From the NCBI GenBank assembly GCA_963205255.1, contig CAUJIK010000015.1:1-64000 (forward strand): a stretch of 64,000 nt of DNA, written 5' to 3'. Origin of the DNA: Pseudomonadota bacterium (GTDB lineage: Bacteria > Pseudomonadota > Gammaproteobacteria > Steroidobacterales > Steroidobacteraceae). The stretch's first letter is position 1; every line of letters begins with the position of its first letter. A program made the translations under genes and the position numbers. Below the pieces are notes generated by a model that was not told the DNA's origin, did no database searches, and was given only the letters and a program-made list of their open reading frames with translations. Shown here piece after piece: positions 1 through 64,000 of the stretch.

Positions 1-660
1 CGCGACACCATGGGCACCACCGACATCGCCACCATCGCGCGCCGCTACACCAGCCCCAGCTTCGGATTCGCCTCGCGCAATTTCTATGTGTCGTTCCTGG
101 CGGCTCTGGAAATCGACCGCGACCCGCAGAAATACTTCGGCAACATCGCGCGCCGCGCGCCCATGCGTTTCAACGAGGTGGCAGTGCCCGCCTATGTGCC
201 GCTGACGGCGCTGGCGCGCGCCGTGCAGGTGGATCAGCGCCAGTTGCTGCAACTCAATCCCGCGCTGCGGCCGCCGGTGGTCGAAGGCCGGCGTTTCGTG
301 CCCATGGGCTACCGTCTGCGTCTGCCGGCCGAAGCAGGCAGCTGGACGGACGGGCTGCTGGCGAACAATCTCGCGGCCACCGAGCAGTATCGGGGCCAGC
401 CGCGCGCGCAGAGCGTGAAGGTGCGCGCCGGCGATACCCTGTCGGGGATCGCCCAGCGCCACGGCATGGCCGTGGCGGAGCTCGCCCGGCTCAACCGGCT
501 GGACCCTGCCGCCGCGCTGCGCCAGGGGCGCAATCTGCGGCTGCCCGACCAGATGCCCGCCCTGGTGGAGGTTGCCGTGCCTGCCGTGCCTGCCGTGGCG
601 GCCAGCGAACCCACCCCGGACCCGGCTCCGGACGCCCCGCACGAGCCGCCGGCGGCGTGA
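1..660 (+). CDS. mltD: Membrane-bound lytic murein transglycosylase D, C-terminal part with LysM domain (5' end outside window)
   Basis: Frame open to base 1; 'YTSPSFGFASRNFYVSFLAALEI' MltD-type segment and LysM 'VKVRAGDTLSGIAQRHGMAVAELARLNRL'. Confidence 0.85.
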   Translation, partial: RDTMGTTDIATIARRYTSPSFGFASRNFYVSFLAALEIDRDPQKYFGNIARRAPMRFNEVAVPAYVPLTALARAVQVDQRQLLQLNPALRPPVVEGRRFVPMGYRLRLPAEAGSWTDGLLANNLAATEQYRGQPRAQSVKVRAGDTLSGIAQRHGMAVAELARLNRLDPAAALRQGRNLRLPDQMPALVEVAVPAVPAVAASEPTPDPAPDAPHEPPAA

Positions 661-687
661 ACAGCGCCGCATGATGGCCGTCGCCAC

Positions 688-1251
688 ATGTCTATAATAT
701 CCAGTATGAGCCGCAAGCCCTTGTTCCTGCTCCTGTCCGCGCTGCCGTTGCTGTTTGCGCCGGGCCTGGCCATGTCGCAGCTGCAGCAGGCCAGCTTCAC
801 CCCTTCCAGGGGCGAGCAGGCTTTCCCGGTAGCCACTCGCGTGGTGGTCTACAAATCCGCCCGCAAGCTCGAATTGCTGCGTGGCACCGAAGTGCTGCGC
901 AGCTACAAGGTCTCTCTGGGCCTGCAGCCCGAGGGCCACAAGGAGCGCGTCGGCGATTTCCGCACACCGGAAGGCCGCTACCAGCTCACGCGGCGCAATG
1001 CGCGCAGCGAATATTTCCTCTCCATCCAGGTGTCCTATCCGCGGCCGGAGGACATCAAGCGCGCCAAGGCCAATGGAGATGATCCGGGCGGCGCCATCAT
1101 GATCCACGGTCTGCCCAATCGCCTGCGGCATACTCCGGAGTACTACGCCACGCGTGACTGGACCGATGGCTGCATCGCCGTGTCGAACTCCGACATGGTC
1201 GAGATCTGGCTGTTGACCCAGAACGACACCCCGATCGAAATCCTCCCCTGA
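688..1251 (+). CDS. L,D-transpeptidase (YkuD) family protein, exported
   Basis: Signal peptide-like N-terminus; YkuD motif 'IMIHGLPN...TDGCIAVSNSDM'. Confidence 0.88.
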   Translation: MSIISSMSRKPLFLLLSALPLLFAPGLAMSQLQQASFTPSRGEQAFPVATRVVVYKSARKLELLRGTEVLRSYKVSLGLQPEGHKERVGDFRTPEGRYQLTRRNARSEYFLSIQVSYPRPEDIKRAKANGDDPGGAIMIHGLPNRLRHTPEYYATRDWTDGCIAVSNSDMVEIWLLTQNDTPIEILP

Positions 1252-1258
1252 AGGTCGA

Positions 1259-2647
1259 GTGTTGGAAGCCGTAATCGACGCGCCTGACACGGTTGACGCC
1301 AGCGTCGGACCGCGTGGCAGCCTGGAAACGCTGTCCCAGTCCGAAATCGACATCCTGCTGAATTCGGGGCAAGGCGGTGTGCACCCGCTGTTCCGCCGCT
1401 GCGCGCTGGCCGTGCTCAATGCCGGCAGCGACAGCGACGATGCCCGCGAGCTGTTCGACCGCTATGCCAATTTCGATGCACAGGTGGTGCGGCGCCCCTG
1501 GGGCATTCGCCTCGAAATCCGCAATGCGCCGGCCACCGCCTTCGTCGATGGCCAGATGATCCGCGGCGTGAAGGAGCACCTGTTCGCCGTGCTGCGCGAT
1601 GTGGTCTACATCGCCCACGAGGTGGAGCAGGGCGGGCGCTTCGACCTCACGGCAAGCTCCGGCATCACCAATGCCGTGTTCCACATCCTGCGCAATGCGC
1701 GGGTGCTGGAGCACAAGAGCCGCTCCAACCTGATCGTCTGCTGGGGTGGCCACTCCATCGGCGAGGCCGAATACCAGTACACCAAGAAAGTCGGCTATGA
1801 GCTGGGCCTGCGCAGCCTCGATGTCTGCACCGGCTGCGGGCCGGGCGCCATGAAAGGCCCCATGAAGGGCGCCACCATCGGCCATGCCAAGCAGCGCATC
1901 GGCCATGGCCGCTACATCGGTCTCACCGAGCCCGGCATCATCGCCGCCGAGCCGCCCAACGCCATCGTCAATCAGCTCGTGATCATGCCGGACATCGAGA
2001 AGCGCCTGGAGGCCTTCGTGCGGCTGGCCCACGGCGTGGTGGTGTTTCCCGGCGGTGTGGGCACGGCCGAGGAAATCCTCTATCTGATGGGCATCCTGCT
2101 CGACCCGCGCAACGAGGCCGAGCGCCTGCCGCTGATCCTCACCGGTCCCGAGCAATCGGCTTCCTATTTCACGATGATCCGCGATTTTCTCGCCGGCACA
2201 CTGGGGCCCGAGGTGCTCGACCGCCTGCAGGTGATCGTCGGCGACCCGCCGGCCGTGGCGCGCGAGATGGTGCGCAGGGTCGGCGAGGTGCGCGCGGCGC
2301 GGCGCGCCGCCAACGATTCCTACAGCTTCAACTGGCTGCTGCGGATTCCCGAGGAATTCCAGCGCCCCTTCGCGGTCACGCACGAGAGCATGGCGGCATT
2401 GGAGCTGCATCGCGATCAGCCGCGGCATCGCCTGCTGGCGAACCTGCGCCGTGCCTTCTCCGGCATCGTGGCCGGCAATGTGAAGGAGCAGGGCGTCAAC
2501 GAGATCGAGCGGCACGGGCCGTTCGAACTGCGCGGCGATCCGGTGGTGATGCGGCTGCTCGACGAGCTGCTGCGCGCCTTCGTCGCCGCCGGTCGCATGA
2601 AGCTGCCGGGTTCGACATATCGTCCCTGCTATCGCATCGTCACCTGA
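1259..2647 (+). CDS. ppnN: LOG-family nucleotide 5'-monophosphate nucleosidase (PpnN/YgdH)
   Basis: GTG start; 'CTGCGPGAMKGPMKGATIGH' and 'VVVFPGGVGTAEEILYLMGILL' LOG motifs; 462 aa. Confidence 0.88.
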   Translation: MLEAVIDAPDTVDASVGPRGSLETLSQSEIDILLNSGQGGVHPLFRRCALAVLNAGSDSDDARELFDRYANFDAQVVRRPWGIRLEIRNAPATAFVDGQMIRGVKEHLFAVLRDVVYIAHEVEQGGRFDLTASSGITNAVFHILRNARVLEHKSRSNLIVCWGGHSIGEAEYQYTKKVGYELGLRSLDVCTGCGPGAMKGPMKGATIGHAKQRIGHGRYIGLTEPGIIAAEPPNAIVNQLVIMPDIEKRLEAFVRLAHGVVVFPGGVGTAEEILYLMGILLDPRNEAERLPLILTGPEQSASYFTMIRDFLAGTLGPEVLDRLQVIVGDPPAVAREMVRRVGEVRAARRAANDSYSFNWLLRIPEEFQRPFAVTHESMAALELHRDQPRHRLLANLRRAFSGIVAGNVKEQGVNEIERHGPFELRGDPVVMRLLDELLRAFVAAGRMKLPGSTYRPCYRIVT

Positions 2648-2797
2648 GCATCCGCGGCTGGGCGGCAGATCCTTGCCGCGATCGCGGCTTCATTGCCGTC
2701 CACGTGATGCAGTTCCTGTCGATTTAACCGCTGCGCCACGTAGGCTCCTTCGTGACAGGAATCCACGGCCGCCAACGCGGCCCAAAGCGAGCAAGCG

Positions 2798-3025
2798 ATG
2801 TCCAACGGCGAACTGCACGGCGATGATCTGGCGACCACCGGAGAGCGGCGTCTGCCGGGCGACAGCGAGCTTTATGCCGAGTGGGCGGCGCGCATGCAGC
2901 GCGGTCGCGGGCGTCATGCGGCCATCAGCCGCAATCTCGCCAGCTGGACCAACTACAAGAACTGGTCGGAGCAGATGAGCCAGTCCTTCGAGTCCGACGC
3001 CGTACCGCCGCTCAAGCAGAAGTAA
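2798..3025 (+). CDS. Hypothetical protein (75 aa)
   Basis: ATG ORF in the ppnN-htpG gap; no family recognised. Confidence 0.5.
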   Translation: MSNGELHGDDLATTGERRLPGDSELYAEWAARMQRGRGRHAAISRNLASWTNYKNWSEQMSQSFESDAVPPLKQK

Positions 3026-3033
3026 CAGGCTCC

Positions 3034-3162
3034 GTGGAACGCTTCCTGATGCTCTGGGACGAGCTGGACGAATATGTCGGCTATGGCCGGCACATGGCGG
3101 CCGCGCTGGGCCATGCCGTCTCGACGCGCGGTCTGGCACTGAAGCGCCTGCTGACGCCCTGA
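3034..3162 (+). CDS. Putative small protein (42 aa, GTG start)
   Basis: VERFLMLWDELDEYVGYGRHMAAALGHAVSTRGLALKRLLTP; ends just before htpG; the track only shows it as the tail of ORF 2881..3162. Confidence 0.45.
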   Translation: MERFLMLWDELDEYVGYGRHMAAALGHAVSTRGLALKRLLTP

Positions 3163-3234
3163 CCTCTTGAATCAGGCCCTGCCGGGCCTCATCTTCCGGT
3201 GACGGTATTCCCGTAACCCCCGCCGGAGTCATTC

Positions 3235-5112
3235 ATGTCTGAAACCGTTGCCGCCGAGAAGCTGGGCTTCAAGGCGGAAGTGCGTGAGCTGCTCAAGCTC
3301 ATGATCCATTCGCTCTACAGCCACCGCGAGATCTTCCTGCGGGAGCTGATTTCCAATGCCTCGGACGCCAACGACAAGCTGCGGTTCCTCGCGCTTTCCG
3401 ACCCTGCCCTGCTGGGCGAGGAGCCGGACCTCGCCATCTGGGTGGAGGCCGACGACAAGGCCGGCACCATCACCATCCGTGACAACGGCGTGGGGCTGGC
3501 GCGCGAGGAGGCCATCGCGCATCTGGGCACCATCGCGAAATCCGGCACCGCCGAGTTCTTCGGCAAGCTCACCGGCGATGCGCAGAAGGATTCGCAGCTG
3601 ATCGGCCAGTTCGGCGTCGGCTTCTATTCGGCCTTCATCGTCGCCGACACCGTGACGGTGGAAAGCCGCAAGGCCGGGCTGGGCGCGGGCGAGGGCGTGC
3701 GCTGGCAGTCCTCGGCCGATGGCGAGTTCACGGTCGAGACCATCACGCGCCAGGCGCGCGGCACCTCGGTGATCCTCAAGCTCAAGGACGATGCGAAGGA
3801 GTTCGCCGATGTGTGGCGGCTGCGCTCGCTGGTGCGCCGCTATTCGGATCACCTCGCTTTCCCGGTGTACATGCCCAAACAGGGCGCGGCGACCCTCGAC
3901 TGGGAGGCCGTGAACCAGGCCAAGGCGTTGTGGACGCGCCCGCGCAACGAGATCACGGACGAGGAATACACCGAGTTCTACCGCCACATCACCCACGATG
4001 GCGAGCCGCCGCTGGCCTGGAGCCACAACCGTGTGGAGGGCCAGCGCGAGTACACCAGCCTGCTTTATCTGCCTGCGCGCGCGCCCTTCGACCTCTCGCA
4101 CCGCGATGCGGCGCGCGGGCTGAAGCTGTATGTGAAGCGTGTGTTCATCATGGACGACGCCGAGCAGTTCCTGCCGCTGTACCTGCGCTTCGTGAAGGGC
4201 ATCGTCGACTCCAGCGACCTGCCGCTGAACGTCTCGCGCGAGCTGCTGCAGAACGATCCGGAAGTCGAGGCCATGCGCAGCGCGCTGACGCGCCGGGCGC
4301 TGGACATGGTCGCAAGGCTCGCCAGGGACGAGCCGGAGAAATACGCCACCTTCTGGAAGGAGTTCGGCGCGGTGCTCAAGGAGGGCGTGGCCGAGGACTA
4401 CGGCAATCGCGACAAGCTGCTGCCGCTGCTGCGCTTCGCCAGTACCCACGAGGCAGGCGATGAGGACAAGACCTCGCTGGCCGACTACGTGGCCCGCATG
4501 AAGCCCGGGCAGGACAAGATCTACTACCAGCTTGCCGACAGCCGCTCCGCGGCGCGCAGCAGCCCGCACCTGGAGCAGCTGGCGGCGCGTGGCGTCGAGG
4601 TGCTGCTGCTGGGCGATCGTGTCGATCCCTGGATCATGGGCCAGATGGGTGAGTTCGAAGGCAGGGGCTTCCAGGACGTCGCGCGCGGCGACCTGGATCT
4701 GTCGAAGCTCGGCGGCGAGGCGGCCAAGGCCGAAGCTGACGACCCGGCGCACGAGGCGCTGTTCGGGCGCGTGGGCAAGGCGCTGGAAGGGCAGGTGTCC
4801 GCCGTGCGCGCCAGCCACAGGCTCACCGAGTCTCCGGCCTGCCTCGCCCGTTCCGAGGACGATCTGGGCGAACAGATGCGTCGCATGCTGGCGGCCGCCG
4901 GCCGGAGCGATCTGCCCGAGGTGAAGCCGGTGCTGGAGCTCAATGCCACGCATCCGCTGGTGCAACGCCTCTCGGGCCTGGAAGACGCCGAGTTCGGGGA
5001 ACTGGCGCGGCTGCTGTACGATCAGGCCAGGCTCACCGAGCAGGGCCAGATCGACAACCCCGGCGACTACGCCCGCCGTCTCAATCGCCTGCTGCTGAAA
5101 CTGCTGCAATGA
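3235..5112 (+). CDS. htpG: Molecular chaperone HtpG (Hsp90)
   Basis: '[29 protein letters not shown]', '[15 protein letters not shown]', full length 625 aa. Confidence 0.97.
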
Positions 5113-5546
5113 CCGAACGACACAAACCCTCGGCGGATGAACTGCGCCAGCGGCTCTCGCCGCTGGCCTGGCAGGTGACTCAGGAGCGCGGCACCGAGCG
5201 GCCCTTCAGCGGCCGCTATGCCGCGCACACCGCGCCCGGCACCTATTCCTGCGTGTGCTGCGGCGCGGAGCTGTTTGCTTCCGGCACCAAGTTCGATGCC
5301 GGGTGCGGCTGGCCGAGCTTCTGGCTGCCGCTGGCCGGCGAGCGGGTGACGACGCGGCGCGATACCTCCCACGGCATGATCCGCACCGAGGTGCTGTGCG
5401 CGAACTGCGATGCGCACCTGGGCCATGTGTTCGACGACGGTCCGGAACCCACGGGCCTGCGCTACTGCATCAATTCGGTGTCACTGGATTTCACGCCCGC
5501 CGAAGCATCGAAGCCCGAGGCATCAAAGCTCGAGGCGTCGAAATGA
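5109..5546 (+). CDS. msrB: Peptide-methionine (R)-S-oxide reductase MsrB
   Basis: '[27 protein letters not shown]', '[31 protein letters not shown]'; ATGA overlap with htpG. Confidence 0.95.
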
Positions 5547-6196
5547 CGCCGCCCCGGCCACAGCCGGTGACGATCGCCGGCAGTGCCGGCGCGCTTGAAG
5601 CCCTGATCGAGGACCCTGCGGCCAGCGCTTCGCCGGCGGCCTGCATGGTGGTCTGTCATCCGCATCCGCAGCATGGCGGCACCATGCACAACAAGGTGGT
5701 CACCACGCTGTGTCGTGCCGCCAATGATCTGGGGTTGCCGGCATTGCGTTTCAATTACCGCGGCGTCGGCGCCAGCGAAGGCAGTTTCGATGATGGCCGC
5801 GGCGAGATGCAGGATGCGCTGGCAGCTGTCGCCACTGCGCGACAGCGATGGCCCGATGCCGCGTTGTGGCTGGCGGGTTTTTCTTTCGGCGGCCACATGG
5901 CGCTGCGCGCCAGCATGGCGCCGGGTGTCGGCGCCGTGGCGCGCCTCGTCACCATCGCGCCGGCCATCACCCGCCATTTCGGAGCACCGCAGGACATTCA
6001 TCCACCCGCCTGTCCGTGGCTGGTGGTGCAGGGCGATGCGGACGAGGTGGTCGATGCAGCGGAAGTGATCGCATGGTGTCGCCGCATCCAGCCGCCGCCG
6101 CAGCTTGCGGTGCTGCCGGGCGTGGGGCATTTCTTCCATGGCCAGCTGGCCGCGTTGAAGGATACGGTCACCACCTTCCTCACGCAGAGCGCATAG
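5543..6196 (+). CDS. Alpha/beta hydrolase (dienelactone hydrolase-like)
   Basis: '[22 protein letters not shown]...[12 protein letters not shown]', 'GFSFGGHMA'; start chosen at ATG 5543 overlapping the msrB stop. Confidence 0.85.
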
Positions 6197-6256
6197 ATCT
6201 GCGCGCAATGCGGACGGATTTTTCGCGGATCGAACAGTCTTTGCGCGATACAAATA

Positions 6257-6292
6257 AAAAGGCCCGGAAAACCTTGGTTTTCCGGGCCTTTT
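6257..6292. terminator. Bidirectional Rho-independent terminator
   Basis: Perfect 17-bp inverted repeat AAAAGGCCCGGAAAACC-TT-GGTTTTCCGGGCCTTTT between convergent genes, flanked by A/T tracts. Confidence 0.92.
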
Positions 6293-6317
6293 GCGAACTT
6301 GAGGTCGCGGTGGCTTC

Positions 6318-6629
6318 TTAGTTCACCATCGCCTTGAGGCTCTTCAGCGGCAGCGCGCGAACCTTCTTGCTGGCCGGCTTGGCCTTGAAGGTCATCTTCT
6401 CGCCGGTGAAGGGGTTCACGCCTTCGCGCGCCTTGGTGGCGGGCTTCTTCACGACCTTGAGCTTCAGCAGGCCGGGCAGTGTGACGATGCCGTGGGCGCG
6501 CAGGCTCTTGCGGATGACGGTGGAGAGCGAGTCGAACACCGAGCTGACCTGCTTGCGCGACAGGTCCGTGTCCTTGGAAATGGTAGCCAGAATCTCTGAC
6601 TTCGTAGGTGCGCCGCCCTTCTTCGCCAT
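6318..6629 (-). CDS. HU-family DNA-binding protein
   Basis: 'MAKKGGAPTKSEILATISKDTDLSRKQV...LPGLLKLKVVKKPATKAREGVNPFTGEKMTFKAKPASKKVRALPLKSLK'. Confidence 0.9.
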   Translation of the reverse strand: MAKKGGAPTKSEILATISKDTDLSRKQVSSVFDSLSTVIRKSLRAHGIVTLPGLLKLKVVKKPATKAREGVNPFTGEKMTFKAKPASKKVRALPLKSLKAMVN

Positions 6630-6750
6630 ATGGATAACTCCCGCGATGTTGATGGTTCTTTTCCGCGGGGATCATCCCCGCTGAAGTGATCGGCGCGAAA
6701 CATAGCACATGCGCAATGCCGCGCAAGCCTTTTTTTAAAGGGTTTTCGCG

Positions 6751-7281
6751 CTATCGAACGATCAGCAGCAGCGCCTGGATGGCGATCAGTATCCACACTG
6801 GAGTCAGATCCAGCCCACCGATGGGAGGAATACGGCGCCGCACCGGCGACAGGATGGGCTCGCAGACAGAGGCCAGCAGATGCTGCACCGGCGAGTAGCT
6901 TCCCTGCGCAACGAAAGACAGCAGGGCATACAGCAGGATGCAGAAGAAGTAGGTCTGCAACACCAGGCGCGCCAGGTCGATCGCCAGCAAGCGCACCGTG
7001 TGGTTCAGACCCAACGGCACGCTGAACACCAGCATCTGGATGATCAGCAGCTTCACCAGCCCCACGCCCACGATGGCCGCCACCGTGCCGGTATCGACCT
7101 TGCCGGCCGCGGGCAGCAGCCGTCGCAGTGGCTTCACCACCGGGTCGGTGATCTGCACCACGGCCCGGCCAGCGGGGTTGCGGAAGTCCGCGCGCGTCAG
7201 CTGCATGATCAGGCGCAGCAGCAGCGCTCCCTGATAAAGGCTCAGCAGGGTGCTGACGAGAAAAACCAGTGCATCATTCAT
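6751..7281 (-). CDS. YggT family integral membrane protein
   Basis: Duplicated 'RLIMQLTRADFRNPAGRAVVQITDPVVKPLRRLLP' / 'HLLASVCEPILSPVRRRIPPIGGLDLTPVW' pattern; next to proC. Confidence 0.92.
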   Translation of the reverse strand: MNDALVFLVSTLLSLYQGALLLRLIMQLTRADFRNPAGRAVVQITDPVVKPLRRLLPAAGKVDTGTVAAIVGVGLVKLLIIQMLVFSVPLGLNHTVRLLAIDLARLVLQTYFFCILLYALLSFVAQGSYSPVQHLLASVCEPILSPVRRRIPPIGGLDLTPVWILIAIQALLLIVR

Positions 7282-8126
7282 TTGCTGCCGAACTCCACGC
7301 CCAGTTCATGGCTGCGCCGCGCCGCCGCATCCAGGGCGGTCTGCACGATCTGCGGCAGGTTCCTGGCATCGAATTCCCTGAGCGCGGCTTCCGTGGTGCC
7401 GCCCCGGGACGCGACCTCGGCGCACATGCGCACCAGATCCGGCTGCGGGTGCGCCTCCACCAGACGCCCCGCGCCGACCAGGGTCTGTGCAGCCAGACGG
7501 TAGGCCACCGTCTTGTCCAGCCCTTGCGCCTCGGCGGCCTTGGCCATGAGTTCAGCGAGATAGAAGAAATACGCCGGCCCGCTTCCCGAAAGCGCCGTCA
7601 CCACATCGAGGTCGGGCTCGTTCTGTGCCCACACGCAGATGCCGGTGGAGGCCAGCACCGCCTCGGCCAGCGCGCGCGCTTCAGGGTTCACCGAAGCGTC
7701 GGCGTACAGGCCGCTGGCGCCGGCGCCGATCAACGCGGGCCGGTTCGGCATGGCCCGGATCACAGGCACGCTGGCGTCACCGAGCCAGCGTCTCACGTCG
7801 GCCATGCGGATGCCGGCCGCCACCGAGATGACCACGGGCCGGTGCGGCAGCGCACTCGCCAGTGCGCGCGTGACGTGCGGCATCTCCTGCGGTTTCACCG
7901 CCAGTATCACGATCTGCGCGCCGCGGGCGGCCGCGCAGTTGTCGCTGGTCACCTGCACACCGAAATCGTGCCGCAATGCCTTGTGCGCCTCGTCGCGCGG
8001 AGTCGCGACGGTGATGCGTCCCGGCGGGACGCCCGAGCGAAGCAGGCCGCCGATGAGGCCGCGGGCCATGTTGCCGCCGCCGATCAATGCGATGGGTATC
8101 GATGCCAGTGATTGCATGGGCTGCAT
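7278..8126 (-). CDS. proC: Pyrroline-5-carboxylate reductase
   Basis: 'IALIGGGNMARGLIGGLL', 'AVKPQEM', 'ALSGSGPAYFFYLAELMAKAAEAQGL'. Confidence 0.95.
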   Translation of the reverse strand: MQPMQSLASIPIALIGGGNMARGLIGGLLRSGVPPGRITVATPRDEAHKALRHDFGVQVTSDNCAAARGAQIVILAVKPQEMPHVTRALASALPHRPVVISVAAGIRMADVRRWLGDASVPVIRAMPNRPALIGAGASGLYADASVNPEARALAEAVLASTGICVWAQNEPDLDVVTALSGSGPAYFFYLAELMAKAAEAQGLDKTVAYRLAAQTLVGAGRLVEAHPQPDLVRMCAEVASRGGTTEAALREFDARNLPQIVQTALDAAARRSHELGVEFGSK

Positions 8127-8156
8127 TCTAGCCACGTTAGAGAGTGGTTTGATCGA

Positions 8157-8876
8157 CTACGCTGACTGCCGCGCGCCGAAAAGCGCCGTGCCGATACGCA
8201 GCAGCGTGGCGCCTTCGGCAACGGCCGCCGCGAGGTCGCCGCTCATGCCCATGGAAAGGGTGTCGAGGCCGAGCCCGGTGGCATTGGCCTGTTCCAGCAG
8301 CTGCCGCATGCGGGCGAAGAGCGCATGCTGCGTGGCGGAGTCAGCCTCGTAGGGCAGCATGCACATGAGCCCGCGCAGCGCCAGCCGTGGCAACTGCGCC
8401 ACAGCCGCCAGCAGCTGCGGTACGTCCGCGGGCGCGACGCCGCCCTTGCTGGCTTCCCCGGCGATGTTGACCTGCAGGCATACATTGAGCGGCGGGGCGT
8501 AATGAGGCCGCTGCTCCGCCAGGCGCTCGGCCACGCGCAGCCGGTCGACGCCATGCACCCAGTCGAAATGCTCCGCGATGGGGCGGGTCTTGTTGGCCTG
8601 GACGCGGCCGATGAAATGCCAGACCGGCGCGCGCTGGCGCAGCGCCTCGATCTTCGGCAGCGCTTCGGCGAGGTAGTTCTCGCCGAACTGTGTGAACCCG
8701 GCGTCCATGGCCTCGAGCAGGCGCGCCGCCGTTTGCCCCTTGCTCACGGCCAGTACCGTGATCGAACGCACATCCCGCCCGCCGGCCTCGGCCGCCGCGG
8801 CGACACGGGCCAGCACCCGCGCGCGGTTGGCGGCGATGCCGGATTCGGGGGGTGAATTCTGCGGAGTGCTTAACAT
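8157..8876 (-). CDS. YggS family PLP homeostasis protein
   Basis: 'VLAVSKGQ', 'FGENYLAEALPKI', 'WHFIGRVQANKTRPIAEHFDWVHGVD', 'LSMGMSGDLAAAVAEGATLLRIGTALFG'. Confidence 0.95.
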   Translation of the reverse strand: MLSTPQNSPPESGIAANRARVLARVAAAAEAGGRDVRSITVLAVSKGQTAARLLEAMDAGFTQFGENYLAEALPKIEALRQRAPVWHFIGRVQANKTRPIAEHFDWVHGVDRLRVAERLAEQRPHYAPPLNVCLQVNIAGEASKGGVAPADVPQLLAAVAQLPRLALRGLMCMLPYEADSATQHALFARMRQLLEQANATGLGLDTLSMGMSGDLAAAVAEGATLLRIGTALFGARQSA

Positions 8877-8928
8877 AGGGAGTGCCGATGGCCTGAACTA
8901 TACTGGCTCGGACCCTTTCGGAGCTCCC

Positions 8929-9969
8929 ATGGCCCTGGATATCGCCCAGCTCTTGGCTTTCGCCGTTAAGAACCACGCTTCGGACCTGCATCTGTCCGCG
9001 GGCGTTCCCCCGATGATCCGCGTCGACGGCGACATGAAGCGCGTCAACATGCCGGCACTGACCCACAAGGAAGTGCACAGCATGGTGTACGACATCATGA
9101 ACGACAAGCAGCGCAAGGCCTACGAGGAATTCTTCGAAACCGACTTCTCCTTCGAGAGCCCGAAGCTGGCGCGCTACCGCGTCAACGCCTTCAACCAGAA
9201 CCGCGGCGCCGGCGCCGTGTTCCGCAGCATTCCCTCGGTGATCATGAGCCTGGACGATCTGGGCACGCCGAAGATCTTCCGCGACCTGTGCATGCTGCCG
9301 CGCGGGCTGGTGCTGGTCACCGGCCCCACCGGCTCAGGCAAGTCCACCACGCTCGCGGGCATGATCGACCACTGCAACGACAACCGCCCCGACCACATCA
9401 TCACCATCGAAGACCCGATCGAGTTCGTGCACGAGTCCAAGCGCTGTCTGATCAACCAGCGTGAGGTGCGCCGCGACACGCTGGGTTTCTCCGAGGCGCT
9501 GCGTTCGGCGCTGCGCGAGGACCCGGACATCATCCTGGTTGGTGAAATGCGCGACCTCGAGACCATTCGCCTCGCGCTCACCGCCGCCGAGACCGGCCAC
9601 CTGGTGTTCGGCACCCTGCACACCAGCTCCGCCGCCAAGACCATCGACCGCGTCGTGGACGTGTTCCCCGCCGCCGAGAAGGACATGGTACGTTCCATGC
9701 TCTCCGAGTCGCTGCGCGCGGTGATCTCGCAGACCCTGCTGAAGAAGATCGGCGGCGGCCGCGCGGCGGCGCACGAGATCATGATCGGCACTCCTGCCAT
9801 CCGGAACCTGATCCGCGAAGGCAAGATCGCGCAGATGTATTCATCCATCCAGACCGGACAGAAGGATGGCATGCAGACCCTCGACCAGTGCCTCACGGAG
9901 CTGGTGCAGAAGGGCGTGGTGAGCAAGGAAGAAGCGCGTTTCAAGGCCGCCAACAAGGACGCCCTGTAA
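8929..9969 (+). CDS. pilT: Type IV pilus retraction ATPase PilT
   Basis: 'MALDIAQLLAFAVKNHASDLHLSAGVPPMIRVDGD', Walker A 'GPTGSGKSTTLAGMID', 'GEMRDLETIRLALTAAETGHLVFGTLHT'. Confidence 0.96.
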   Translation: MALDIAQLLAFAVKNHASDLHLSAGVPPMIRVDGDMKRVNMPALTHKEVHSMVYDIMNDKQRKAYEEFFETDFSFESPKLARYRVNAFNQNRGAGAVFRSIPSVIMSLDDLGTPKIFRDLCMLPRGLVLVTGPTGSGKSTTLAGMIDHCNDNRPDHIITIEDPIEFVHESKRCLINQREVRRDTLGFSEALRSALREDPDIILVGEMRDLETIRLALTAAETGHLVFGTLHTSSAAKTIDRVVDVFPAAEKDMVRSMLSESLRAVISQTLLKKIGGGRAAAHEIMIGTPAIRNLIREGKIAQMYSSIQTGQKDGMQTLDQCLTELVQKGVVSKEEARFKAANKDAL

Positions 9970-11124
9970 ATGGATCGCGAACAAGCCATCAAGCTGATGC
10001 AGGATCTGCTGCGTCGCGTCGTGGAGCGCTCGGCTTCGGACCTTTTCATCACCGCCGGCTTTCCACCGGCCGTGAAGGTCGACGGCGAGATCCGCCCGCA
10101 GACCGAACGCGCGCTCAGCGGCGAGCAGTCCGCGGTGCTGGTGCGCTCCATCATGAACGACCGGCAGTCGAAGGAATTCGACGCCACCAAGGAATGCAAT
10201 TTCGCGATCGCGCCGCCAGGGATAGGCCGCTTCCGCGTCAGCGCCTTCCAGCAGCAGGGGCAGGTGGGCTGCGTGATCCGCCTCATCAACCCGACGATTC
10301 CCACCTTCGAGGATCTGGACCTGCCGCCCATCCTCAAGGAAGTGGTGCTGTCCAAGCGCGGTCTTACCATCATCGTCGGCGGCACCGGCTCGGGCAAATC
10401 CACCACGCTTGCCGCGATGGTGGGCTACCGCAACGAGAAGACCCGCGGCCACATCATCACCATCGAGGATCCGGTCGAATATATCCACCCGCACAAGGGT
10501 TGCGTGATCACGCACCGAGAAGTGGGCGTGGATACCGACAACTGGCACAACGCGCTGAAGAACACGCTGCGTCAGGCGCCGGACGTGATCCTCATCGGCG
10601 AGATCCGCGACCGAGAGACCATGGAATACGGTATCCAGTTCGCCGAGACCGGCCACCTGGTGCTTGCGACGCTGCACGCCAACAGCTCCAACCAGGCACT
10701 GGATCGCATCATCAACTTCTTCCCCGAGGAGAAGCGCGAGCAGCTGCTGATGGATCTGTCGCTGAACATCCGCGGCCTGATCTCGCAGCGCCTGGTGCCG
10801 CGCGAGGGCGGAAAGGGCCGCATCGCGGCCACCGAGATCATGCTCAATTCGCCGCTGATCCAGGACCTCATCTTCAAGGGCGAGGTGCACAAGATCAAGG
10901 AAGTCATGGCGCGCTCCACGCGCATCGGCATGAAGACCTTCGATCAATGCCTGTTCGAGCTCTACGAAGGTGGGTTCATCTCCTACGATGACGCCATCCG
11001 CAACGCGGACTCGAAGAACGAACTGCGCCTGCGCGTGAAGCTGGAAAGCAAGCGCGATTCCCGGCCGGCCGACGATGCCGGCGGCCTGTCGCTGATGGAT
11101 GAAGAAGAGGGCAGAAGCCTGTGA
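9970..11124 (+). CDS. pilU: PilT/PilU family type IV pilus ATPase PilU
   Basis: 'SASDLFITAGFPPAVKVDGEIRP', 'GGTGSGKSTTLAAMVGYRN', 'GEIRDRETMEYGIQFAETGHLVLATLHANSSNQALDRIINFFP'. Confidence 0.92.
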   Translation: MDREQAIKLMQDLLRRVVERSASDLFITAGFPPAVKVDGEIRPQTERALSGEQSAVLVRSIMNDRQSKEFDATKECNFAIAPPGIGRFRVSAFQQQGQVGCVIRLINPTIPTFEDLDLPPILKEVVLSKRGLTIIVGGTGSGKSTTLAAMVGYRNEKTRGHIITIEDPVEYIHPHKGCVITHREVGVDTDNWHNALKNTLRQAPDVILIGEIRDRETMEYGIQFAETGHLVLATLHANSSNQALDRIINFFPEEKREQLLMDLSLNIRGLISQRLVPREGGKGRIAATEIMLNSPLIQDLIFKGEVHKIKEVMARSTRIGMKTFDQCLFELYEGGFISYDDAIRNADSKNELRLRVKLESKRDSRPADDAGGLSLMDEEEGRSL

Positions 11125-12233
11125 ACAGCCCGATGGAAGAGACCGACGATTTCAAGGCCGACGCCGCAACGTCCGGTTTCAAGATCCGGCCATTGTTCAA
11201 GCTCATGGTCGAGCGCAAGGCCTCGGACCTGTTCTTCACCTCCAACGCCCCGATCAAGATCAAGATCGAAGGCCAGATCCACTCGATCAACAAGCAGGTG
11301 CTCACGCCCGAATACGTGCGCGCCGCCGCCTTCGGGCTCATGACGCCGGAGCAGATCGAATATTTCCAGCGCGAGCTGGAGATCGACTTCGCGCTGTCCG
11401 AGCCGGGACTGGGCCGTTTCCGCGTCGCGATCTTCTACCAGCGCGGCTATCCGGCCATGGTGATGCGCTACATCACCGCCGACATGCCGCGCCTGGACCA
11501 GCTCGGCGTGCCCGAGGTGCTCACCGACCTCGCGCGCCACAAGCGCGGCCTGATCCTCATGGTCGGCGCCACCGGCAGTGGCAAGTCCACCTCGCTCGCA
11601 GCGATGATCAACTACCGCAACGAGCATTTCTCGGATCACATCGTCACCATCGAGGATCCGATCGAATTCCTGCATACCAACAAGCGCTCCATCGTCAACC
11701 AGCGCGAAGTGGGGCTCGACACCAAGACCTACGCCCGCGCCCTGCGCGGCGTGATGCGCGCGGCGCCCGATGTCATCCTCATCGGCGAGATCCGCGACCG
11801 CGAAAGCATGGAGGCGGCCATCAACCTCTCCGGCACCGGCCATCTGGTGCTGGCGACGCTGCATGCGAACAACTGCGCCGAGACCATGGACCGCATCATC
11901 AACATGTTCCCGCATGAGCAGCACCCGCAGGTGCTGCTGGACATGTCGCAGTACCTGCGCGCCATCCTCGGCCAGCGCCTGGTGCCCGGCGTGGACGGCC
12001 GGCGCGTGGCGGCGGTGGAGATCATGATCAACACGCCGCACATCTCCGAGCTGATCCGCAAGGGCGACGTGGGCTCCATCAAGGAATCGATCCGCAACAG
12101 CGGCGAGAAGGGCATCCAGAGTTTCGATGCCGCGCTGGTGTCGCTCTACAAGGCCGGCCGCATCAGTCTGGAAGATGCGCTCGCCAATGCCGATTCGCGC
12201 ACGAATCTCGAGGCGACGATCAACTTCGGCTAG
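11121..12233 (+). CDS. Third tandem PilT/PilU family ATPase paralogue
   Basis: GTG start overlapping the pilU stop; 'GATGSGKSTSLAAMINYRN', 'GEIRDRESMEAAINLSGTGHLVLATLHANNCAETMDRIINMFP'. Confidence 0.9.
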   Translation: MNSPMEETDDFKADAATSGFKIRPLFKLMVERKASDLFFTSNAPIKIKIEGQIHSINKQVLTPEYVRAAAFGLMTPEQIEYFQRELEIDFALSEPGLGRFRVAIFYQRGYPAMVMRYITADMPRLDQLGVPEVLTDLARHKRGLILMVGATGSGKSTSLAAMINYRNEHFSDHIVTIEDPIEFLHTNKRSIVNQREVGLDTKTYARALRGVMRAAPDVILIGEIRDRESMEAAINLSGTGHLVLATLHANNCAETMDRIINMFPHEQHPQVLLDMSQYLRAILGQRLVPGVDGRRVAAVEIMINTPHISELIRKGDVGSIKESIRNSGEKGIQSFDAALVSLYKAGRISLEDALANADSRTNLEATINFG

Positions 12234-13525
12234 CGCCTGGCGTCGTCGTGCGCATCGTCGTGATGCGGCGCGTCCCACAGCACATGCGCATCGAGCAGCA
12301 CGCGCGCATGCGCGCGCAGCGCGGCCACCCGGGAAGATTCGGCCAGCTGCTGGGTTTCCAGCGCCGCGCGCCGCGAGTTGAACAGCGTGGTGCTGTCGAA
12401 TTCCCCAAGCGTGTAGCCGCGCGCCACGGCGTCGGCGGTTTCCTGTGCTTGCCGCAACGCGGCGGAAAGTTCCTGCCAGGCCTGCTGGCTCAGCCGCGCT
12501 TCGTGCACGGCCACGCGCGCCGCGGATTCGACGGCCAGCCGCGTTCCGGTGGCGGTGCTGGCCGCGGCGCGCGCCTGGCTGCGGCTCAGCGCCGCGCTGG
12601 CTGATCGGGCGCTTCCGCCCAGTGGCAGCGACATCCGCAGGCCGACGACCTTGCGGTTGCCATCCAGGTTGTCGCTGTACATCAGTCCGATGGTCGGGTC
12701 GGCAAGGCGCTCGCGCCCGGCCCGCTCGGCGGCAAGGCTCGCGGCGGCGGCGCGGGTGTCAGCCAGGGTGGTCTCGTGGTTGGCATCGATGATGCGCTCG
12801 ATCCACACCTCATCGTCTTCCGGCAGCCCGGCGGGCTCCGCAAGCTGTGCGGGCGCGGCGCTGGCCAGATGCGGGAACTCGCGTGTCAGCGCCTCTCTGG
12901 CCTGCATGGTCTGCCGCGCCGCTTCGCCGCGCATGGCCTGCAGACGCCGGGTCTCCGTCATGGCCAGCTGCAATTCCAGGCGCGCCGCATCGCCCGCCTC
13001 CACGCGCCGCTGCACCACCTGCTGCTGCGCGGTGAGCAGCGCCAGCTGGTCGTCCAGCAGGCGCAGCGCCTTCTCGGCGTCGAGCCAGCCGAACCACAGA
13101 TCCAGCAGTGTGCGGCTGGCCTCGTGCCAGTTGTCCAGATAGGCCAGCTCTCCGATCTCGCGCGCCTGTGCGCCGATGCGCCGGTCGAGCGAGGTTTTCC
13201 ACGGCCAGCGCACGCCGCGCTGCAGTCCGTATTCCTGTTCGGTGTACGGGATGCCGGCTGGGTCGGTGCGCCGCTGGCTCAGCGCGGAGACTTCCCACTC
13301 ATGCGTGCCGGCGCGCAGCTGGCGCTCCAGCGCCTGGCCCTCGGGGATGGATTCATGGGCGGCCTGCAATCGCGGCGCCTGCTCCAGTGCCTGCCGCACT
13401 TCGGCTTCCGGCGGCAGCGAAAGCGGCGGCGACGCGGCGGCCAGGACTGTCGGCAGCGCGAGCATGGCCCATGTGCACAGGGCTCTCACGCCAGCCTCCC
13501 GAAGCCGTTGACCGGTGTGCTCCAC
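12230..13525 (-). CDS. TolC family outer membrane efflux protein
   Basis: Signal peptide-like start, alpha-helical TolC-like repeats, start of an RND tripartite operon. Confidence 0.85.
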   Translation of the reverse strand: MEHTGQRLREAGVRALCTWAMLALPTVLAAASPPLSLPPEAEVRQALEQAPRLQAAHESIPEGQALERQLRAGTHEWEVSALSQRRTDPAGIPYTEQEYGLQRGVRWPWKTSLDRRIGAQAREIGELAYLDNWHEASRTLLDLWFGWLDAEKALRLLDDQLALLTAQQQVVQRRVEAGDAARLELQLAMTETRRLQAMRGEAARQTMQAREALTREFPHLASAAPAQLAEPAGLPEDDEVWIERIIDANHETTLADTRAAAASLAAERAGRERLADPTIGLMYSDNLDGNRKVVGLRMSLPLGGSARSASAALSRSQARAAASTATGTRLAVESAARVAVHEARLSQQAWQELSAALRQAQETADAVARGYTLGEFDSTTLFNSRRAALETQQLAESSRVAALRAHARVLLDAHVLWDAPHHDDAHDDARR

Positions 13526-13809
13526 CAGGCCACTTCGTCACTGGTTATCTGTTCGCGCAGCACGGCGAGCAGTGGTTCGCGATGTTCATCGAGCAGCGGC
13601 ACCTGCAGCACGCAGCGCCGCGCACGCCCCCGTACCTGCTCGATGCTCGAGTGCAGGCGCGTGCCCGCGCCGAAGCCCTCGGCGTCAAAGGTCGTAAGGC
13701 CGCTGACCCATTGCGGTTGCCCCTGCAGGATGTCGATCAGTTCCTCTTCGAGGTTTGCCGGGCCGCAGATGGTGAGCAGGCAATCGAAGGTTCTGGCGGC
13801 GGTCTCCAT
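13486..13809 (-). CDS. DUF3240 family protein
   Basis: 'LLTICGPANLEEELIDILQGQPQWVSGLTTFDAEGFG', 107 aa, between the TolC and RND genes. Confidence 0.75.
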   Translation of the reverse strand: METAARTFDCLLTICGPANLEEELIDILQGQPQWVSGLTTFDAEGFGAGTRLHSSIEQVRGRARRCVLQVPLLDEHREPLLAVLREQITSDEVAWWSTPVNGFGRLA

Positions 13810-16800
13810 CTACTTCTCCAGGCCGAAGCGGCGGAACAGCGCCGGCAGCAGCACCAGCGTCAGCGCGGTTGAACTGACCAGTCCGCCGATCACCACGATG
13901 GCCAGCGGCTTCTGGATCTCGGAGCCGGGGCCGGTGGCGATCAGCAGCGGCACCAGTCCGAAGGCGGCGATGCTGGCCGTCATCAGCACCGGGCGCAGGC
14001 GCCGCACCGCGCCGCCGCGCACCACCTCGTCCAGCGCCAGGCCGCGGGCGTGGAGCTGGTTGAAGTAGCTGATCATCACCAGGCCATTGAGCACGGCGAT
14101 GCCCATCAGGGCGATGAAGCCGACGGAGGCCGGCACCGAGAGATACTCGCCGGTCACCGCCAGCGCGAACACGCCGCCGACCAGCGCGAAGGGAATGTTC
14201 GCGAACACCAGCCCTGCCTGGCGCAGCGAACCCAGGGTGGCGAACAGCAGCAGGTAGATGAGCAGCAGGGCGACGGGCACCACCAGCATCAGCCGTTGCG
14301 CGGTGCGCTGCTGGTTCTCGAACTGGCCGCCCCAGGTGAGGCGGTAACCGCTGGGCAGCTCGATCTTCTCGCCGATGCGCGCCCTGGCTTCCTCGACGAA
14401 GCCCACCAGATCGCGGTCGCGCACATTGGCGCGCACCACCGTCATGCGCGTGCCGTTCTCGCGGTCCACCCGCACGGGGCCCGTGGTGCGTTCGAGGCGG
14501 GCCAGCCCGCTCAGCGGCAGGCTGCCGCCATCGTCCGCGGGCAGCGCCAGCTGCGCGAACAGCTCCGGCTGAAGTCCGTTCTCGTTGCCTCCCTGCGGCC
14601 CGCGCAGCAGCAGCGGCGAGCGGCGCCCCTGCTCGATGACGACGCCGGCAAGACGGCCCTCCAGCAATGCGCGCAGATCGTCCTGTACATCCTCGACGCT
14701 GAGGTCGGCCCGGCCGATCGCGGTGCGGTCCAGCGCAAGCTGCAGGTATTGCACGCCGGTGTTCTGCGTGGCGGTGACGTCCTCGCTGCCCTCCAGCGCT
14801 TCCAGCTCCACGGCGATGCCCGCTGCCAGTTCGTCCAGCACCGCAAGATCAGGTCCGAAGACTTTCACCGCCAGGTCGCCGCGCACGCCGGAGATCAGTT
14901 CGGACACGCGCATCTCGATGGGCTGCGTGAAGCTGGTGGCCACGCCGGGAAAGCGGTCGGTGACTTCACGTATGCGGTCGACCACCCAGGCCTTGTCGGC
15001 CTTGCGCCACTGGTTGCGCGGCTTGAGCTTGATGAACCCGTCGGTCTCGTTGGCGCCCATCGGGTCGAGGCCCAGCTCATCCGAGCCGAGCCGGGAGACG
15101 ATGCGCTCGATCTCCGGCACTTCGGCGAGCAGCACTTCCTGCATCTGCAGGTCCATCTCGGCCGAACGCGCCAGGCTGATGGACGGCAGCTTCTCGTGCT
15201 GTATCACCACGTCGCCTTCGTCCATGGTGGGCATGAAGGACTTGCCTATCATCAGGAACAGGCCGAGCGCGACGGCAAGCGTGACGCCCGCGGCGGCAAA
15301 CACGATTTTCTCGCGTGCCAGCGACCACTGGAGCAGCCGGCGGTAGCGCTGTTCGAGGATCTGCACCATCCGCGGCGGCTGGTGCGGCGTTCCCGCCAGC
15401 AGCCACGAGGCGGCCACCGGCACCACCGTCAGCGACAGCAGCAGCGAAGCCAGCAGCGCGAACACGATGGTCAGGGCCACCGGGCTGAAGAGCTTGCCCT
15501 CCAGCCCCTGCATGCTCAGCAGCGGCAGGAACACGATCGCGATGATGGCGATGCCGGCCGTGACCGGCGTCGCGACCTCGGCGGTGGCGCGATAGATCAC
15601 GTGCAGGCGCGACTGGGGCGGGCCGCTGTGCGTCTGTGCCTGGCGCGCCTCGATGTTCTCGACCACCACCACCGCGGCATCCACCAGCAGGCCGATGGCG
15701 ATGGCGAGGCCTCCCAGGGACATCAGGTCCGCCGACAAGCCATACAGATGCATGGCGAGGAAGGTGGCGACGGCGGCCAGCGGCAATATCAGCACCACGG
15801 CCGCCGCCGCGCGCAGGTTGCCGAGGAACAGGAACAGCAGGATCACCACCAGCACGGCCGCTTCAAGCAGCGCGCGGCTGACATTGCCGATGGCGCGCTC
15901 GACCAGTTCGCCGCGATCGTAGAAGGTGCTGATGGTCATGCCCGGCGGCAGCGTGGGCTCGATCTCGGCCAGCCGCTCGCGCACCCTCTCGACCACCTGC
16001 TGCGCGTTGGCGCCACGCAGGCCCAGCACCAGTCCTTCGACGGCCTCGCCCGTGCCCTGCTGGGTCACCATGCCATATCGCGTCAGGGCTCCGATGCGCA
16101 CCTCGGCGACTTCGCCCACGCGCACCACGCTGCCGCCGCGCCCCGCGATCACAATGGCGCGCACATCATCCAGCGTGCGCAGGTCCCCGTCGGCGCGCAC
16201 CAGCCAGGTCTCTTCGTTGTCCGGCAGGCGCCCGGCGCCGTCGCTGCGGTTGTTGCTTTCCAGCGCGGCGTGCAGCTGCCCGAGAGTGATGCCGCGGGCC
16301 GCGAGCGCGATGATGTCGGGCACCACCTCGAAGCTGCGCACGAAGCCGCCCAGCGCATTGACGTCGGCGACTCCGGGCAAGCCGCGCAATTGCGGGCGGA
16401 TGGTCCAGTCCAGCGCCGTGCGCTTCTCTTCGAGGGAGTGGGGCCCCTCCAGCGTGAACATGAACATGTCCGACAGCGGCGTGGAGATCGGCGCAAGGCC
16501 GCCGGTGGCCGTGGCCGGCAGACTGTCCTGCACGCCGGCCAGGCGTTCGCTGACCTGCTGGCGCGCCCAGTAGATATCGGTGCCGTCGACGAAATCCAGT
16601 GTGATGTCGGCGATGGCGTACTTGGAGCGCGACCTCAGGATGGTCTGGCCGGGAATGCCCAGCAGCTCCTGCTCGATGGGCGCCGCGATGCGCGTCTCCA
16701 CTTCCTCGGGAGTCATGCCGGGCGCCTTCATGATCACCTTCACCTGGGTGGTGGAGATGTCGGGAAAGGCGTCGATGGACAGCGAACGCGCGGCCCATAT

Positions 16801-16881
16801 GCCGACTCCGAGCAGCAGCAGGGTCAGTACTACTACCAGCAGGCGCTGCGACAGTGAGAGGGCGACGAGACGCGAGAGCAT
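13810..16881 (-). CDS. CusA/CzcA-type heavy-metal efflux RND permease
   Basis: 'MLSRLVALSLSQRLLVVVLTLLLLGVGIWAARSLSIDAFPDISTTQVKVIMKAPGMTPEEVETRIAAPIE', 'AIAIGLLVDAAVVVVENIEARQ'; start reset from 17058 to 16881. Confidence 0.93.
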   Translation of the reverse strand: MLSRLVALSLSQRLLVVVLTLLLLGVGIWAARSLSIDAFPDISTTQVKVIMKAPGMTPEEVETRIAAPIEQELLGIPGQTILRSRSKYAIADITLDFVDGTDIYWARQQVSERLAGVQDSLPATATGGLAPISTPLSDMFMFTLEGPHSLEEKRTALDWTIRPQLRGLPGVADVNALGGFVRSFEVVPDIIALAARGITLGQLHAALESNNRSDGAGRLPDNEETWLVRADGDLRTLDDVRAIVIAGRGGSVVRVGEVAEVRIGALTRYGMVTQQGTGEAVEGLVLGLRGANAQQVVERVRERLAEIEPTLPPGMTISTFYDRGELVERAIGNVSRALLEAAVLVVILLFLFLGNLRAAAAVVLILPLAAVATFLAMHLYGLSADLMSLGGLAIAIGLLVDAAVVVVENIEARQAQTHSGPPQSRLHVIYRATAEVATPVTAGIAIIAIVFLPLLSMQGLEGKLFSPVALTIVFALLASLLLSLTVVPVAASWLLAGTPHQPPRMVQILEQRYRRLLQWSLAREKIVFAAAGVTLAVALGLFLMIGKSFMPTMDEGDVVIQHEKLPSISLARSAEMDLQMQEVLLAEVPEIERIVSRLGSDELGLDPMGANETDGFIKLKPRNQWRKADKAWVVDRIREVTDRFPGVATSFTQPIEMRVSELISGVRGDLAVKVFGPDLAVLDELAAGIAVELEALEGSEDVTATQNTGVQYLQLALDRTAIGRADLSVEDVQDDLRALLEGRLAGVVIEQGRRSPLLLRGPQGGNENGLQPELFAQLALPADDGGSLPLSGLARLERTTGPVRVDRENGTRMTVVRANVRDRDLVGFVEEARARIGEKIELPSGYRLTWGGQFENQQRTAQRLMLVVPVALLLIYLLLFATLGSLRQAGLVFANIPFALVGGVFALAVTGEYLSVPASVGFIALMGIAVLNGLVMISYFNQLHARGLALDEVVRGGAVRRLRPVLMTASIAAFGLVPLLIATGPGSEIQKPLAIVVIGGLVSSTALTLVLLPALFRRFGLEK

Positions 16882-16885
16882 GATC

Positions 16886-18034
16886 TTACTCGGCTGCGGC
16901 CCCGAGCCCGTGCCACTGGCCCTTGAGGGCGGCAAGTCCCGTGGTGGCGATTTCGTTGCCGGGCTGCAGTGCGCCGCTGATCTGCGCGCTGCCGCCGGCG
17001 CGGCGTTCGACCTGCACCTCGACGGCGCGGACGCCGCCGGGTTCGCGCAGGAACACATAGTCGCGCCCGTCCTGGCGGATCAGCGCGCTTTCGGGTACGC
17101 GCAGCAGGCCGGTCGCGTGCGCGCGCGGGCTCAATGCCGCCTCCACGTTCTGGTTGGGCGCGAGGCATTGCGCCGAGCCAGGCAGCTCCGCCCGCACGGT
17201 CACGGTCTGGCTGTGATCGTCGAGCCGCAGCGAGGTGGCGATCACCTGGCCTGGGTCCGGGCAGCCTTCCACCGTCACGCGATCGCCGCTGGATATGCGC
17301 CGCGCCTGTTCGCGCGTGGCCTGCAGCTCGAGCCACAGCCGGTCGAGCGTTGCGATCTGGTAGAGCACATCGCCGGCGTTCATGGCCTGTCCGGGCCGGG
17401 CGTCCTGGTGCAGCACGGTGCCGGCGCGGCGCGCGCGCAGGGTCAGCGACGCGGAAATATCGGTCGCGCCGCGGATGCGGTCGACGGCGCCGTCGGTGAG
17501 TCCGGCCAGGCGCAGCAGCTGCCGCTGCTCGCGCAGCCGCGCCTCGGCGTCATCCCGCTCGGCGCGGGCTTCTTCCAGGCGGTTGCGGGCGATGATGCCG
17601 TCGGCGTAGAGGCTCTCGTCGCGGGTCACGCGCGCGCGCAGCACGTCGGCGCGGGCGCGGGCGCTGACCAGCTCACGCTGCATGGCCAGCACCTCGGCGC
17701 TGTGCAGGCGCGCCAGCGGCTGCCCGGCGCGCACCGTCTCGCCCGGATTGACCAGCAGGGCCTCGACGCGTCCGGCCGCTGGTGCAAGCACCACATCCAG
17801 CGCGGTGTTGGGGATGAGGGTGCGGCCGACGAGCCGCAATGCGGCGCCTCCCGGTGTGTCCGGCGTGGCGTCGCTTGCGCTCTGCACGGGCGCGAAGGCG
17901 ACGCGCGCGGCCTGCAATTGCGCCTCGGACAGGCGCAATCCGTTCTCCGCGGCCCCGGCGGCGCCTGCGCCGGCCAGCAGCGCGAGCAGGGTGGCCATCA
18001 GGGAAATGCTGATGATGGGGCTGGAAGAGAGCAT
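16886..18034 (-). CDS. Efflux RND periplasmic adaptor (CusB/CzcB-like)
   Basis: 'GRVEALLVNPGETVRAGQPLARLHSAEVLAMQREL', 'VLHQDARPGQAMNAGDVLYQIATLDRLWLEL'. Confidence 0.9.
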   Translation of the reverse strand: MLSSSPIISISLMATLLALLAGAGAAGAAENGLRLSEAQLQAARVAFAPVQSASDATPDTPGGAALRLVGRTLIPNTALDVVLAPAAGRVEALLVNPGETVRAGQPLARLHSAEVLAMQRELVSARARADVLRARVTRDESLYADGIIARNRLEEARAERDDAEARLREQRQLLRLAGLTDGAVDRIRGATDISASLTLRARRAGTVLHQDARPGQAMNAGDVLYQIATLDRLWLELQATREQARRISSGDRVTVEGCPDPGQVIATSLRLDDHSQTVTVRAELPGSAQCLAPNQNVEAALSPRAHATGLLRVPESALIRQDGRDYVFLREPGGVRAVEVQVERRAGGSAQISGALQPGNEIATTGLAALKGQWHGLGAAAE

Positions 18035-18059
18035 AGACGGTGCAAGTTATTCGATAGGG

Positions 18060-18076
18060 CTTAAGCTTCCATTAAG
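18060..18076. promoter_or_regulatory. Candidate PmrA/QseB-type response-regulator box
   Basis: CTTAAG-N5-ATTAAG direct repeat with 11-bp period between the divergent efflux operon and the RR gene; near match to YTTAAK-N5-YTTAAK. Confidence 0.55.
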
Positions 18077-18101
18077 GAGCGGGCCTGGCCCGCTGTATGT
18101 G

Positions 18102-18791
18102 ATGGGGAAGTCGGGCGTGCGTGTATTGCTGGTCGAGGATGATGCGCAGCTGGGGCAGGCCCTGAAGACCGGCCTCGCGCAGCGCGGCCATGGGGTGGAC
18201 TGGGTGCGGGACGGCGTTGCGGCCGAGCTTGCGGCGCGCGCCGGGCACTACGAGGCGCTGCTGCTGGACATCGGCCTGCCGCGCCAGGATGGTCTGGTCG
18301 TGCTGCGGCGGCTGCGCGCGGCGGGCTTCGAGGCTCCTATCCTCATGGTGACCGCGCGTGACGAGATCGGCGATCGCGTGCAGGGTCTGGACAGCGGCGC
18401 CGACGATTTCATCGTCAAGCCGGTCGATCTGGATGAGCTGGCCGCGCGGCTGCGCGCCGCGCATCGCCGCTCGATGGGCCGATCGCAGTCGCTGCTGATT
18501 CACGGTGAGCTGCGCGTCGATCCGGCCGCGCGGCAGACGACCCTGGGCGGGCGCGGCATCACGCTCACGGCGCGTGAGTTCACGTTGCTGCAATACCTGC
18601 TGGAGCACGCCGGCCAGGTGCGCTCCCGGCATCAGTTGCAGGAATCGCTCTATGGCTGGGGAGACGAGATCGAGAGCAATGCCATCGAAGTGCACATCCA
18701 CAACCTGCGGCGCAAGCTGGGGCGCGAGCTGATCCGCACCGTGCACGGACAGGGCTACGTCATCGACGCGCCGCCCGCGGAGCCGGCATGA
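18102..18791 (+). CDS. OmpR/PmrA-family response regulator
   Basis: 'VRVLLVEDDAQLGQALKTGLAQRGHGVDWVRDG', 'LLLDIGLPRQDGLVVLRRLR', C-terminal winged-helix 'LTAREFTLLQYLLEHAGQV'. Confidence 0.94.
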   Translation: MGKSGVRVLLVEDDAQLGQALKTGLAQRGHGVDWVRDGVAAELAARAGHYEALLLDIGLPRQDGLVVLRRLRAAGFEAPILMVTARDEIGDRVQGLDSGADDFIVKPVDLDELAARLRAAHRRSMGRSQSLLIHGELRVDPAARQTTLGGRGITLTAREFTLLQYLLEHAGQVRSRHQLQESLYGWGDEIESNAIEVHIHNLRRKLGRELIRTVHGQGYVIDAPPAEPA

Positions 18792-20743
18792 GCCGGTCGC
18801 GGCCCTGGTCGCTGCGCCGGCGCCTGCTGGCCTGGCTTGCCGGCACGGCGGCGCTGCTGTTCATTGCCGATGCCTCGCAGAACTATCTGGCCACCCGCGC
18901 CGCGAGCAGCCAGCTGCTGGACGATTCCATGCGCGAGACGGCCGGGCTGATGCTGCAGCTGGCGCATCACGAGCTCGCCGAGCATGGGCAGATGCTGGGC
19001 ATCGAGCTGCTGCGCGCCGAGACGAACCCCGGCCCGTATGGGTTCCAGTTCCAGATCTGGACCCGCGACATGCAGGCGGGGTACCGGTCGAACGCCCTGT
19101 CGGACAAGCCGCTGATGTCTTTCGAGGCAGATGGCTTCGGCTGGGCGGATGTCAACGGAGAGCGCTGGCGCACCTATGCCGCGTGGAGCGATGATCGCTC
19201 CCTGCAAATCCAGATCGCCCAGCCGCAGTCGCCGCGCAAGGCGCTCAACAAGGCGGCGCTGGTGCACGCCGCGATGGGCGCGCTGCTGTTGCTGGCGCTG
19301 ACCACCGCGCTCATCGTGTGGATACTGGCGCGCACCATCTGGCCGCTGCAGACCACGGCACGCTCGGTCAGCCAGCGCGGCGAGCACGACCTGCGGCCGA
19401 TTGCGGCGCCGGATGCACCGGAAGAAGTGCTGCCGCTGGTGGCGGCGCTGAACCGGCTGCTGGAGCGGATCAGCCAGACTCTGCAGCGCGAGCGCCGTTT
19501 CACGGCCGATGCGGCGCATGAGCTGCGCACGCCGCTGGCGGCGATCCGGGCCAATGCCCAGGTGCTCGTGGGCGCGCAGGATCAGGCCGAGCGCGAGATC
19601 ACCAGCCGCAATCTCATCGTCAGTGTGGATCGCAGCGCGCGGCTGGTCGAGCAGCTGCTGTCGCTGGCGCGCGCCGATTCGACCTTGCGGCCCGAGGCGG
19701 TGCAGCAGATCGACCTTGCTGAACTTGCCGCCTCCGCGCTGGATGCGCAGCGCGTGCTGGCGCAGGAGCGCGGGATCACGCTGCTCCGTGAAGGTGGTCA
19801 TGCCTCGATGCAGGGTGATCGGGCGCTGCTGGCGGTATTGCTGCGCAACCTGCTGGAAAATGCGCTGCGCCACACGCCGCGCGGCGGGGTGGTGACGGTG
19901 CGGACCCGCAGTGCGCAGGAGCAGGCCACCATCGAGGTCATCGATACCGGTGATGGCGTGCAACCCGAGGAGCGCGAGCGGATCTTCAGGCGTTTCCACC
20001 GCGCGCCGCAGGCCGCGTCGGGCGGCAGCGGGCTGGGGCTTTCCATCTGCGCGCGCATTGCCGAACTGCACAATGCGCGCATCGATGTGCTGGAGGGTGA
20101 GTCCGGTCGTGGCGCCTGTTTCCGCGTCGTGTTTCCCGCGCCGCCTGCGAGATCGCACGGGACGGGCGCGCTGGCGCCCGTCATTGCCGCTGTCATCCTT
20201 GCGCTGTCATGGGTGGGCCCGGCGCAGCCCGCGCATGCCGCCGGGTCTGCGTTGCTGGCCGGACGCGTGCTCAGGGTCATAGATGGCGATACGGTCGATG
20301 TGCGGCTCGACAGCGGCCGCATCCGTGTGCGGTTGCAGGGCATCGATGCGCCGGAGCGCGATCAGCCCGGCGGTGCCGAAGCCACGGGCTTTCTCGCCCG
20401 GCGCCTGCAGGATCGCGACGTGCTGCTGAAGCCGGTTTCCCAGGATCAGTACGACCGGCTGGTGGCGATCATCTATGTCGCCGATGTGAACATGAACAGC
20501 GAACTGGTGCGCGAGGGCCATGCCTGGGCGTACCGGCGTTACATGCGGCGCGAGGAACGGGAGCTGTGCCGGCTGGAACATGAAGCCCGGCGTTCGGGCC
20601 GGGGGTTGTGGCAGCCGCGCTCGGCGCCGGCGCGCGCGCCCTGGGAGCATCGCGCCACCGGTGGTCGTGGTCCCTTCACCGATTTCGCGCGCAGCGAGCT
20701 GCGCGATTGTCTGCGCGCCATCGGGCGCCGGGCGGCTTCCTGA
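18788..20743 (+). CDS. Sensor histidine kinase fused in frame to a C-terminal thermonuclease (SNase-like) domain
   Basis: Kinase boxes 'FTADAAHELRTPLAAI', 'LLRNLLENALRHTP', 'GSGLGLSI'; then 'VIAAVILALSWVGPAQPAHAAG' and SNase 'GRVLRVIDGDTVDVRL..IRVRLQGIDAPERDQP...YDRLVAIIYV'. No stop codon between. Confidence 0.85.
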   Translation: MSRSRPWSLRRRLLAWLAGTAALLFIADASQNYLATRAASSQLLDDSMRETAGLMLQLAHHELAEHGQMLGIELLRAETNPGPYGFQFQIWTRDMQAGYRSNALSDKPLMSFEADGFGWADVNGERWRTYAAWSDDRSLQIQIAQPQSPRKALNKAALVHAAMGALLLLALTTALIVWILARTIWPLQTTARSVSQRGEHDLRPIAAPDAPEEVLPLVAALNRLLERISQTLQRERRFTADAAHELRTPLAAIRANAQVLVGAQDQAEREITSRNLIVSVDRSARLVEQLLSLARADSTLRPEAVQQIDLAELAASALDAQRVLAQERGITLLREGGHASMQGDRALLAVLLRNLLENALRHTPRGGVVTVRTRSAQEQATIEVIDTGDGVQPEERERIFRRFHRAPQAASGGSGLGLSICARIAELHNARIDVLEGESGRGACFRVVFPAPPARSHGTGALAPVIAAVILALSWVGPAQPAHAAGSALLAGRVLRVIDGDTVDVRLDSGRIRVRLQGIDAPERDQPGGAEATGFLARRLQDRDVLLKPVSQDQYDRLVAIIYVADVNMNSELVREGHAWAYRRYMRREERELCRLEHEARRSGRGLWQPRSAPARAPWEHRATGGRGPFTDFARSELRDCLRAIGRRAAS

Positions 20744-22575
20744 TGAAGCGTCTGCTGCTGCTGGGCGCGATGGCCTGCCTGCAGGCCTGCGGCACGCTGG
20801 GCAGCCGTGGCGAGGAAGGTGAGCAGGAGCAGGTCGAGGGCGAGGCCGCTCCTCTTTCCTTTCAGGTGCGGATCGTCAGCGAGGATCGCCGCATCGCGAG
20901 CCATCTGCGGCAGCACATGGACATCCGGCGTTTCAGGAGCTTTCCCGATCTGCAGGCCAGCGAACTGCGCCGCCTGATGGGCGAGGCCGAGACCAACGCG
21001 CGCGACCTGCTTGCCGCACTGGGCTACTTCCAGCCGCGGCTCGATGTGCGCATGGAGCAGCCGCAGGAAGGCGCCGATACGCCGCTGCGCGTTGTCGTCG
21101 AGGTCGAGCCTGGCGAGGTCGCGAAAGTGGCCGGTCATGAGATCGGTTTCGCCCAGCCCATGGCGAGCGATCCGCGGACCGAAGAACTGCGCCGTGTCAT
21201 CCGCGAGGGCTGGCTGTTGCGCGAGGGCAGGCCTTTCACCCAGGAGGCATGGGATGCCGCCAAGGCCGGCGGACTGCGCACGCTGCAGCGCGACCGCTAC
21301 CCCGTGGCCCGCATCGCCGACAGCCAGGCCCGCGTCAATGCGGACACGCTGCTTGCCGATCTGCGCATCACCTATGACGCCGGCCCCGCCTACCGCTTCG
21401 GCGCGCTGGATCTGCGCGGCGTTGAGCGTTACGACGCCGCGGGCATCCGCAACATCGCGCGCATTCCCACCGGTCGCGATTACAGCGAGAGCTCGTTGCT
21501 GGATGCGCAGCAGCGGCTGGTCAGCAGCGGCTATTTCGATTCGGCGTTCCTGATGCTCGATCCGGACGAGGCCGATCCGGATCACGCCACCGTGATCGCG
21601 CAGCTGCGCGAGGCGCAATACCAGAAGGTGGTGTTCGGTCTGGGGTTCAGCACCGACACCGGCCCGCGCGCGTCGGTGGATCACACGCACAACAAGATGT
21701 GGCCTTTCGGCTGGCGCGCGCTCAACCAGATCGCGCTGGGCACCAGCACGCAGTCGCTGGCCACCCGCTGGACCGCCATGCCCGGATCCGCCGGCTGGGC
21801 CTGGTATACGGGCGCCGCACTGGAGCGTTCCGACTACGGTGATTTTCGCGCCCGCAGCGTGTCGCTCACGGGCGGGCGCATGAAGTCGGGCGAGCACATC
21901 GACCGTCGTTACTATGTGCAGTACGACCTGGGCACCACCGAGGGCAGTGGCGCGCCGGGCGGCAGCTCTTCGATCCTCGGCAACTATGCGTGGACCGGCC
22001 GCTACTTCAACGACCGTACCAATCCCGCTTCGGGATACGGCCTCGCCGCGGAGGCCGGGCTGGGCTTCACTTTGTCGCCGCGCCAGGAGCCCTTCCTGCG
22101 TTTCAGCGCGCGCGCGCTGCGCTTCTGGCCTTTCGGTGGCAGCAATGAGGCGGGCCGGCGCAACCGCCTGGCGCTGCGTGCGGACCTGGGCGCGATCCAT
22201 GCGGCCGCCGGTGTGAACATTCCGGTGCGACTGCTGTTTCTCACCGGCGGCGACACCACGGTGCGTGGCTATGGCTACCAGAGCATCGGCACGCGTCTCG
22301 ACGACGGCAGCATCTACGGAGCCCGTTACATGGGATCGGGCAGTGTGGAGTGGCAGCGCCCGGTGAAGCTGTTCGGTGATGCCGCGAGCTTCGAGCACAC
22401 CACTTTCGTCGATGTGGGCACGGCAACCGACACCCTGAGCCAGTACAAGCTGTATACCGGCGTCGGCACCGGCATGCGCTGGAGCAGCCCGGTCGGGCCG
22501 TTGCAGCTGGATGTGGCCTATGGCCTGCAGGACCGGCAGGTGCGCCTGCATCTGCGCATGGGCTTCCAGTTCTGA
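20743..22575 (+). CDS. tamA: Omp85-family TamA-like outer membrane protein
   Basis: POTRA-like N-terminus and barrel end 'SSPVGPLQLDVAYGLQDRQVRLHLRMGFQF'; followed by tamB. Confidence 0.9.
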   Translation: MKRLLLLGAMACLQACGTLGSRGEEGEQEQVEGEAAPLSFQVRIVSEDRRIASHLRQHMDIRRFRSFPDLQASELRRLMGEAETNARDLLAALGYFQPRLDVRMEQPQEGADTPLRVVVEVEPGEVAKVAGHEIGFAQPMASDPRTEELRRVIREGWLLREGRPFTQEAWDAAKAGGLRTLQRDRYPVARIADSQARVNADTLLADLRITYDAGPAYRFGALDLRGVERYDAAGIRNIARIPTGRDYSESSLLDAQQRLVSSGYFDSAFLMLDPDEADPDHATVIAQLREAQYQKVVFGLGFSTDTGPRASVDHTHNKMWPFGWRALNQIALGTSTQSLATRWTAMPGSAGWAWYTGAALERSDYGDFRARSVSLTGGRMKSGEHIDRRYYVQYDLGTTEGSGAPGGSSSILGNYAWTGRYFNDRTNPASGYGLAAEAGLGFTLSPRQEPFLRFSARALRFWPFGGSNEAGRRNRLALRADLGAIHAAAGVNIPVRLLFLTGGDTTVRGYGYQSIGTRLDDGSIYGARYMGSGSVEWQRPVKLFGDAASFEHTTFVDVGTATDTLSQYKLYTGVGTGMRWSSPVGPLQLDVAYGLQDRQVRLHLRMGFQF

Positions 22576-22580
22576 ACGCC

Positions 22581-25500
22581 ATGGATCAAGCCACCACAAC
22601 ATCCGTCTCCCAGCCGCCGCCGCGCCTGTTCGGTCGGCGTCTGCTGCGCGGGCTGCTGGTCGCGCTGGCGGTGTTGCTGGTGCTGCTGGCGGGGCTGGCC
22701 TGGTGGGCGTCCACCGAAGGTTCGCTGGCGCGTGCGCTGGGGTTGGCGCAGCGCTTCCTGCCGCCGGAGCAGCGGCTCGAATACCGCGATGTCAGCGGGT
22801 CCATCAGCCGTGGCGGCCATGTTGGGCATCTGCAATGGAGCCGCCCGGGCACGACGCTCGCCATCGATGATCTGCGACTGAGCTGGTCGCTGTGGCGGCT
22901 GGCTGGTGGCGAACTTCAGGTGCGGATGCTGCATGCCGGCAATGTGCATCTGTGTCTCTTGCCGCAACCGCAAGAGCCGGATGCGAAGCCTTTCGTCATG
23001 CCGCGGCAGTTGTCATTGCCGCTGCGCGTGACGCTGCCGTTGGCCGTCGACCGTCTGCAGGTGGATACCGTGGATGCGGCAGGTCTTGCGGGTAGCCAGC
23101 TCATCGAGCGCATTGCCGCGGGCTTCGCCTACGACGGCGCGCAGCATGCATTGATGCTGCGCAGTCTGCGGCATGGCCAGAGCAGCCTGCGGGCGCAATG
23201 GCTGCTGCATGCCACGGAACTCACCGTGGCGGGAGAGATTCACGCCTCGCTGCGCAATCTCGTGGCGCAGGCGCCGCTGGCCATGGATGCGCACCTCACT
23301 GTGAACGGCGGCCTCGCCGGTGGCGATGCGGCAAGGCTCGATGCGAGGCTCGAGGCGCAGGAGCAGCAGGGTGATTCCCCGGCGCGGCTGCATGCCGAGG
23401 CAACGGTGCATCCCTGGCGCGCGCAGCCCTTGCAGCGGCTGGAGCTCGAGGCCACTGCTCTCGATGCGCATGCCTTCCACAGCGCGGCGCCCATCACTGC
23501 GTTCGGTGGCCGCGCCAATATGCGGCCGGTTGCCGGTGGCATCGATGCGTGGGACGTGATGCTGGAATTCGCCAACGAGGAGGCCGGCACCTGGGAACGT
23601 CAGCGCATGCCGCTGCGCACCGTCACGGCGCAGGCGCGCCTGTCGGATATGCAGCTCGCTGTGCGGCAGGCAGAGGCCGTGATGGCGGGTTCTCCCGAGG
23701 GTCGGGTGTCGCTTGCAGGGAATGTGTCACTGCGCCAGCCCACACAATCCACCTTGAGCGTGATGCTGCGGGAGCTCGACCTGTGGCCATGGATGCAGGG
23801 CCTGCCGCGCACCGCGCTCGGCGGCGAGGCTTCCATCGCGCCGCTGGCCGCGGAGGAGGGCTGGCAACTGCGCACCGATGTCGCCAATGCCGCGGCCGGT
23901 CCGCTGGATCGCGATCGTCTGCCGCTGGAGCGTCTGCTGGCCGAAGCCCGGTTCACGGCCGCGCGCTGGCAGGCGCAGTTGCTGCAACTGCAGATGGGAG
24001 CGGGGCGGGCGCAGTTGCAGGGCGAATTCCAGCCTGGGTCGCAGTCGCTCGATGTGCGCGGCGAGTTGCGACAGCTGCCTTTGCGACAGATTCACGGACG
24101 GCTTGCCGCCAGCGCGGATTCCGCGCTGTCCGGCACATTGACGGCGCGCGGTGATCTGCGCGAGGGGCTGGCTTTCGATGCCGACATGAGCAGCAGCGCG
24201 GGCGCGGCGGCGGCGCGAGGCTCATGGGAGATCCGCGCCCTGAGGGCAAAGGGCTCGTGGTCGCCGTCGCGGCTGGCCGTGGAGCGGCTGCATCTGGATG
24301 CCTTCGGCGCGCAAGTCGATGGCGAGAACATCGAAGCGGCGCTGCCGGAATTCGATGCGATCCAGGGGCGCCTCGCGGCCACGGCGCCGGGCATGACGAT
24401 GGACGCGGATGCCAGCATGCAGGCGCGCTCGGGCGGCGGGAATCTGTCGCTGCGGCTGGCGTCGGCCCAGCAGGTGGTTTCCTGGCTGCGCGGCCTGCCG
24501 CTGATGGGCGGGCGGCTGGATGATCTTCAGGCGCGCGGCAGCGCCAGCCTGAGTGCCGCATGGCAGGGCGGCTGGCGGCAGTGGATGGACGCCGTCACTC
24601 GTCCAGCCGACCAGCCCCAGCTGCATGTCGACGTCAACGCGCAGTTGCAGTCGCTGCGGCTCGAGCTGCCTTCGGCGCAGGCAGGCCAGCCGGCGCAGAG
24701 CTTCGGCGCCGATCGTCTCGATGTCACGCTGCGGGGCAATCCGGCGGCGGCGGATCTGGTGGTCGATGGCGATCTGCGCGCCGCCGACACGCGTGCATTG
24801 CTCGACATGCATCTGCTGTCGAAGCAGGTCGCGGGCACGGCGGGCCCGCCGCTGTGGAATGTGGGTGTCGTGCGACTGGCGGCATCCGCGGCGCTTCCCG
24901 GCCAGTCGGGGCCGTGGCAGCTGAGTGTCAGCGAAGGGCTTCAGCTCAATGCGCGCCCTGGAGAAACCTTCGAGCTCGACGCCAGCGCCGGTCAGGCCAG
25001 GCTGATTCCGCCGGGCAGTGTTTCTCCCGCTGGGGACGCGCTGGAGCTGGCCTGGCAGCCGCTCCACTGGCAGCGTGCGGTGGATGGCGCATCGCGGCTG
25101 CGCACCAGCGGCACGTTGAGCGGCCTGCGCCCGGGATGGCTGGATGCGCTGCTGGCGCCGATGAACAAGGCGCCGCTGGCCGAAGCCGGGCTCTACACCG
25201 ACCTTGTGATGAGCGGCGAATGGAATGTACAGATGACCGATCGCCTGGATGTGCACGCGCATCTGAAGCGCGACAGCGGCGATCTGTGGCTGGGCCAGCC
25301 CGACATCGATCCGGCTGCCGGTGATGCGGTGCGGGCCGGCGAACGCGTGCGCCGCGAAGGCGTTGCCGCGGGCATCCGCGCGCTGGATGTGAAGGTGCGG
25401 TCCGAAGGCGATGACGTGGCGCTGTCCCTGGACTGGAATACCGAGCGTGCCGGCGTGATCACCGCCGATGTGCGCACCGAGCTGACGCGGCAAGCCGGTG

Positions 25501-26867
25501 GCTGGAGACTGGCGGACACCGCGCCGTTGTCTGGCGGTCTGCGCGCGCATCTGCAGGACCTGGGCCTGTGGGGATTCTTCGCTCCTCCGGGCTGGCGCGT
25601 GCAGGGCGCGCTCGGCGCCGATATCCAGCTCGCCGGCACTGTGCAGTCGCCGCAGCTGCAGGGCGGTGTCGAAGGCAGCGGTCTCAATATCCGTTCGGTG
25701 CTCGACGGCGTTGATCTGCACGACGGCGTGCTGCGCGGCACCTTGCAGGGTCAACGGTTCGAGATCGCCGAACTCACCTTGCAGGGCGGCACCGGCAGCG
25801 AGGCTTATGTGCGCGGCCTTTCCGGCAACCGCACGCAGCCGCCTTCCGAACGCGGCCACATGACGGCTCGCGGCAGCATCGACTGGAGTGGTGTGGAAGA
25901 GGCGCAATCCGGCGAGTCCGGCATCGCCCTGGATCTCAGCGCCAGCCTGCAGAAGATGCAGGTGCTGGTGCGCAATGATCGTCAGCTGAGCCTGAGTGGC
26001 GATCTCTCTGCCGGATTGCAGCAGGGGAAGCTGACGGTGCGCGGCGATCTCGTGGTGGATCGCGCGGCCATCATGCTGCCGGAAGCCGGCGCGCCCACCC
26101 TGGGTGATGACGTGGTCGTGGTGCGCGACAGTGATCTGGAGGGCGGCGCTGCCTCCGGGGCGCGCGGCGAGCTCCAGACCGCAAGGCCCATGGATCTGGA
26201 AATCCGGCTCGACCTGGGGCACGATCTTGCGCTGCAGGGCCATGGCATCACCACGCGCCTGGAAGGCGAGCTGACGGTGAGCAGCGCCGCGAGCGGCAAT
26301 GATCCGTTCCGTGTCGTCGGCGAGGTGCGCACCGATGCGGGCCGCTTCCGTGCCTGGGGGCAGGCGCTGAACGTGGAAACCGGCGTGGTGCTGTTCAACG
26401 GGCCTTATTCCAATCCGTCGCTGAACCTTCTGGCCATACGCCCGGAGATCGCCGTGCGCGCCGGTGTGCGCGTCACCGGCACATTGAGCGCGCCGCGCGT
26501 GCTGCTGTATTCGGAGCCGGACATGCCCGAGTCCGAGAAGCTCTCATGGGTGGTGCTGGGCCGTGCCGCGGCCACCACGGGCGCGGAGGGCGCTTCGATG
26601 CAGCAGGCCGCGCTGGGCCTCCTGGCCGGTGGCGTGGGCAGCAGCCTGGCTGGAGGCCTGGGGCTGGACGAGCTGGGTCTGGGCGATTCCAGCGTGTCGA
26701 TCGGCAAGCGCGTTTCCGACCAGCTTTACGTCACCTACGAAGCCGGGCTTTCGGGCGCCGCCAGCACGCTCTATGTCTTCTACGACATCACGCGGCGCTT
26801 CACGGTGCGCGGCCAGACTGGAAAGGCCAGCGCCGTGGACATCATCTACACGATCACCTACGACTGA
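22581..26867 (+). CDS. tamB: Translocation and assembly module protein TamB (1428 aa)
   Basis: C-terminal TamB/DUF490 region 'PYSNPSLNLLAIRPEIAVRAGVRVTGTLSAPRVLLYSEPDMPESEKLSWVVLGRA...ISVGK-like'; follows tamA. Confidence 0.93.
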   Translation: MDQATTTSVSQPPPRLFGRRLLRGLLVALAVLLVLLAGLAWWASTEGSLARALGLAQRFLPPEQRLEYRDVSGSISRGGHVGHLQWSRPGTTLAIDDLRLSWSLWRLAGGELQVRMLHAGNVHLCLLPQPQEPDAKPFVMPRQLSLPLRVTLPLAVDRLQVDTVDAAGLAGSQLIERIAAGFAYDGAQHALMLRSLRHGQSSLRAQWLLHATELTVAGEIHASLRNLVAQAPLAMDAHLTVNGGLAGGDAARLDARLEAQEQQGDSPARLHAEATVHPWRAQPLQRLELEATALDAHAFHSAAPITAFGGRANMRPVAGGIDAWDVMLEFANEEAGTWERQRMPLRTVTAQARLSDMQLAVRQAEAVMAGSPEGRVSLAGNVSLRQPTQSTLSVMLRELDLWPWMQGLPRTALGGEASIAPLAAEEGWQLRTDVANAAAGPLDRDRLPLERLLAEARFTAARWQAQLLQLQMGAGRAQLQGEFQPGSQSLDVRGELRQLPLRQIHGRLAASADSALSGTLTARGDLREGLAFDADMSSSAGAAAARGSWEIRALRAKGSWSPSRLAVERLHLDAFGAQVDGENIEAALPEFDAIQGRLAATAPGMTMDADASMQARSGGGNLSLRLASAQQVVSWLRGLPLMGGRLDDLQARGSASLSAAWQGGWRQWMDAVTRPADQPQLHVDVNAQLQSLRLELPSAQAGQPAQSFGADRLDVTLRGNPAAADLVVDGDLRAADTRALLDMHLLSKQVAGTAGPPLWNVGVVRLAASAALPGQSGPWQLSVSEGLQLNARPGETFELDASAGQARLIPPGSVSPAGDALELAWQPLHWQRAVDGASRLRTSGTLSGLRPGWLDALLAPMNKAPLAEAGLYTDLVMSGEWNVQMTDRLDVHAHLKRDSGDLWLGQPDIDPAAGDAVRAGERVRREGVAAGIRALDVKVRSEGDDVALSLDWNTERAGVITADVRTELTRQAGGWRLADTAPLSGGLRAHLQDLGLWGFFAPPGWRVQGALGADIQLAGTVQSPQLQGGVEGSGLNIRSVLDGVDLHDGVLRGTLQGQRFEIAELTLQGGTGSEAYVRGLSGNRTQPPSERGHMTARGSIDWSGVEEAQSGESGIALDLSASLQKMQVLVRNDRQLSLSGDLSAGLQQGKLTVRGDLVVDRAAIMLPEAGAPTLGDDVVVVRDSDLEGGAASGARGELQTARPMDLEIRLDLGHDLALQGHGITTRLEGELTVSSAASGNDPFRVVGEVRTDAGRFRAWGQALNVETGVVLFNGPYSNPSLNLLAIRPEIAVRAGVRVTGTLSAPRVLLYSEPDMPESEKLSWVVLGRAAATTGAEGASMQQAALGLLAGGVGSSLAGGLGLDELGLGDSSVSIGKRVSDQLYVTYEAGLSGAASTLYVFYDITRRFTVRGQTGKASAVDIIYTITYD

Positions 26868-26870
26868 CGA

Positions 26871-26905
26871 GATGCCCGGCCGCGCCTTGCGCGCGGTCGG
26901 GCATC
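26871..26905. terminator. Hairpin terminator between convergent tamB and DUF6152 gene
   Basis: GATGCCCGGCCGCGC-CTTGC-GCGCGGTCGGGCATC, 15-bp arms with one G.T position. Confidence 0.8.
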
Positions 26906-26928
26906 TTCAGTCGACTCCGTCGCCGCGG

Positions 26929-27321
26929 CTAGTTGCCGGAGTTACGGATCAGTGGCTCGCCGTTGACCGTGGCGCGCACGAAGCTGCCGCCGGGCGAACC
27001 ATCCTTCAGCGGATGCATCGTCATCACGATCTTGTCGCCGGGCTTCAGCGTGGTCCTGCTCCAGCCCTGACGGCGCAGCCCATTGGGGCTGCCGCCCTCG
27101 ATGCTGTACTCCACGATCTTGCCGTCCGCGCCGGGGACGTTGATCTGGATCCAGATGTGAGGGTTCGTCCACTGGAACTCCTTCACCTCGCCCTCGATCG
27201 TCTGTTCCTTCGAGTTGTCGAACATCGCGAAGGAATGATGGGCTTGGACCGTGGCGGCCAAAGCCAGCGTTGCTCCAAGCAGGCCTAGTTTGCGCAACAT
27301 TTTCCGGTTCTCCTGGTTCAT
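26929..27321 (-). CDS. DUF6152 family exported protein
   Basis: 'ATVQAHHSFAMFDNSKEQTIEGEVKEFQWTNPHIWIQINVPGADGKIVEYSIEGGSPNGLRRQGWSRTTLKPGDKIVMTMHPLKDGSPGG'. Confidence 0.82.
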   Translation of the reverse strand: MNQENRKMLRKLGLLGATLALAATVQAHHSFAMFDNSKEQTIEGEVKEFQWTNPHIWIQINVPGADGKIVEYSIEGGSPNGLRRQGWSRTTLKPGDKIVMTMHPLKDGSPGGSFVRATVNGEPLIRNSGN

Positions 27322-27403
27322 CCGATATCTGCGCCAGAATTGACGCCCCCCAACACGCACATGCCGGCTGTCCCTGAGCCGGCCTCAGCAAAAATAATTA
27401 TCA

Positions 27404-27423
27404 TCAACAATCATTATTGTTGA
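27404..27423. promoter_or_regulatory. Palindrome in AT-rich divergent promoter region
   Basis: TCAACAAT-CATT-ATTGTTGA in a ~60 bp AT-rich island (27391-27450). Confidence 0.5.
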
Positions 27424-27485
27424 CTATCATTTTATATTAAATTATATCTGATCCACAAGAACTGGAAACGTCAATTGGGGGTGGC

Positions 27486-28241
27486 ATGTCGGCACTGATG
27501 TGTCTGCACAGGCAGGTAATTGCCGTGCTTGTTGGCTGTCTGGCGAATGTCCTGGTGCTGGCCGCAACGCCGGACGCCCACGGAAATCGTGATGTGCGCG
27601 TGGCCGCCTCCGTGCCCGACATTTCCGGTGTCTGGTTCATGCGCGGCTACGACCGTCGCATCCGCCCCATGGACGGGTCGGAAACGCCCTGGCAGCCGTG
27701 GTCGAAAGCGGAGTTCGACCGTCGCGCCGACGCCGAAAAGGCGGGCGCGCCGCTGCTGGATCCCACCGCCGCCTGTCTGCCCAGCGGCATGCCGCGGCTG
27801 ATCGCCGCTCCTTATCCACTCGAGATCGTGCAGACGCCGGATGCGACGGTGTTCCTGTACGAGACGCATCATCTGTTCCGCGTCATTCACATGAACGGCA
27901 AGCACCCGAAGAAGGTGAAGCCCTCGTACATGGGCCATTCAATCGGTCATTGGGAAGGCGACACGCTCGTTGTCGACACCATCGGCCTGACGCAGATCAC
28001 ACAGATCGACGAGGCGGGCACCATGCACTCGGACGCACTGCGCGTCACCGAGCGTATCCGCAAGGTGGATGCCGAGACGCTCGAGACGGTTTTCACCATC
28101 GATGATCCCAAGGCCTTCACCAAGCCCTGGACGGCGGTGCGCACCTTCAAGTGGCGGCCGGACGTGCGTCTGTTCGAGTACGTGTGTGAGGAAAACAACC
28201 GCAACGCGCCCGATGCCAAGGGCGAGCTGAGGCGCCTGTGA
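27486..28241 (+). CDS. Uncharacterised exported protein, paralogue A1 ('PDISGVW...GHWEGDTLVVDT' family)
   Basis: Signal peptide; 'DPTAACLPSGMPRLI', 'GHWEGDTLVVDTIGL', 'VTERIRKVDAETLETVFTIDDPKAFTKPWT'. Confidence 0.82.
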   Translation: MSALMCLHRQVIAVLVGCLANVLVLAATPDAHGNRDVRVAASVPDISGVWFMRGYDRRIRPMDGSETPWQPWSKAEFDRRADAEKAGAPLLDPTAACLPSGMPRLIAAPYPLEIVQTPDATVFLYETHHLFRVIHMNGKHPKKVKPSYMGHSIGHWEGDTLVVDTIGLTQITQIDEAGTMHSDALRVTERIRKVDAETLETVFTIDDPKAFTKPWTAVRTFKWRPDVRLFEYVCEENNRNAPDAKGELRRL

Positions 28242-28939
28242 TGCTGCTGCGCTGTCTGGTCGCTGCCGTCCTGATCGGCGGAAGTTCCTTTGCACAGGTC
28301 GGCGCGGCGGAGCCGCCCGCGCAACTGGCCGGTACCTGGAAGCCGGTCCGCAACTTCGGTGCGAGTTTGCGCACCGTGGACGGCAAGGCGCCGCCGCTGA
28401 ACGCGGAGGGCCGTTCGCTGCACGAGCAGCGGCGCAAGGTCGCCCGCACGGAGGATCCGGTGCGCCAGTGCCTGCGTCCCGGCACGCCTCGCATACTGTT
28501 CCAGAACCGACCTCTGATGGTTCTGCAGACGCCGCGCAAGATCACGTTCGTCCACGAATTCCAGCACGTGCTGCGGCACGTGTATCTCAATGAGCCGCTG
28601 CCGCCGGCGGAAGAGCTCGAGCCGCTGTGGGGCGGCACTGCCGCCGGGCGCTGGGACGGCGCAACCCTGGTCGTGGAGACCATCGGCTTCCACGACGGGC
28701 TGTGGCTGGACGCCACGGGGCTGCCGCAATCGGCCAATGCGCGCATCACCGAGCGCGCCCGTCTCGTGGGCGACACGCTCGAGATCCTGGTCACCATCGA
28801 CGATCCGGAGAACTACACGGCGCCGTGGCAGACGCGCGCTACCTATCGACGGGCGGACGGCACAGTGCTTCAGGAGCATATCTGCGCTGAAACGCTGCTC
28901 GACCCGGTGTTGAGACGGACATTTCTGAAAAACAAGTAA
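28241..28939 (+). CDS. Uncharacterised exported protein, paralogue B1
   Basis: Overlaps the A1 stop; 'QLAGTWKP', 'CLRPGTPRIL', 'FVHEFQHVLRHVYLNEP', 'GRWDGATLVVETIGF', 'ITERARLVGDTLEILVTIDDPENYTAPWQT'. Confidence 0.82.
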   Translation: MLLRCLVAAVLIGGSSFAQVGAAEPPAQLAGTWKPVRNFGASLRTVDGKAPPLNAEGRSLHEQRRKVARTEDPVRQCLRPGTPRILFQNRPLMVLQTPRKITFVHEFQHVLRHVYLNEPLPPAEELEPLWGGTAAGRWDGATLVVETIGFHDGLWLDATGLPQSANARITERARLVGDTLEILVTIDDPENYTAPWQTRATYRRADGTVLQEHICAETLLDPVLRRTFLKNK

Positions 28940-28946
28940 GGGGGGC

Positions 28947-31559
28947 ATGATGAAAAAGCTCAAGAAGCACAAAGGTGTGGTTCCGAGAACCTGCGTTGCC
29001 GGTGTGGCACTGCTGACAACGGCGGGCCTGGCTTTCGCGGCCGAAGACGACGGTAGTCTTGCGGAGGTGCAGGTCACCGCCACACGACAGCAGGAGACAG
29101 CAAACCGCGTTCCGATGTCGATTGCGGCGGTTACGCAGACGGCGCTCGATGAAATCGGCATCAAGACCGCGGCCGATCTGACCCAGGTTGTCCCGGCCTT
29201 GACGCTGGTCAACCAGACTGCGGGCGTCGGCACCTTTGCGATCCGCGGCATCGTGGCCACCACCGGCGCCGCGACCACCGGCGTGTATCTGGACGACACT
29301 TCCCTTACCAAGCGCAACAACCCTGGCGTCAGCCAGAACAATGGCGCACCGCTGCCGCTGCTGTTCGACCTGCAGCGCGTGGAAGTGCTGAAGGGTCCGC
29401 AGGGTACGCTGTACGGCGGCTCCTCCCAGGGCGGAACCATCCGCTTCATCACGCCGGAACCCAGCCTCACTGACTGGTCCGGGGTAATGCGCGCCGAGAC
29501 CTCCTATACCCAGAATGGCGCGCCCTCCACGGAGCTTGGCGCGGCTGTTGGCGGACCACTGGTCGAGAACAGCCTGGGCATGCGTGTCAGCGCCGTCGCC
29601 CGCAACACGGGCGGCTGGATTGATACCCGCGATGTCTACAACGGTGGACGCATCGATCGCAAGGACGCCAACGATGTGCGCCAGTGGGCCATTCGTGGCG
29701 CGTTGGCCAAGCGTCTGGGCGACGATGCGCTGGCTACGCTGGCGTACTACCAATCCGACTATCGCACCAGCGGTGGCCCCGGATCACAGACGGATATCTA
29801 TGCGCCGGATGGCAGCCGCGCGAGCGCGGGGCAGACGTATACCACTCCGGAAACCTGCTACAACACCAGCACGCGCCTGCCGACAGCGAGAACCGCGCCT
29901 GCCGCCGTGCCCTGCACGTCGCCCGTCATCACGCACAGACGGGCTGCGGAGACCTACGGGCCTTTCGACTATCTCGGCAAGGACGAGTCACTGGCGCCCT
30001 TTGATGGTGTCTATGGCATGGGCCGGACGACGACCAGCATTCCGAGCCTGACGTTCGATGTGGCGTTCGGAAACATCAGCTTCAAATCCATCTCGTCGCT
30101 CGTCATGGACAAGACCACCGGCGACGGCGGTGAAGGTCATGATGTGAGCCGGGTGCAGACCACGCTGGAGAACCCCGGGCGCACGCAGTTCCCGCTGTTT
30201 CGCCCGGTGCCCGTCTATGCGGGTCGTTTCATAAGCCAGAACAAGCGCAACGGCTTCGAACAGGAGTTTCGTCTGTCCTCGCCCGCGGACGGTGGGCGCC
30301 TGAGCTGGGTGGCCGGTGCATTCTATTCGCGCCTGCGCACCAACATCGACTACATCATCACCGGTGACTACGACGCCGCCGACCTCGCGCTCTACGGGCT
30401 CACCAGCACGCAGCGCTACAGCATCCCGAATCCGGGTGGCTACGTCTCCGTACTGGATGCGGGACTGGTGGACACCGAGTACGCGCTCTTCGGTGAAGGC
30501 ACGTTTGCCCTGACGAACACACTGAAGGTGACCGCCGGTGTGCGTGTCTCCCAGGTGGAACTGGATTTCACGCAGGCGAACTACGGGCAGCTTTCCGCCC
30601 GTGCTGATGTCAACGCGCCTTTCGCCTATGTCGAGGGCAAGGGCAAGGACAAGCCCGTGACGCCGAAGCTCAGCCTGCAGTGGGAGCCTGTGGTCGGCAA
30701 GCTGATGTATGCGACCGCGGCCGAGGGTTTCCGCGCCGGTGGCGTCAACGTGCCGCTGAATCCGCAGGTCTGCACCGCGGGCCTGGCGCAGTTCGGTCTG
30801 ACGGTGGACGACATCCCGCGGCAATATGGCCCTGATACGGTCATGAGCTACGAGCTGGGAGGCAAGCTGCGCCTGCTCGACAACCGGATGCAGCTGAACA
30901 TCGCCGTCTACCAGATCGACTGGGAAGACATCCAGGTCACGACTTCCGCGCAGGGCTGCGGACAGAACTGGAATCAGAACGGCGGCAAGGCCCGCAGCAG
31001 GGGCTTCGACGTGCAGCTGGACTACCGTCCGGTGAATCCGCTCACCGTCAGTCTCTCGGTCAGCACGATCGATGCGAAATACAGCGAGGCGGTGCTCGGC
31101 CCCCAGCCCACCGTGGCGGGCGTCAATCGAGCCGTCACCTTCAACAAGGGTGATCCGCTGGGCGTGCCGGACCTGCAGGCCAATGCCGGGCTGCGCTATG
31201 ACTTCAATGCGTTCAGCCAGCGCGCCTATGCGCGTCTGGACTATCTGTACACCGGCAGCTACCTGCAGGGGTCGAGCTTCGGCACCGGCAACTACAATCC
31301 GTACACCCGGAATGTCGACGCCACGGACCAGGTCAATGCGCGTCTGGGCATCGACATCGACCGCTGGAATCTGAACGTCTACGCGACCAACCTCCTCAAC
31401 AGCCGCGACAAGGTCGGCAATTCCGGCATTGGCCGGGGCGGCTGCAATGCGGCGACGGGCGGAGTGGACTGCACGGTGTACTCACTGTTCAATCCCTTCG
31501 TGGGGCAGTCCTACCAGAAGCCGCGTTCCGTGGGCTTGCAGGCCAACTATCGTTTCTGA
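28947..31559 (+). CDS. TonB-dependent outer membrane receptor
   Basis: Signal peptide, 'LAEVQVTATRQ' TonB-box region, plug 'LFDLQRVEVLKGPQGTLYGGSSQGGTIRFITPEP', terminal '..SVGLQANYRF'. Confidence 0.95.
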   Translation: MMKKLKKHKGVVPRTCVAGVALLTTAGLAFAAEDDGSLAEVQVTATRQQETANRVPMSIAAVTQTALDEIGIKTAADLTQVVPALTLVNQTAGVGTFAIRGIVATTGAATTGVYLDDTSLTKRNNPGVSQNNGAPLPLLFDLQRVEVLKGPQGTLYGGSSQGGTIRFITPEPSLTDWSGVMRAETSYTQNGAPSTELGAAVGGPLVENSLGMRVSAVARNTGGWIDTRDVYNGGRIDRKDANDVRQWAIRGALAKRLGDDALATLAYYQSDYRTSGGPGSQTDIYAPDGSRASAGQTYTTPETCYNTSTRLPTARTAPAAVPCTSPVITHRRAAETYGPFDYLGKDESLAPFDGVYGMGRTTTSIPSLTFDVAFGNISFKSISSLVMDKTTGDGGEGHDVSRVQTTLENPGRTQFPLFRPVPVYAGRFISQNKRNGFEQEFRLSSPADGGRLSWVAGAFYSRLRTNIDYIITGDYDAADLALYGLTSTQRYSIPNPGGYVSVLDAGLVDTEYALFGEGTFALTNTLKVTAGVRVSQVELDFTQANYGQLSARADVNAPFAYVEGKGKDKPVTPKLSLQWEPVVGKLMYATAAEGFRAGGVNVPLNPQVCTAGLAQFGLTVDDIPRQYGPDTVMSYELGGKLRLLDNRMQLNIAVYQIDWEDIQVTTSAQGCGQNWNQNGGKARSRGFDVQLDYRPVNPLTVSLSVSTIDAKYSEAVLGPQPTVAGVNRAVTFNKGDPLGVPDLQANAGLRYDFNAFSQRAYARLDYLYTGSYLQGSSFGTGNYNPYTRNVDATDQVNARLGIDIDRWNLNVYATNLLNSRDKVGNSGIGRGGCNAATGGVDCTVYSLFNPFVGQSYQKPRSVGLQANYRF

Positions 31560-31568
31560 AGGCATGGG

Positions 31569-31607
31569 GATCATGCTCTTCCCCCGATGCAGGGGAAGAG
31601 CATGATC
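31569..31607. repeat. Long perfect inverted repeat / RNA hairpin between TBDR and A2
   Basis: GATCATGCTCTTCCCC-CGATGCA-GGGGAAGAGCATGATC, perfect 16-bp arms, no strong U-tract afterwards. Confidence 0.85.
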
Positions 31608-31651
31608 TTGTGCGCTGCCCGTACAGGCTGTCGGCCGTGGAGAATACAGAA

Positions 31652-32419
31652 GTGAAATGCCAGCTGATCTATGGTTTTGTTGCCGCCTCTTCTCTTGTCG
31701 TCATGAGTCTTGCCGGCACGGTCTCGGCGGCACCTCCGGCGCCGGCCGGCGACGTGCGCCTGCGGGATTCGCGGGTGCCAGCATCCGAACCGAATATCTC
31801 GGGCGTCTGGCAGGTGGCCGGCGGCGGGCTGCGCATCACGCCCGTTGGCGGTGGTGATCCGCCGTGGAAGCCGTGGGCCGAGAAGGTGTTCCGCGATCGG
31901 GCGGAAGATGAGGTTCGCGGCGTGACGCGCTGGGATCCTACTGGCGCCTGCTACGGCAGCGGCGTGCCCCGCATCTTCACGGCCGGCTATCTGACCGAAA
32001 TCATCCAGATCGAGGGAAAGATCCTGTGGATGTACGAATCCCAGCATGTCTGGCGCGTCATTCACATGAACGAGAAGATGCCCAGCAAGCTCGAGCACAA
32101 CATCCGCGGCTACTCAGTGGGTCGCTGGGAGGGGGATACGCTGGTGGTCGAGACGGCGGGCCTGTCGCGCATGGGGCAGGTCGATGAGCGCGGCACGATG
32201 ATGACGGATCACACGCGCCTGATCGAGCGCATCCGTCGCGACGGTGATCAGCTGGAGAATACCTTCACGATCATCGATCCGACGGCCTACAACGCGCCGT
32301 GGACATCCCGCCGCGTATTCCGGTACGTGGGAAATCAGCGCCCCGCGGAATACGTCTGCGAGGAAAACAATCGCAATGTGCCGGGCCCGGACGGCAAATT
32401 CATCACGATTCTCAATTGA
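31652..32419 (+). CDS. Uncharacterised exported protein, paralogue A2
   Basis: 'EPNISGVW', 'DPTGACYGSGVPRI', 'MYESQHVWRVIHMN', 'GRWEGDTLVVETAGL', 'LENTFTIIDPTAYNAPWTS', 'EYVCEENNRN' (the last shared with A1). GTG start assumed. Confidence 0.8.
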   Translation: MKCQLIYGFVAASSLVVMSLAGTVSAAPPAPAGDVRLRDSRVPASEPNISGVWQVAGGGLRITPVGGGDPPWKPWAEKVFRDRAEDEVRGVTRWDPTGACYGSGVPRIFTAGYLTEIIQIEGKILWMYESQHVWRVIHMNEKMPSKLEHNIRGYSVGRWEGDTLVVETAGLSRMGQVDERGTMMTDHTRLIERIRRDGDQLENTFTIIDPTAYNAPWTSRRVFRYVGNQRPAEYVCEENNRNVPGPDGKFITILN

Positions 32420-32430
32420 GCGGGTGCTTC

Positions 32431-33141
32431 ATGCGTACTATGGGTTCGCTGGTCCTGGGTGTTGCCGCATTCACGTGCCTGCTGGGAGCTGCCGGAGCCG
32501 CGGAGGAGGGTGATCTGCGCGGCGTGTGGAAACCGCAGCGCTACATCTCCACGTTGCGCACCGTGGAGGGTCAACTCCCTCCGCTGCTGCCCGAAGCGGC
32601 GGCAATCTACCGCAGCAGGGTCGATGCCCGCGGCAGCGGCGATCCGCTCAAGGGCGGTGATCCGGTGGAATTGTGCCAACCCGCCGGAACGCCCCGTTCC
32701 ATGTACCAGATGCGGCCGTTCATGCTCGTGCAGACGCCCCTCAAGGTGACGCTGGTCCACGAATTCCAGCACCTGGTGCGCCACGTGTATCTCGATGAGC
32801 CGGTGGCATTCGAGGATCCCACATGGCAGGGGATGTCGGTCGGTCGTTGGGACAATGGCACATTGGTCATCGAGACGGGCGGCTTCAACGGCAGGACATG
32901 GCTGGATGAGGCGGGCCTGCCGCACTCCGAGCAACTCAAGGTCACTGAGCGGCTCACGCGCTCCGGCAAGTCGACCATGGTCGCCGAGATCACGATCGAG
33001 GATCCCGAGAACTACTCCGCGCCGTGGACCACGCGATTGACGTTCAATCTGGTTCCCAATGGGGATCTCGGCTGGCACGTCTGCACGCAGAAAATGTTCC
33101 CGATGCCGGCTGATGCGCGGCCTGGCCCGCCGGCCGGGTGA
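32431..33141 (+). CDS. Uncharacterised exported protein, paralogue B2
   Basis: 'DLRGVWKPQRYISTLRTVEGQLPPL', 'CQPAGTPRSM', 'LVHEFQHLVRHVYLDEP', 'GRWDNGTLVIETGGF', 'ITIEDPENYSAPWTT'. Confidence 0.82.
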   Translation: MRTMGSLVLGVAAFTCLLGAAGAAEEGDLRGVWKPQRYISTLRTVEGQLPPLLPEAAAIYRSRVDARGSGDPLKGGDPVELCQPAGTPRSMYQMRPFMLVQTPLKVTLVHEFQHLVRHVYLDEPVAFEDPTWQGMSVGRWDNGTLVIETGGFNGRTWLDEAGLPHSEQLKVTERLTRSGKSTMVAEITIEDPENYSAPWTTRLTFNLVPNGDLGWHVCTQKMFPMPADARPGPPAG

Positions 33142-33148
33142 GGCTGCT

Positions 33149-33601
33149 TCAGCCGTCTAACTGGAACGCGGCCAGCTTGCGCAATGCGGAATCGATATGC
33201 CGCCGTTCGACGGCGGTAAGCGATTGCTCCAGCGCGTTCTCGAAGCGTTCCACGTCGGCCTTTGCCTGCTTCAGCAGCGCCTGACCTGTTTCGGTCAGGT
33301 GCAGCTCCTGGAGGCGCCGGTCCTGCGTGCCAGGCAAGCGGACCAGCAGGTTCCGCCGCACCATGCGCTCGACCACCGACACGAGATTCGGCGGTGAGAC
33401 ATCGAGAGCCGAGCTGAGCTGGCGCAGGTAGGCGCCCGGATTGCTGCCGGCGAGCATCAGCACGGAAAATTCCATGGAGCTCAGCTCATACGGAGCCAGG
33501 CGGGCGAGCAGCACCTTGTGCACCCGGATCTTGACTCTCGTGAGGCGGAAGCCCAGAAATTGTGAGAGGTTCGATGATTCGATTTCGGGGTCAGTAGACA
33601 T
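33149..33601 (-). CDS. MarR family transcriptional regulator
   Basis: 'YELSSMEFSVLMLAGSNPGAYLRQLSSALDVSPPNLVSVVERMVRRNLLVRLPGTQDRRLQELHLTETGQALL'. Confidence 0.92.
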   Translation of the reverse strand: MSTDPEIESSNLSQFLGFRLTRVKIRVHKVLLARLAPYELSSMEFSVLMLAGSNPGAYLRQLSSALDVSPPNLVSVVERMVRRNLLVRLPGTQDRRLQELHLTETGQALLKQAKADVERFENALEQSLTAVERRHIDSALRKLAAFQLDG

Positions 33602-35312
33602 GGCGGGCCGCCTGCACACGCCGCAGCCAGTGTTCGGCGCTCAATAGTACATGGTCGAAGAAATAGCGGGCGCTCTCGCGTTTGTGCGCGAAGGCATCGT
33701 CGGCCACGCGCGCCGAGCGGCACCAGGCAAACGCCAGCGCCACAGTGCCGACCAGACGCAGGTAGTCTTCGGCGGCGCGGGCCGGCAGTTCTGCATCGTT
33801 CGCGGCATCGGATGCCAGTGATTGGGTTGCGACTTCCAGCCGATCGCACCAGTCCCGCAGGGCTGCGCTGTGTTCCGAGGTGATGGCCGCCTCGCCACGG
33901 AATGCGTCCAGCAGCGGCGCCAGCCCGGCTCCCTTCGCCAGCACTTTACGCTGCAGCAAGTCCAGCGCCTGGATCTGGTTCGTGCCCTCGTAGATCATCG
34001 CGATGCGGCTGTCGCGCACGGCCTGTTCGATGTGATATTCGTGCACGTAACCGTAGCCGCCGAAGACCTGCAGGGCATCGCTGCAGAGTTCGAAGCCGCG
34101 CTCGGTGAAGAACGATTTGATCACGGGTGTAAGCAGCGGGGCCAGCTCCTGGGCGCTCTGGCGTTCGCCGGCGTCGGGCGCATGCGCGGCCATGTCCAGC
34201 ACATGAGCGCACCAGTAGCCCAGCGCGCGCATGCCTTCAGTCCACACGCGCAGATCGAGGATGATGCGGCGCACCGGTGCATGACAGAGGATGGGGTCTG
34301 CGGCTGCCGTGCTTTCGGGGCGCACCAGGGCGCGCATCTGCCGGCGTTCGCTGGCGTAGGCCAGCGCCAGCTGGTGAGCCGCCTCGGCATGGCCCAGCCC
34401 CTGCAACCCGACATGCAGGCGGGCCGAGTTCATCATCACGAACATGGCGGCCAGTCCGCGGTGTGGCTGGCCGATGAGCCAGCCTTGCGCGTTCTCGAAG
34501 CGCATCGCGCAGGTGGCACTGCCCTTGATGCCCATTTTCTTCTCGATGCCGTCGCAGTACACGGCATTGGGCAGGAAACTGCCGTCGGCCTGCGGAATCA
34601 GCTTGGGTACGAGGAACAGCGAAATTCCCCTGGTGCCCGGCGGCGCATCGGGCAGGCGGGCCAGTACCAGGTGAACGATATTCTCGGTCAGATCCTGTTC
34701 GCCACCGGAGATGAAGATCTTGTTGCCGCTGATGCGGTAGCCGCCATCGTCCGCGGCCTGGGCCTGGGTGCGTATGAGGCTCAGGTCGCTGCCTGCCTGC
34801 GGTTCGGTCAGGCACATGGTGGCGAGCCACTCGCCGCTGACCAGATGCGGCAGGTACGTGGTCTTGAGCTCGTCGCTGGCGTGCGCCTGCAGGCAGATGC
34901 AGGCACCGTGCAGAATGCCCAGGTACATGGCCCAGGCGTGGTTGCTGCTGACGATCATCTCGTTGAGCGTCGCATCCAGCAGGCCCGGCAGACCCTGCCC
35001 CCCAATGGCGCTGTCGCAGGCGAGAGCCGGCCAGCCTGCGTCCACATAGGCGCGATAGGCGGCGGCGAACCCGTCGGGCGTGCGGACCTGGCCGTCCTGA
35101 AGCGTGCACCCTTGCAGGTCCCCGCCGCTGTTCAGCGGCGCCAGCTGCCCGGCGCAGAATTCGCCCGCGGCCTCACAGACCATGCGCGCGGTTTCGGCGT
35201 TGAGCGTGTCGAACGCGCTCATGCGCTGCCAGTCCGCGGGCGCGTTCAACCAGTGTTCGACGACGAAGGCCATGTCGGCCAGCGGGGGAGCGTAGTGGCT
35301 TTGGGTGTTCAT
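33591..35312 (-). CDS. Acyl-CoA dehydrogenase
   Basis: 'WLATMCLTEPQAGSDLSLIRTQA', 'YRISGNKIFISGGEQD', 'QVFGGYGYVHEYHIEQAVRDSRIAMIYEGTNQIQALDLLQRKV'. Confidence 0.95.
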   Translation of the reverse strand: MNTQSHYAPPLADMAFVVEHWLNAPADWQRMSAFDTLNAETARMVCEAAGEFCAGQLAPLNSGGDLQGCTLQDGQVRTPDGFAAAYRAYVDAGWPALACDSAIGGQGLPGLLDATLNEMIVSSNHAWAMYLGILHGACICLQAHASDELKTTYLPHLVSGEWLATMCLTEPQAGSDLSLIRTQAQAADDGGYRISGNKIFISGGEQDLTENIVHLVLARLPDAPPGTRGISLFLVPKLIPQADGSFLPNAVYCDGIEKKMGIKGSATCAMRFENAQGWLIGQPHRGLAAMFVMMNSARLHVGLQGLGHAEAAHQLALAYASERRQMRALVRPESTAAADPILCHAPVRRIILDLRVWTEGMRALGYWCAHVLDMAAHAPDAGERQSAQELAPLLTPVIKSFFTERGFELCSDALQVFGGYGYVHEYHIEQAVRDSRIAMIYEGTNQIQALDLLQRKVLAKGAGLAPLLDAFRGEAAITSEHSAALRDWCDRLEVATQSLASDAANDAELPARAAEDYLRLVGTVALAFAWCRSARVADDAFAHKRESARYFFDHVLLSAEHWLRRVQAARHVY

Positions 35313-35323
35313 GGGGTATTGTG

Positions 35324-35349
35324 TATAATGATTACTGTCCATAATTATA
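35324..35349. promoter_or_regulatory. Overlapping divergent promoter elements (acyl-CoA dehydrogenase / etfB)
   Basis: TATAATGATT-ACTGTC-CATAATTATA: a TATAAT hexamer on each strand facing each other in a 56-bp intergenic gap. Confidence 0.55.
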
Positions 35350-35368
35350 AGGCACGTTCCTCCGCAGC

Positions 35369-36118
35369 ATGAAGCGCATTCTCGTCGGCATCAAACGTGT
35401 AGTGGACTACAACGTCCGTGTCCGGGTGAAACCCGACAACACCGGCGTCGTCACCGATGGAGTCAAGCTCGGCATCAATCCCTTCGACGAGATCGCCCTC
35501 GAGGAGGCGCTGCGCCTGAAGGAGCGCGGCGCCGCCGACGAGGTGGTGGTGGTCTCGATCGGTCCCGCGGATGTCCAGGCGCAACTGCGCACGGCACTGG
35601 CCATGGGCGCCGATCGTGCGCTGCTGGTGGCCACCGATGTCCCCGTCGAGCCGCTCGATGCGGCGAAACTGCTGCTGAAGCTGGTGGAGCGCGAGCAACC
35701 CTTCCTGGTCCTGCTGGGAAAGCAGGCCATCGATGACGACAACGGCCAGGTGGGCCAGATGCTCTCGGCGCTGTGGGATCGCCCCCAGGCCACCTTTGCA
35801 TCGAAGGTGGAAGTGCTCGACCAGGCGCTGCGCGTGACGCGTGAGGTGGATGCCGGTCTGGAATTGCTGGAGGTCGATCTGCCGGCAGTGGTGACGGTCG
35901 ATCTGCGGCTCAACGAGCCGCGCTACGTGAAGCTGCCGGAAATCATCAAGGCGAAGAAGAAGCCGCTGGAGATGCTGGACCCTGCCGTGCTGGGCGTCGT
36001 GCCGTGCGAGCGCGTCCGGGCGCTGCGTTACGAGGCGCCTGCCGCGCGTGCCCGCGGCGTGCGCGTGAAGGATGTCGCGGAGCTGGTCGCGGCGCTCGAA
36101 TCCCGGGGGCTGATTTGA
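35369..36118 (+). CDS. etfB: Electron transfer flavoprotein subunit beta
   Basis: 'MKRILVGIKRVVDYNVRVRVKPDNTGV..GINPFDEIALEEALRLKE', 'LLGKQAIDDDNGQVGQMLSALW'. Confidence 0.95.
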   Translation: MKRILVGIKRVVDYNVRVRVKPDNTGVVTDGVKLGINPFDEIALEEALRLKERGAADEVVVVSIGPADVQAQLRTALAMGADRALLVATDVPVEPLDAAKLLLKLVEREQPFLVLLGKQAIDDDNGQVGQMLSALWDRPQATFASKVEVLDQALRVTREVDAGLELLEVDLPAVVTVDLRLNEPRYVKLPEIIKAKKKPLEMLDPAVLGVVPCERVRALRYEAPAARARGVRVKDVAELVAALESRGLI

Positions 36119-37077
36119 TGAACAAGGTGCTGTTGATTGCCGAACATGATGGCCGGCACCTGAACTCCTCGACGGCGAAAGCGCTCAGCTGTGCCGCGGC
36201 GCTGGAGCATGCGCAGATCACCGTGGCCGTCTTCGGCCATGATGTGTCCGGCGTGGGCGAAGAGGCCGCACGCCTGGCCGGTGTGGAGCGTGTGCAGCTT
36301 TTCGACGACCCCGGCTTTGCAATGCCGCTGGCCGCCGCGCTGGCGTCGGTGATCGCCGCGCAGGCGCTGCAGTACACGCATGTGTTCGCGCCTTCCACCA
36401 CCTTTGGCAAGGACCTGATGCCGCGCGTGGCGGCATTGCTGGACGTGCCGGCGGTCAGCGACATCATGGCAGTGGAATCCGCGCGGCGCTTCCGGCGACC
36501 CATCTATGCCGGCAACGTCGTTCTCACCGTCGAGGTGGTCGATGCTCCCGTCGTGGTCGGTACGGTGCGCACCGCCTCCTTCGAGGCGGCGCCTGCCGGA
36601 GGCCAGGCCAGTGTGGAAAAGGCCGGCGTTTTCCTGCGCGGTGTGACTCACAGCCGCGTCATCTCGCAGGCCCAGGCACCCGAGGGCCGCCCCGACCTGC
36701 AGACCGCGCGACGTGTGGTGTCCGGCGGGCGCGCGCTGGGCAGTGCCGAGAAGTTCCAGCTGGTTCATGACCTGGCCGATGCACTGGGCGCGGCCGTGGG
36801 GGCTTCGCGCGCCGCCGTGGATGCCGGCTATGCACCGAACCAGTTGCAGGTGGGCCAGACCGGTAAGGTCATCGCGCCGGATCTGTATATCGCGCTGGGT
36901 ATTTCCGGCGCCATCCAGCACCTGACGGGCATCAAGGACGCGCGCACCATCGTTGCCATCAATACGGACAGCGAGGCGCCCATCTTCGAATCCGCCGACT
37001 ACGGTCTGGTGGGCGATATCTTCGAGCTGGTGCCTCAGTTGCAGGTTCTGCTCCAGAGCCGCGCCGGCAGGCAATAG
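36118..37077 (+). CDS. etfA: Electron transfer flavoprotein subunit alpha
   Basis: '[23 protein letters not shown]', '[64 protein letters not shown]'. Confidence 0.96.
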
Positions 37078-37093
37078 CGGGTGCCGCCATGAA

Positions 37094-37357
37094 ATGGCAA
37101 TTCATGACATGACTGAACATACCGCCAATCTCGGCAAGGAAGGCCGGGTGCTGATTCCGGCCGCCATCCGGCAGGAACTGGGGTTGCGCGTGGGAGAACC
37201 ACTGTCCATATCCGTGGTGGATGGGGAGCTGCGCATCGTCAGTCGCGCGGTCGCGCTGCGTCGCATGCAGCAGCGGCTCGCCCACCTGCGTGACCCGGAA
37301 GATCCCGCCGTGGACGAATTGCTGCGCGAGCGACATGAGGCCGCATCGCGCGAATGA
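37094..37357 (+). CDS. AbrB/MazE-family antitoxin (VapB-like)
   Basis: 'ANLGKEGRVLIPAAIRQELGLRVGEPLSISVVDGELRIVS'; overlaps the downstream PIN gene. Confidence 0.82.
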   Translation: MAIHDMTEHTANLGKEGRVLIPAAIRQELGLRVGEPLSISVVDGELRIVSRAVALRRMQQRLAHLRDPEDPAVDELLRERHEAASRE

Positions 37358-37740
37358 GCACGGTCTACGACGCTTCCGCTTTGCTGGCCGTGATCTTTTC
37401 CGAGCCCGGCGCGGAGAGTGCAATCGAGTTGCTGTCGCAGGCCGGGGGTTTGGTCAGCGCGGTCAACTGGTCCGAGATCGGGGCCAGCCTGGTTGAGCGT
37501 GGCCTGGAACCACAGGACATCGCACGCGAGCTGTCCGCGTTCGGGCTGGACGTGGTTCCCTTCGATGAAGAGCAGGCCAATCTCGCGGCGGCATTGCGCC
37601 CCGTCACAAGGTCAATTGCATTGTCGCTGGGCGATCGCAGTTGTCTGGCGCTCGCCAAAGTGCGCGCTGCGCGCGTCGTTACCGCCAACCCGGGCTGGGC
37701 AAAGCTCGAAGGCTTCAGCGTGATCGTCGTGCGCGGATAA
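37354..37740 (+). CDS. vapC: PIN-domain toxin (VapC family)
   Basis: 'MSTVYDASALLAVIFSEPGAE', 'NWSEIGASLVERG', 'LSLGDRSCLALAKVRAARVVTANPGWAKL'. Confidence 0.88.
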   Translation: MSTVYDASALLAVIFSEPGAESAIELLSQAGGLVSAVNWSEIGASLVERGLEPQDIARELSAFGLDVVPFDEEQANLAAALRPVTRSIALSLGDRSCLALAKVRAARVVTANPGWAKLEGFSVIVVRG

Positions 37741-37746
37741 GACCGT

Positions 37747-38634
37747 TCAGCCCGCGAACACATCCCGCGCATCGAAAACTGGCCCATCCACGCATACCCG
37801 CTTCATCGCGGGGCCCGCGGGCGTCTGCACTTCCACCGCGCAGCCGGCGCAGCCGCCCACGGCGCAGGCCATGTATTCCTCCAGCGAGACCTGGCAGGGC
37901 ACATCGAACTCGCGCGCAAGCTGGGCCACGGCCTTGAGCATGGGCGTGGGGCCGCAGGTGAAGATCATGACCTCGGCGAGCGCGGCGGGCGGCAGTTGCG
38001 CCAGCCACAGTCGCGCGAGGTCGGTCACGAAGCCGTCGTGGCAGCCGGGGAAGCCCGACTTGCTGGTGAGGCGGCTGGGCACCCCCCATTCGTCGAGCAG
38101 CGGCATGGCGGCGATCACGCCATCGGGCATGCCGGGAATAACGATAGTCGATGGCCGCGCCGTGAACGGGAAGGGCAGCTCCGAGCCGAGGATGGCGAAA
38201 GGCTTGAAGCCTTCTTCGGCGCGGTCCCGCAGCGTCTCTGCAAGGAACACCATGGGAGGAATGCCCACGCCGCCGCCGATGAGCAGCGCGCGGGGCCGCG
38301 CGGGATCGGCACGGAAACCCTGACCGATGGGACCGAGCAGGTTGACGGTATCGCCCACGCGCCGCGCTGCCAGATGCTTCAAGCCATCGCCGTGGATCTT
38401 GTACAGCAGATCGATCCATCCCTCATCGGGCGCCGCGCGCATGATGGACAGCGGCCGCCGCATGGGAACCGAAGGGTCCACCGTCAGATGCACGAAGCTG
38501 CCGGCCGTGGCGCGCGCGGCGGTTTCCGGCGCGGCCAGCCGCATCACGTACTGTTGGCCGGCATAGGGCTGGTGCGCGAGCACGCGCGCATCCTCGACGA
38601 ATATGGTGCCGCGGTGGGCACGCTGCGCGCTCAT
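37747..38634 (-). CDS. pyrK: Dihydroorotate dehydrogenase electron-transfer subunit-like (PyrK) FAD/2Fe-2S protein
   Basis: 'FVHLTVDPSVPMRRPLSIMRA', 'LLIGGGVGIPPMVFLAETL', C-terminal 'CAVGGCAGCAVEV...KRVCVDGPVFDARDV'. Confidence 0.85.
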   Translation of the reverse strand: MSAQRAHRGTIFVEDARVLAHQPYAGQQYVMRLAAPETAARATAGSFVHLTVDPSVPMRRPLSIMRAAPDEGWIDLLYKIHGDGLKHLAARRVGDTVNLLGPIGQGFRADPARPRALLIGGGVGIPPMVFLAETLRDRAEEGFKPFAILGSELPFPFTARPSTIVIPGMPDGVIAAMPLLDEWGVPSRLTSKSGFPGCHDGFVTDLARLWLAQLPPAALAEVMIFTCGPTPMLKAVAQLAREFDVPCQVSLEEYMACAVGGCAGCAVEVQTPAGPAMKRVCVDGPVFDARDVFAG

Positions 38635-39572
38635 CGCGCGATGGTCTCGAGCACGGCCATGCGCACGGCGACGCCATTGCTCACCTGCGAGCGGATCACC
38701 GACTGCGGGCCATCGGCCACGGCGGATTCGATCTCCACGCCGCGGTTCATGGGCTGCGGGTGCATCACGATGGCGTCGGGCTTGGCCAGCCCCAAGCGCT
38801 CGCGGGTGAGCCCGTATTCGCGGAAGTAGTCTTCGCCCGCGGGAATGGCCGTGTCGGCGAAACGTTCGCGCTGGATGCGCAGCATCATCACCACATCGCA
38901 GCCTGAGATGCCGCGGGCGATATCCGTCTCGCGCGCGGCGCCCGCGAGCTCGCCTTCCGCGGGCATCAGCGAGGGCGGGGCGATGAGGCGTATGTCGCGT
39001 GTGCCCAGCAGGGAAAAAGCCTGGCAGGCCGAGCGCGCCACGCGCGAATGCCGGATGTCGCCGACTATCGCGATGGACAGCCCGTCGCAACGGCCCTTGT
39101 GCTGCAGCACCGTGAGCGCATCGAGCAGCCCCTGCGTGGGATGCGACACATGCGCTTCGCCCGCGGACAGCACGCTCACATGCGGCGCCACATTCGCCGC
39201 CACCAGGGCGGGCACGCCCACTTCCGAATCGCGCAGCACGAACATGTCCACATGCAGCGATTCGAGCGTGAATACTGTATCGAGGATGCTCTCGCCTTTC
39301 ACGCGCGAGGACAGCTGCACTTCCAGATTCACCACTTCGGCGCCGAGCCGCTTCGCGGCCAGCTCGAAGGAGACGCGCGTGCGTGTGGAAGGCTCGGTGA
39401 ACATGTTGGCCACGGTGCGGCCGGCGAGCGCCTGGCTGTGTGGCGCGCCTTCGCCCAGCCGGCGAACGTAGTGCTGCGAACGCTCCAGCAGGGCTTCAAG
39501 CTCGGGGCGAGTGAGGTCCTCGATGCTGAGCAGGTGCCTGAGGCTGCCATCGGGCCGCCGTTGTGAGTTCAT
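38631..39572 (-). CDS. pyrB: Aspartate carbamoyltransferase catalytic subunit
   Basis: 'MFTEPSTRTRVSFELAAKRLGAEVVN', 'HPTQGLLDALT', 'MHPQPMNRGVEI'. Confidence 0.96.
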   Translation of the reverse strand: MNSQRRPDGSLRHLLSIEDLTRPELEALLERSQHYVRRLGEGAPHSQALAGRTVANMFTEPSTRTRVSFELAAKRLGAEVVNLEVQLSSRVKGESILDTVFTLESLHVDMFVLRDSEVGVPALVAANVAPHVSVLSAGEAHVSHPTQGLLDALTVLQHKGRCDGLSIAIVGDIRHSRVARSACQAFSLLGTRDIRLIAPPSLMPAEGELAGAARETDIARGISGCDVVMMLRIQRERFADTAIPAGEDYFREYGLTRERLGLAKPDAIVMHPQPMNRGVEIESAVADGPQSVIRSQVSNGVAVRMAVLETIAR

Positions 39573-39587
39573 CCGGTCCTCGTTTCT

Positions 39588-40031
39588 TCAGTCGTTCTGC
39601 GCCAGCCAGCTGTCGAGGATGATCGCCGCCGCGGCGCTGTCGATATCGCCCTTGCGCACTGCCCGCTTGCGCGTGCCGGCCGCGCGCTGCTCCCGCAGGC
39701 GGCTCGCCGCTTCGGTGGAGGAGTAGCGCTCGTCCATGCGCTCGACCTGCAGCCGGTAGCGCTGCGCCAGGGAATCGGCGAAGGCATTGACGGCAGGAGC
39801 GAGGCGGGTCGGGGTGCCGTCGTCATTATAAGGTGTCCCCACGACCAGCAGGTCAGGCGCGTGGGCCGCGACCTCGCGATCGATGGCGATCCAGTCCGGG
39901 CCGGCGTCGTGCACCGCCACGGTGCGCAGGGGGCGGGCGGTGCGCGTGAGGGTGTCGCCGGCGGCCATGCCGATGCGTCGCAGCCCGAAGTCGAAAGCCA
40001 GGGCGACCCGGGGCCGCCGGGTTTCAGGCAT
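39588..40031 (-). CDS. ruvX: Holliday junction resolvase-like RuvX (YqgF)
   Basis: 'LAFDFGLRRIGMAAGD', 'VVGTPYNDDGTPT', 'DERYSSTEAASRLRE', 'KGDIDSAAAAIILDSWL'. Confidence 0.94.
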   Translation of the reverse strand: MPETRRPRVALAFDFGLRRIGMAAGDTLTRTARPLRTVAVHDAGPDWIAIDREVAAHAPDLLVVGTPYNDDGTPTRLAPAVNAFADSLAQRYRLQVERMDERYSSTEAASRLREQRAAGTRKRAVRKGDIDSAAAAIILDSWLAQND

Positions 40032-40587
40032 GCCCGGCCCGGGGACTCACCGTGTTCACGTCCACGCCCAGCAGACGCCAGGCGGCGGTCCAGCGGTCCT
40101 CGTAGGGCAGGTCGAACAGCATCGATTCGTTCATCGGCAGCGTGAGCCAGGCGTTGTCGAGGATCTCGCGTTCCAGCTGGCCTGGCTCCCAGCCGGCGTA
40201 ACCCAGTGCGATGAAGGCGTCTTCAGGGCCTTCGCCGCGCGCCATCGCCGCCAGTACATCGCGGCTGGTGGTCACCTGGATGCTGTCGGAGATGCGGTGG
40301 GTGGAATCCCAGTTGCCGCCCGGCCGGTGCAGCACGAAGCCGCGGTCCTGGTGCACGGGGCCGCCGCGCAGCACCGGCTTCTCGCCGATGGTGTCGCTGT
40401 GCGTGGGGAGCTTCATCTGCGACAGCACTTCGGACAGGCGCATGGGCAGCGGCTTGTTCAGCACGATGCCCAGCGCGCCTTTCTCGCCGTGCTCGCAGAT
40501 CAGCGTGACGGTCTGGGCGAAGCCCGGGTCGTCGAATCCGGGCATGGCGACCAGCAGCTGGTTGGTCAGATTGCTCGGCTTGGTCAT
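40024..40587 (-). CDS. YqgE/AlgH family protein
   Basis: 'LTNQLLVAMPGFDDPGFAQTVTLICEHGEKGALGIVLNKPL', 'GGPVHQDRGFVLH', 'YAGWEPGQLEREI'. Confidence 0.95.
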   Translation of the reverse strand: MTKPSNLTNQLLVAMPGFDDPGFAQTVTLICEHGEKGALGIVLNKPLPMRLSEVLSQMKLPTHSDTIGEKPVLRGGPVHQDRGFVLHRPGGNWDSTHRISDSIQVTTSRDVLAAMARGEGPEDAFIALGYAGWEPGQLEREILDNAWLTLPMNESMLFDLPYEDRWTAAWRLLGVDVNTVSPRAGHA

Positions 40588-40619
40588 ATTTCCGAGTATG
40601 GGGGCGCCCGCCGCGGTCC

Positions 40620-41516
40620 TCAAGGAAGCGATACCGTACTTTCGGCGAGCCGCCCGCCCACGAACTGCCATTCGTAGGCGAAGCGCAGCAGGCGGTAGTC
40701 GCGGGCCAGTTCCGGCGGGAACGGGTCGAAGGGGCTGGCAAGACGCAGGATGTCGAGCGCGGCCGCATCGATCTCCGGATGCCCGCTGCTTTTGACGATG
40801 CGGGAGGATTGCAGGTGGCCATCGCGGTGCAGCGCCACCTCGATCACCGGATTGCCGGTGAGGCCGCGGCGCTGGGCAACCGAGGGGTAGTTGATGGTGC
40901 CGACCCGCTCCACGCGGCGGCGCCAGGAGTCCAGGTACGGCGCCAGACGTGAGGCGCGCGTGTCGGCGGTGACATAGAGTTCGTCGCGCTGTTCGCCACG
41001 CAACCGCAGTTCATCGTCGCCCGCGGTGTCGCCGGTGACGGCCTCGCGCGGCTGTTCCGGCTGCGCCTCGGGCAGCGACAGGGGCAGGGCGACGATGCGC
41101 GCCGGTCCCGACTCGCTGCTTGCGGCGAGCACCGGCTCATCACCAGCGACCTCGCCCTGCGGCGCGGGGGGCGGCACAGGGCGCTCCTTGCCCGCTGCGG
41201 GAATCTCCGCCGCGCGCCGTTCCTGACTGTTGCCCGACCCGCTCTGCGTGCGCTGCGAGAGATAGGTGGCGTCGGGGTTGTCGCGCTCCTCGGGCAGTTC
41301 GTCGGAGACCAGCAGCACTTCCATGCCGGGGCGGGCGTCCGTGTCCGGCTTGCCGGGCGGGGCGAAGCTGATGCCCAGAATGACGATGCCATGCAGCAGC
41401 GCGGCGAGCATGGCCATCGAGGCCATGCGGTCGCGTGTCACCTGGCCGCTGGCGCGATCGGTCCGGCGGCGCAGCGGTCGCGCCGGGGGGTCGAAAGGCT
41501 GGGCCAGTGAGGGCAT
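40620..41516 (-). CDS. tonB: TonB family energy transducer
   Basis: Single N-terminal TM, charged/proline-containing linker, C-terminal 'GTINYPSVAQRRGLTGNPVIEVALHRDGHLQSSRIVKSSGHPEIDAAALDILRLASPFDPFP'. Confidence 0.88.
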   Translation of the reverse strand: MPSLAQPFDPPARPLRRRTDRASGQVTRDRMASMAMLAALLHGIVILGISFAPPGKPDTDARPGMEVLLVSDELPEERDNPDATYLSQRTQSGSGNSQERRAAEIPAAGKERPVPPPAPQGEVAGDEPVLAASSESGPARIVALPLSLPEAQPEQPREAVTGDTAGDDELRLRGEQRDELYVTADTRASRLAPYLDSWRRRVERVGTINYPSVAQRRGLTGNPVIEVALHRDGHLQSSRIVKSSGHPEIDAAALDILRLASPFDPFPPELARDYRLLRFAYEWQFVGGRLAESTVSLP

Positions 41517-41529
41517 GGTCAGGGCCGGT

Positions 41530-42504
41530 TCAACAGGCGCGGCGGGCCGCGAGGTGCCGGTCGAGCGCATCGATGAACAGCGCCGCCACGTCGGTGCCGC
41601 TCTGCTTGTGGATCTCGCGCACACCCGTGGGGCTGGTCACGTTGATCTCGGTGACATAGCCGCCGATCACGTCGAGGCCCACGAACAGCATGCCGCGCCG
41701 CGCCAGTTCCGGGCCGATGCGCGCGGCAAGCTCGCGGTCGCGATCGTTCAGCGGCCGCACCACGCCGGTGGCTCCGGCGGCGAGATTGCCGCGGTTGTCG
41801 GTGGCCGAGGGCATGCGCGCCAGCGCATGGGGAGCGGGCTCTCCATCCACCAGCAGCACCCGGGAATCGCCGCCGGTGACGATCTCCGGCAGGTAACGCT
41901 GCACGATGGCGAAGCGGCTGCCGTAGTCCGTGAGGGTTTCGAACACCACGCGCAGGTTCTTGTCGGTCTGGTCCACCACGAAGATGGAGCGCCCCCCCAT
42001 GCCATCCAGCGGCTTTGCCACCACCCGGCCGTGCTCGGCGGCGAAAGCGGCCATGTCGTCCATGTCGCGGGTGATGAGGGTCGGCGCGCACATTTCCGGG
42101 AACCAGGCCGTGTAGACCTTCTCGTTCATGTCGCGCAGGCCCTGGGGCCTGTTCACCACCAGCGCGCCGGCGAGCTCGGCCCGCTCCAGCACATAGGTGG
42201 TGTAGATGAATTCCATGTCGAAGGGCGGGTCCTTACGCATGAGGATCACGTCGAAGTCTCCGAGCCGCCGGTCGGCCGGCTCGCCCAGCGTGAACCAGCC
42301 CGCGGGGTCGGCGTGCACCGTGAGCGGCCGGGCGCGGCCGAAGGCCACACCGTCGCGCAGGGAAAGGTCCCCCTGAGTGAGATAGTGCAGGCGATAGCCC
42401 CGGGCCTGGGCGGCCAGGAGCATGGCCAGGGTGGTGTCCTTTGCGTACTTGATGTCCCCGATGGGGTCCATCACCACGGCGAGGCTCGGCGGGGTCATGG
42501 TCAT
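41530..42504 (-). CDS. gshB: Glutathione synthase
   Basis: 'LAVVMDPIGDIKYAKDTTLAMLLAAQARGY', 'MRKDPPFDMEFIYTTYVLE', 'VAKPLDGMGGRSIF', 'FVGLDVIGGYVTEINVTSPTG'. Confidence 0.96.
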   Translation of the reverse strand: MTMTPPSLAVVMDPIGDIKYAKDTTLAMLLAAQARGYRLHYLTQGDLSLRDGVAFGRARPLTVHADPAGWFTLGEPADRRLGDFDVILMRKDPPFDMEFIYTTYVLERAELAGALVVNRPQGLRDMNEKVYTAWFPEMCAPTLITRDMDDMAAFAAEHGRVVAKPLDGMGGRSIFVVDQTDKNLRVVFETLTDYGSRFAIVQRYLPEIVTGGDSRVLLVDGEPAPHALARMPSATDNRGNLAAGATGVVRPLNDRDRELAARIGPELARRGMLFVGLDVIGGYVTEINVTSPTGVREIHKQSGTDVAALFIDALDRHLAARRAC

Positions 42505-42636
42505 ATTTCTCTCAGGAACGTGTCGTACATCAAGGCGCAATGTTATCCCACTGCCAGAATCGTCCCCTGGAATGCGAACAGCGTTGCATGGCGAGGGGTA
42601 GGCCGATATGTTAAAAGAACGCGGGTTTCCATCGCT

Positions 42637-43056
42637 ATGAACCTTGCCGGGAGTACCGTGGCATTGAACGACGAAAGCACCAGCCTCAAGGGCCTCAAAG
42701 TGCTCGTCATCGACGACAGCAAGACCATCCGGCGCACTGCCGAGACGCTGCTGGCCAAAGAGGGTTGCGAGGTGTTCACCGCCATCGACGGGTTCGATGC
42801 GCTGGCGAAGATCGCCGACCACCAGCCGGACATCGTCTTCGTCGACATCATGATGCCGCGCCTGGATGGCTACCAGACCTGCGCGCTGATCAAGCACAAC
42901 AAGGTGTTCCGCTCGATCCCGGTCATCATGCTGTCTTCCAAGGACGGCCTGTTCGACCGGGCCCGTGGCCGCATCGTCGGCTCCGAGCACTACCTGACCA
43001 AGCCGTTCACCAAGGAAGAACTTCTGGGTGCGATTGAGACGCACATTGGGAGATAG
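42637..43056 (+). CDS. pilG: Type IV pilus response regulator PilG
   Basis: 'LKVLVIDDSKTIRRTAETLLAKEGCEVFTAIDGFDALAKIADHQPDIVFVDIMMPRLDGYQTCALIKHN'. Confidence 0.93.
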   Translation: MNLAGSTVALNDESTSLKGLKVLVIDDSKTIRRTAETLLAKEGCEVFTAIDGFDALAKIADHQPDIVFVDIMMPRLDGYQTCALIKHNKVFRSIPVIMLSSKDGLFDRARGRIVGSEHYLTKPFTKEELLGAIETHIGR

Positions 43057-43059
43057 GCC

Positions 43060-43425
43060 GTGGCACTGATACTCATCGTCGACGATTCGCCCACCGAAGT
43101 GCATGTGATGAAAAAGGCGCTCGAGGGCAGCGGCTTCCGCACCGCCACGGCCGGCGACGGCCAGGAGGGTGTGCGCCTGGCGCGCGAGATGCACCCCGAC
43201 CTCATCTTCATGGACATCGTGATGCCGGGCATGAACGGCTACCAGGCCACGCGCGCCATCGTCAATGATCCGGACACGCAGCGGATCCCCATCGTCATGG
43301 TCACCTCCAAGGGCCATGAGACCGATCGCATCTGGGGCCTGCGGCAGGGCGCGGTGGACTACATGGTCAAGCCGGTGACGCCGGACAAGCTGGTGGAGAA
43401 AGCCCAGTCCACGCTCGCAGCTTGA
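43060..43425 (+). CDS. pilH: Type IV pilus response regulator PilH
   Basis: 'LILIVDDSPTEVHVMKKALEGSGFRTATAGDGQEGVRLAREMHPDLIFMDIVMPGMNGYQATRAI'; GTG start. Confidence 0.92.
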   Translation: MALILIVDDSPTEVHVMKKALEGSGFRTATAGDGQEGVRLAREMHPDLIFMDIVMPGMNGYQATRAIVNDPDTQRIPIVMVTSKGHETDRIWGLRQGAVDYMVKPVTPDKLVEKAQSTLAA

Positions 43426-43435
43426 GGGGGCGAAG

Positions 43436-43999
43436 TTGGATTCCGGATCCCTGATTCGATCGCTGCGTGACCAGCCCTTCGACCTGCTGGTAGCGCTGGA
43501 CCGCCGCGGCCGCGCAGGCGTAGCCGCTCCCGGCGAGGAAGCCGCCGCCGACCGCGAGTGGGTGGGCGTGGCCTGGCGCATGGCGGGCGAGTCGTACCTG
43601 GTGGCGCGGGAAGAGACCCGTGAAGTGCTGCCCTTCCCGTCGCAGCTCACGCGTGTGCCCGGTGCGAAGACCTGGATCAAGGGCCTCGCCAATGTGCGCG
43701 GCTCGCTGCTGCCCATCATCGACCTGCGGCAGTTCCTCGGCAGTGGCTCGACGCCGCTGACCCGCAACACGCGGGTGCTGGTGGTCAACCACCGCGAGGT
43801 GCCGGCGGGCCTGATGGTGGACGAAGTGCTGGGTTTCCGGCGCTTCGCGGATGGAGAGTTCAGCGGCAATGCGCCGCCCACGCTGGTGCGCTGCGAGCGC
43901 TACATGGCCGGTGCCTTCCGCCGCGGAGCGGAAACCTGGCCGGTGCTCAGCCTGCGCCTACTCGTAGAAAACCCGGGGTTCCTGGATGCCGCAGCCTGA
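43436..43999 (+). CDS. pilI: CheW-like protein PilI
   Basis: 'LTRVPGAKTWIKGLANVRGSLLPIIDLRQFLG'; between pilH and pilJ. Confidence 0.9.
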   Translation: MDSGSLIRSLRDQPFDLLVALDRRGRAGVAAPGEEAAADREWVGVAWRMAGESYLVAREETREVLPFPSQLTRVPGAKTWIKGLANVRGSLLPIIDLRQFLGSGSTPLTRNTRVLVVNHREVPAGLMVDEVLGFRRFADGEFSGNAPPTLVRCERYMAGAFRRGAETWPVLSLRLLVENPGFLDAAA

Positions 44000-45323
44000 T
44001 ACCGCAAGCATGACCACCCGCAACCTGATGCTCATCGGGATTACGGCACTGCTGGTGCTGGTCGCCGTGGGGCTGGCGATGATCGCGGGGGGTACCGCCG
44101 CCCTCCTCGCGGGTCTGCTGGGCCTCGCCGCCATCGTGCCGCTGGTGCTGCTGTTCGTGTCGTTGAAGGGCTCCGAGGAGCAGGAGCGCCGGCAGCGCCT
44201 GGCCGTCGAGGCCCAGTCACGCGAGAACGAGCGCAACCAGGAGGCCATCCTGCGCCTGCTGGACGAGATCGCCGGCATCGGTGAAGGCGACCTCACCGCC
44301 ACGGCCACCGTCACCGAGGACATCACCGGTGCCATCGCCGACTCGGTGAACATGGCCGTGGACAGCCTGCGCAAGCTGGTCATGACCATCAACAGTTCCG
44401 CCATCCACCTCGACGGCGCCGCGCGCCAGACGCAGGCGCTGGCGGCCCACCTGGCCAAGTCATCCAGCGCCCAGTCGCGCCAGATCGCCTCGGCCACCGA
44501 ATCCATCGCGGCCATGGCCGGCTCCATCGAGGAAGTTTCGGGCAATGCCGAAAGGGCGGCCGACGTGGCGCGTTATTCGGTGGACATCGCCCACAAGGGC
44601 GGCGATGCCGTACGCCGCACCATCGACGGCATGAACACCATCCGCGAGACCATCCAGGAGACCAGCAAGCGCATCAAGCGGCTGGGCGAGAGCTCGCAGG
44701 AGATCGGCAACATCGTCGAGCTCATCAACGACCTGGCCGAGCAGACCAACATCCTGGCGCTCAATGCCTCGATCCAGGCCTCGATGGCCGGCGAGGCCGG
44801 CCGCGGTTTCGCGGTGGTGGCCGACGAGGTGCAGCGCCTCGCCGAGCGCGCCACCAACGCCACCAAGCAGATCGATGTGCTGGTGCGCACCATCCAGGCG
44901 GACACCAACGGCGCCGTGGTCTCGATGGAGCGCAGCACCACCGACGTGGTCGGCGGCGCGATGCTGGCCGAGAACGCGGGCTCGGCGCTGGAAGAGATCG
45001 AGCAGGTCTCCAACCAGATCGCGAGCCTGGTGCACAACATCTCCGCCAGCGCGCGCAACCAGACGCAGTCGAGCCAGAGCGTGGCGCGCAACATGCAGGT
45101 GCTGCGCGAGATCAGCACGCAGACGGCCGATGCCACTAGCAATACTTCCGAGGCCATCGCGAAGCTCGCCGAACTGTCCGCGGCGCAGCGCCGCTCGGTG
45201 GCCGGTTTCCGGCTGCCTGACACGCCCGAGTCCACGGGTTCGTTCCGCAAACCGGCGGTCGCCGATCCCGAGGCCGCGGCCAGCGGCATCTTCCGGCGTG
45301 TATCGGGTGCTTCCAATGGCTGA
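43986..45323 (+). CDS. pilJ: Methyl-accepting chemotaxis protein PilJ (short form)
   Basis: MCP hairpin 'ELINDLAEQTNILALNASIQASMAGEAGRGFAVVADEVQRLAERATNATKQI'; 445 aa. Confidence 0.9.
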   Translation: MPQPDTASMTTRNLMLIGITALLVLVAVGLAMIAGGTAALLAGLLGLAAIVPLVLLFVSLKGSEEQERRQRLAVEAQSRENERNQEAILRLLDEIAGIGEGDLTATATVTEDITGAIADSVNMAVDSLRKLVMTINSSAIHLDGAARQTQALAAHLAKSSSAQSRQIASATESIAAMAGSIEEVSGNAERAADVARYSVDIAHKGGDAVRRTIDGMNTIRETIQETSKRIKRLGESSQEIGNIVELINDLAEQTNILALNASIQASMAGEAGRGFAVVADEVQRLAERATNATKQIDVLVRTIQADTNGAVVSMERSTTDVVGGAMLAENAGSALEEIEQVSNQIASLVHNISASARNQTQSSQSVARNMQVLREISTQTADATSNTSEAIAKLAELSAAQRRSVAGFRLPDTPESTGSFRKPAVADPEAAASGIFRRVSGASNG

Positions 45324-48300
45324 GGCGCAGATCGCAAGCCAGACGCTCGATGCCGTCGCGCGCGAGGTCAACACCTCGCTGGGCGAAGCGCGCGTGGCGC
45401 TCGAGGCCTATGTCGAGCAGCAGGAGAATCTCGCGCTGCTGCAGCGCTGCGCCAGCGAACTGGCGCAGGTGCAGGGCGTGCTGCGCGTCATGGAGATCCA
45501 CGGCGCGGCGTTGCTGGCCGAGGAGATGCACCAGGTCGCGGATTACCTTGCGACCCTGGTCGGCGAACAGAAGAACCAGGCCGAGGCGCTCGATGCGCTG
45601 ATGCGCGCCATGGTGCAGCTGCCTTCGTACCTGGACCGCGTGCTCGCCGGCGGCCGGGACATGGCGCTGATCCTGCTGCCCCTGCTCAACGACATGCGCG
45701 CCGTGCGCGGCAGTCCGCTGCTGTCCGAAGGCACGCTGCTGCTGCTGAATCTCAAGTCCGATCGCCAGGCCGAGCCCGCGCCGCCGCAGGCGGGCGAAGA
45801 AGGCGTGACGGTGGCGCAGTGGGCGCGGCGTCTGCGCTCGCGCTTCCAGATGGGCCTGATCGGCTGGATACGTGGCGAGCGCATCGATGTGCACCTCGAG
45901 ACGCTGGCCACCGTGGCGACGCGCCTGGAGCGCATCGCCACCACGCAGCCCCTGTTCCAGCTGTGGTGGGTGGTCGGCGCCGTGATCGAGGGCCTGCGCG
46001 AGCGTGGCCTGGAAAGCAGCGTGTCGGTGAAGCGTCTGCTGGGTCTGGCCGATCGCGAGATCAAGCGGCTCTATGACGAGGGCGAGGAGCGCTACGCGCA
46101 GAATCCGCCGGTCGAGCTGCTGAACAATCTTCTTTACTACGTTGCGCGTGCGACCGAAGCCGGTCCGCGCGTGAAGGCGGTGCGGTCCTCCTTCCGGCTC
46201 GGCGAGCTGCTGCCGGTGGACGAGAGCATCGAGGAGGAGCGGGAAAGCCTTTCCGCTCCCTCGGTGAAGCTCATGCAGACGGTGGCGGCAGCCATCCGCG
46301 AGGACCTCGGCAAGATCAAGGACGTCCTCGACATCTATGTGCGCCGCGGCGCCGCGGCGCCGGAAGAGCTGACGGCGCAGGTCGACCTGCTGCGCAAGAT
46401 CGGCGACACGCTGGGCGTGCTCGGCCTCGGTGAGCAGCGGGCGCGCGTGCAGGGCGAGATCGGCCGTCTCGAAACACTCATCGGCTCGGGCGACCGGCCG
46501 TCCGAATCGCTGCTGGTGGACATCGCCGCGGCGTTGATCCGCGTGGAGGATCATCTCGACGACGAGCTCGTGGGCATGATCCTGCCGCGCGAGCGCTCTT
46601 CCGAGCAGCCGGCCGTGGATCTGGAATTCCAGCCGGTGCAGTCGGCGGTGCTGCGCGAGTGTGTGGTGAACCTGGCGCGCGTGAAGGAATATGTTTCGCA
46701 GAGCGTCGGCGGCACGCTCGATGCGGTCGGCTTCGACAACTGGCTCGAGCTGATGCGCGGCATCCAGGCGGGTCTGCTGGTGCTGGGCAAGACGCGCGCC
46801 GTGGGCTGCGTGGAGCGCATCACCGGCCATCTGCGCGCGGTGATGCAGCCGGGCGGTTCGGGCCTTGCGCCGCAGGTGCTCGATCGCCTCGCCGACGCCA
46901 TCGTCAGCGTCGAGTACTACATGGAGACGCTGCAGGCGGGCCGCTCGGACCCCTGGTACATGCTGGACAACGCCGAGGCCGCGCTTGCCGTGGTGGATAC
47001 GCAGCCGGCGCGTGGCGTGCCCACTGTGATTCCTGTCGAGGGTGAGAGCCAGACTCTGGTGCTGGGCACGGCACGCGCACCCACGTTGCCGGATGCGGGG
47101 ACGATGTCCACGGTTGCCGCGGCGCCGCCGGTGCTTGCCCCCGCGCGTCCGTCGCTGGCGCAGGTCGCCGATCCGGAGCTGGTCCTGCTGTTCCTGGAGG
47201 AAGCGCGCGAGGAAGTGGCGCGCATCACCGAGCAGTTGCCGGTGTGGGATCGCGATCCTTCGCAGGAGGCGGCGCTCATCACCTCGCGGCGCGCTTTCCA
47301 TACCCTCAAGGGCAGCGGCCGCGTGGTCGGCGCCATGGAACTGGCCGAATTCGCCTGGTCCATCGAGAACCTGCTGAACCGCCTGCTCGACAAGACGCTG
47401 GCGCGCGGGCCGGCCATCCTGGCAACGCTGCGCGAAGCGGTGGATACGCTGCCGCAGTTGATCCGGCATCTGGAAAATGGCGTTGCGCCCTCGGCGGACA
47501 TCACCGGCATCGCAGCGCGCGCGCATGCACTGGCGGCGGGTCGCAGCGCCGATTCGGTGCCCGTGCAGCCCGCGGCGCCGGCTCCCGAGCCCGTGCGCGA
47601 ATCGCCCGTCATGGTGGAGGAGGCGCCTGCCGTCGCGGAGGTCTCCCCTGTTGCGCCGGAGTTCGTGGCGCAGGATTCCACAGCGCAGGAGCAGGAGCCG
47701 GAACTGGAGTCAGCGCCAGCGCCCGAGCCGCTCGTGGCCGCGTCCTCGGCAACACAGGTCGATCCGGCGCTGGCCGAGATTTATTCGCGCGAGACCGCAA
47801 GCCACGTGGCCGTGGTGCGCGACTGGATCGCGCGCGTGGCCGCGCTGCCTGGCCTGCAGGTGGTTCCGGAGCCGGTGTATCGCGCCTGCCACACGCTGGC
47901 CGGCAGTTCGCGCATGGCCGAGGCTCGTCATGGCATCCGCCTCGCCGAGCCGCTGAATCACTGGCTGCGCAAATCCTTCGATGCCAGCGTGGGCATCCGC
48001 GGTGAGGATGTCGCGCTGGTCGGCGACTGCATGAGCGCTCTGGAGAGCGTGAGCCTGAATCTGGACGAGTCCACGGGCTTCTTCTTCGCGCATCCGACGC
48101 TGCTCGAGCGCATTGCGCGCGCCGAATCGGATCTGGACCGGCGCGTCGGCGCCGACGAGACCGGCAACCACGATCATCCCGAAGCCGTTTCCGGGTCGGC
48201 TGTCGAAATGCTGCTGTTGCAGCCGCAGATCCCCGCGGCGCCGCCGCGCGCCGGGCTGTCATCCGGGCCGGCCGCGGATGTGGATTACGATCTCGAGATC

Positions 48301-50766
48301 GCTTCCATCTTCGGCGACGAGGCCACCGAACTGCTCGAAGCCGCGCAGTCTTCGTTCCTCGGCATCAGCCTCGATCAGCCGCGCCGCGAGGAATTCGCCG
48401 CGCTCAAGCGTCCGCTGCATACCCTCAAGGGTGGCGCGCGCATGGCGGGTGTCGCCTCCATGGGCGATCTGTCTCATGAGCTCGAATCGCTGATCATCGC
48501 CATCGAACTGGGCAATGTGCCGCCCAGCACCGCGGCGCGCGAGACGCTGCAGCGCGCGCTCGATGAGCTGGCGCGCATGCGCGATCTGCTCGCCGCGAGC
48601 AAGCCGATATCCCAGGCCACCGGCCTGGTCGCGCAAGTGCGCGCGCTCACCGGCGGCGTGGAAGTGGTTGAAGAGGAAGTGCTGCCGCCCGGAGCCTTTG
48701 CTTCGCAGGCCGTGGGCGATTCTGCTGCTGGCGATGAGGCCGGGCAGCCTGCTGCCGATACGCCGGCCGAACCCGACCTCGCGCCGGCAATCGAGGCGCA
48801 GTACGTCGATGCTCCCGTTCCGGAGGCGACGCCGCAGCCGCAGCCGCAGATGCCGCCCGAGCGGCCCGCCGTCTTCGACCGTCTCATGGCCGCTGCCATG
48901 GTGCCGCCGGGCCGCGAGCCGGCGCCGCCGCCGGAGCGCGTGGAGATGGCGCGCGTGGACGCGGAGCTGCTGAACCAGTTGCTGAATCAGGCCGGTGAGG
49001 TGAGCATCGCCCGCTCGCGCGTGGAACAGCAGATGGGTTCGGTGGAGTTCAACCTCGCCGAGCTTTCGCGCACGGTCACACGTCTGAAAGAGCAGCTCAA
49101 CAAGCTCGAGATCGAGACCGAGACGCAGATCCTGCATCGCCATGAGACCGAGTCCGGTCCGCGCACCGAGTTCGATCCGCTGGAACTGGACCGTTATTCC
49201 TCCATCCAGCAGTTCTCGCGCGCGCTCGCGGAGACGGCCAGCGACGTGGCGAGCATCCAGCAGTTGCTCGAGACGCTGACGCAGGAAGCCCAGAACCTGT
49301 TGCAGCAGCAGGGCCGCACTGTCACCGAGCTGCAGAACGGGCTCATGCGCACCCGCATGGTTTCGTTCCAGCGGCATGTGCAGCGCCTGTCGCGCATCGT
49401 GCGCCAGGCCGCGGCCGACACCGGCAAGCAGGCCGAACTCGTTGTCGAGGGCGCTTCGGGCGAGATCGATCGCCAGGTGCTAGAGCGCATGTTGCCGCCG
49501 TTCGAGCATCTGCTGCGCAATGCCGTGGTGCATGGCATCGAATCACCCGAACAGCGCCGCGCCGCGGGCAAGGCGGAGACCGGGCAGATCAAGCTGGTGC
49601 TGCGCCGCGAGGGCGCCGAGGTCATCATCGATGTTGCCGACGACGGCGCCGGCATGAATCTCGAAGCCATTCGCGCCAAGGCCATTGCCCTGGGGATGGT
49701 GGCGGCCAATCACGCGTTGTCGGATGAAGAGGCGATGCAGCTGGTGCTCGAGCCCGGCTTCTCCACGGCCGAGAACCTCACCCAGGCGGCCGGGCGCGGC
49801 GTGGGCATGGACGTGGTGGCGACCGAAGTGAAGAAGCTCGGCGGCGCGCTGCACATTGAAACCCACGCCGGCCAGGGCTCGCGCTTCATCATTCACCTGC
49901 CCTTCACGCTGGCCGTGAGCCATGCGCTCATCGTGCGCATTTCCGACGAGTTCTATGCGCTGCCGCTGCCCACCGTGGAGGGTGTGGTGCGCGTGCCGCG
50001 CGACGAAGTGCTGCGCCATCTGGCCAGCGAGACGGCTTCCTACATGTATGGCGGCTTCAAGTACCGCTTCCAGCATCTGGGCGTGTTCGTCGGCATGGAG
50101 ACCGGCGTGCTGCCGGATCAGGACCCGACGCTGCCGGTGGTGCTGGTGCGCGCCGGCGAGCTTTCCACGGGCCTCGTCGCCGAGGAGCTGGTCGGCAGTC
50201 GCGAGATCGTGGTCAAGCCCGTCGGTCCGCAGATCTCGGGCATCCGCGGCATATCCGGCGCCACCATCCTCGGCGATGGCCGCATCGTCGTGATCCTCGA
50301 CATTGGTGCGCTGGTGCGTGCCGGCTGGCGCGGCCGCGTGCAGGCCGCCACCGTGCCGCGCGAGAAACTCGACCGGCGCATCGTGGCGCTGGTGGTGGAC
50401 GATTCCATCACGGTGCGTCGCGTGACCCAGCGCCTGCTGGAGCGCAATGGCATGAAGGTGCTCACCGCGCGCGACGGCATGGATGCGGTGGCGGTGATGG
50501 AAGAGCAGGTGCCCGACATCGTGCTGCTGGACATCGAGATGCCGCGCATGGATGGCTATGAAGTGGCCTCGCACATGCGTGGCAGCGCGCGCCTCAAGGA
50601 TGTGCCCATCATCATGATCACTTCGCGCGTGGGCGAGAAGCATCGCTCGCGTGCCATCGAGCTTGGCGTGGACGAGTACCTGGGCAAACCCTACCAGGAG
50701 AGCCAGCTGCTGGAAGCCATCGCGCCGCTGGTGGAGAGGCGCGACGGCGAGGCGTGCCTGGCATGA
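45316..50766 (+). CDS. chpA: Hybrid CheA-type histidine kinase ChpA/PilL (~1816 aa)
   Basis: Hpt motifs 'FHTLKGSGR', 'CHTLAGSSR', 'LHTLKGGAR'; CheA core 'LLRNAVVHGIE', 'DDGAGMN', 'GRGVGMDVVATEV'; CheW-like domain; C-terminal receiver 'LVVDDSITVRRVTQRLLERNGMKVLTARDG'. Confidence 0.93.
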   Translation: MAEAQIASQTLDAVAREVNTSLGEARVALEAYVEQQENLALLQRCASELAQVQGVLRVMEIHGAALLAEEMHQVADYLATLVGEQKNQAEALDALMRAMVQLPSYLDRVLAGGRDMALILLPLLNDMRAVRGSPLLSEGTLLLLNLKSDRQAEPAPPQAGEEGVTVAQWARRLRSRFQMGLIGWIRGERIDVHLETLATVATRLERIATTQPLFQLWWVVGAVIEGLRERGLESSVSVKRLLGLADREIKRLYDEGEERYAQNPPVELLNNLLYYVARATEAGPRVKAVRSSFRLGELLPVDESIEEERESLSAPSVKLMQTVAAAIREDLGKIKDVLDIYVRRGAAAPEELTAQVDLLRKIGDTLGVLGLGEQRARVQGEIGRLETLIGSGDRPSESLLVDIAAALIRVEDHLDDELVGMILPRERSSEQPAVDLEFQPVQSAVLRECVVNLARVKEYVSQSVGGTLDAVGFDNWLELMRGIQAGLLVLGKTRAVGCVERITGHLRAVMQPGGSGLAPQVLDRLADAIVSVEYYMETLQAGRSDPWYMLDNAEAALAVVDTQPARGVPTVIPVEGESQTLVLGTARAPTLPDAGTMSTVAAAPPVLAPARPSLAQVADPELVLLFLEEAREEVARITEQLPVWDRDPSQEAALITSRRAFHTLKGSGRVVGAMELAEFAWSIENLLNRLLDKTLARGPAILATLREAVDTLPQLIRHLENGVAPSADITGIAARAHALAAGRSADSVPVQPAAPAPEPVRESPVMVEEAPAVAEVSPVAPEFVAQDSTAQEQEPELESAPAPEPLVAASSATQVDPALAEIYSRETASHVAVVRDWIARVAALPGLQVVPEPVYRACHTLAGSSRMAEARHGIRLAEPLNHWLRKSFDASVGIRGEDVALVGDCMSALESVSLNLDESTGFFFAHPTLLERIARAESDLDRRVGADETGNHDHPEAVSGSAVEMLLLQPQIPAAPPRAGLSSGPAADVDYDLEIASIFGDEATELLEAAQSSFLGISLDQPRREEFAALKRPLHTLKGGARMAGVASMGDLSHELESLIIAIELGNVPPSTAARETLQRALDELARMRDLLAASKPISQATGLVAQVRALTGGVEVVEEEVLPPGAFASQAVGDSAAGDEAGQPAADTPAEPDLAPAIEAQYVDAPVPEATPQPQPQMPPERPAVFDRLMAAAMVPPGREPAPPPERVEMARVDAELLNQLLNQAGEVSIARSRVEQQMGSVEFNLAELSRTVTRLKEQLNKLEIETETQILHRHETESGPRTEFDPLELDRYSSIQQFSRALAETASDVASIQQLLETLTQEAQNLLQQQGRTVTELQNGLMRTRMVSFQRHVQRLSRIVRQAAADTGKQAELVVEGASGEIDRQVLERMLPPFEHLLRNAVVHGIESPEQRRAAGKAETGQIKLVLRREGAEVIIDVADDGAGMNLEAIRAKAIALGMVAANHALSDEEAMQLVLEPGFSTAENLTQAAGRGVGMDVVATEVKKLGGALHIETHAGQGSRFIIHLPFTLAVSHALIVRISDEFYALPLPTVEGVVRVPRDEVLRHLASETASYMYGGFKYRFQHLGVFVGMETGVLPDQDPTLPVVLVRAGELSTGLVAEELVGSREIVVKPVGPQISGIRGISGATILGDGRIVVILDIGALVRAGWRGRVQAATVPREKLDRRIVALVVDDSITVRRVTQRLLERNGMKVLTARDGMDAVAVMEEQVPDIVLLDIEMPRMDGYEVASHMRGSARLKDVPIIMITSRVGEKHRSRAIELGVDEYLGKPYQESQLLEAIAPLVERRDGEACLA

Positions 50767-51239
50767 GCGACCGGCCGGCCGAGATCTATGGCCTGCTGGT
50801 GCCGCTCTCGGGAGAGCGGCTGCTGGTGCCGCGTGGTTGCGTGGCCGAGGTCGTCGGCTACCAGACGCCGCAGGAGATGACCGGTGCGCCGCCCTGGTAT
50901 CTGGGGGTGGTGAACTGGAATGGCCGCAAGGTGCCGCTGGTGTCCTTCGAGGGCGCCTGCGGGCAGGAGGTGGCCCCGCCCACTCCGCGTTCGCGCGTGG
51001 TGGTGCTCAACGCGATTTCCTCCGATGTGGACGCCGGCCATGTCGCCGTGCTCTCGCAAGGGTTCCCGCAGCTGGTGCGCGTGAGCCCGGAACTGGTGAA
51101 ACTCGACCAGGAGCGTGTTTTCGGCGAAAGCGCTCCCGTGCTGTGCCAGTTGCACATGCTCAACGAATCGCCGCTGGTGCCCGACCTCGACCGTCTCGAG
51201 GAGATGGTCGCGGGGGAGACTACGCCGCTGCCGGGTTGA
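50763..51239 (+). CDS. chpC: CheW-like protein (ChpC-like)
   Basis: 'GLLVPLSGERLLVPRGCVAEVVGYQTPQEMTGAPPWYLGVVNWNGRKVPLVSFEGACG'; ATGA overlap with chpA. Confidence 0.82.
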   Translation: MSDRPAEIYGLLVPLSGERLLVPRGCVAEVVGYQTPQEMTGAPPWYLGVVNWNGRKVPLVSFEGACGQEVAPPTPRSRVVVLNAISSDVDAGHVAVLSQGFPQLVRVSPELVKLDQERVFGESAPVLCQLHMLNESPLVPDLDRLEEMVAGETTPLPG

Positions 51240-51249
51240 CCTGCCCCGG

Positions 51250-51978
51250 ATGGGCGCGACGATGAGCCACGTTGAACCTCTGGTGCTGCTGCCCGGGCTG
51301 CTGTGTGACGAAACAGTCTGGCTACATCAGCGCGCGGTCTTCGGTCCGGAGCGCGAGACCCATGTCGCCGCGTATGGGTTGAGCGATTCGCTGGGCGCAA
51401 TGGCCGAGCGTGTGCTTGCCACCGCACCGCCCACCTTCGCCCTTGCCGGTCATTCCATGGGCGGCCGTGTTGCGGTGGAGGTGGTTGCCAGCGCGCCGGA
51501 GCGGGTTTCCCGCCTGGCATTGCTGGATACCGGATATGCAGCGCTGGCCGACGGCGAAGCCGGCGAGCGGGAGAGGGCCGGGCGCCAGCGTCTGCTCGAT
51601 ATCGCAAGGCAGGAGGGCATGCTGGCCATGGGGCGTGTCTGGGCACAAGGCATGGTGCATCCGGCACGACTGGATGATGCGGCCTTCATGGAACAGATCC
51701 ACAGCATGATTGCGCGCGCCAGCGTGGCGCAGTTCGAGGCGCAGATCCGGGCTTTGCTGGCGCGACCGGATTGCAGCCGTGTTCTTGCGACACTTCGCGT
51801 GCCGGCACTGGTGCTCTGCGGCCACGACGACAGGTGGGCGCCATTGGCGCAGCACGAGCACATGGCGCGCCTCATTCCCGGCAGTCAGCTGGTGGACGTG
51901 GCGGATTGCGGCCACATGAGCACGATGGAGAGGCCGGAGACGGTCACCGAAGTCCTGGCTGCGTGGCTGGCTGCCTGA
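51250..51978 (+). CDS. Alpha/beta fold hydrolase
   Basis: 'LVLLPGLLCDETVWLHQ', 'LAGHSMGGRVAVEV', 'LVLCGHDDRWAPL', 'CGHMSTMERPE'. Confidence 0.9.
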   Translation: MGATMSHVEPLVLLPGLLCDETVWLHQRAVFGPERETHVAAYGLSDSLGAMAERVLATAPPTFALAGHSMGGRVAVEVVASAPERVSRLALLDTGYAALADGEAGERERAGRQRLLDIARQEGMLAMGRVWAQGMVHPARLDDAAFMEQIHSMIARASVAQFEAQIRALLARPDCSRVLATLRVPALVLCGHDDRWAPLAQHEHMARLIPGSQLVDVADCGHMSTMERPETVTEVLAAWLAA

Positions 51979-52024
51979 GAGACGTCGATGCCGGGCTCGT
52001 TCGAGCCAGCTGTTGCCGCGTGCA

Positions 52025-52789
52025 CTATGGCCGCCAGTCGCCAGCCAGCGCCTGCAAGGCGGCGATCGCGGCAAGCCCGGCGGTTTCGGTCCGCAGCACT
52101 CTGGGTCCCAGCCGGCAGCGCAGGTAGTCCGCAGCCAGTGCCTGTGCAATCTCCGTATCCTCGAAGCCGCCCTCCGGTCCGATGAGCAGCCGGATGCCAC
52201 GACCGGCTGCCGCGGCGTGGTCGTCGAGCAGGGCGGGCAGGGAGGATGAGCCGGATTGTGGAGCCAGCAGCAGCCGCAAGTCCTGCCCCTGCGCCGCATC
52301 GCCGGTTGCCAGTGCGGCGCCGAGAGTGGTGGCCGGTGCAAGCGCCGGAAGCCGGGCGCGGCCGCATTGCTCGCAGGCCGATGCAATCACGGCCTGCCAG
52401 TGCGCATGACGCTTCGCGATGCCCGCGGCGTCGAGTTTCACGGTGCTGCGTGCCATGAGCAGCGGCACGATGCGTGTGACGCCGAGCTCGGTGGCCTTCT
52501 GCAGGATCAGATCCATTTTCTCACCGCGCGCCACGCCCTGCAGCAGCGTGATGGCCAGAGGAGATTCGGTGAGGTTCGGCACGGCGGCGCCGATGCGCAC
52601 TTCCACTTCTGTGCGTCGGGCGGCGGTGATGATGGCCTCGAATTCATGGCCTTCGCCGTCGAACACGTGCAGCGCGTCGCCCGTCGTCAGTCTGAGCACC
52701 TGCGCCACATGTCGCGCTGCCGTGTCCGGCAGCGCCAGCACGGCGCCGGGCTGCAGCGCCGCCGGCACATGCACGCGCGTCAGGCGCAT
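52025..52789 (-). CDS. rsmE: 16S rRNA (uracil(1498)-N(3))-methyltransferase
   Basis: 'ARHVAQVLRLTTGDALHVFDGEGHEF', 'QKATELGVTRIVPLLMARS', 'LLIGPEGGFEDTEI'. Confidence 0.94.
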   Translation of the reverse strand: MRLTRVHVPAALQPGAVLALPDTAARHVAQVLRLTTGDALHVFDGEGHEFEAIITAARRTEVEVRIGAAVPNLTESPLAITLLQGVARGEKMDLILQKATELGVTRIVPLLMARSTVKLDAAGIAKRHAHWQAVIASACEQCGRARLPALAPATTLGAALATGDAAQGQDLRLLLAPQSGSSSLPALLDDHAAAAGRGIRLLIGPEGGFEDTEIAQALAADYLRCRLGPRVLRTETAGLAAIAALQALAGDWRP

Positions 52790-54129
52790 GTGGCGGCTTC
52801 GATGGCCTCGCCGGCCACGCGCCCGAGCAGTGCTATCTCTGCGGGCGAGATCACATAGGGCGGCATGAAATAGACCGCATTGCCCACGGGGCGCAGCAGC
52901 ACGCCGCGTTCCAGCGCGGCCCGATACACGCCAAGGCCGCGGCGCTCGCGGAAGTCGTAGGGCTCGCGCGTGGCGCGATCGCGCACCAGCTCGATGGCGA
53001 GGATCATGCCGGTCTGGCGGATCTGCGCCACGTGCGGATGATCTTCCAGCGGCGCAACGCTTTCGCGCATCAGGCGGGCCAGCGTGCGGTTGCGCTCGAG
53101 CACCGGTTCATCGCGGAATATGGCGAGCGTGGCATTGGCGGCGGCGCAGGCCAGCGGGTTGCCGGTGTAGCTGTGCGAATGCAGGAAGCCGTTGAGCTTC
53201 GAATATTCATCATAGAAGGCGTCGTACACCTGTTCGCCGGTGAGCACCGCGGACAGCGGCAGGAAGCCGCCGGTGAGCCCCTTCGACAGGCACAGGAAGT
53301 CGGGGCTGATGCCCGCCTGCTCGCACGCGAACAGCGTGCCGGTGCGGCCGAAGCCGACGGCGATCTCGTCCGCGATCAGATGCACACCGTGGCGATTGCA
53401 GGCTTCGCGCAGCAACGTGAGGTAGGTGGGGTGGTACATGCGCATGCCGCCGGCGCATTGCACCAGCGGCTCGACGATCACGGCCGCCACCTCGTCGGCG
53501 CGCTGTTCGAGCAGCGCCAGCATGGGCGCGAACTGGCGGCGGGCGCAGTCCTCGGCGCTCTCTCCCGGCGCACATTCGTAGGCGTCGGGCGAGGGCGCGG
53601 TGATCACGTCCATCAGCAGCGGCGCGTAGATGTCCTTGTAGAGCGCCACATTGCCCACGGCGAGGGCGCCCAGCGTCTCGCCGTGGTAGCTGTTGGCCAG
53701 CGTGATGAAGCGCGTTTTCTCCGGTTTTCCGCGGTTGCGCCAGTAGTGGAAGCTCATCTTCACGGCCACTTCGATGGCCGCCGAGCCGTTGTCGGCAAAG
53801 AAGCAGCGCGTGAGGCCGGCGGGAGCAATGCGTGTGAGCTCCTCGGCCAGAGTGATGGCAGGCTCGTGCGTGAAGCCGGCGAAGATCACATGCTCCAGCC
53901 GTTCGAGCTGTGCGGCCACGGCGGCGCGAATGCGCGGATTGCAGTGACCGAAGAGATTCACCCACCAGGAGCTGATGGCGTCCAGGTAGCGCTTGCCATC
54001 GGGTGTTTCCAGCCACACTCCCTCGCCGCGCGCGATGGGGATGAGCGGCATGTCCCGCTCGTGGTCCTTCATCTGCGTGCAGGGATGCCAGATGTGGGCC
54101 AGGTCGCGTTCGGTGAGAGTCTTGGTCAT
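52780..54129 (-). CDS. bioA: Adenosylmethionine--8-amino-7-oxononanoate transaminase
   Basis: 'IWHPCTQMKDHE', 'ISSWWVNLFGHCNPRI', 'SYHGETLGALAVGNVALYKDIYAPLL', 'LSKGLTGGFLPLSAVL'. Confidence 0.96.
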   Translation of the reverse strand: MTKTLTERDLAHIWHPCTQMKDHERDMPLIPIARGEGVWLETPDGKRYLDAISSWWVNLFGHCNPRIRAAVAAQLERLEHVIFAGFTHEPAITLAEELTRIAPAGLTRCFFADNGSAAIEVAVKMSFHYWRNRGKPEKTRFITLANSYHGETLGALAVGNVALYKDIYAPLLMDVITAPSPDAYECAPGESAEDCARRQFAPMLALLEQRADEVAAVIVEPLVQCAGGMRMYHPTYLTLLREACNRHGVHLIADEIAVGFGRTGTLFACEQAGISPDFLCLSKGLTGGFLPLSAVLTGEQVYDAFYDEYSKLNGFLHSHSYTGNPLACAAANATLAIFRDEPVLERNRTLARLMRESVAPLEDHPHVAQIRQTGMILAIELVRDRATREPYDFRERRGLGVYRAALERGVLLRPVGNAVYFMPPYVISPAEIALLGRVAGEAIEAATCA

Positions 54130-54184
54130 GTTCGCAGACGCATGCCTGCGGGCAGCCCGGTGGCCGCCCGCAGGCCCAGGCGCG

Positions 54185-54886
54185 TCAGTTCTTCTGCGTG
54201 CTGCCCAGCCAGCGGTAGACCACGCCGGCGATGGCGGCGCCGACGATCGGCGCTACCCAGAACAACCACAGCTGCGACAGCGCCCAGCCCTGCACGAACA
54301 CGGCAGGCCCGGTGCTGCGCGCCGGGTTCACCGAAGTGTTGGTGACCGGAATGCTGATCAGATGGATCAGCGTGAGCGCAAGACCAATGGCGATGGGCGC
54401 GAAACCGGCCGGCACGCGGGAGTCGGTGGCGCCGAGAATCACGATGAGGAAGCCGAAGGTGAGCACCAGCTCGATGGCGAGCCCGGAGGCCAGGGTGTAT
54501 CCGCCTGGCGAGTGTTCACCATAACCGTTGGAGGCCAGGCCGCCCGCGAGATCGAAACCGGCCTTGCCGCTGGCGATGAAATAGAGCACGCCGGCCGCCA
54601 GGACGGCGCCGAGCACCTGCGCGATCACATAGGGGACGAGATCCTTGGCCGGGAACCGGCCGCCCACCACGAGGCCCACCGACACGGCGGGGTTCAGATG
54701 GCAGCCGGAGATATGGCCGATGGCATAGGCCATGGTGAGCACGGTGAGGCCGAAGGCCAGTGCGACGCCGGCGAATCCGATGCCGAGCTCCGGAAAGGCC
54801 GCCGCCAGCACGGCGCTGCCGCAGCCGCCGAACACCAGCCAGAAGGTGCCGAGCAATTCGGCCGCGAGTCTCTTCGAAAGAGGCAT
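54185..54886 (-). CDS. aqpZ: Aquaporin Z-like channel
   Basis: NPA motifs '[14 protein letters not shown]' and '[14 protein letters not shown]'. Confidence 0.95.
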
Positions 54887-54989
54887 TGTTGTTCTCCCAT
54901 GCGTCACGGGGGTGTGACCGGTGGCAATGATAGTCCCGGGCTATACTCCACATGCAATCAGCAACCCGGGAAATTCCCGCGAGCCCGCC

Positions 54990-55580
54990 GTGAGACCCAA
55001 CAGCGCCACGACCGCCACACCGGGTGTGCACCGGGCCACTGGCCTGCTGGAGGGCGCGCGGCAAGTGCTCAGCCCGCACCGCGATGCGCGCCCTGCGGGC
55101 GTTGCGGCGGATCTCATCGTCCTGCATGGCATCAGCCTGCCGCCCGGAGAGTTTGGCGGCCCCTGGATCGAGCAACTGTTCAACGGGCGCCTGCCGCCGG
55201 ATGTGCATCCCTATTTCAGGGAGATTCAGGGCATGCGCGTGTCGTCGCATGTGCTGGTGCGTCGTGATGGCGAACTGGTGCAGTTCGTGCCCTTCCATGA
55301 GCGCGCCTGGCACGCGGGTGTTTCCGAGTACCTTGGCCGCGCGGCCTGCAACGACTTTTCCATCGGCATCGAGTTCGAGGGCACGGACGAGATGCCTTAT
55401 GAGCCGGCCCAGTACGAGGCCGGCGCGGGCCTGATCCGCGCCTTGCTGGCGGCTTATCCGGCGCTGGATGCCGGGCGCATCGTGGGCCACAGCGATATCG
55501 CGCCCGGCCGCAAGACCGATCCCGGGCAAGCCTTCGACTGGGCTCGTCTGCGTGAGCTGCTGGGCGCGGCGCGGCGCTGA
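54990..55580 (+). CDS. ampD: 1,6-anhydro-N-acetylmuramyl-L-alanine amidase AmpD
   Basis: 'LIVLHGISLPPGEFGGPWIEQLFNG', 'RVSSHVLVRRDGELVQFVPFHERAWHAGVS', 'IVGHSDIAPGRKTDPGQAFDW'. GTG start assumed. Confidence 0.93.
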   Translation: MRPNSATTATPGVHRATGLLEGARQVLSPHRDARPAGVAADLIVLHGISLPPGEFGGPWIEQLFNGRLPPDVHPYFREIQGMRVSSHVLVRRDGELVQFVPFHERAWHAGVSEYLGRAACNDFSIGIEFEGTDEMPYEPAQYEAGAGLIRALLAAYPALDAGRIVGHSDIAPGRKTDPGQAFDWARLRELLGAARR

Positions 55581-55591
55581 AGCCCGGCCCG

Positions 55592-56152
55592 CTATTCGAA
55601 GCGGCTGCGATCCCAGAGCACTTCAGTGCCCCCCTGGCGCCTCGCCAGCACGCGCGAGAGCACGAACAGGAAATCCGACAGGCGGTTCAGGTACACCGGC
55701 GCGACGCCCCGTTCTTCGTCGGACTGGGTTGCAGCCAGCGTCCAGCAGCGCCGCTCCGCGCGCCGCGCGATGCTGCGCGCCAGGTGGCAGCGCGCCGCGG
55801 CCTCGCTGCCGCCCGGCAGGATGAATTCCTTCAGTCGCGGCAGGTCGGCGTTGAATTGCCCGATCAGCGCTTCCAGCCACTGCAGCTGCGCTTCGTTGAG
55901 CAGCTTCATGCCGGGTATGGACAGCTCGCCGCCCAGATCGAACAGGTCATGCTGGATGCGCAGCAGATATTGCGCGACGTCGTCGGTGAGGCTGCGCTCG
56001 GCACGCAGCAGACCGATGGCGCTGTTGAGCTCGTCCACCTCGCCGATGGCTTCGATGCGCGCGTGGTCCTTGGGCACACGGCTGCCGTCGCCGAGGCCGG
56101 TGGTGCCGGCATCGCCGGTGCGGGTGACGATATTGCTGAGTCGGTTTCCCAT
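55592..56152 (-). CDS. Cob(I)yrinic acid a,c-diamide adenosyltransferase (PduO type)
   Basis: 'IVTRTGDAGTTGLGDGSRVPKDHARIEAIGEVDELNSAIGLLRA', 'ILPGGSEAAARCHLARSIARRAERR', 'YLNRLSDFLFVLSR'. Confidence 0.95.
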   Translation of the reverse strand: MGNRLSNIVTRTGDAGTTGLGDGSRVPKDHARIEAIGEVDELNSAIGLLRAERSLTDDVAQYLLRIQHDLFDLGGELSIPGMKLLNEAQLQWLEALIGQFNADLPRLKEFILPGGSEAAARCHLARSIARRAERRCWTLAATQSDEERGVAPVYLNRLSDFLFVLSRVLARRQGGTEVLWDRSRFE

Positions 56153-56231
56153 GCGGACACTGTAGCAAAAGGAGCTCCCGCGGAGCGCAAGGCGCTGGCC
56201 GGCGGCGGCGCGTTGTGGCAATTTGCGCGCC

Positions 56232-57002
56232 ATGAATTCCCCCTCTCCCGAACTGCGCGCGGCACTGGATGCCGCCCGCGCGGCCGATGCCGTCATTTCC
56301 CCCCTGTTTCGCAGCAATCTCGCCGTCGAGATCAAGGCCGATCGTTCGCCGGTCACTGAAGCCGACCGGCGCGCCGAAGCCGCGATCCGCGAGGTGCTGT
56401 CATCGCGGTTCCCCACTTATGGTTTCTATGGCGAGGAGACCGGCCAGCACGACATGCAGGCCGAGAGCATCTGGCTGGTGGACCCGCTCGACGGCACCAA
56501 GTCCTTCGTGCGCGATACGCCATTCTTCTCCACCCAGATCGCGCTGATGCGCGGCGGGCGTTTCGTGCTGGGCGTGTCGTCAGCCTGCGCTTATGGCGAG
56601 CTGGCCTGGGCCGAGGAGGGCGGCGGCGCCTGGCTCGATGGCCGCCGCATCCAGGTGAGCAGCACGGCCACACTGGAGCAGACCATCCTCTCCACCGGCA
56701 ACATGAAGACGCTGGCGGCCGCGCCGCAGTGGGCGGATTTCGGCCGGCTGGTCACGCGCGTGAACCGCCTGCGCGGCTACGGCGATTTCGTGCACTACCA
56801 TCTGCTGGCGCGCGGCGCGCTCGACCTCGTGATCGAGTCCGATGTGAACATCCTCGATATCGCTGCGCTGTCGGTGATCGTGCGCGAAGCCGGCGGCCGC
56901 TTCACCGACCTTTCAGGTGGGGAGATCGGGCTTGCGACCAGCACGGTGCTGGCGAGCAATGGCGCGCTGCACGAGGCGGGGTTGCAGGCTATCGGCTTCT
57001 AG
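56232..57002 (+). CDS. hisN: Inositol monophosphatase family / histidinol-phosphatase
   Basis: 'KADRSPVTEADRRAEAAIRE', 'GFYGEETG', 'WLVDPLDGTKSFVRDTPFFSTQIAL'. Confidence 0.88.
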   Translation: MNSPSPELRAALDAARAADAVISPLFRSNLAVEIKADRSPVTEADRRAEAAIREVLSSRFPTYGFYGEETGQHDMQAESIWLVDPLDGTKSFVRDTPFFSTQIALMRGGRFVLGVSSACAYGELAWAEEGGGAWLDGRRIQVSSTATLEQTILSTGNMKTLAAAPQWADFGRLVTRVNRLRGYGDFVHYHLLARGALDLVIESDVNILDIAALSVIVREAGGRFTDLSGGEIGLATSTVLASNGALHEAGLQAIGF

Positions 57003-57415
57003 CCGCGGATCCGGGTGTTGCGGTCGAGAATCCAGCAACGCGGGTTGTTCGTGAACCCGATGTGTTCGTAGTAGGTATTCGCCGCAGGAGCGGCGATGAG
57101 GATCAGTTTGCAGTGCGGGCCGAGCTGGCTCTGGGTAATGGCCTGCAATTTCTTTCCGATGCCGCGCCTTTGATGATTCCGGCAAACGGCAAGATCCGAC
57201 AGATAGCAGGCGTAGTGAAAATCGGTCACCGATCGGGCGATGCCCACCAGCTGGCCGGATTCCCAGGCGCTTGCGATCAGGTTGCTGTTGGCAACCATGC
57301 CTTCCATGCACTGCCGGTCGTGGGTTGGGCGGCGCTCACCCAGGGTCGATCTGTTCAGTAGATCAATGAACTGATCCGCATCGATGGGGGCATTGATCCG
57401 GTACTCGATGCTCAC
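56999..57415 (-). CDS. GNAT family N-acetyltransferase
   Basis: 'LSDLAVCRNHQRRGIGKKLQAITQSQLGPHCKLILIAAPAANTYYEHIGF'. Confidence 0.9.
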   Translation of the reverse strand: MSIEYRINAPIDADQFIDLLNRSTLGERRPTHDRQCMEGMVANSNLIASAWESGQLVGIARSVTDFHYACYLSDLAVCRNHQRRGIGKKLQAITQSQLGPHCKLILIAAPAANTYYEHIGFTNNPRCWILDRNTRIRG

Positions 57416-57418
57416 TGG

Positions 57419-58309
57419 CTATTTGTTGAGCAGGTTTGCCGGCGAATACTGATCTGTCAGCACACGCGCCTTGGTGTTCCAGTCGGTGCGCGTCGTGAAC
57501 AGCGGCAGCACGGCGGTGGCGTCGACGCCGAAGCCGCGCAGCGCGAGTTCGTAATCCAGCGCACGTGCGCGCAGCTCATCGCTGCCGGGAAGCCCGGCCG
57601 GGCGCGCGACGATGACGCGGTTCTCGCGCTTGAGATTGAAGAACGTGCCGAACACCGCGGCGTAGGTGGTGGATTCGTGGTCGTACAGCTGGCTGGAGGA
57701 GAAGGTGTTGCCCACCAGCACGCCCTCCGGCGTCAGCAGCGATTTGACCTCGGCGAGGAATTCGCGGGTGAGCAGGTGTTCGGGGATGTATTCGTGATCG
57801 AAGGCGTCCAGCAGGATGGCGTCGTAGCGCTGGCCGGCACGGATGGCGCGCTTCACGTAGACGCGTCCATCGGCTTCGATCACCTTCATCTTCGGGCCGT
57901 CGCGGAAACCGAAGTAGCGCTTCGCCATGCGCGTGACGGCAGGGTCGATCTCGACCACGTCGATCTGCGCCTCGGGCAGTATCTCCGCCAGCGCCATGGG
58001 AAGCGTGCCGCCACCCAGCCCGATGATGAGAATGTGCTTCGGCGGCGGGCCCATGAACAGCGTGCCGCCCATCATCATGCGCGTGTAGTTCAGCGCGAAC
58101 TGTTTGGGATTCTGCAGATTCAGGCACGACTGCCGGCCGATGCGGCACTGGCGCGTGAAGCACATGCAGCGCTCGCCGCGCTCCTCGTACACCAGCACAT
58201 CGCGGTACAGCGATTTCTCGGAGTGGATCAGCTTCTGGGCCACCGCGGGCATGGCGGCGGCTGCGAGCAGGAGCAGCAGCGGCAGGCGGGCGAGGGATTT
58301 CATCATCAT
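57419..58309 (-). CDS. Spermidine synthase-like (SpeE-fold) protein with signal peptide and Cys-rich insert
   Basis: 'MMMKSLARLPLLLLLAAAAMPAVAQ', 'ILIIGLGGGTLPMALAEILPEAQIDVVEIDPAV', 'YDAILLDAFDHEYIPEHLLTREFLAEV'. Confidence 0.82.
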   Translation of the reverse strand: MMMKSLARLPLLLLLAAAAMPAVAQKLIHSEKSLYRDVLVYEERGERCMCFTRQCRIGRQSCLNLQNPKQFALNYTRMMMGGTLFMGPPPKHILIIGLGGGTLPMALAEILPEAQIDVVEIDPAVTRMAKRYFGFRDGPKMKVIEADGRVYVKRAIRAGQRYDAILLDAFDHEYIPEHLLTREFLAEVKSLLTPEGVLVGNTFSSSQLYDHESTTYAAVFGTFFNLKRENRVIVARPAGLPGSDELRARALDYELALRGFGVDATAVLPLFTTRTDWNTKARVLTDQYSPANLLNK

Positions 58310-58923
58310 CGGTTGTTTCCCCGGAAGATGCCGGCCAGTACGGCGAGCAGCGCCGAGGTGCCGATCAGTGACAGCAGGATCACGTTCACTTCGAACCACA
58401 GCACGAAGTAGAACGAGGTGAGGATGGTGCCGGCGGCGCTGCCGAAGGTGGAGACGAAGTACAGCTGGCCGGCGCGCCGCCCCGAGGTCTGCTCGTCGTC
58501 CACCAGCAGGCGCACGCAGTAGGGCGAGACCATGCCGGAGAAGAAGGTGGGAATGAAGAACAGCAGCATGGCGGCCGACAAAGAGCCGAAGCGCGGATCG
58601 GGTATGGCGATGGCGAGATTTTCCAGCGGCATGCCGGACAGCGGCAGCACCGGCAGAGCGGTGGCGGCGGCCAGCGCCAGCAGAATGCCCAGCTTGCCGA
58701 GGCTGGGGTTGCGCTGCGAGTAGCGGCCGCCGGCCAGATACCCCAGCGACAGCGCCAGCATGAACACGGCGATCAGCGCGCCCCACACGTAGATGCTGCT
58801 GCCGAAGCTGGGCGCGAGCAGGCGGCCGCCGAGCAGCTCCACCCCCATCACGAAGAAGCCGGACCAGAACGCCACCAGGTAGCAGACGGCGACGCCGGCG
58901 CGGGTCAGCAGCGGCGCGCTCAA
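58306..58923 (-). CDS. Integral membrane protein, resembling the membrane half of fused spermidine synthase-like proteins
   Basis: 'FWSGFFVMGVELLGGRLLAPSFGSSIYVWGALIAVFMLALSLGYLAGGRYSQR'; start set at TTG overlapping the pdxH stop; 3' end overlaps the SpeE-like gene start. Confidence 0.78.
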   Translation of the reverse strand: MSAPLLTRAGVAVCYLVAFWSGFFVMGVELLGGRLLAPSFGSSIYVWGALIAVFMLALSLGYLAGGRYSQRNPSLGKLGILLALAAATALPVLPLSGMPLENLAIAIPDPRFGSLSAAMLLFFIPTFFSGMVSPYCVRLLVDDEQTSGRRAGQLYFVSTFGSAAGTILTSFYFVLWFEVNVILLSLIGTSALLAVLAGIFRGNNR

Positions 58924-59567
58924 GGGTGCAGCCGGGTGGCGGACCAGGGGCTCGCTACGCGCGGGCCGTCGGTTCCGTCTTCGATGCGGCGCGTCCAGCG
59001 CGCGCGGTCGTGCAGGCGGGCGGCGCCCTCCACCCACAGCTCCACGGTTTCGGCCCAGAGCTCGAAACCTCCCCAATGCGCTGGCCGCGGCACATCCTTG
59101 CCGGCGAAGCGTGCGATGACATCATCGAGCCGCTGCCGCAGATGGGCGCGCGACTCCACGGGCTGGCTCTGCAGGCTGGTATGCGCGCCCAGCTGGCTCT
59201 CGCGATGGCGGGAGGCGAAATACTGGTCGCTGTCCTCGGCCGTCGTGCGGCGTACGCGGCCTTCCACACGCACCTGACGGTGCAGGTGATCCCAGTGGAA
59301 CACCACGGCGGCGCGCGGATGCGCGGTGAGCTCACGGCCCTTGCGCGACTCGTAGTTGGTGTAGAAGCGCAGCAGCCCGGGCTCGGGCTGGATCTCCTTG
59401 CACAGCACCACGCGTGCCGCGGGCTGGCCCGCGGTGTCGCAGGTGGCCAGCACCATGGCGTTGGGGTTGGGCTGATCGGCGCGCCGGGTGGCCTCGGCCA
59501 GCCATTCGGCGGCTAGGACCAGCGGGTTCGACGGGAGGATTTCGGGCAGGGCTTGAGTGGGAAGCAT
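58920..59567 (-). CDS. pdxH: Pyridoxamine 5'-phosphate oxidase
   Basis: '[69 protein letters not shown]'. Confidence 0.94.
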
Positions 59568-59665
59568 GGCTGCCGCAGTGTAGCCTCTGCGCCGCGGGCG
59601 CAGCAGCCCTTGCCTTGCGGGGCGCGCGCCGATACAAGAACCTCCTTTTGCCTGCCGGAACACCC

Positions 59666-60781
59666 ATGACACTCGAGGAATTGCGTCGCGAGCTGGACCA
59701 GCTCGACGGCGACCTGATCAGCCTCATCGCCCGCCGCCAGTCCATTGCCAGCCAGGTCGCCAAGGCCAAGCGCGCCACGGGCTCTCCCACGCGGGACTAC
59801 CAGCGCGAGCGCGAGGTGATCCTCGGCGTGCGTTCGCGCGCCGAGCAGCTGGGCGTGTCCGGCGACCTGGCCGAGCAGGTGCTGCGCCTGCTGATCCGCT
59901 CTTCTCTGACCACCCAGGAGCAGGCGCGCGTGGCCGCGCAGGGCGCGGGCGACGGCCGCCACGCGCTGGTGATCGGCGGCGCCGGCAAGATGGGAGCCTG
60001 GTTCGTGCAGTTCCTGCAATCGCAGGGCTTCGAAGTGCAGGTGGCGGATCCGGCCGGCGCGCCCGAGGGTACGCCGGGGATCGACGACTGGCGCAAGCTG
60101 CCGGATCTGGCGGCCTATGCCTTCATCGTGGTGGCGACGCCGCTGAGTGCCTCCGGGCCCATCCTGAGCGAGCTGGCGCTGCGCCGCCCGCCGGGTGTGG
60201 TGTTCGATCTGGGGTCGCTGAAATCGCCGCTGCGCGGCGGGCTCAATGCGCTGAAAGCCGCCGGTGTGAAGGTCACTTCGCTGCACCCCATGTTCGGGCC
60301 GAACACCGAGCTGCTTTCCGGGCGTCACATGATCTTCGTCGATCTGGGCTCCGAGACGGCCCTCACGGAGGCGCGCGCGCTGTTCGCGCCCACCATGGCC
60401 GAACAGGTGGTGATGAGCCTGGAGGAGCACGACCGGCTCATCGCCTATGTGCTGGGCCTGTCGCATGCGCTGAACATCGCCTTCTTCACGGCGCTGGCGG
60501 AGAGCGGCGAGGCCGCGCCGCGCCTGGCGAAAATGTCGAGCACCACCTTCGACGCCCAGCTCGATGTGGCCACCCACGTGGCCGAGGAGAGCCCGGAGCT
60601 GTATTTCGAGATCCAGGCGCTGAACGACTATGGCGCCGAGTCGCTGCAGGCCCTGTCGGCGGCCGTGGAAAGGCTGCGCGCGGCGGTGCTGACGCGCGAT
60701 CTGCCCACTTTCCGCAACCTGATGCAGCAGGGCATGGAATACCTGCAGGGGCGCCGCCGGGAGACCGCCGGGAGGGCCTGA
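59666..60781 (+). CDS. tyrA: Bifunctional chorismate mutase / prephenate dehydrogenase
   Basis: N-terminal '[33 protein letters not shown]' mutase; '[25 protein letters not shown]' dehydrogenase. Confidence 0.93.
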
Positions 60782-60788
60782 GGGCCGC

Positions 60789-60810
60789 TCCGCGGGGCTT
60801 TCCCCGCGGA
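60789..60810. terminator. Possible hairpin after tyrA
   Basis: TCCGCGGGG-CTTT-CCCCGCGGA, 9-bp perfect arms; no U-tract, so termination is uncertain. Confidence 0.45.
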
Positions 60811-60872
60811 TCCGCGAGCCTGCGGTGCGTTGCCTTGAGCTTGGGCCGGGCAGCAGGTTAAAAGGAAGCATC

Positions 60873-61439
60873 ATGAACGATGTCATCGACCGTGACGGCT
60901 TCCGCGCCAATGTAGGCATCGTCCTGATGGGCGAGGGCGGCAAGCTGTTTCTCGGTCGCAGGACCGGCGGCAAGGGCTGGCAGTTTCCCCAGGGGGGCAT
61001 GCACAGCGGCGAATCGGCCGAGGAGTCCCTGTTCCGCGAGCTGCACGAGGAGGTGGGGCTCGGGCCGCGCGACGTGGAAATCCTGGGCCAGACCGAGCGC
61101 TGGCTGCGCTACCGCCTGCCGCAGCGCTTCGTGCGCCGCGACCAGCGGCCGGTGTGCGTGGGGCAGAAGCAGCGCTGGTTCCTGCTGCGGCTGGCCGGCA
61201 GCGAGGCCGTCATCCGCTTCGACGCCACCGGGCAGCCCGAGTTCGACCGCTGGCGCTGGGTGGACTACTGGCAGCCGGTCAAGGAAGTGATCTATTTCAA
61301 GCGGCCGGTGTATGTGCGGGCGCTGCATGAGCTGGCCCCCTTCGCGCTGCCCGACGGCCTGCCGCCCTATCCCAGCTGGTGGTCGCGCCGCACGCGCCAC
61401 CGCTCGAGGAAGCCGCCGGTGGCACGGCAGGCAGGTTGA
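60873..61439 (+). CDS. rppH: RNA pyrophosphohydrolase (Nudix)
   Basis: '[58 protein letters not shown]'. Confidence 0.95.
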
Positions 61440-61447
61440 GCCCGGGC

Positions 61448-62170
61448 GTGGCGAACTCCCCCCGTCTCGTCGTCCGCACCTATGCGCCGCTGCGTCGCTA
61501 CCTCATCGTGGGCGGCGCGGTGCTGATCTCCCTCATCGCGCTGTATGCGGCCTTCGAGTGGGGACGTCTGAACGCCGGCTACGACAGCCGCAGCGCGCGC
61601 GCGCAACTGGGCGAGCTCAAGGACCAGATCCGCAAGCTCGAGGCCGACAGCCGCGGCCAGCGGTTGCAGCTGGCCTCGCAGGAGACCGAGCGGGCCGGGC
61701 AGGTCCGGGAGCGCGCCGAGCTTTCCAAGGCCATCGGTGATCTGCAGGCAGAGGTGGGGCGCCAGGCGCAGGACCTGGCCTTCTATCGCGGCGTGGTGGG
61801 CGAGAATCTGCAGGCCGAGGTGGTGCGCATCCAGCAGTTCCGGGTCGCGCGCGGGGCGGCGTCCGGTGAATATGTGGTGAAGCTGGTGCTGGGGCGCCCG
61901 TTGCGGCCCGAGGATGCGGTGTCCGGCACAGTGAAGATGACCTTCGAGGGCACCACGGCGGCAACGCCGGTCAATCTGGATCTTGCAGCCGTGTCGGAGG
62001 TCACCGACGGCACGCTGAACTTCAACTACCGTTATGTCGAGACGCTGGAACAGACCATAAATCTGCCGGCGGGCTTCCAGCCGGCGCGCACCACGGTCGA
62101 GCTGCAGCCGGCGCGCAAGGGAGCGAACCCGATACGCCAGACGTTCCTGTGGACAGTCGAAGCGAGCTGA
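61448..62170 (+). CDS. DUF6776 family membrane-anchored protein
   Basis: One N-terminal TM, coiled coil, beta-rich C-terminus; upstream of bactofilin. GTG start assumed. Confidence 0.7.
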   Translation: MANSPRLVVRTYAPLRRYLIVGGAVLISLIALYAAFEWGRLNAGYDSRSARAQLGELKDQIRKLEADSRGQRLQLASQETERAGQVRERAELSKAIGDLQAEVGRQAQDLAFYRGVVGENLQAEVVRIQQFRVARGAASGEYVVKLVLGRPLRPEDAVSGTVKMTFEGTTAATPVNLDLAAVSEVTDGTLNFNYRYVETLEQTINLPAGFQPARTTVELQPARKGANPIRQTFLWTVEAS

Positions 62171-62173
62171 AGG

Positions 62174-62563
62174 ATGGCGATGTTCAAGAAGAAAGAGCCC
62201 GCGCCCGGCGCGCCCATCGATACACTGGTGAGCGCCAGCACCCGCATCCAGGGCGACATCGCCTTCAGCGGCGGGCTGCATCTGGACGGCCAGGTGACGG
62301 GCAGCGTCAAGGCCGACCCCGCGACCGCCTCACGGCTGGTGGTGAGCCGCAGCGCCGTGGTGGAGGGCTCGGTGGTGGCCGGCGTGGTGGAGGTGGAGGG
62401 CGTGGTGCGGGGCGACATCGAGGCTCCGGTGCGCGTGGTGCTGGGCCCGGCGGCCCGCGTGGAGGGCAATCTGCACTACGGGACCATTGAAATGGCCGCC
62501 GGCGCCCGGATCAACGGTAAACTGGTGCTGCTTGGAAACCCGGGTTCCGGAACCGCGAAATGA
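62174..62563 (+). CDS. Bactofilin (polymer-forming cytoskeletal protein)
   Basis: '[91 protein letters not shown]'. Confidence 0.94.
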
Positions 62564-62901
62564 GTGACCTCGACAACATCCTCTTCACCGATGCCGCCGC
62601 CACCAAGGTGGGCGACCTGATCCGCGAGGAAGGCAATCCCGCGCTGATGCTGCGTGTCTATGTGCAGGGCGGCGGTTGCTCCGGCCTGCAGTATGGCTTC
62701 GAGTTCGACGAGCAGGTGCAGGAAGGCGACACGCTGGTCGAAAAGCTGGGCGTGAAACTGCTGGTCGATCCCATGAGTTTCCAGTACCTCAGCGGCGCCG
62801 AGATCGACTACCGCGAGGGCCTGGAAGGCGCGCAGTTCGTGATCCGCAATCCCAATGCCACCACGACCTGCGGCTGCGGGTCGTCTTTCGCCGCCGCCTG
62901 A
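62560..62901 (+). CDS. erpA: Iron-sulfur cluster insertion protein ErpA
   Basis: A-type carrier: '[21 protein letters not shown]', C-terminal '[11 protein letters not shown]'; '[13 protein letters not shown]'. Confidence 0.95.
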
Positions 62902-62911
62902 GCTTCCTGCG

Positions 62912-64000
62912 TTGAGCCGCAATCCGCCACGCGTGCCGGATGTGCTGGCGGCGGTGGATCTGGGCTCCAACAGCTTCCATCTGGTCGTTGCCCGCTACCG
63001 CGATGGACAGCTCATCGTCATCGATCGCATGCGCGAGATGGTGCGCCTGGCGGCCGGCCTCGACGAGGATGGCCGTCTGGACAAGGACGTCGCCAATCGC
63101 GCGCTGGCTTGTCTGGCGCGTTTCGGGCAGCGGCTGTCCGACGTGCATGCCAATGGCGTGCGTGCCGTGGGCACCAGCGCGCTGCGCGTGGCGCGGCGCA
63201 CGCAGTCCTTCCTCACCCGCGCGCGCGAGGCGTTGGGCCACCCCATAGAGATCGTGGCCGGCCGCGAGGAGGCCCGCCTGATCTATTCGGGTGTGGCACA
63301 TACGCTGCCGGCGGAGCCGGGCAAGCGGCTGGTGGTCGACATCGGCGGCGGCAGCACCGAGCTGATCATCGGCCAGAAGCTCGAACCTTTGCAGCTCGAG
63401 AGCGTGAAGCTGGGTTGCGTGGCGATGAGCCAGCGTTTTTTCGAGGACGGCAAGCTCTCGCACAAGCGCTTCGAGCGCGCGCGGCTGGCGGCGCGCCAGG
63501 AGCTGGAGGCCATCAAGAGCACGTACCAGCGCGTGGGCTGGGATCAGGCAGTGGGCAGTTCCGGCACCGCGCGCGCGTTGCTCGATGCGCAGCGCGAGCT
63601 GGATCCGCAGTCCACCGTGATTACCCGCGAGGGCATCGAGGCGGTGATCGAATCGCTGGCCGCCGCGGGCCATACGGGAGCGATCCGCCTGGCCGCGATC
63701 ACCGAGGAGCGCCGCGGCGTGATCGCCGGTGGCGTTGCCGTGCTCGCCGAGGTGTTCGCGCAGCTGGGCATCCGGCAGATGCGTGTGGCCGAAGGCGCCA
63801 TGCGCGAAGGGCTGCTGTACGACATGGTGGGTCGCTATCAGCAGGAGGATGCGCGCGAGCGCACCGTGCATTCGATGCAGCAGCGCTACCACGTGGATCT
63901 GGCGCAGGCGGCGCGCGTAGAGCAGACGGCGCTCCGCTTCTTCAACCAGGTGAGCGAACGCTGGAAGCTGGATGATCCGCTTGCCGAGCTGGTGCTGGGC
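62912..64000 (+). CDS. ppx: Ppx/GppA family exopolyphosphatase (3' end outside window)
   Basis: Open to window end, so absent from the ORF track; 'VLAAVDLGSNSFHLVVARY', 'VVDIGGGSTELIIG', 'AVGSSGTARAL'. TTG 62912 or GTG 62933 start. Confidence 0.92.
   Translation, partial: MSRNPPRVPDVLAAVDLGSNSFHLVVARYRDGQLIVIDRMREMVRLAAGLDEDGRLDKDVANRALACLARFGQRLSDVHANGVRAVGTSALRVARRTQSFLTRAREALGHPIEIVAGREEARLIYSGVAHTLPAEPGKRLVVDIGGGSTELIIGQKLEPLQLESVKLGCVAMSQRFFEDGKLSHKRFERARLAARQELEAIKSTYQRVGWDQAVGSSGTARALLDAQRELDPQSTVITREGIEAVIESLAAAGHTGAIRLAAITEERRGVIAGGVAVLAEVFAQLGIRQMRVAEGAMREGLLYDMVGRYQQEDARERTVHSMQQRYHVDLAQAARVEQTALRFFNQVSERWKLDDPLAELVLG

Follow-up and report, generated by a model that had tools for sequence, protein, structure and literature searches.

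According to our analysis, a single open reading frame at 18788–20743 on the forward strand of the window (the whole stretch of DNA analysed, 64,000 nucleotides) joins a sensor histidine kinase to a thermonuclease-like (SNase) domain. We explain it as a lineage-specific fusion made as one precursor, in which the signal peptide of the nuclease has become a third transmembrane segment (TM3) and signal peptidase I probably cuts at AHA|AG, a reading to which we give slightly better than even chances. The two genes were probably joined recently. One frame, intact motifs, broken synteny and, in the searches made, the status of a singleton characterize the locus.

The frame (651 aa; ATG at 18788, TGA at 20741–20743) contains zero internal stops over its 651 codons, and Pfam placed three domains in it, all above their cut-offs: HisKA (residues 235–298, 1.5e-13), HATPase_c (residues 343–452, 2.1e-26) and SNase (PF00565; residues 513–609, 3.4e-21, 76.1 bits against a cut-off of 21). 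Chance is ruled out by far for both the kinase and the nuclease domains. An earlier note on this DNA had reported the open frame with both parts in phase, and its coordinates proved exact. The kinase boxes that it had described as intact are all in place, namely H (HELRTP, 244–249), N (NLLENA, 354–359), G1 (DTGDGV, 386–391), F (IFRRFHR, 399–405) and G2 (GSGLGLS, 413–419). The nuclease likewise keeps the residues named there, in IDGDT (498–502), VRLQGIDAPE (514–523) and YDRLVA (555–560); its D, R, D, E and R, which we take to be the catalytic ones, stand opposite the active-site residues of solved thermonucleases in PDB alignments.

Hydropathy revealed three hydrophobic segments in the protein (13–31, 163–181 and 461–479). 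Domains, alignment, hydropathy and Foldseek define a kinase portion at 18788–20143 (residues 1–452), with TM1 at 13–31, a predicted periplasmic sensor, TM2 at 163–181, and the DHp and CA domains; Foldseek listed histidine kinases as its matches, the CusS catalytic core among them. A linker follows at 20144–20170 (residues 453–461; alignment and hydropathy), with arginine and without acidic residues. According to hydropathy and homologues, 20171–20239 (residues 462–484, LAPVIAAVILALSWVGPAQPAHA) would be TM3, formerly the hydrophobic core and c-region of a signal peptide, with cleavage predicted before AG. Arginines, but no acidic residues, stand before the third hydrophobic segment, LAPVIAAVILALSWVG, and PAQPAHA|AG comes after it; the note had likewise described a hydrophobic segment ending in AQPAHA|AG ahead of the SNase domain. 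The core of the segment, ~15 residues, has the length of a signal peptide. The remainder, at 20240–20740 (residues 485–651), comprises the SNase domain with a C-terminal tail, matched to thermonucleases by sequence (Pfam PF00565, PDB alignments). In an AlphaFold2 model built from the window protein and 28 locus proteins (mean pLDDT 86.9), both the kinase and the nuclease domains are folded and residues 485–651 are mostly above 90, while the stretches below 50 include 456–464 and 476–485, on either side of the third hydrophobic segment. The computed mass of the whole fusion is 71.7 kDa, not the ~75 kDa expected earlier; cleavage would leave a kinase fragment of ~53 kDa and release a nuclease part of 18.8 kDa, where ~20 kDa had been foreseen.

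The kinase has HisKA and HATPase_c with all five boxes, and the QseC/PmrB-type layout is present, with two hydrophobic segments flanking the predicted periplasmic sensor and an OmpR-type regulator upstream. Scores for the named NCBIfam subfamilies were all below cut-off (QseC 231.8/475, PmrB 201.3/314, cztS_silS_copS 188.9/292.55), and by sequence the fused kinase fits the broad QseC/PmrB type with no named member. It shares with QseC/PmrB/CzcS-type kinases the DHp and CA domains, a sensor predicted to lie in the periplasm between two transmembrane segments, an OmpR-type partner and an adjoining RND efflux operon; however, in the relatives found the CA domain is the last part, whereas the window kinase goes on through a third transmembrane segment into the nuclease. 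Exported SNase homologues (PF00565) have the same catalytic residues and a signal-peptide-like segment before the domain, but the window nuclease lacks a good start codon of its own and its N-terminus is joined to the kinase.

The neighbouring genes place the fusion in a two-component locus. An OmpR-type response regulator (QseB/PmrA/CzcR-like; NCBIfam PmrA/QseB on its body) lies at 18102–18791 on the forward strand, starts with MGKSGVRVLL at 18102, and ends in an overlap (ATGA) with the start codon of the kinase. On the reverse strand, in divergent orientation to this regulator–kinase pair, are a CusA/CzcA-family RND efflux pump (13810–17058; TIGR00914 above cut-off) and a CzcB-like RND periplasmic adaptor (16886–18034; TIGR01730 above cut-off). 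Downstream on the forward strand, a TamA/Omp85-family protein (20743–22575; NCBIfam NF047950, below its cut-off), whose start overlaps the fusion stop (TGATG), is followed by a TamB-family protein (22581–26867; NCBIfam NF047952, below its cut-off). The TamA-family protein starts with MKRLLLLGAMACLQACGT, which is lipobox-like, and is the second TamA-like gene in the genome (paralogue G000:C11:49009-50673, 26% identity). Farther on, within 26500–31556, GC drops to ~0.59–0.61 around 26,500–28,000, beside a DUF6152 gene and with a TonB-dependent receptor beyond it; this DNA was possibly acquired. A 2000-residue, ChpA-like frame with Hpt, CheA-type kinase, CheW and receiver domains occupies 44764–50763.

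Comparison with two genomes of the same genus shows where the parts were joined. In G001, the apparent kinase orthologue (49% identity) is a stand-alone protein that stops where the window kinase part ends, at residue 452; the aligned C-termini read RVFFPVAA, followed by the stop, in G001 vs RVVFPAPPAR in the window. The gene order of G001 is that of the window, with an outer-membrane factor, a DUF3240-like gene, CusA, CusB and divergent regulator and kinase genes, the first two labels being read from the sequences alone. This arrangement is common to two species of the genus (L166, G001:C20; window 12233–18791), and the synteny breaks at the fusion point. In G007, the SNase (57% identical) is preceded by a metallo-beta-lactamase-fold-like gene and starts with an ATG and a signal peptide of its own; tamA (67% identical, the only close relative of the window gene within the genus) follows an unrelated gene on a different contig, so that the two sites are unrelated to each other. 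The order kinase, SNase, tamA, tamB was found only in this genome. In alignment, the stand-alone nuclease homologues have a methionine and a signal peptide at the place of the window TM3, and of these signal peptides the hydrophobic core and the AxA site persist in the window.

Based on these comparisons, we suggest that a rearrangement put an exported SNase gene, together with tamA–tamB, directly behind the kinase gene of a regulator–kinase pair opposite a CusA-type efflux operon, and that the kinase stop and the nuclease start were both lost in this event. We infer that the fused frame is expressed as one polypeptide, in which TM1 and TM2 would seat the kinase in the usual way, presumably in control of the efflux pump. 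The old signal peptide would act as an N-in/C-out TM3 sending the nuclease to the periplasm, and cleavage after AHA by signal peptidase I is probable; it would free a putatively active, basic nuclease of ~19 kDa, and the kinase would be left carrying TM3 as its C-terminal tail. In this scheme the CA domain would be tied by a linker of ~10 residues to a membrane helix even after cleavage, and kinase function may be hindered, which tells against our reading. A precedent for such a precursor is FbcH (fbcH) of Bradyrhizobium japonicum, the cytochrome b/c1 precursor, which is cut at an internal signal sequence. There too, one precursor holds a polytopic membrane protein together with an exported one, which are parted at that sequence, and by sequence and hydropathy the window protein has the corresponding feature, a signal-like sequence with an AxA site after a membrane protein; however, FbcH unites conserved respiratory subunits, whereas the functions here are unrelated and the case is limited to a single genome. 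A search of the open-access literature for a cytochrome b/c1 polyprotein precedent returned none.

A search for the same architecture in orthologues, as the earlier note had proposed, yielded no second kinase–SNase fusion among ~1,280 genomes and 80 contig loci, and this speaks against our reading. The family, order, class and phylum sets overlap. SNase relatives were present in 31 of the 217 genomes of the family and in 95 of the 397 of the order; for PF00565 the counts are at least 204 of 369 in the class and at least 149 of 229 in the phylum, and in these two sets fusions were sought among the stronger matches listed. Each listed SNase frame longer than 500 aa and several shorter ones were inspected, and none was fused to a kinase. 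The 80 loci came from a one-genome-per-species scan with exact peptide patterns, which reaches close relatives only, and none of them carried the fusion. Eleven long SNase frames considered as candidates (G743, G504, G592, G615, G347, G140, G333, G308, G971, G840 and G808) were rejected as kinase fusions: in nine, no kinase matched the SNase frame, and the stretches fetched for G504 and G592 held no frame matching the kinase or the nuclease query. Another candidate, an 866 aa open frame in the unrelated genome G879, was rejected since kinase and SNase are near each other but in separate frames; at that locus (L191, G879:C67), regulator, kinase, an oligoribonuclease-like gene and SNase stand in a row as separate genes. 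The earlier note, which knew of no described kinase–thermonuclease fusion, agrees with our search of the open-access literature, most subscription papers being outside its scope, which found none; PMC7641849 mentions both terms, but apart.

An assembly or sequencing artefact, in which a misjoin or a collapsed stretch united two genes, would account for the synteny break at the junction and for the separate genes in relatives, and the assembly, in 119 contigs, is a draft; we nevertheless consider it quite improbable. The earlier note had reasoned that separate proteins in all orthologues and an indel at this place would speak against the fusion. The proteins are indeed separate in all relatives found, and the G001 kinase stops as expected, but an indel is not supported, as there is no stop codon in any frame at 20101–20279 and no ATG in any frame at 20101–20208, later ATGs (e.g., 20209) being out of the nuclease frame. 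The kinase naturally ends at about residue 452, and therefore one indel would not restore two ordinary genes: the kinase would read on in a different long open frame, and the nuclease would still lack a well-supported start. We thus rejected a single frameshift as the explanation. A repeat-driven misjoin was rejected as well, as the junction DNA is present in a single copy in the genome. The window is free of N, GC content and the codon-position pattern continue across the junction, the latter normal through to the end, and for either side of the junction the genus holds close relatives. The absence of a proper start also bears on the idea of a nested gene, whereby the nuclease would be made mainly from an internal start as its own pre-protein. 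GTG 20129 would yield a complete signal peptide including Arg and His, yet it has no ribosome site (anti-SD energy only -1.1); CTG 20171 reaches -6.7 kcal/mol, but this is at chance level, as 18% of random window positions are at -5 or lower, and CTG starts are rare. Ahead of the hydrophobic core of the nuclease, its frame offers no ATG, GTG or TTG that has a ribosome site, and with the kinase stop absent the fused product would still be made. This option, the third raised in the earlier note, is left with poor starts and is very improbable.

Two further explanations accept the fusion itself. The protein might remain uncut, with TM3 as an anchor that tethers the nuclease next to the sensor on the periplasmic side of the membrane and may couple the two. 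AHA|AG does follow an n-region far larger than that of a normal signal peptide, and S. aureus Nuc2, a membrane-anchored SNase with its anchor at the N-terminus, offers a loose parallel (PMC3994088); it is likewise held on the membrane by an N-terminal segment and faces outward, but its anchor is short, compared with a whole sensor kinase here, and the bacterial envelope is another one. However, the short TM3 core and the textbook AxA site favor cleavage, and the nuclease relatives have ordinary signal peptides, so that we regard the uncut form as rather unlikely. The fusion could also be a recent neutral or damaging accident with a non-functional kinase or nuclease, its frame open through youth or translational coupling to tamA only. 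Its singleton status in all searches and the tight tether of the CA domain are in line with this, and the TGATG overlap with tamA alone could hold the frame open; yet the kinase and nuclease motifs are all intact and the coding composition is normal up to the end, and an accident seems unlikely to us. A fusion with cleavage, our preferred reading, unites the first two options of the earlier note, which are compatible and both fit; it draws on a single three-domain frame whose kinase is an apparent orthologue of the stand-alone kinase of G001. The observation made in the note is confirmed and its interpretation partly supported: the fusion stands as one open frame, while for sensing tied to the nuclease the fusion itself is the sole support.

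Overall, the locus presents known parts in a new arrangement, of modest interest given its singleton status. Architecture conservation was looked for and not found, and selection on the fusion and a dedicated function are therefore unproven; a singleton says little yet on any conserved system. The intact catalytic residues suggest that both parts still worked at least until recently. It is doubtful that this is a working kinase–nuclease polyprotein, in which covalent fusion would link an envelope or metal signal to the amount or placement of a nuclease in the periplasm, at a 1:1 ratio set at birth. If the protein is confirmed, nature would here have attached an exported enzyme, by way of an ancestral signal peptide, to a signalling kinase, and one could test cleanly whether the catalytic domain of a sensor kinase can bear being anchored in the membrane. 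It would further illustrate how a gene for a membrane protein and one for an exported protein can become a single precursor where they are joined at a signal peptide.
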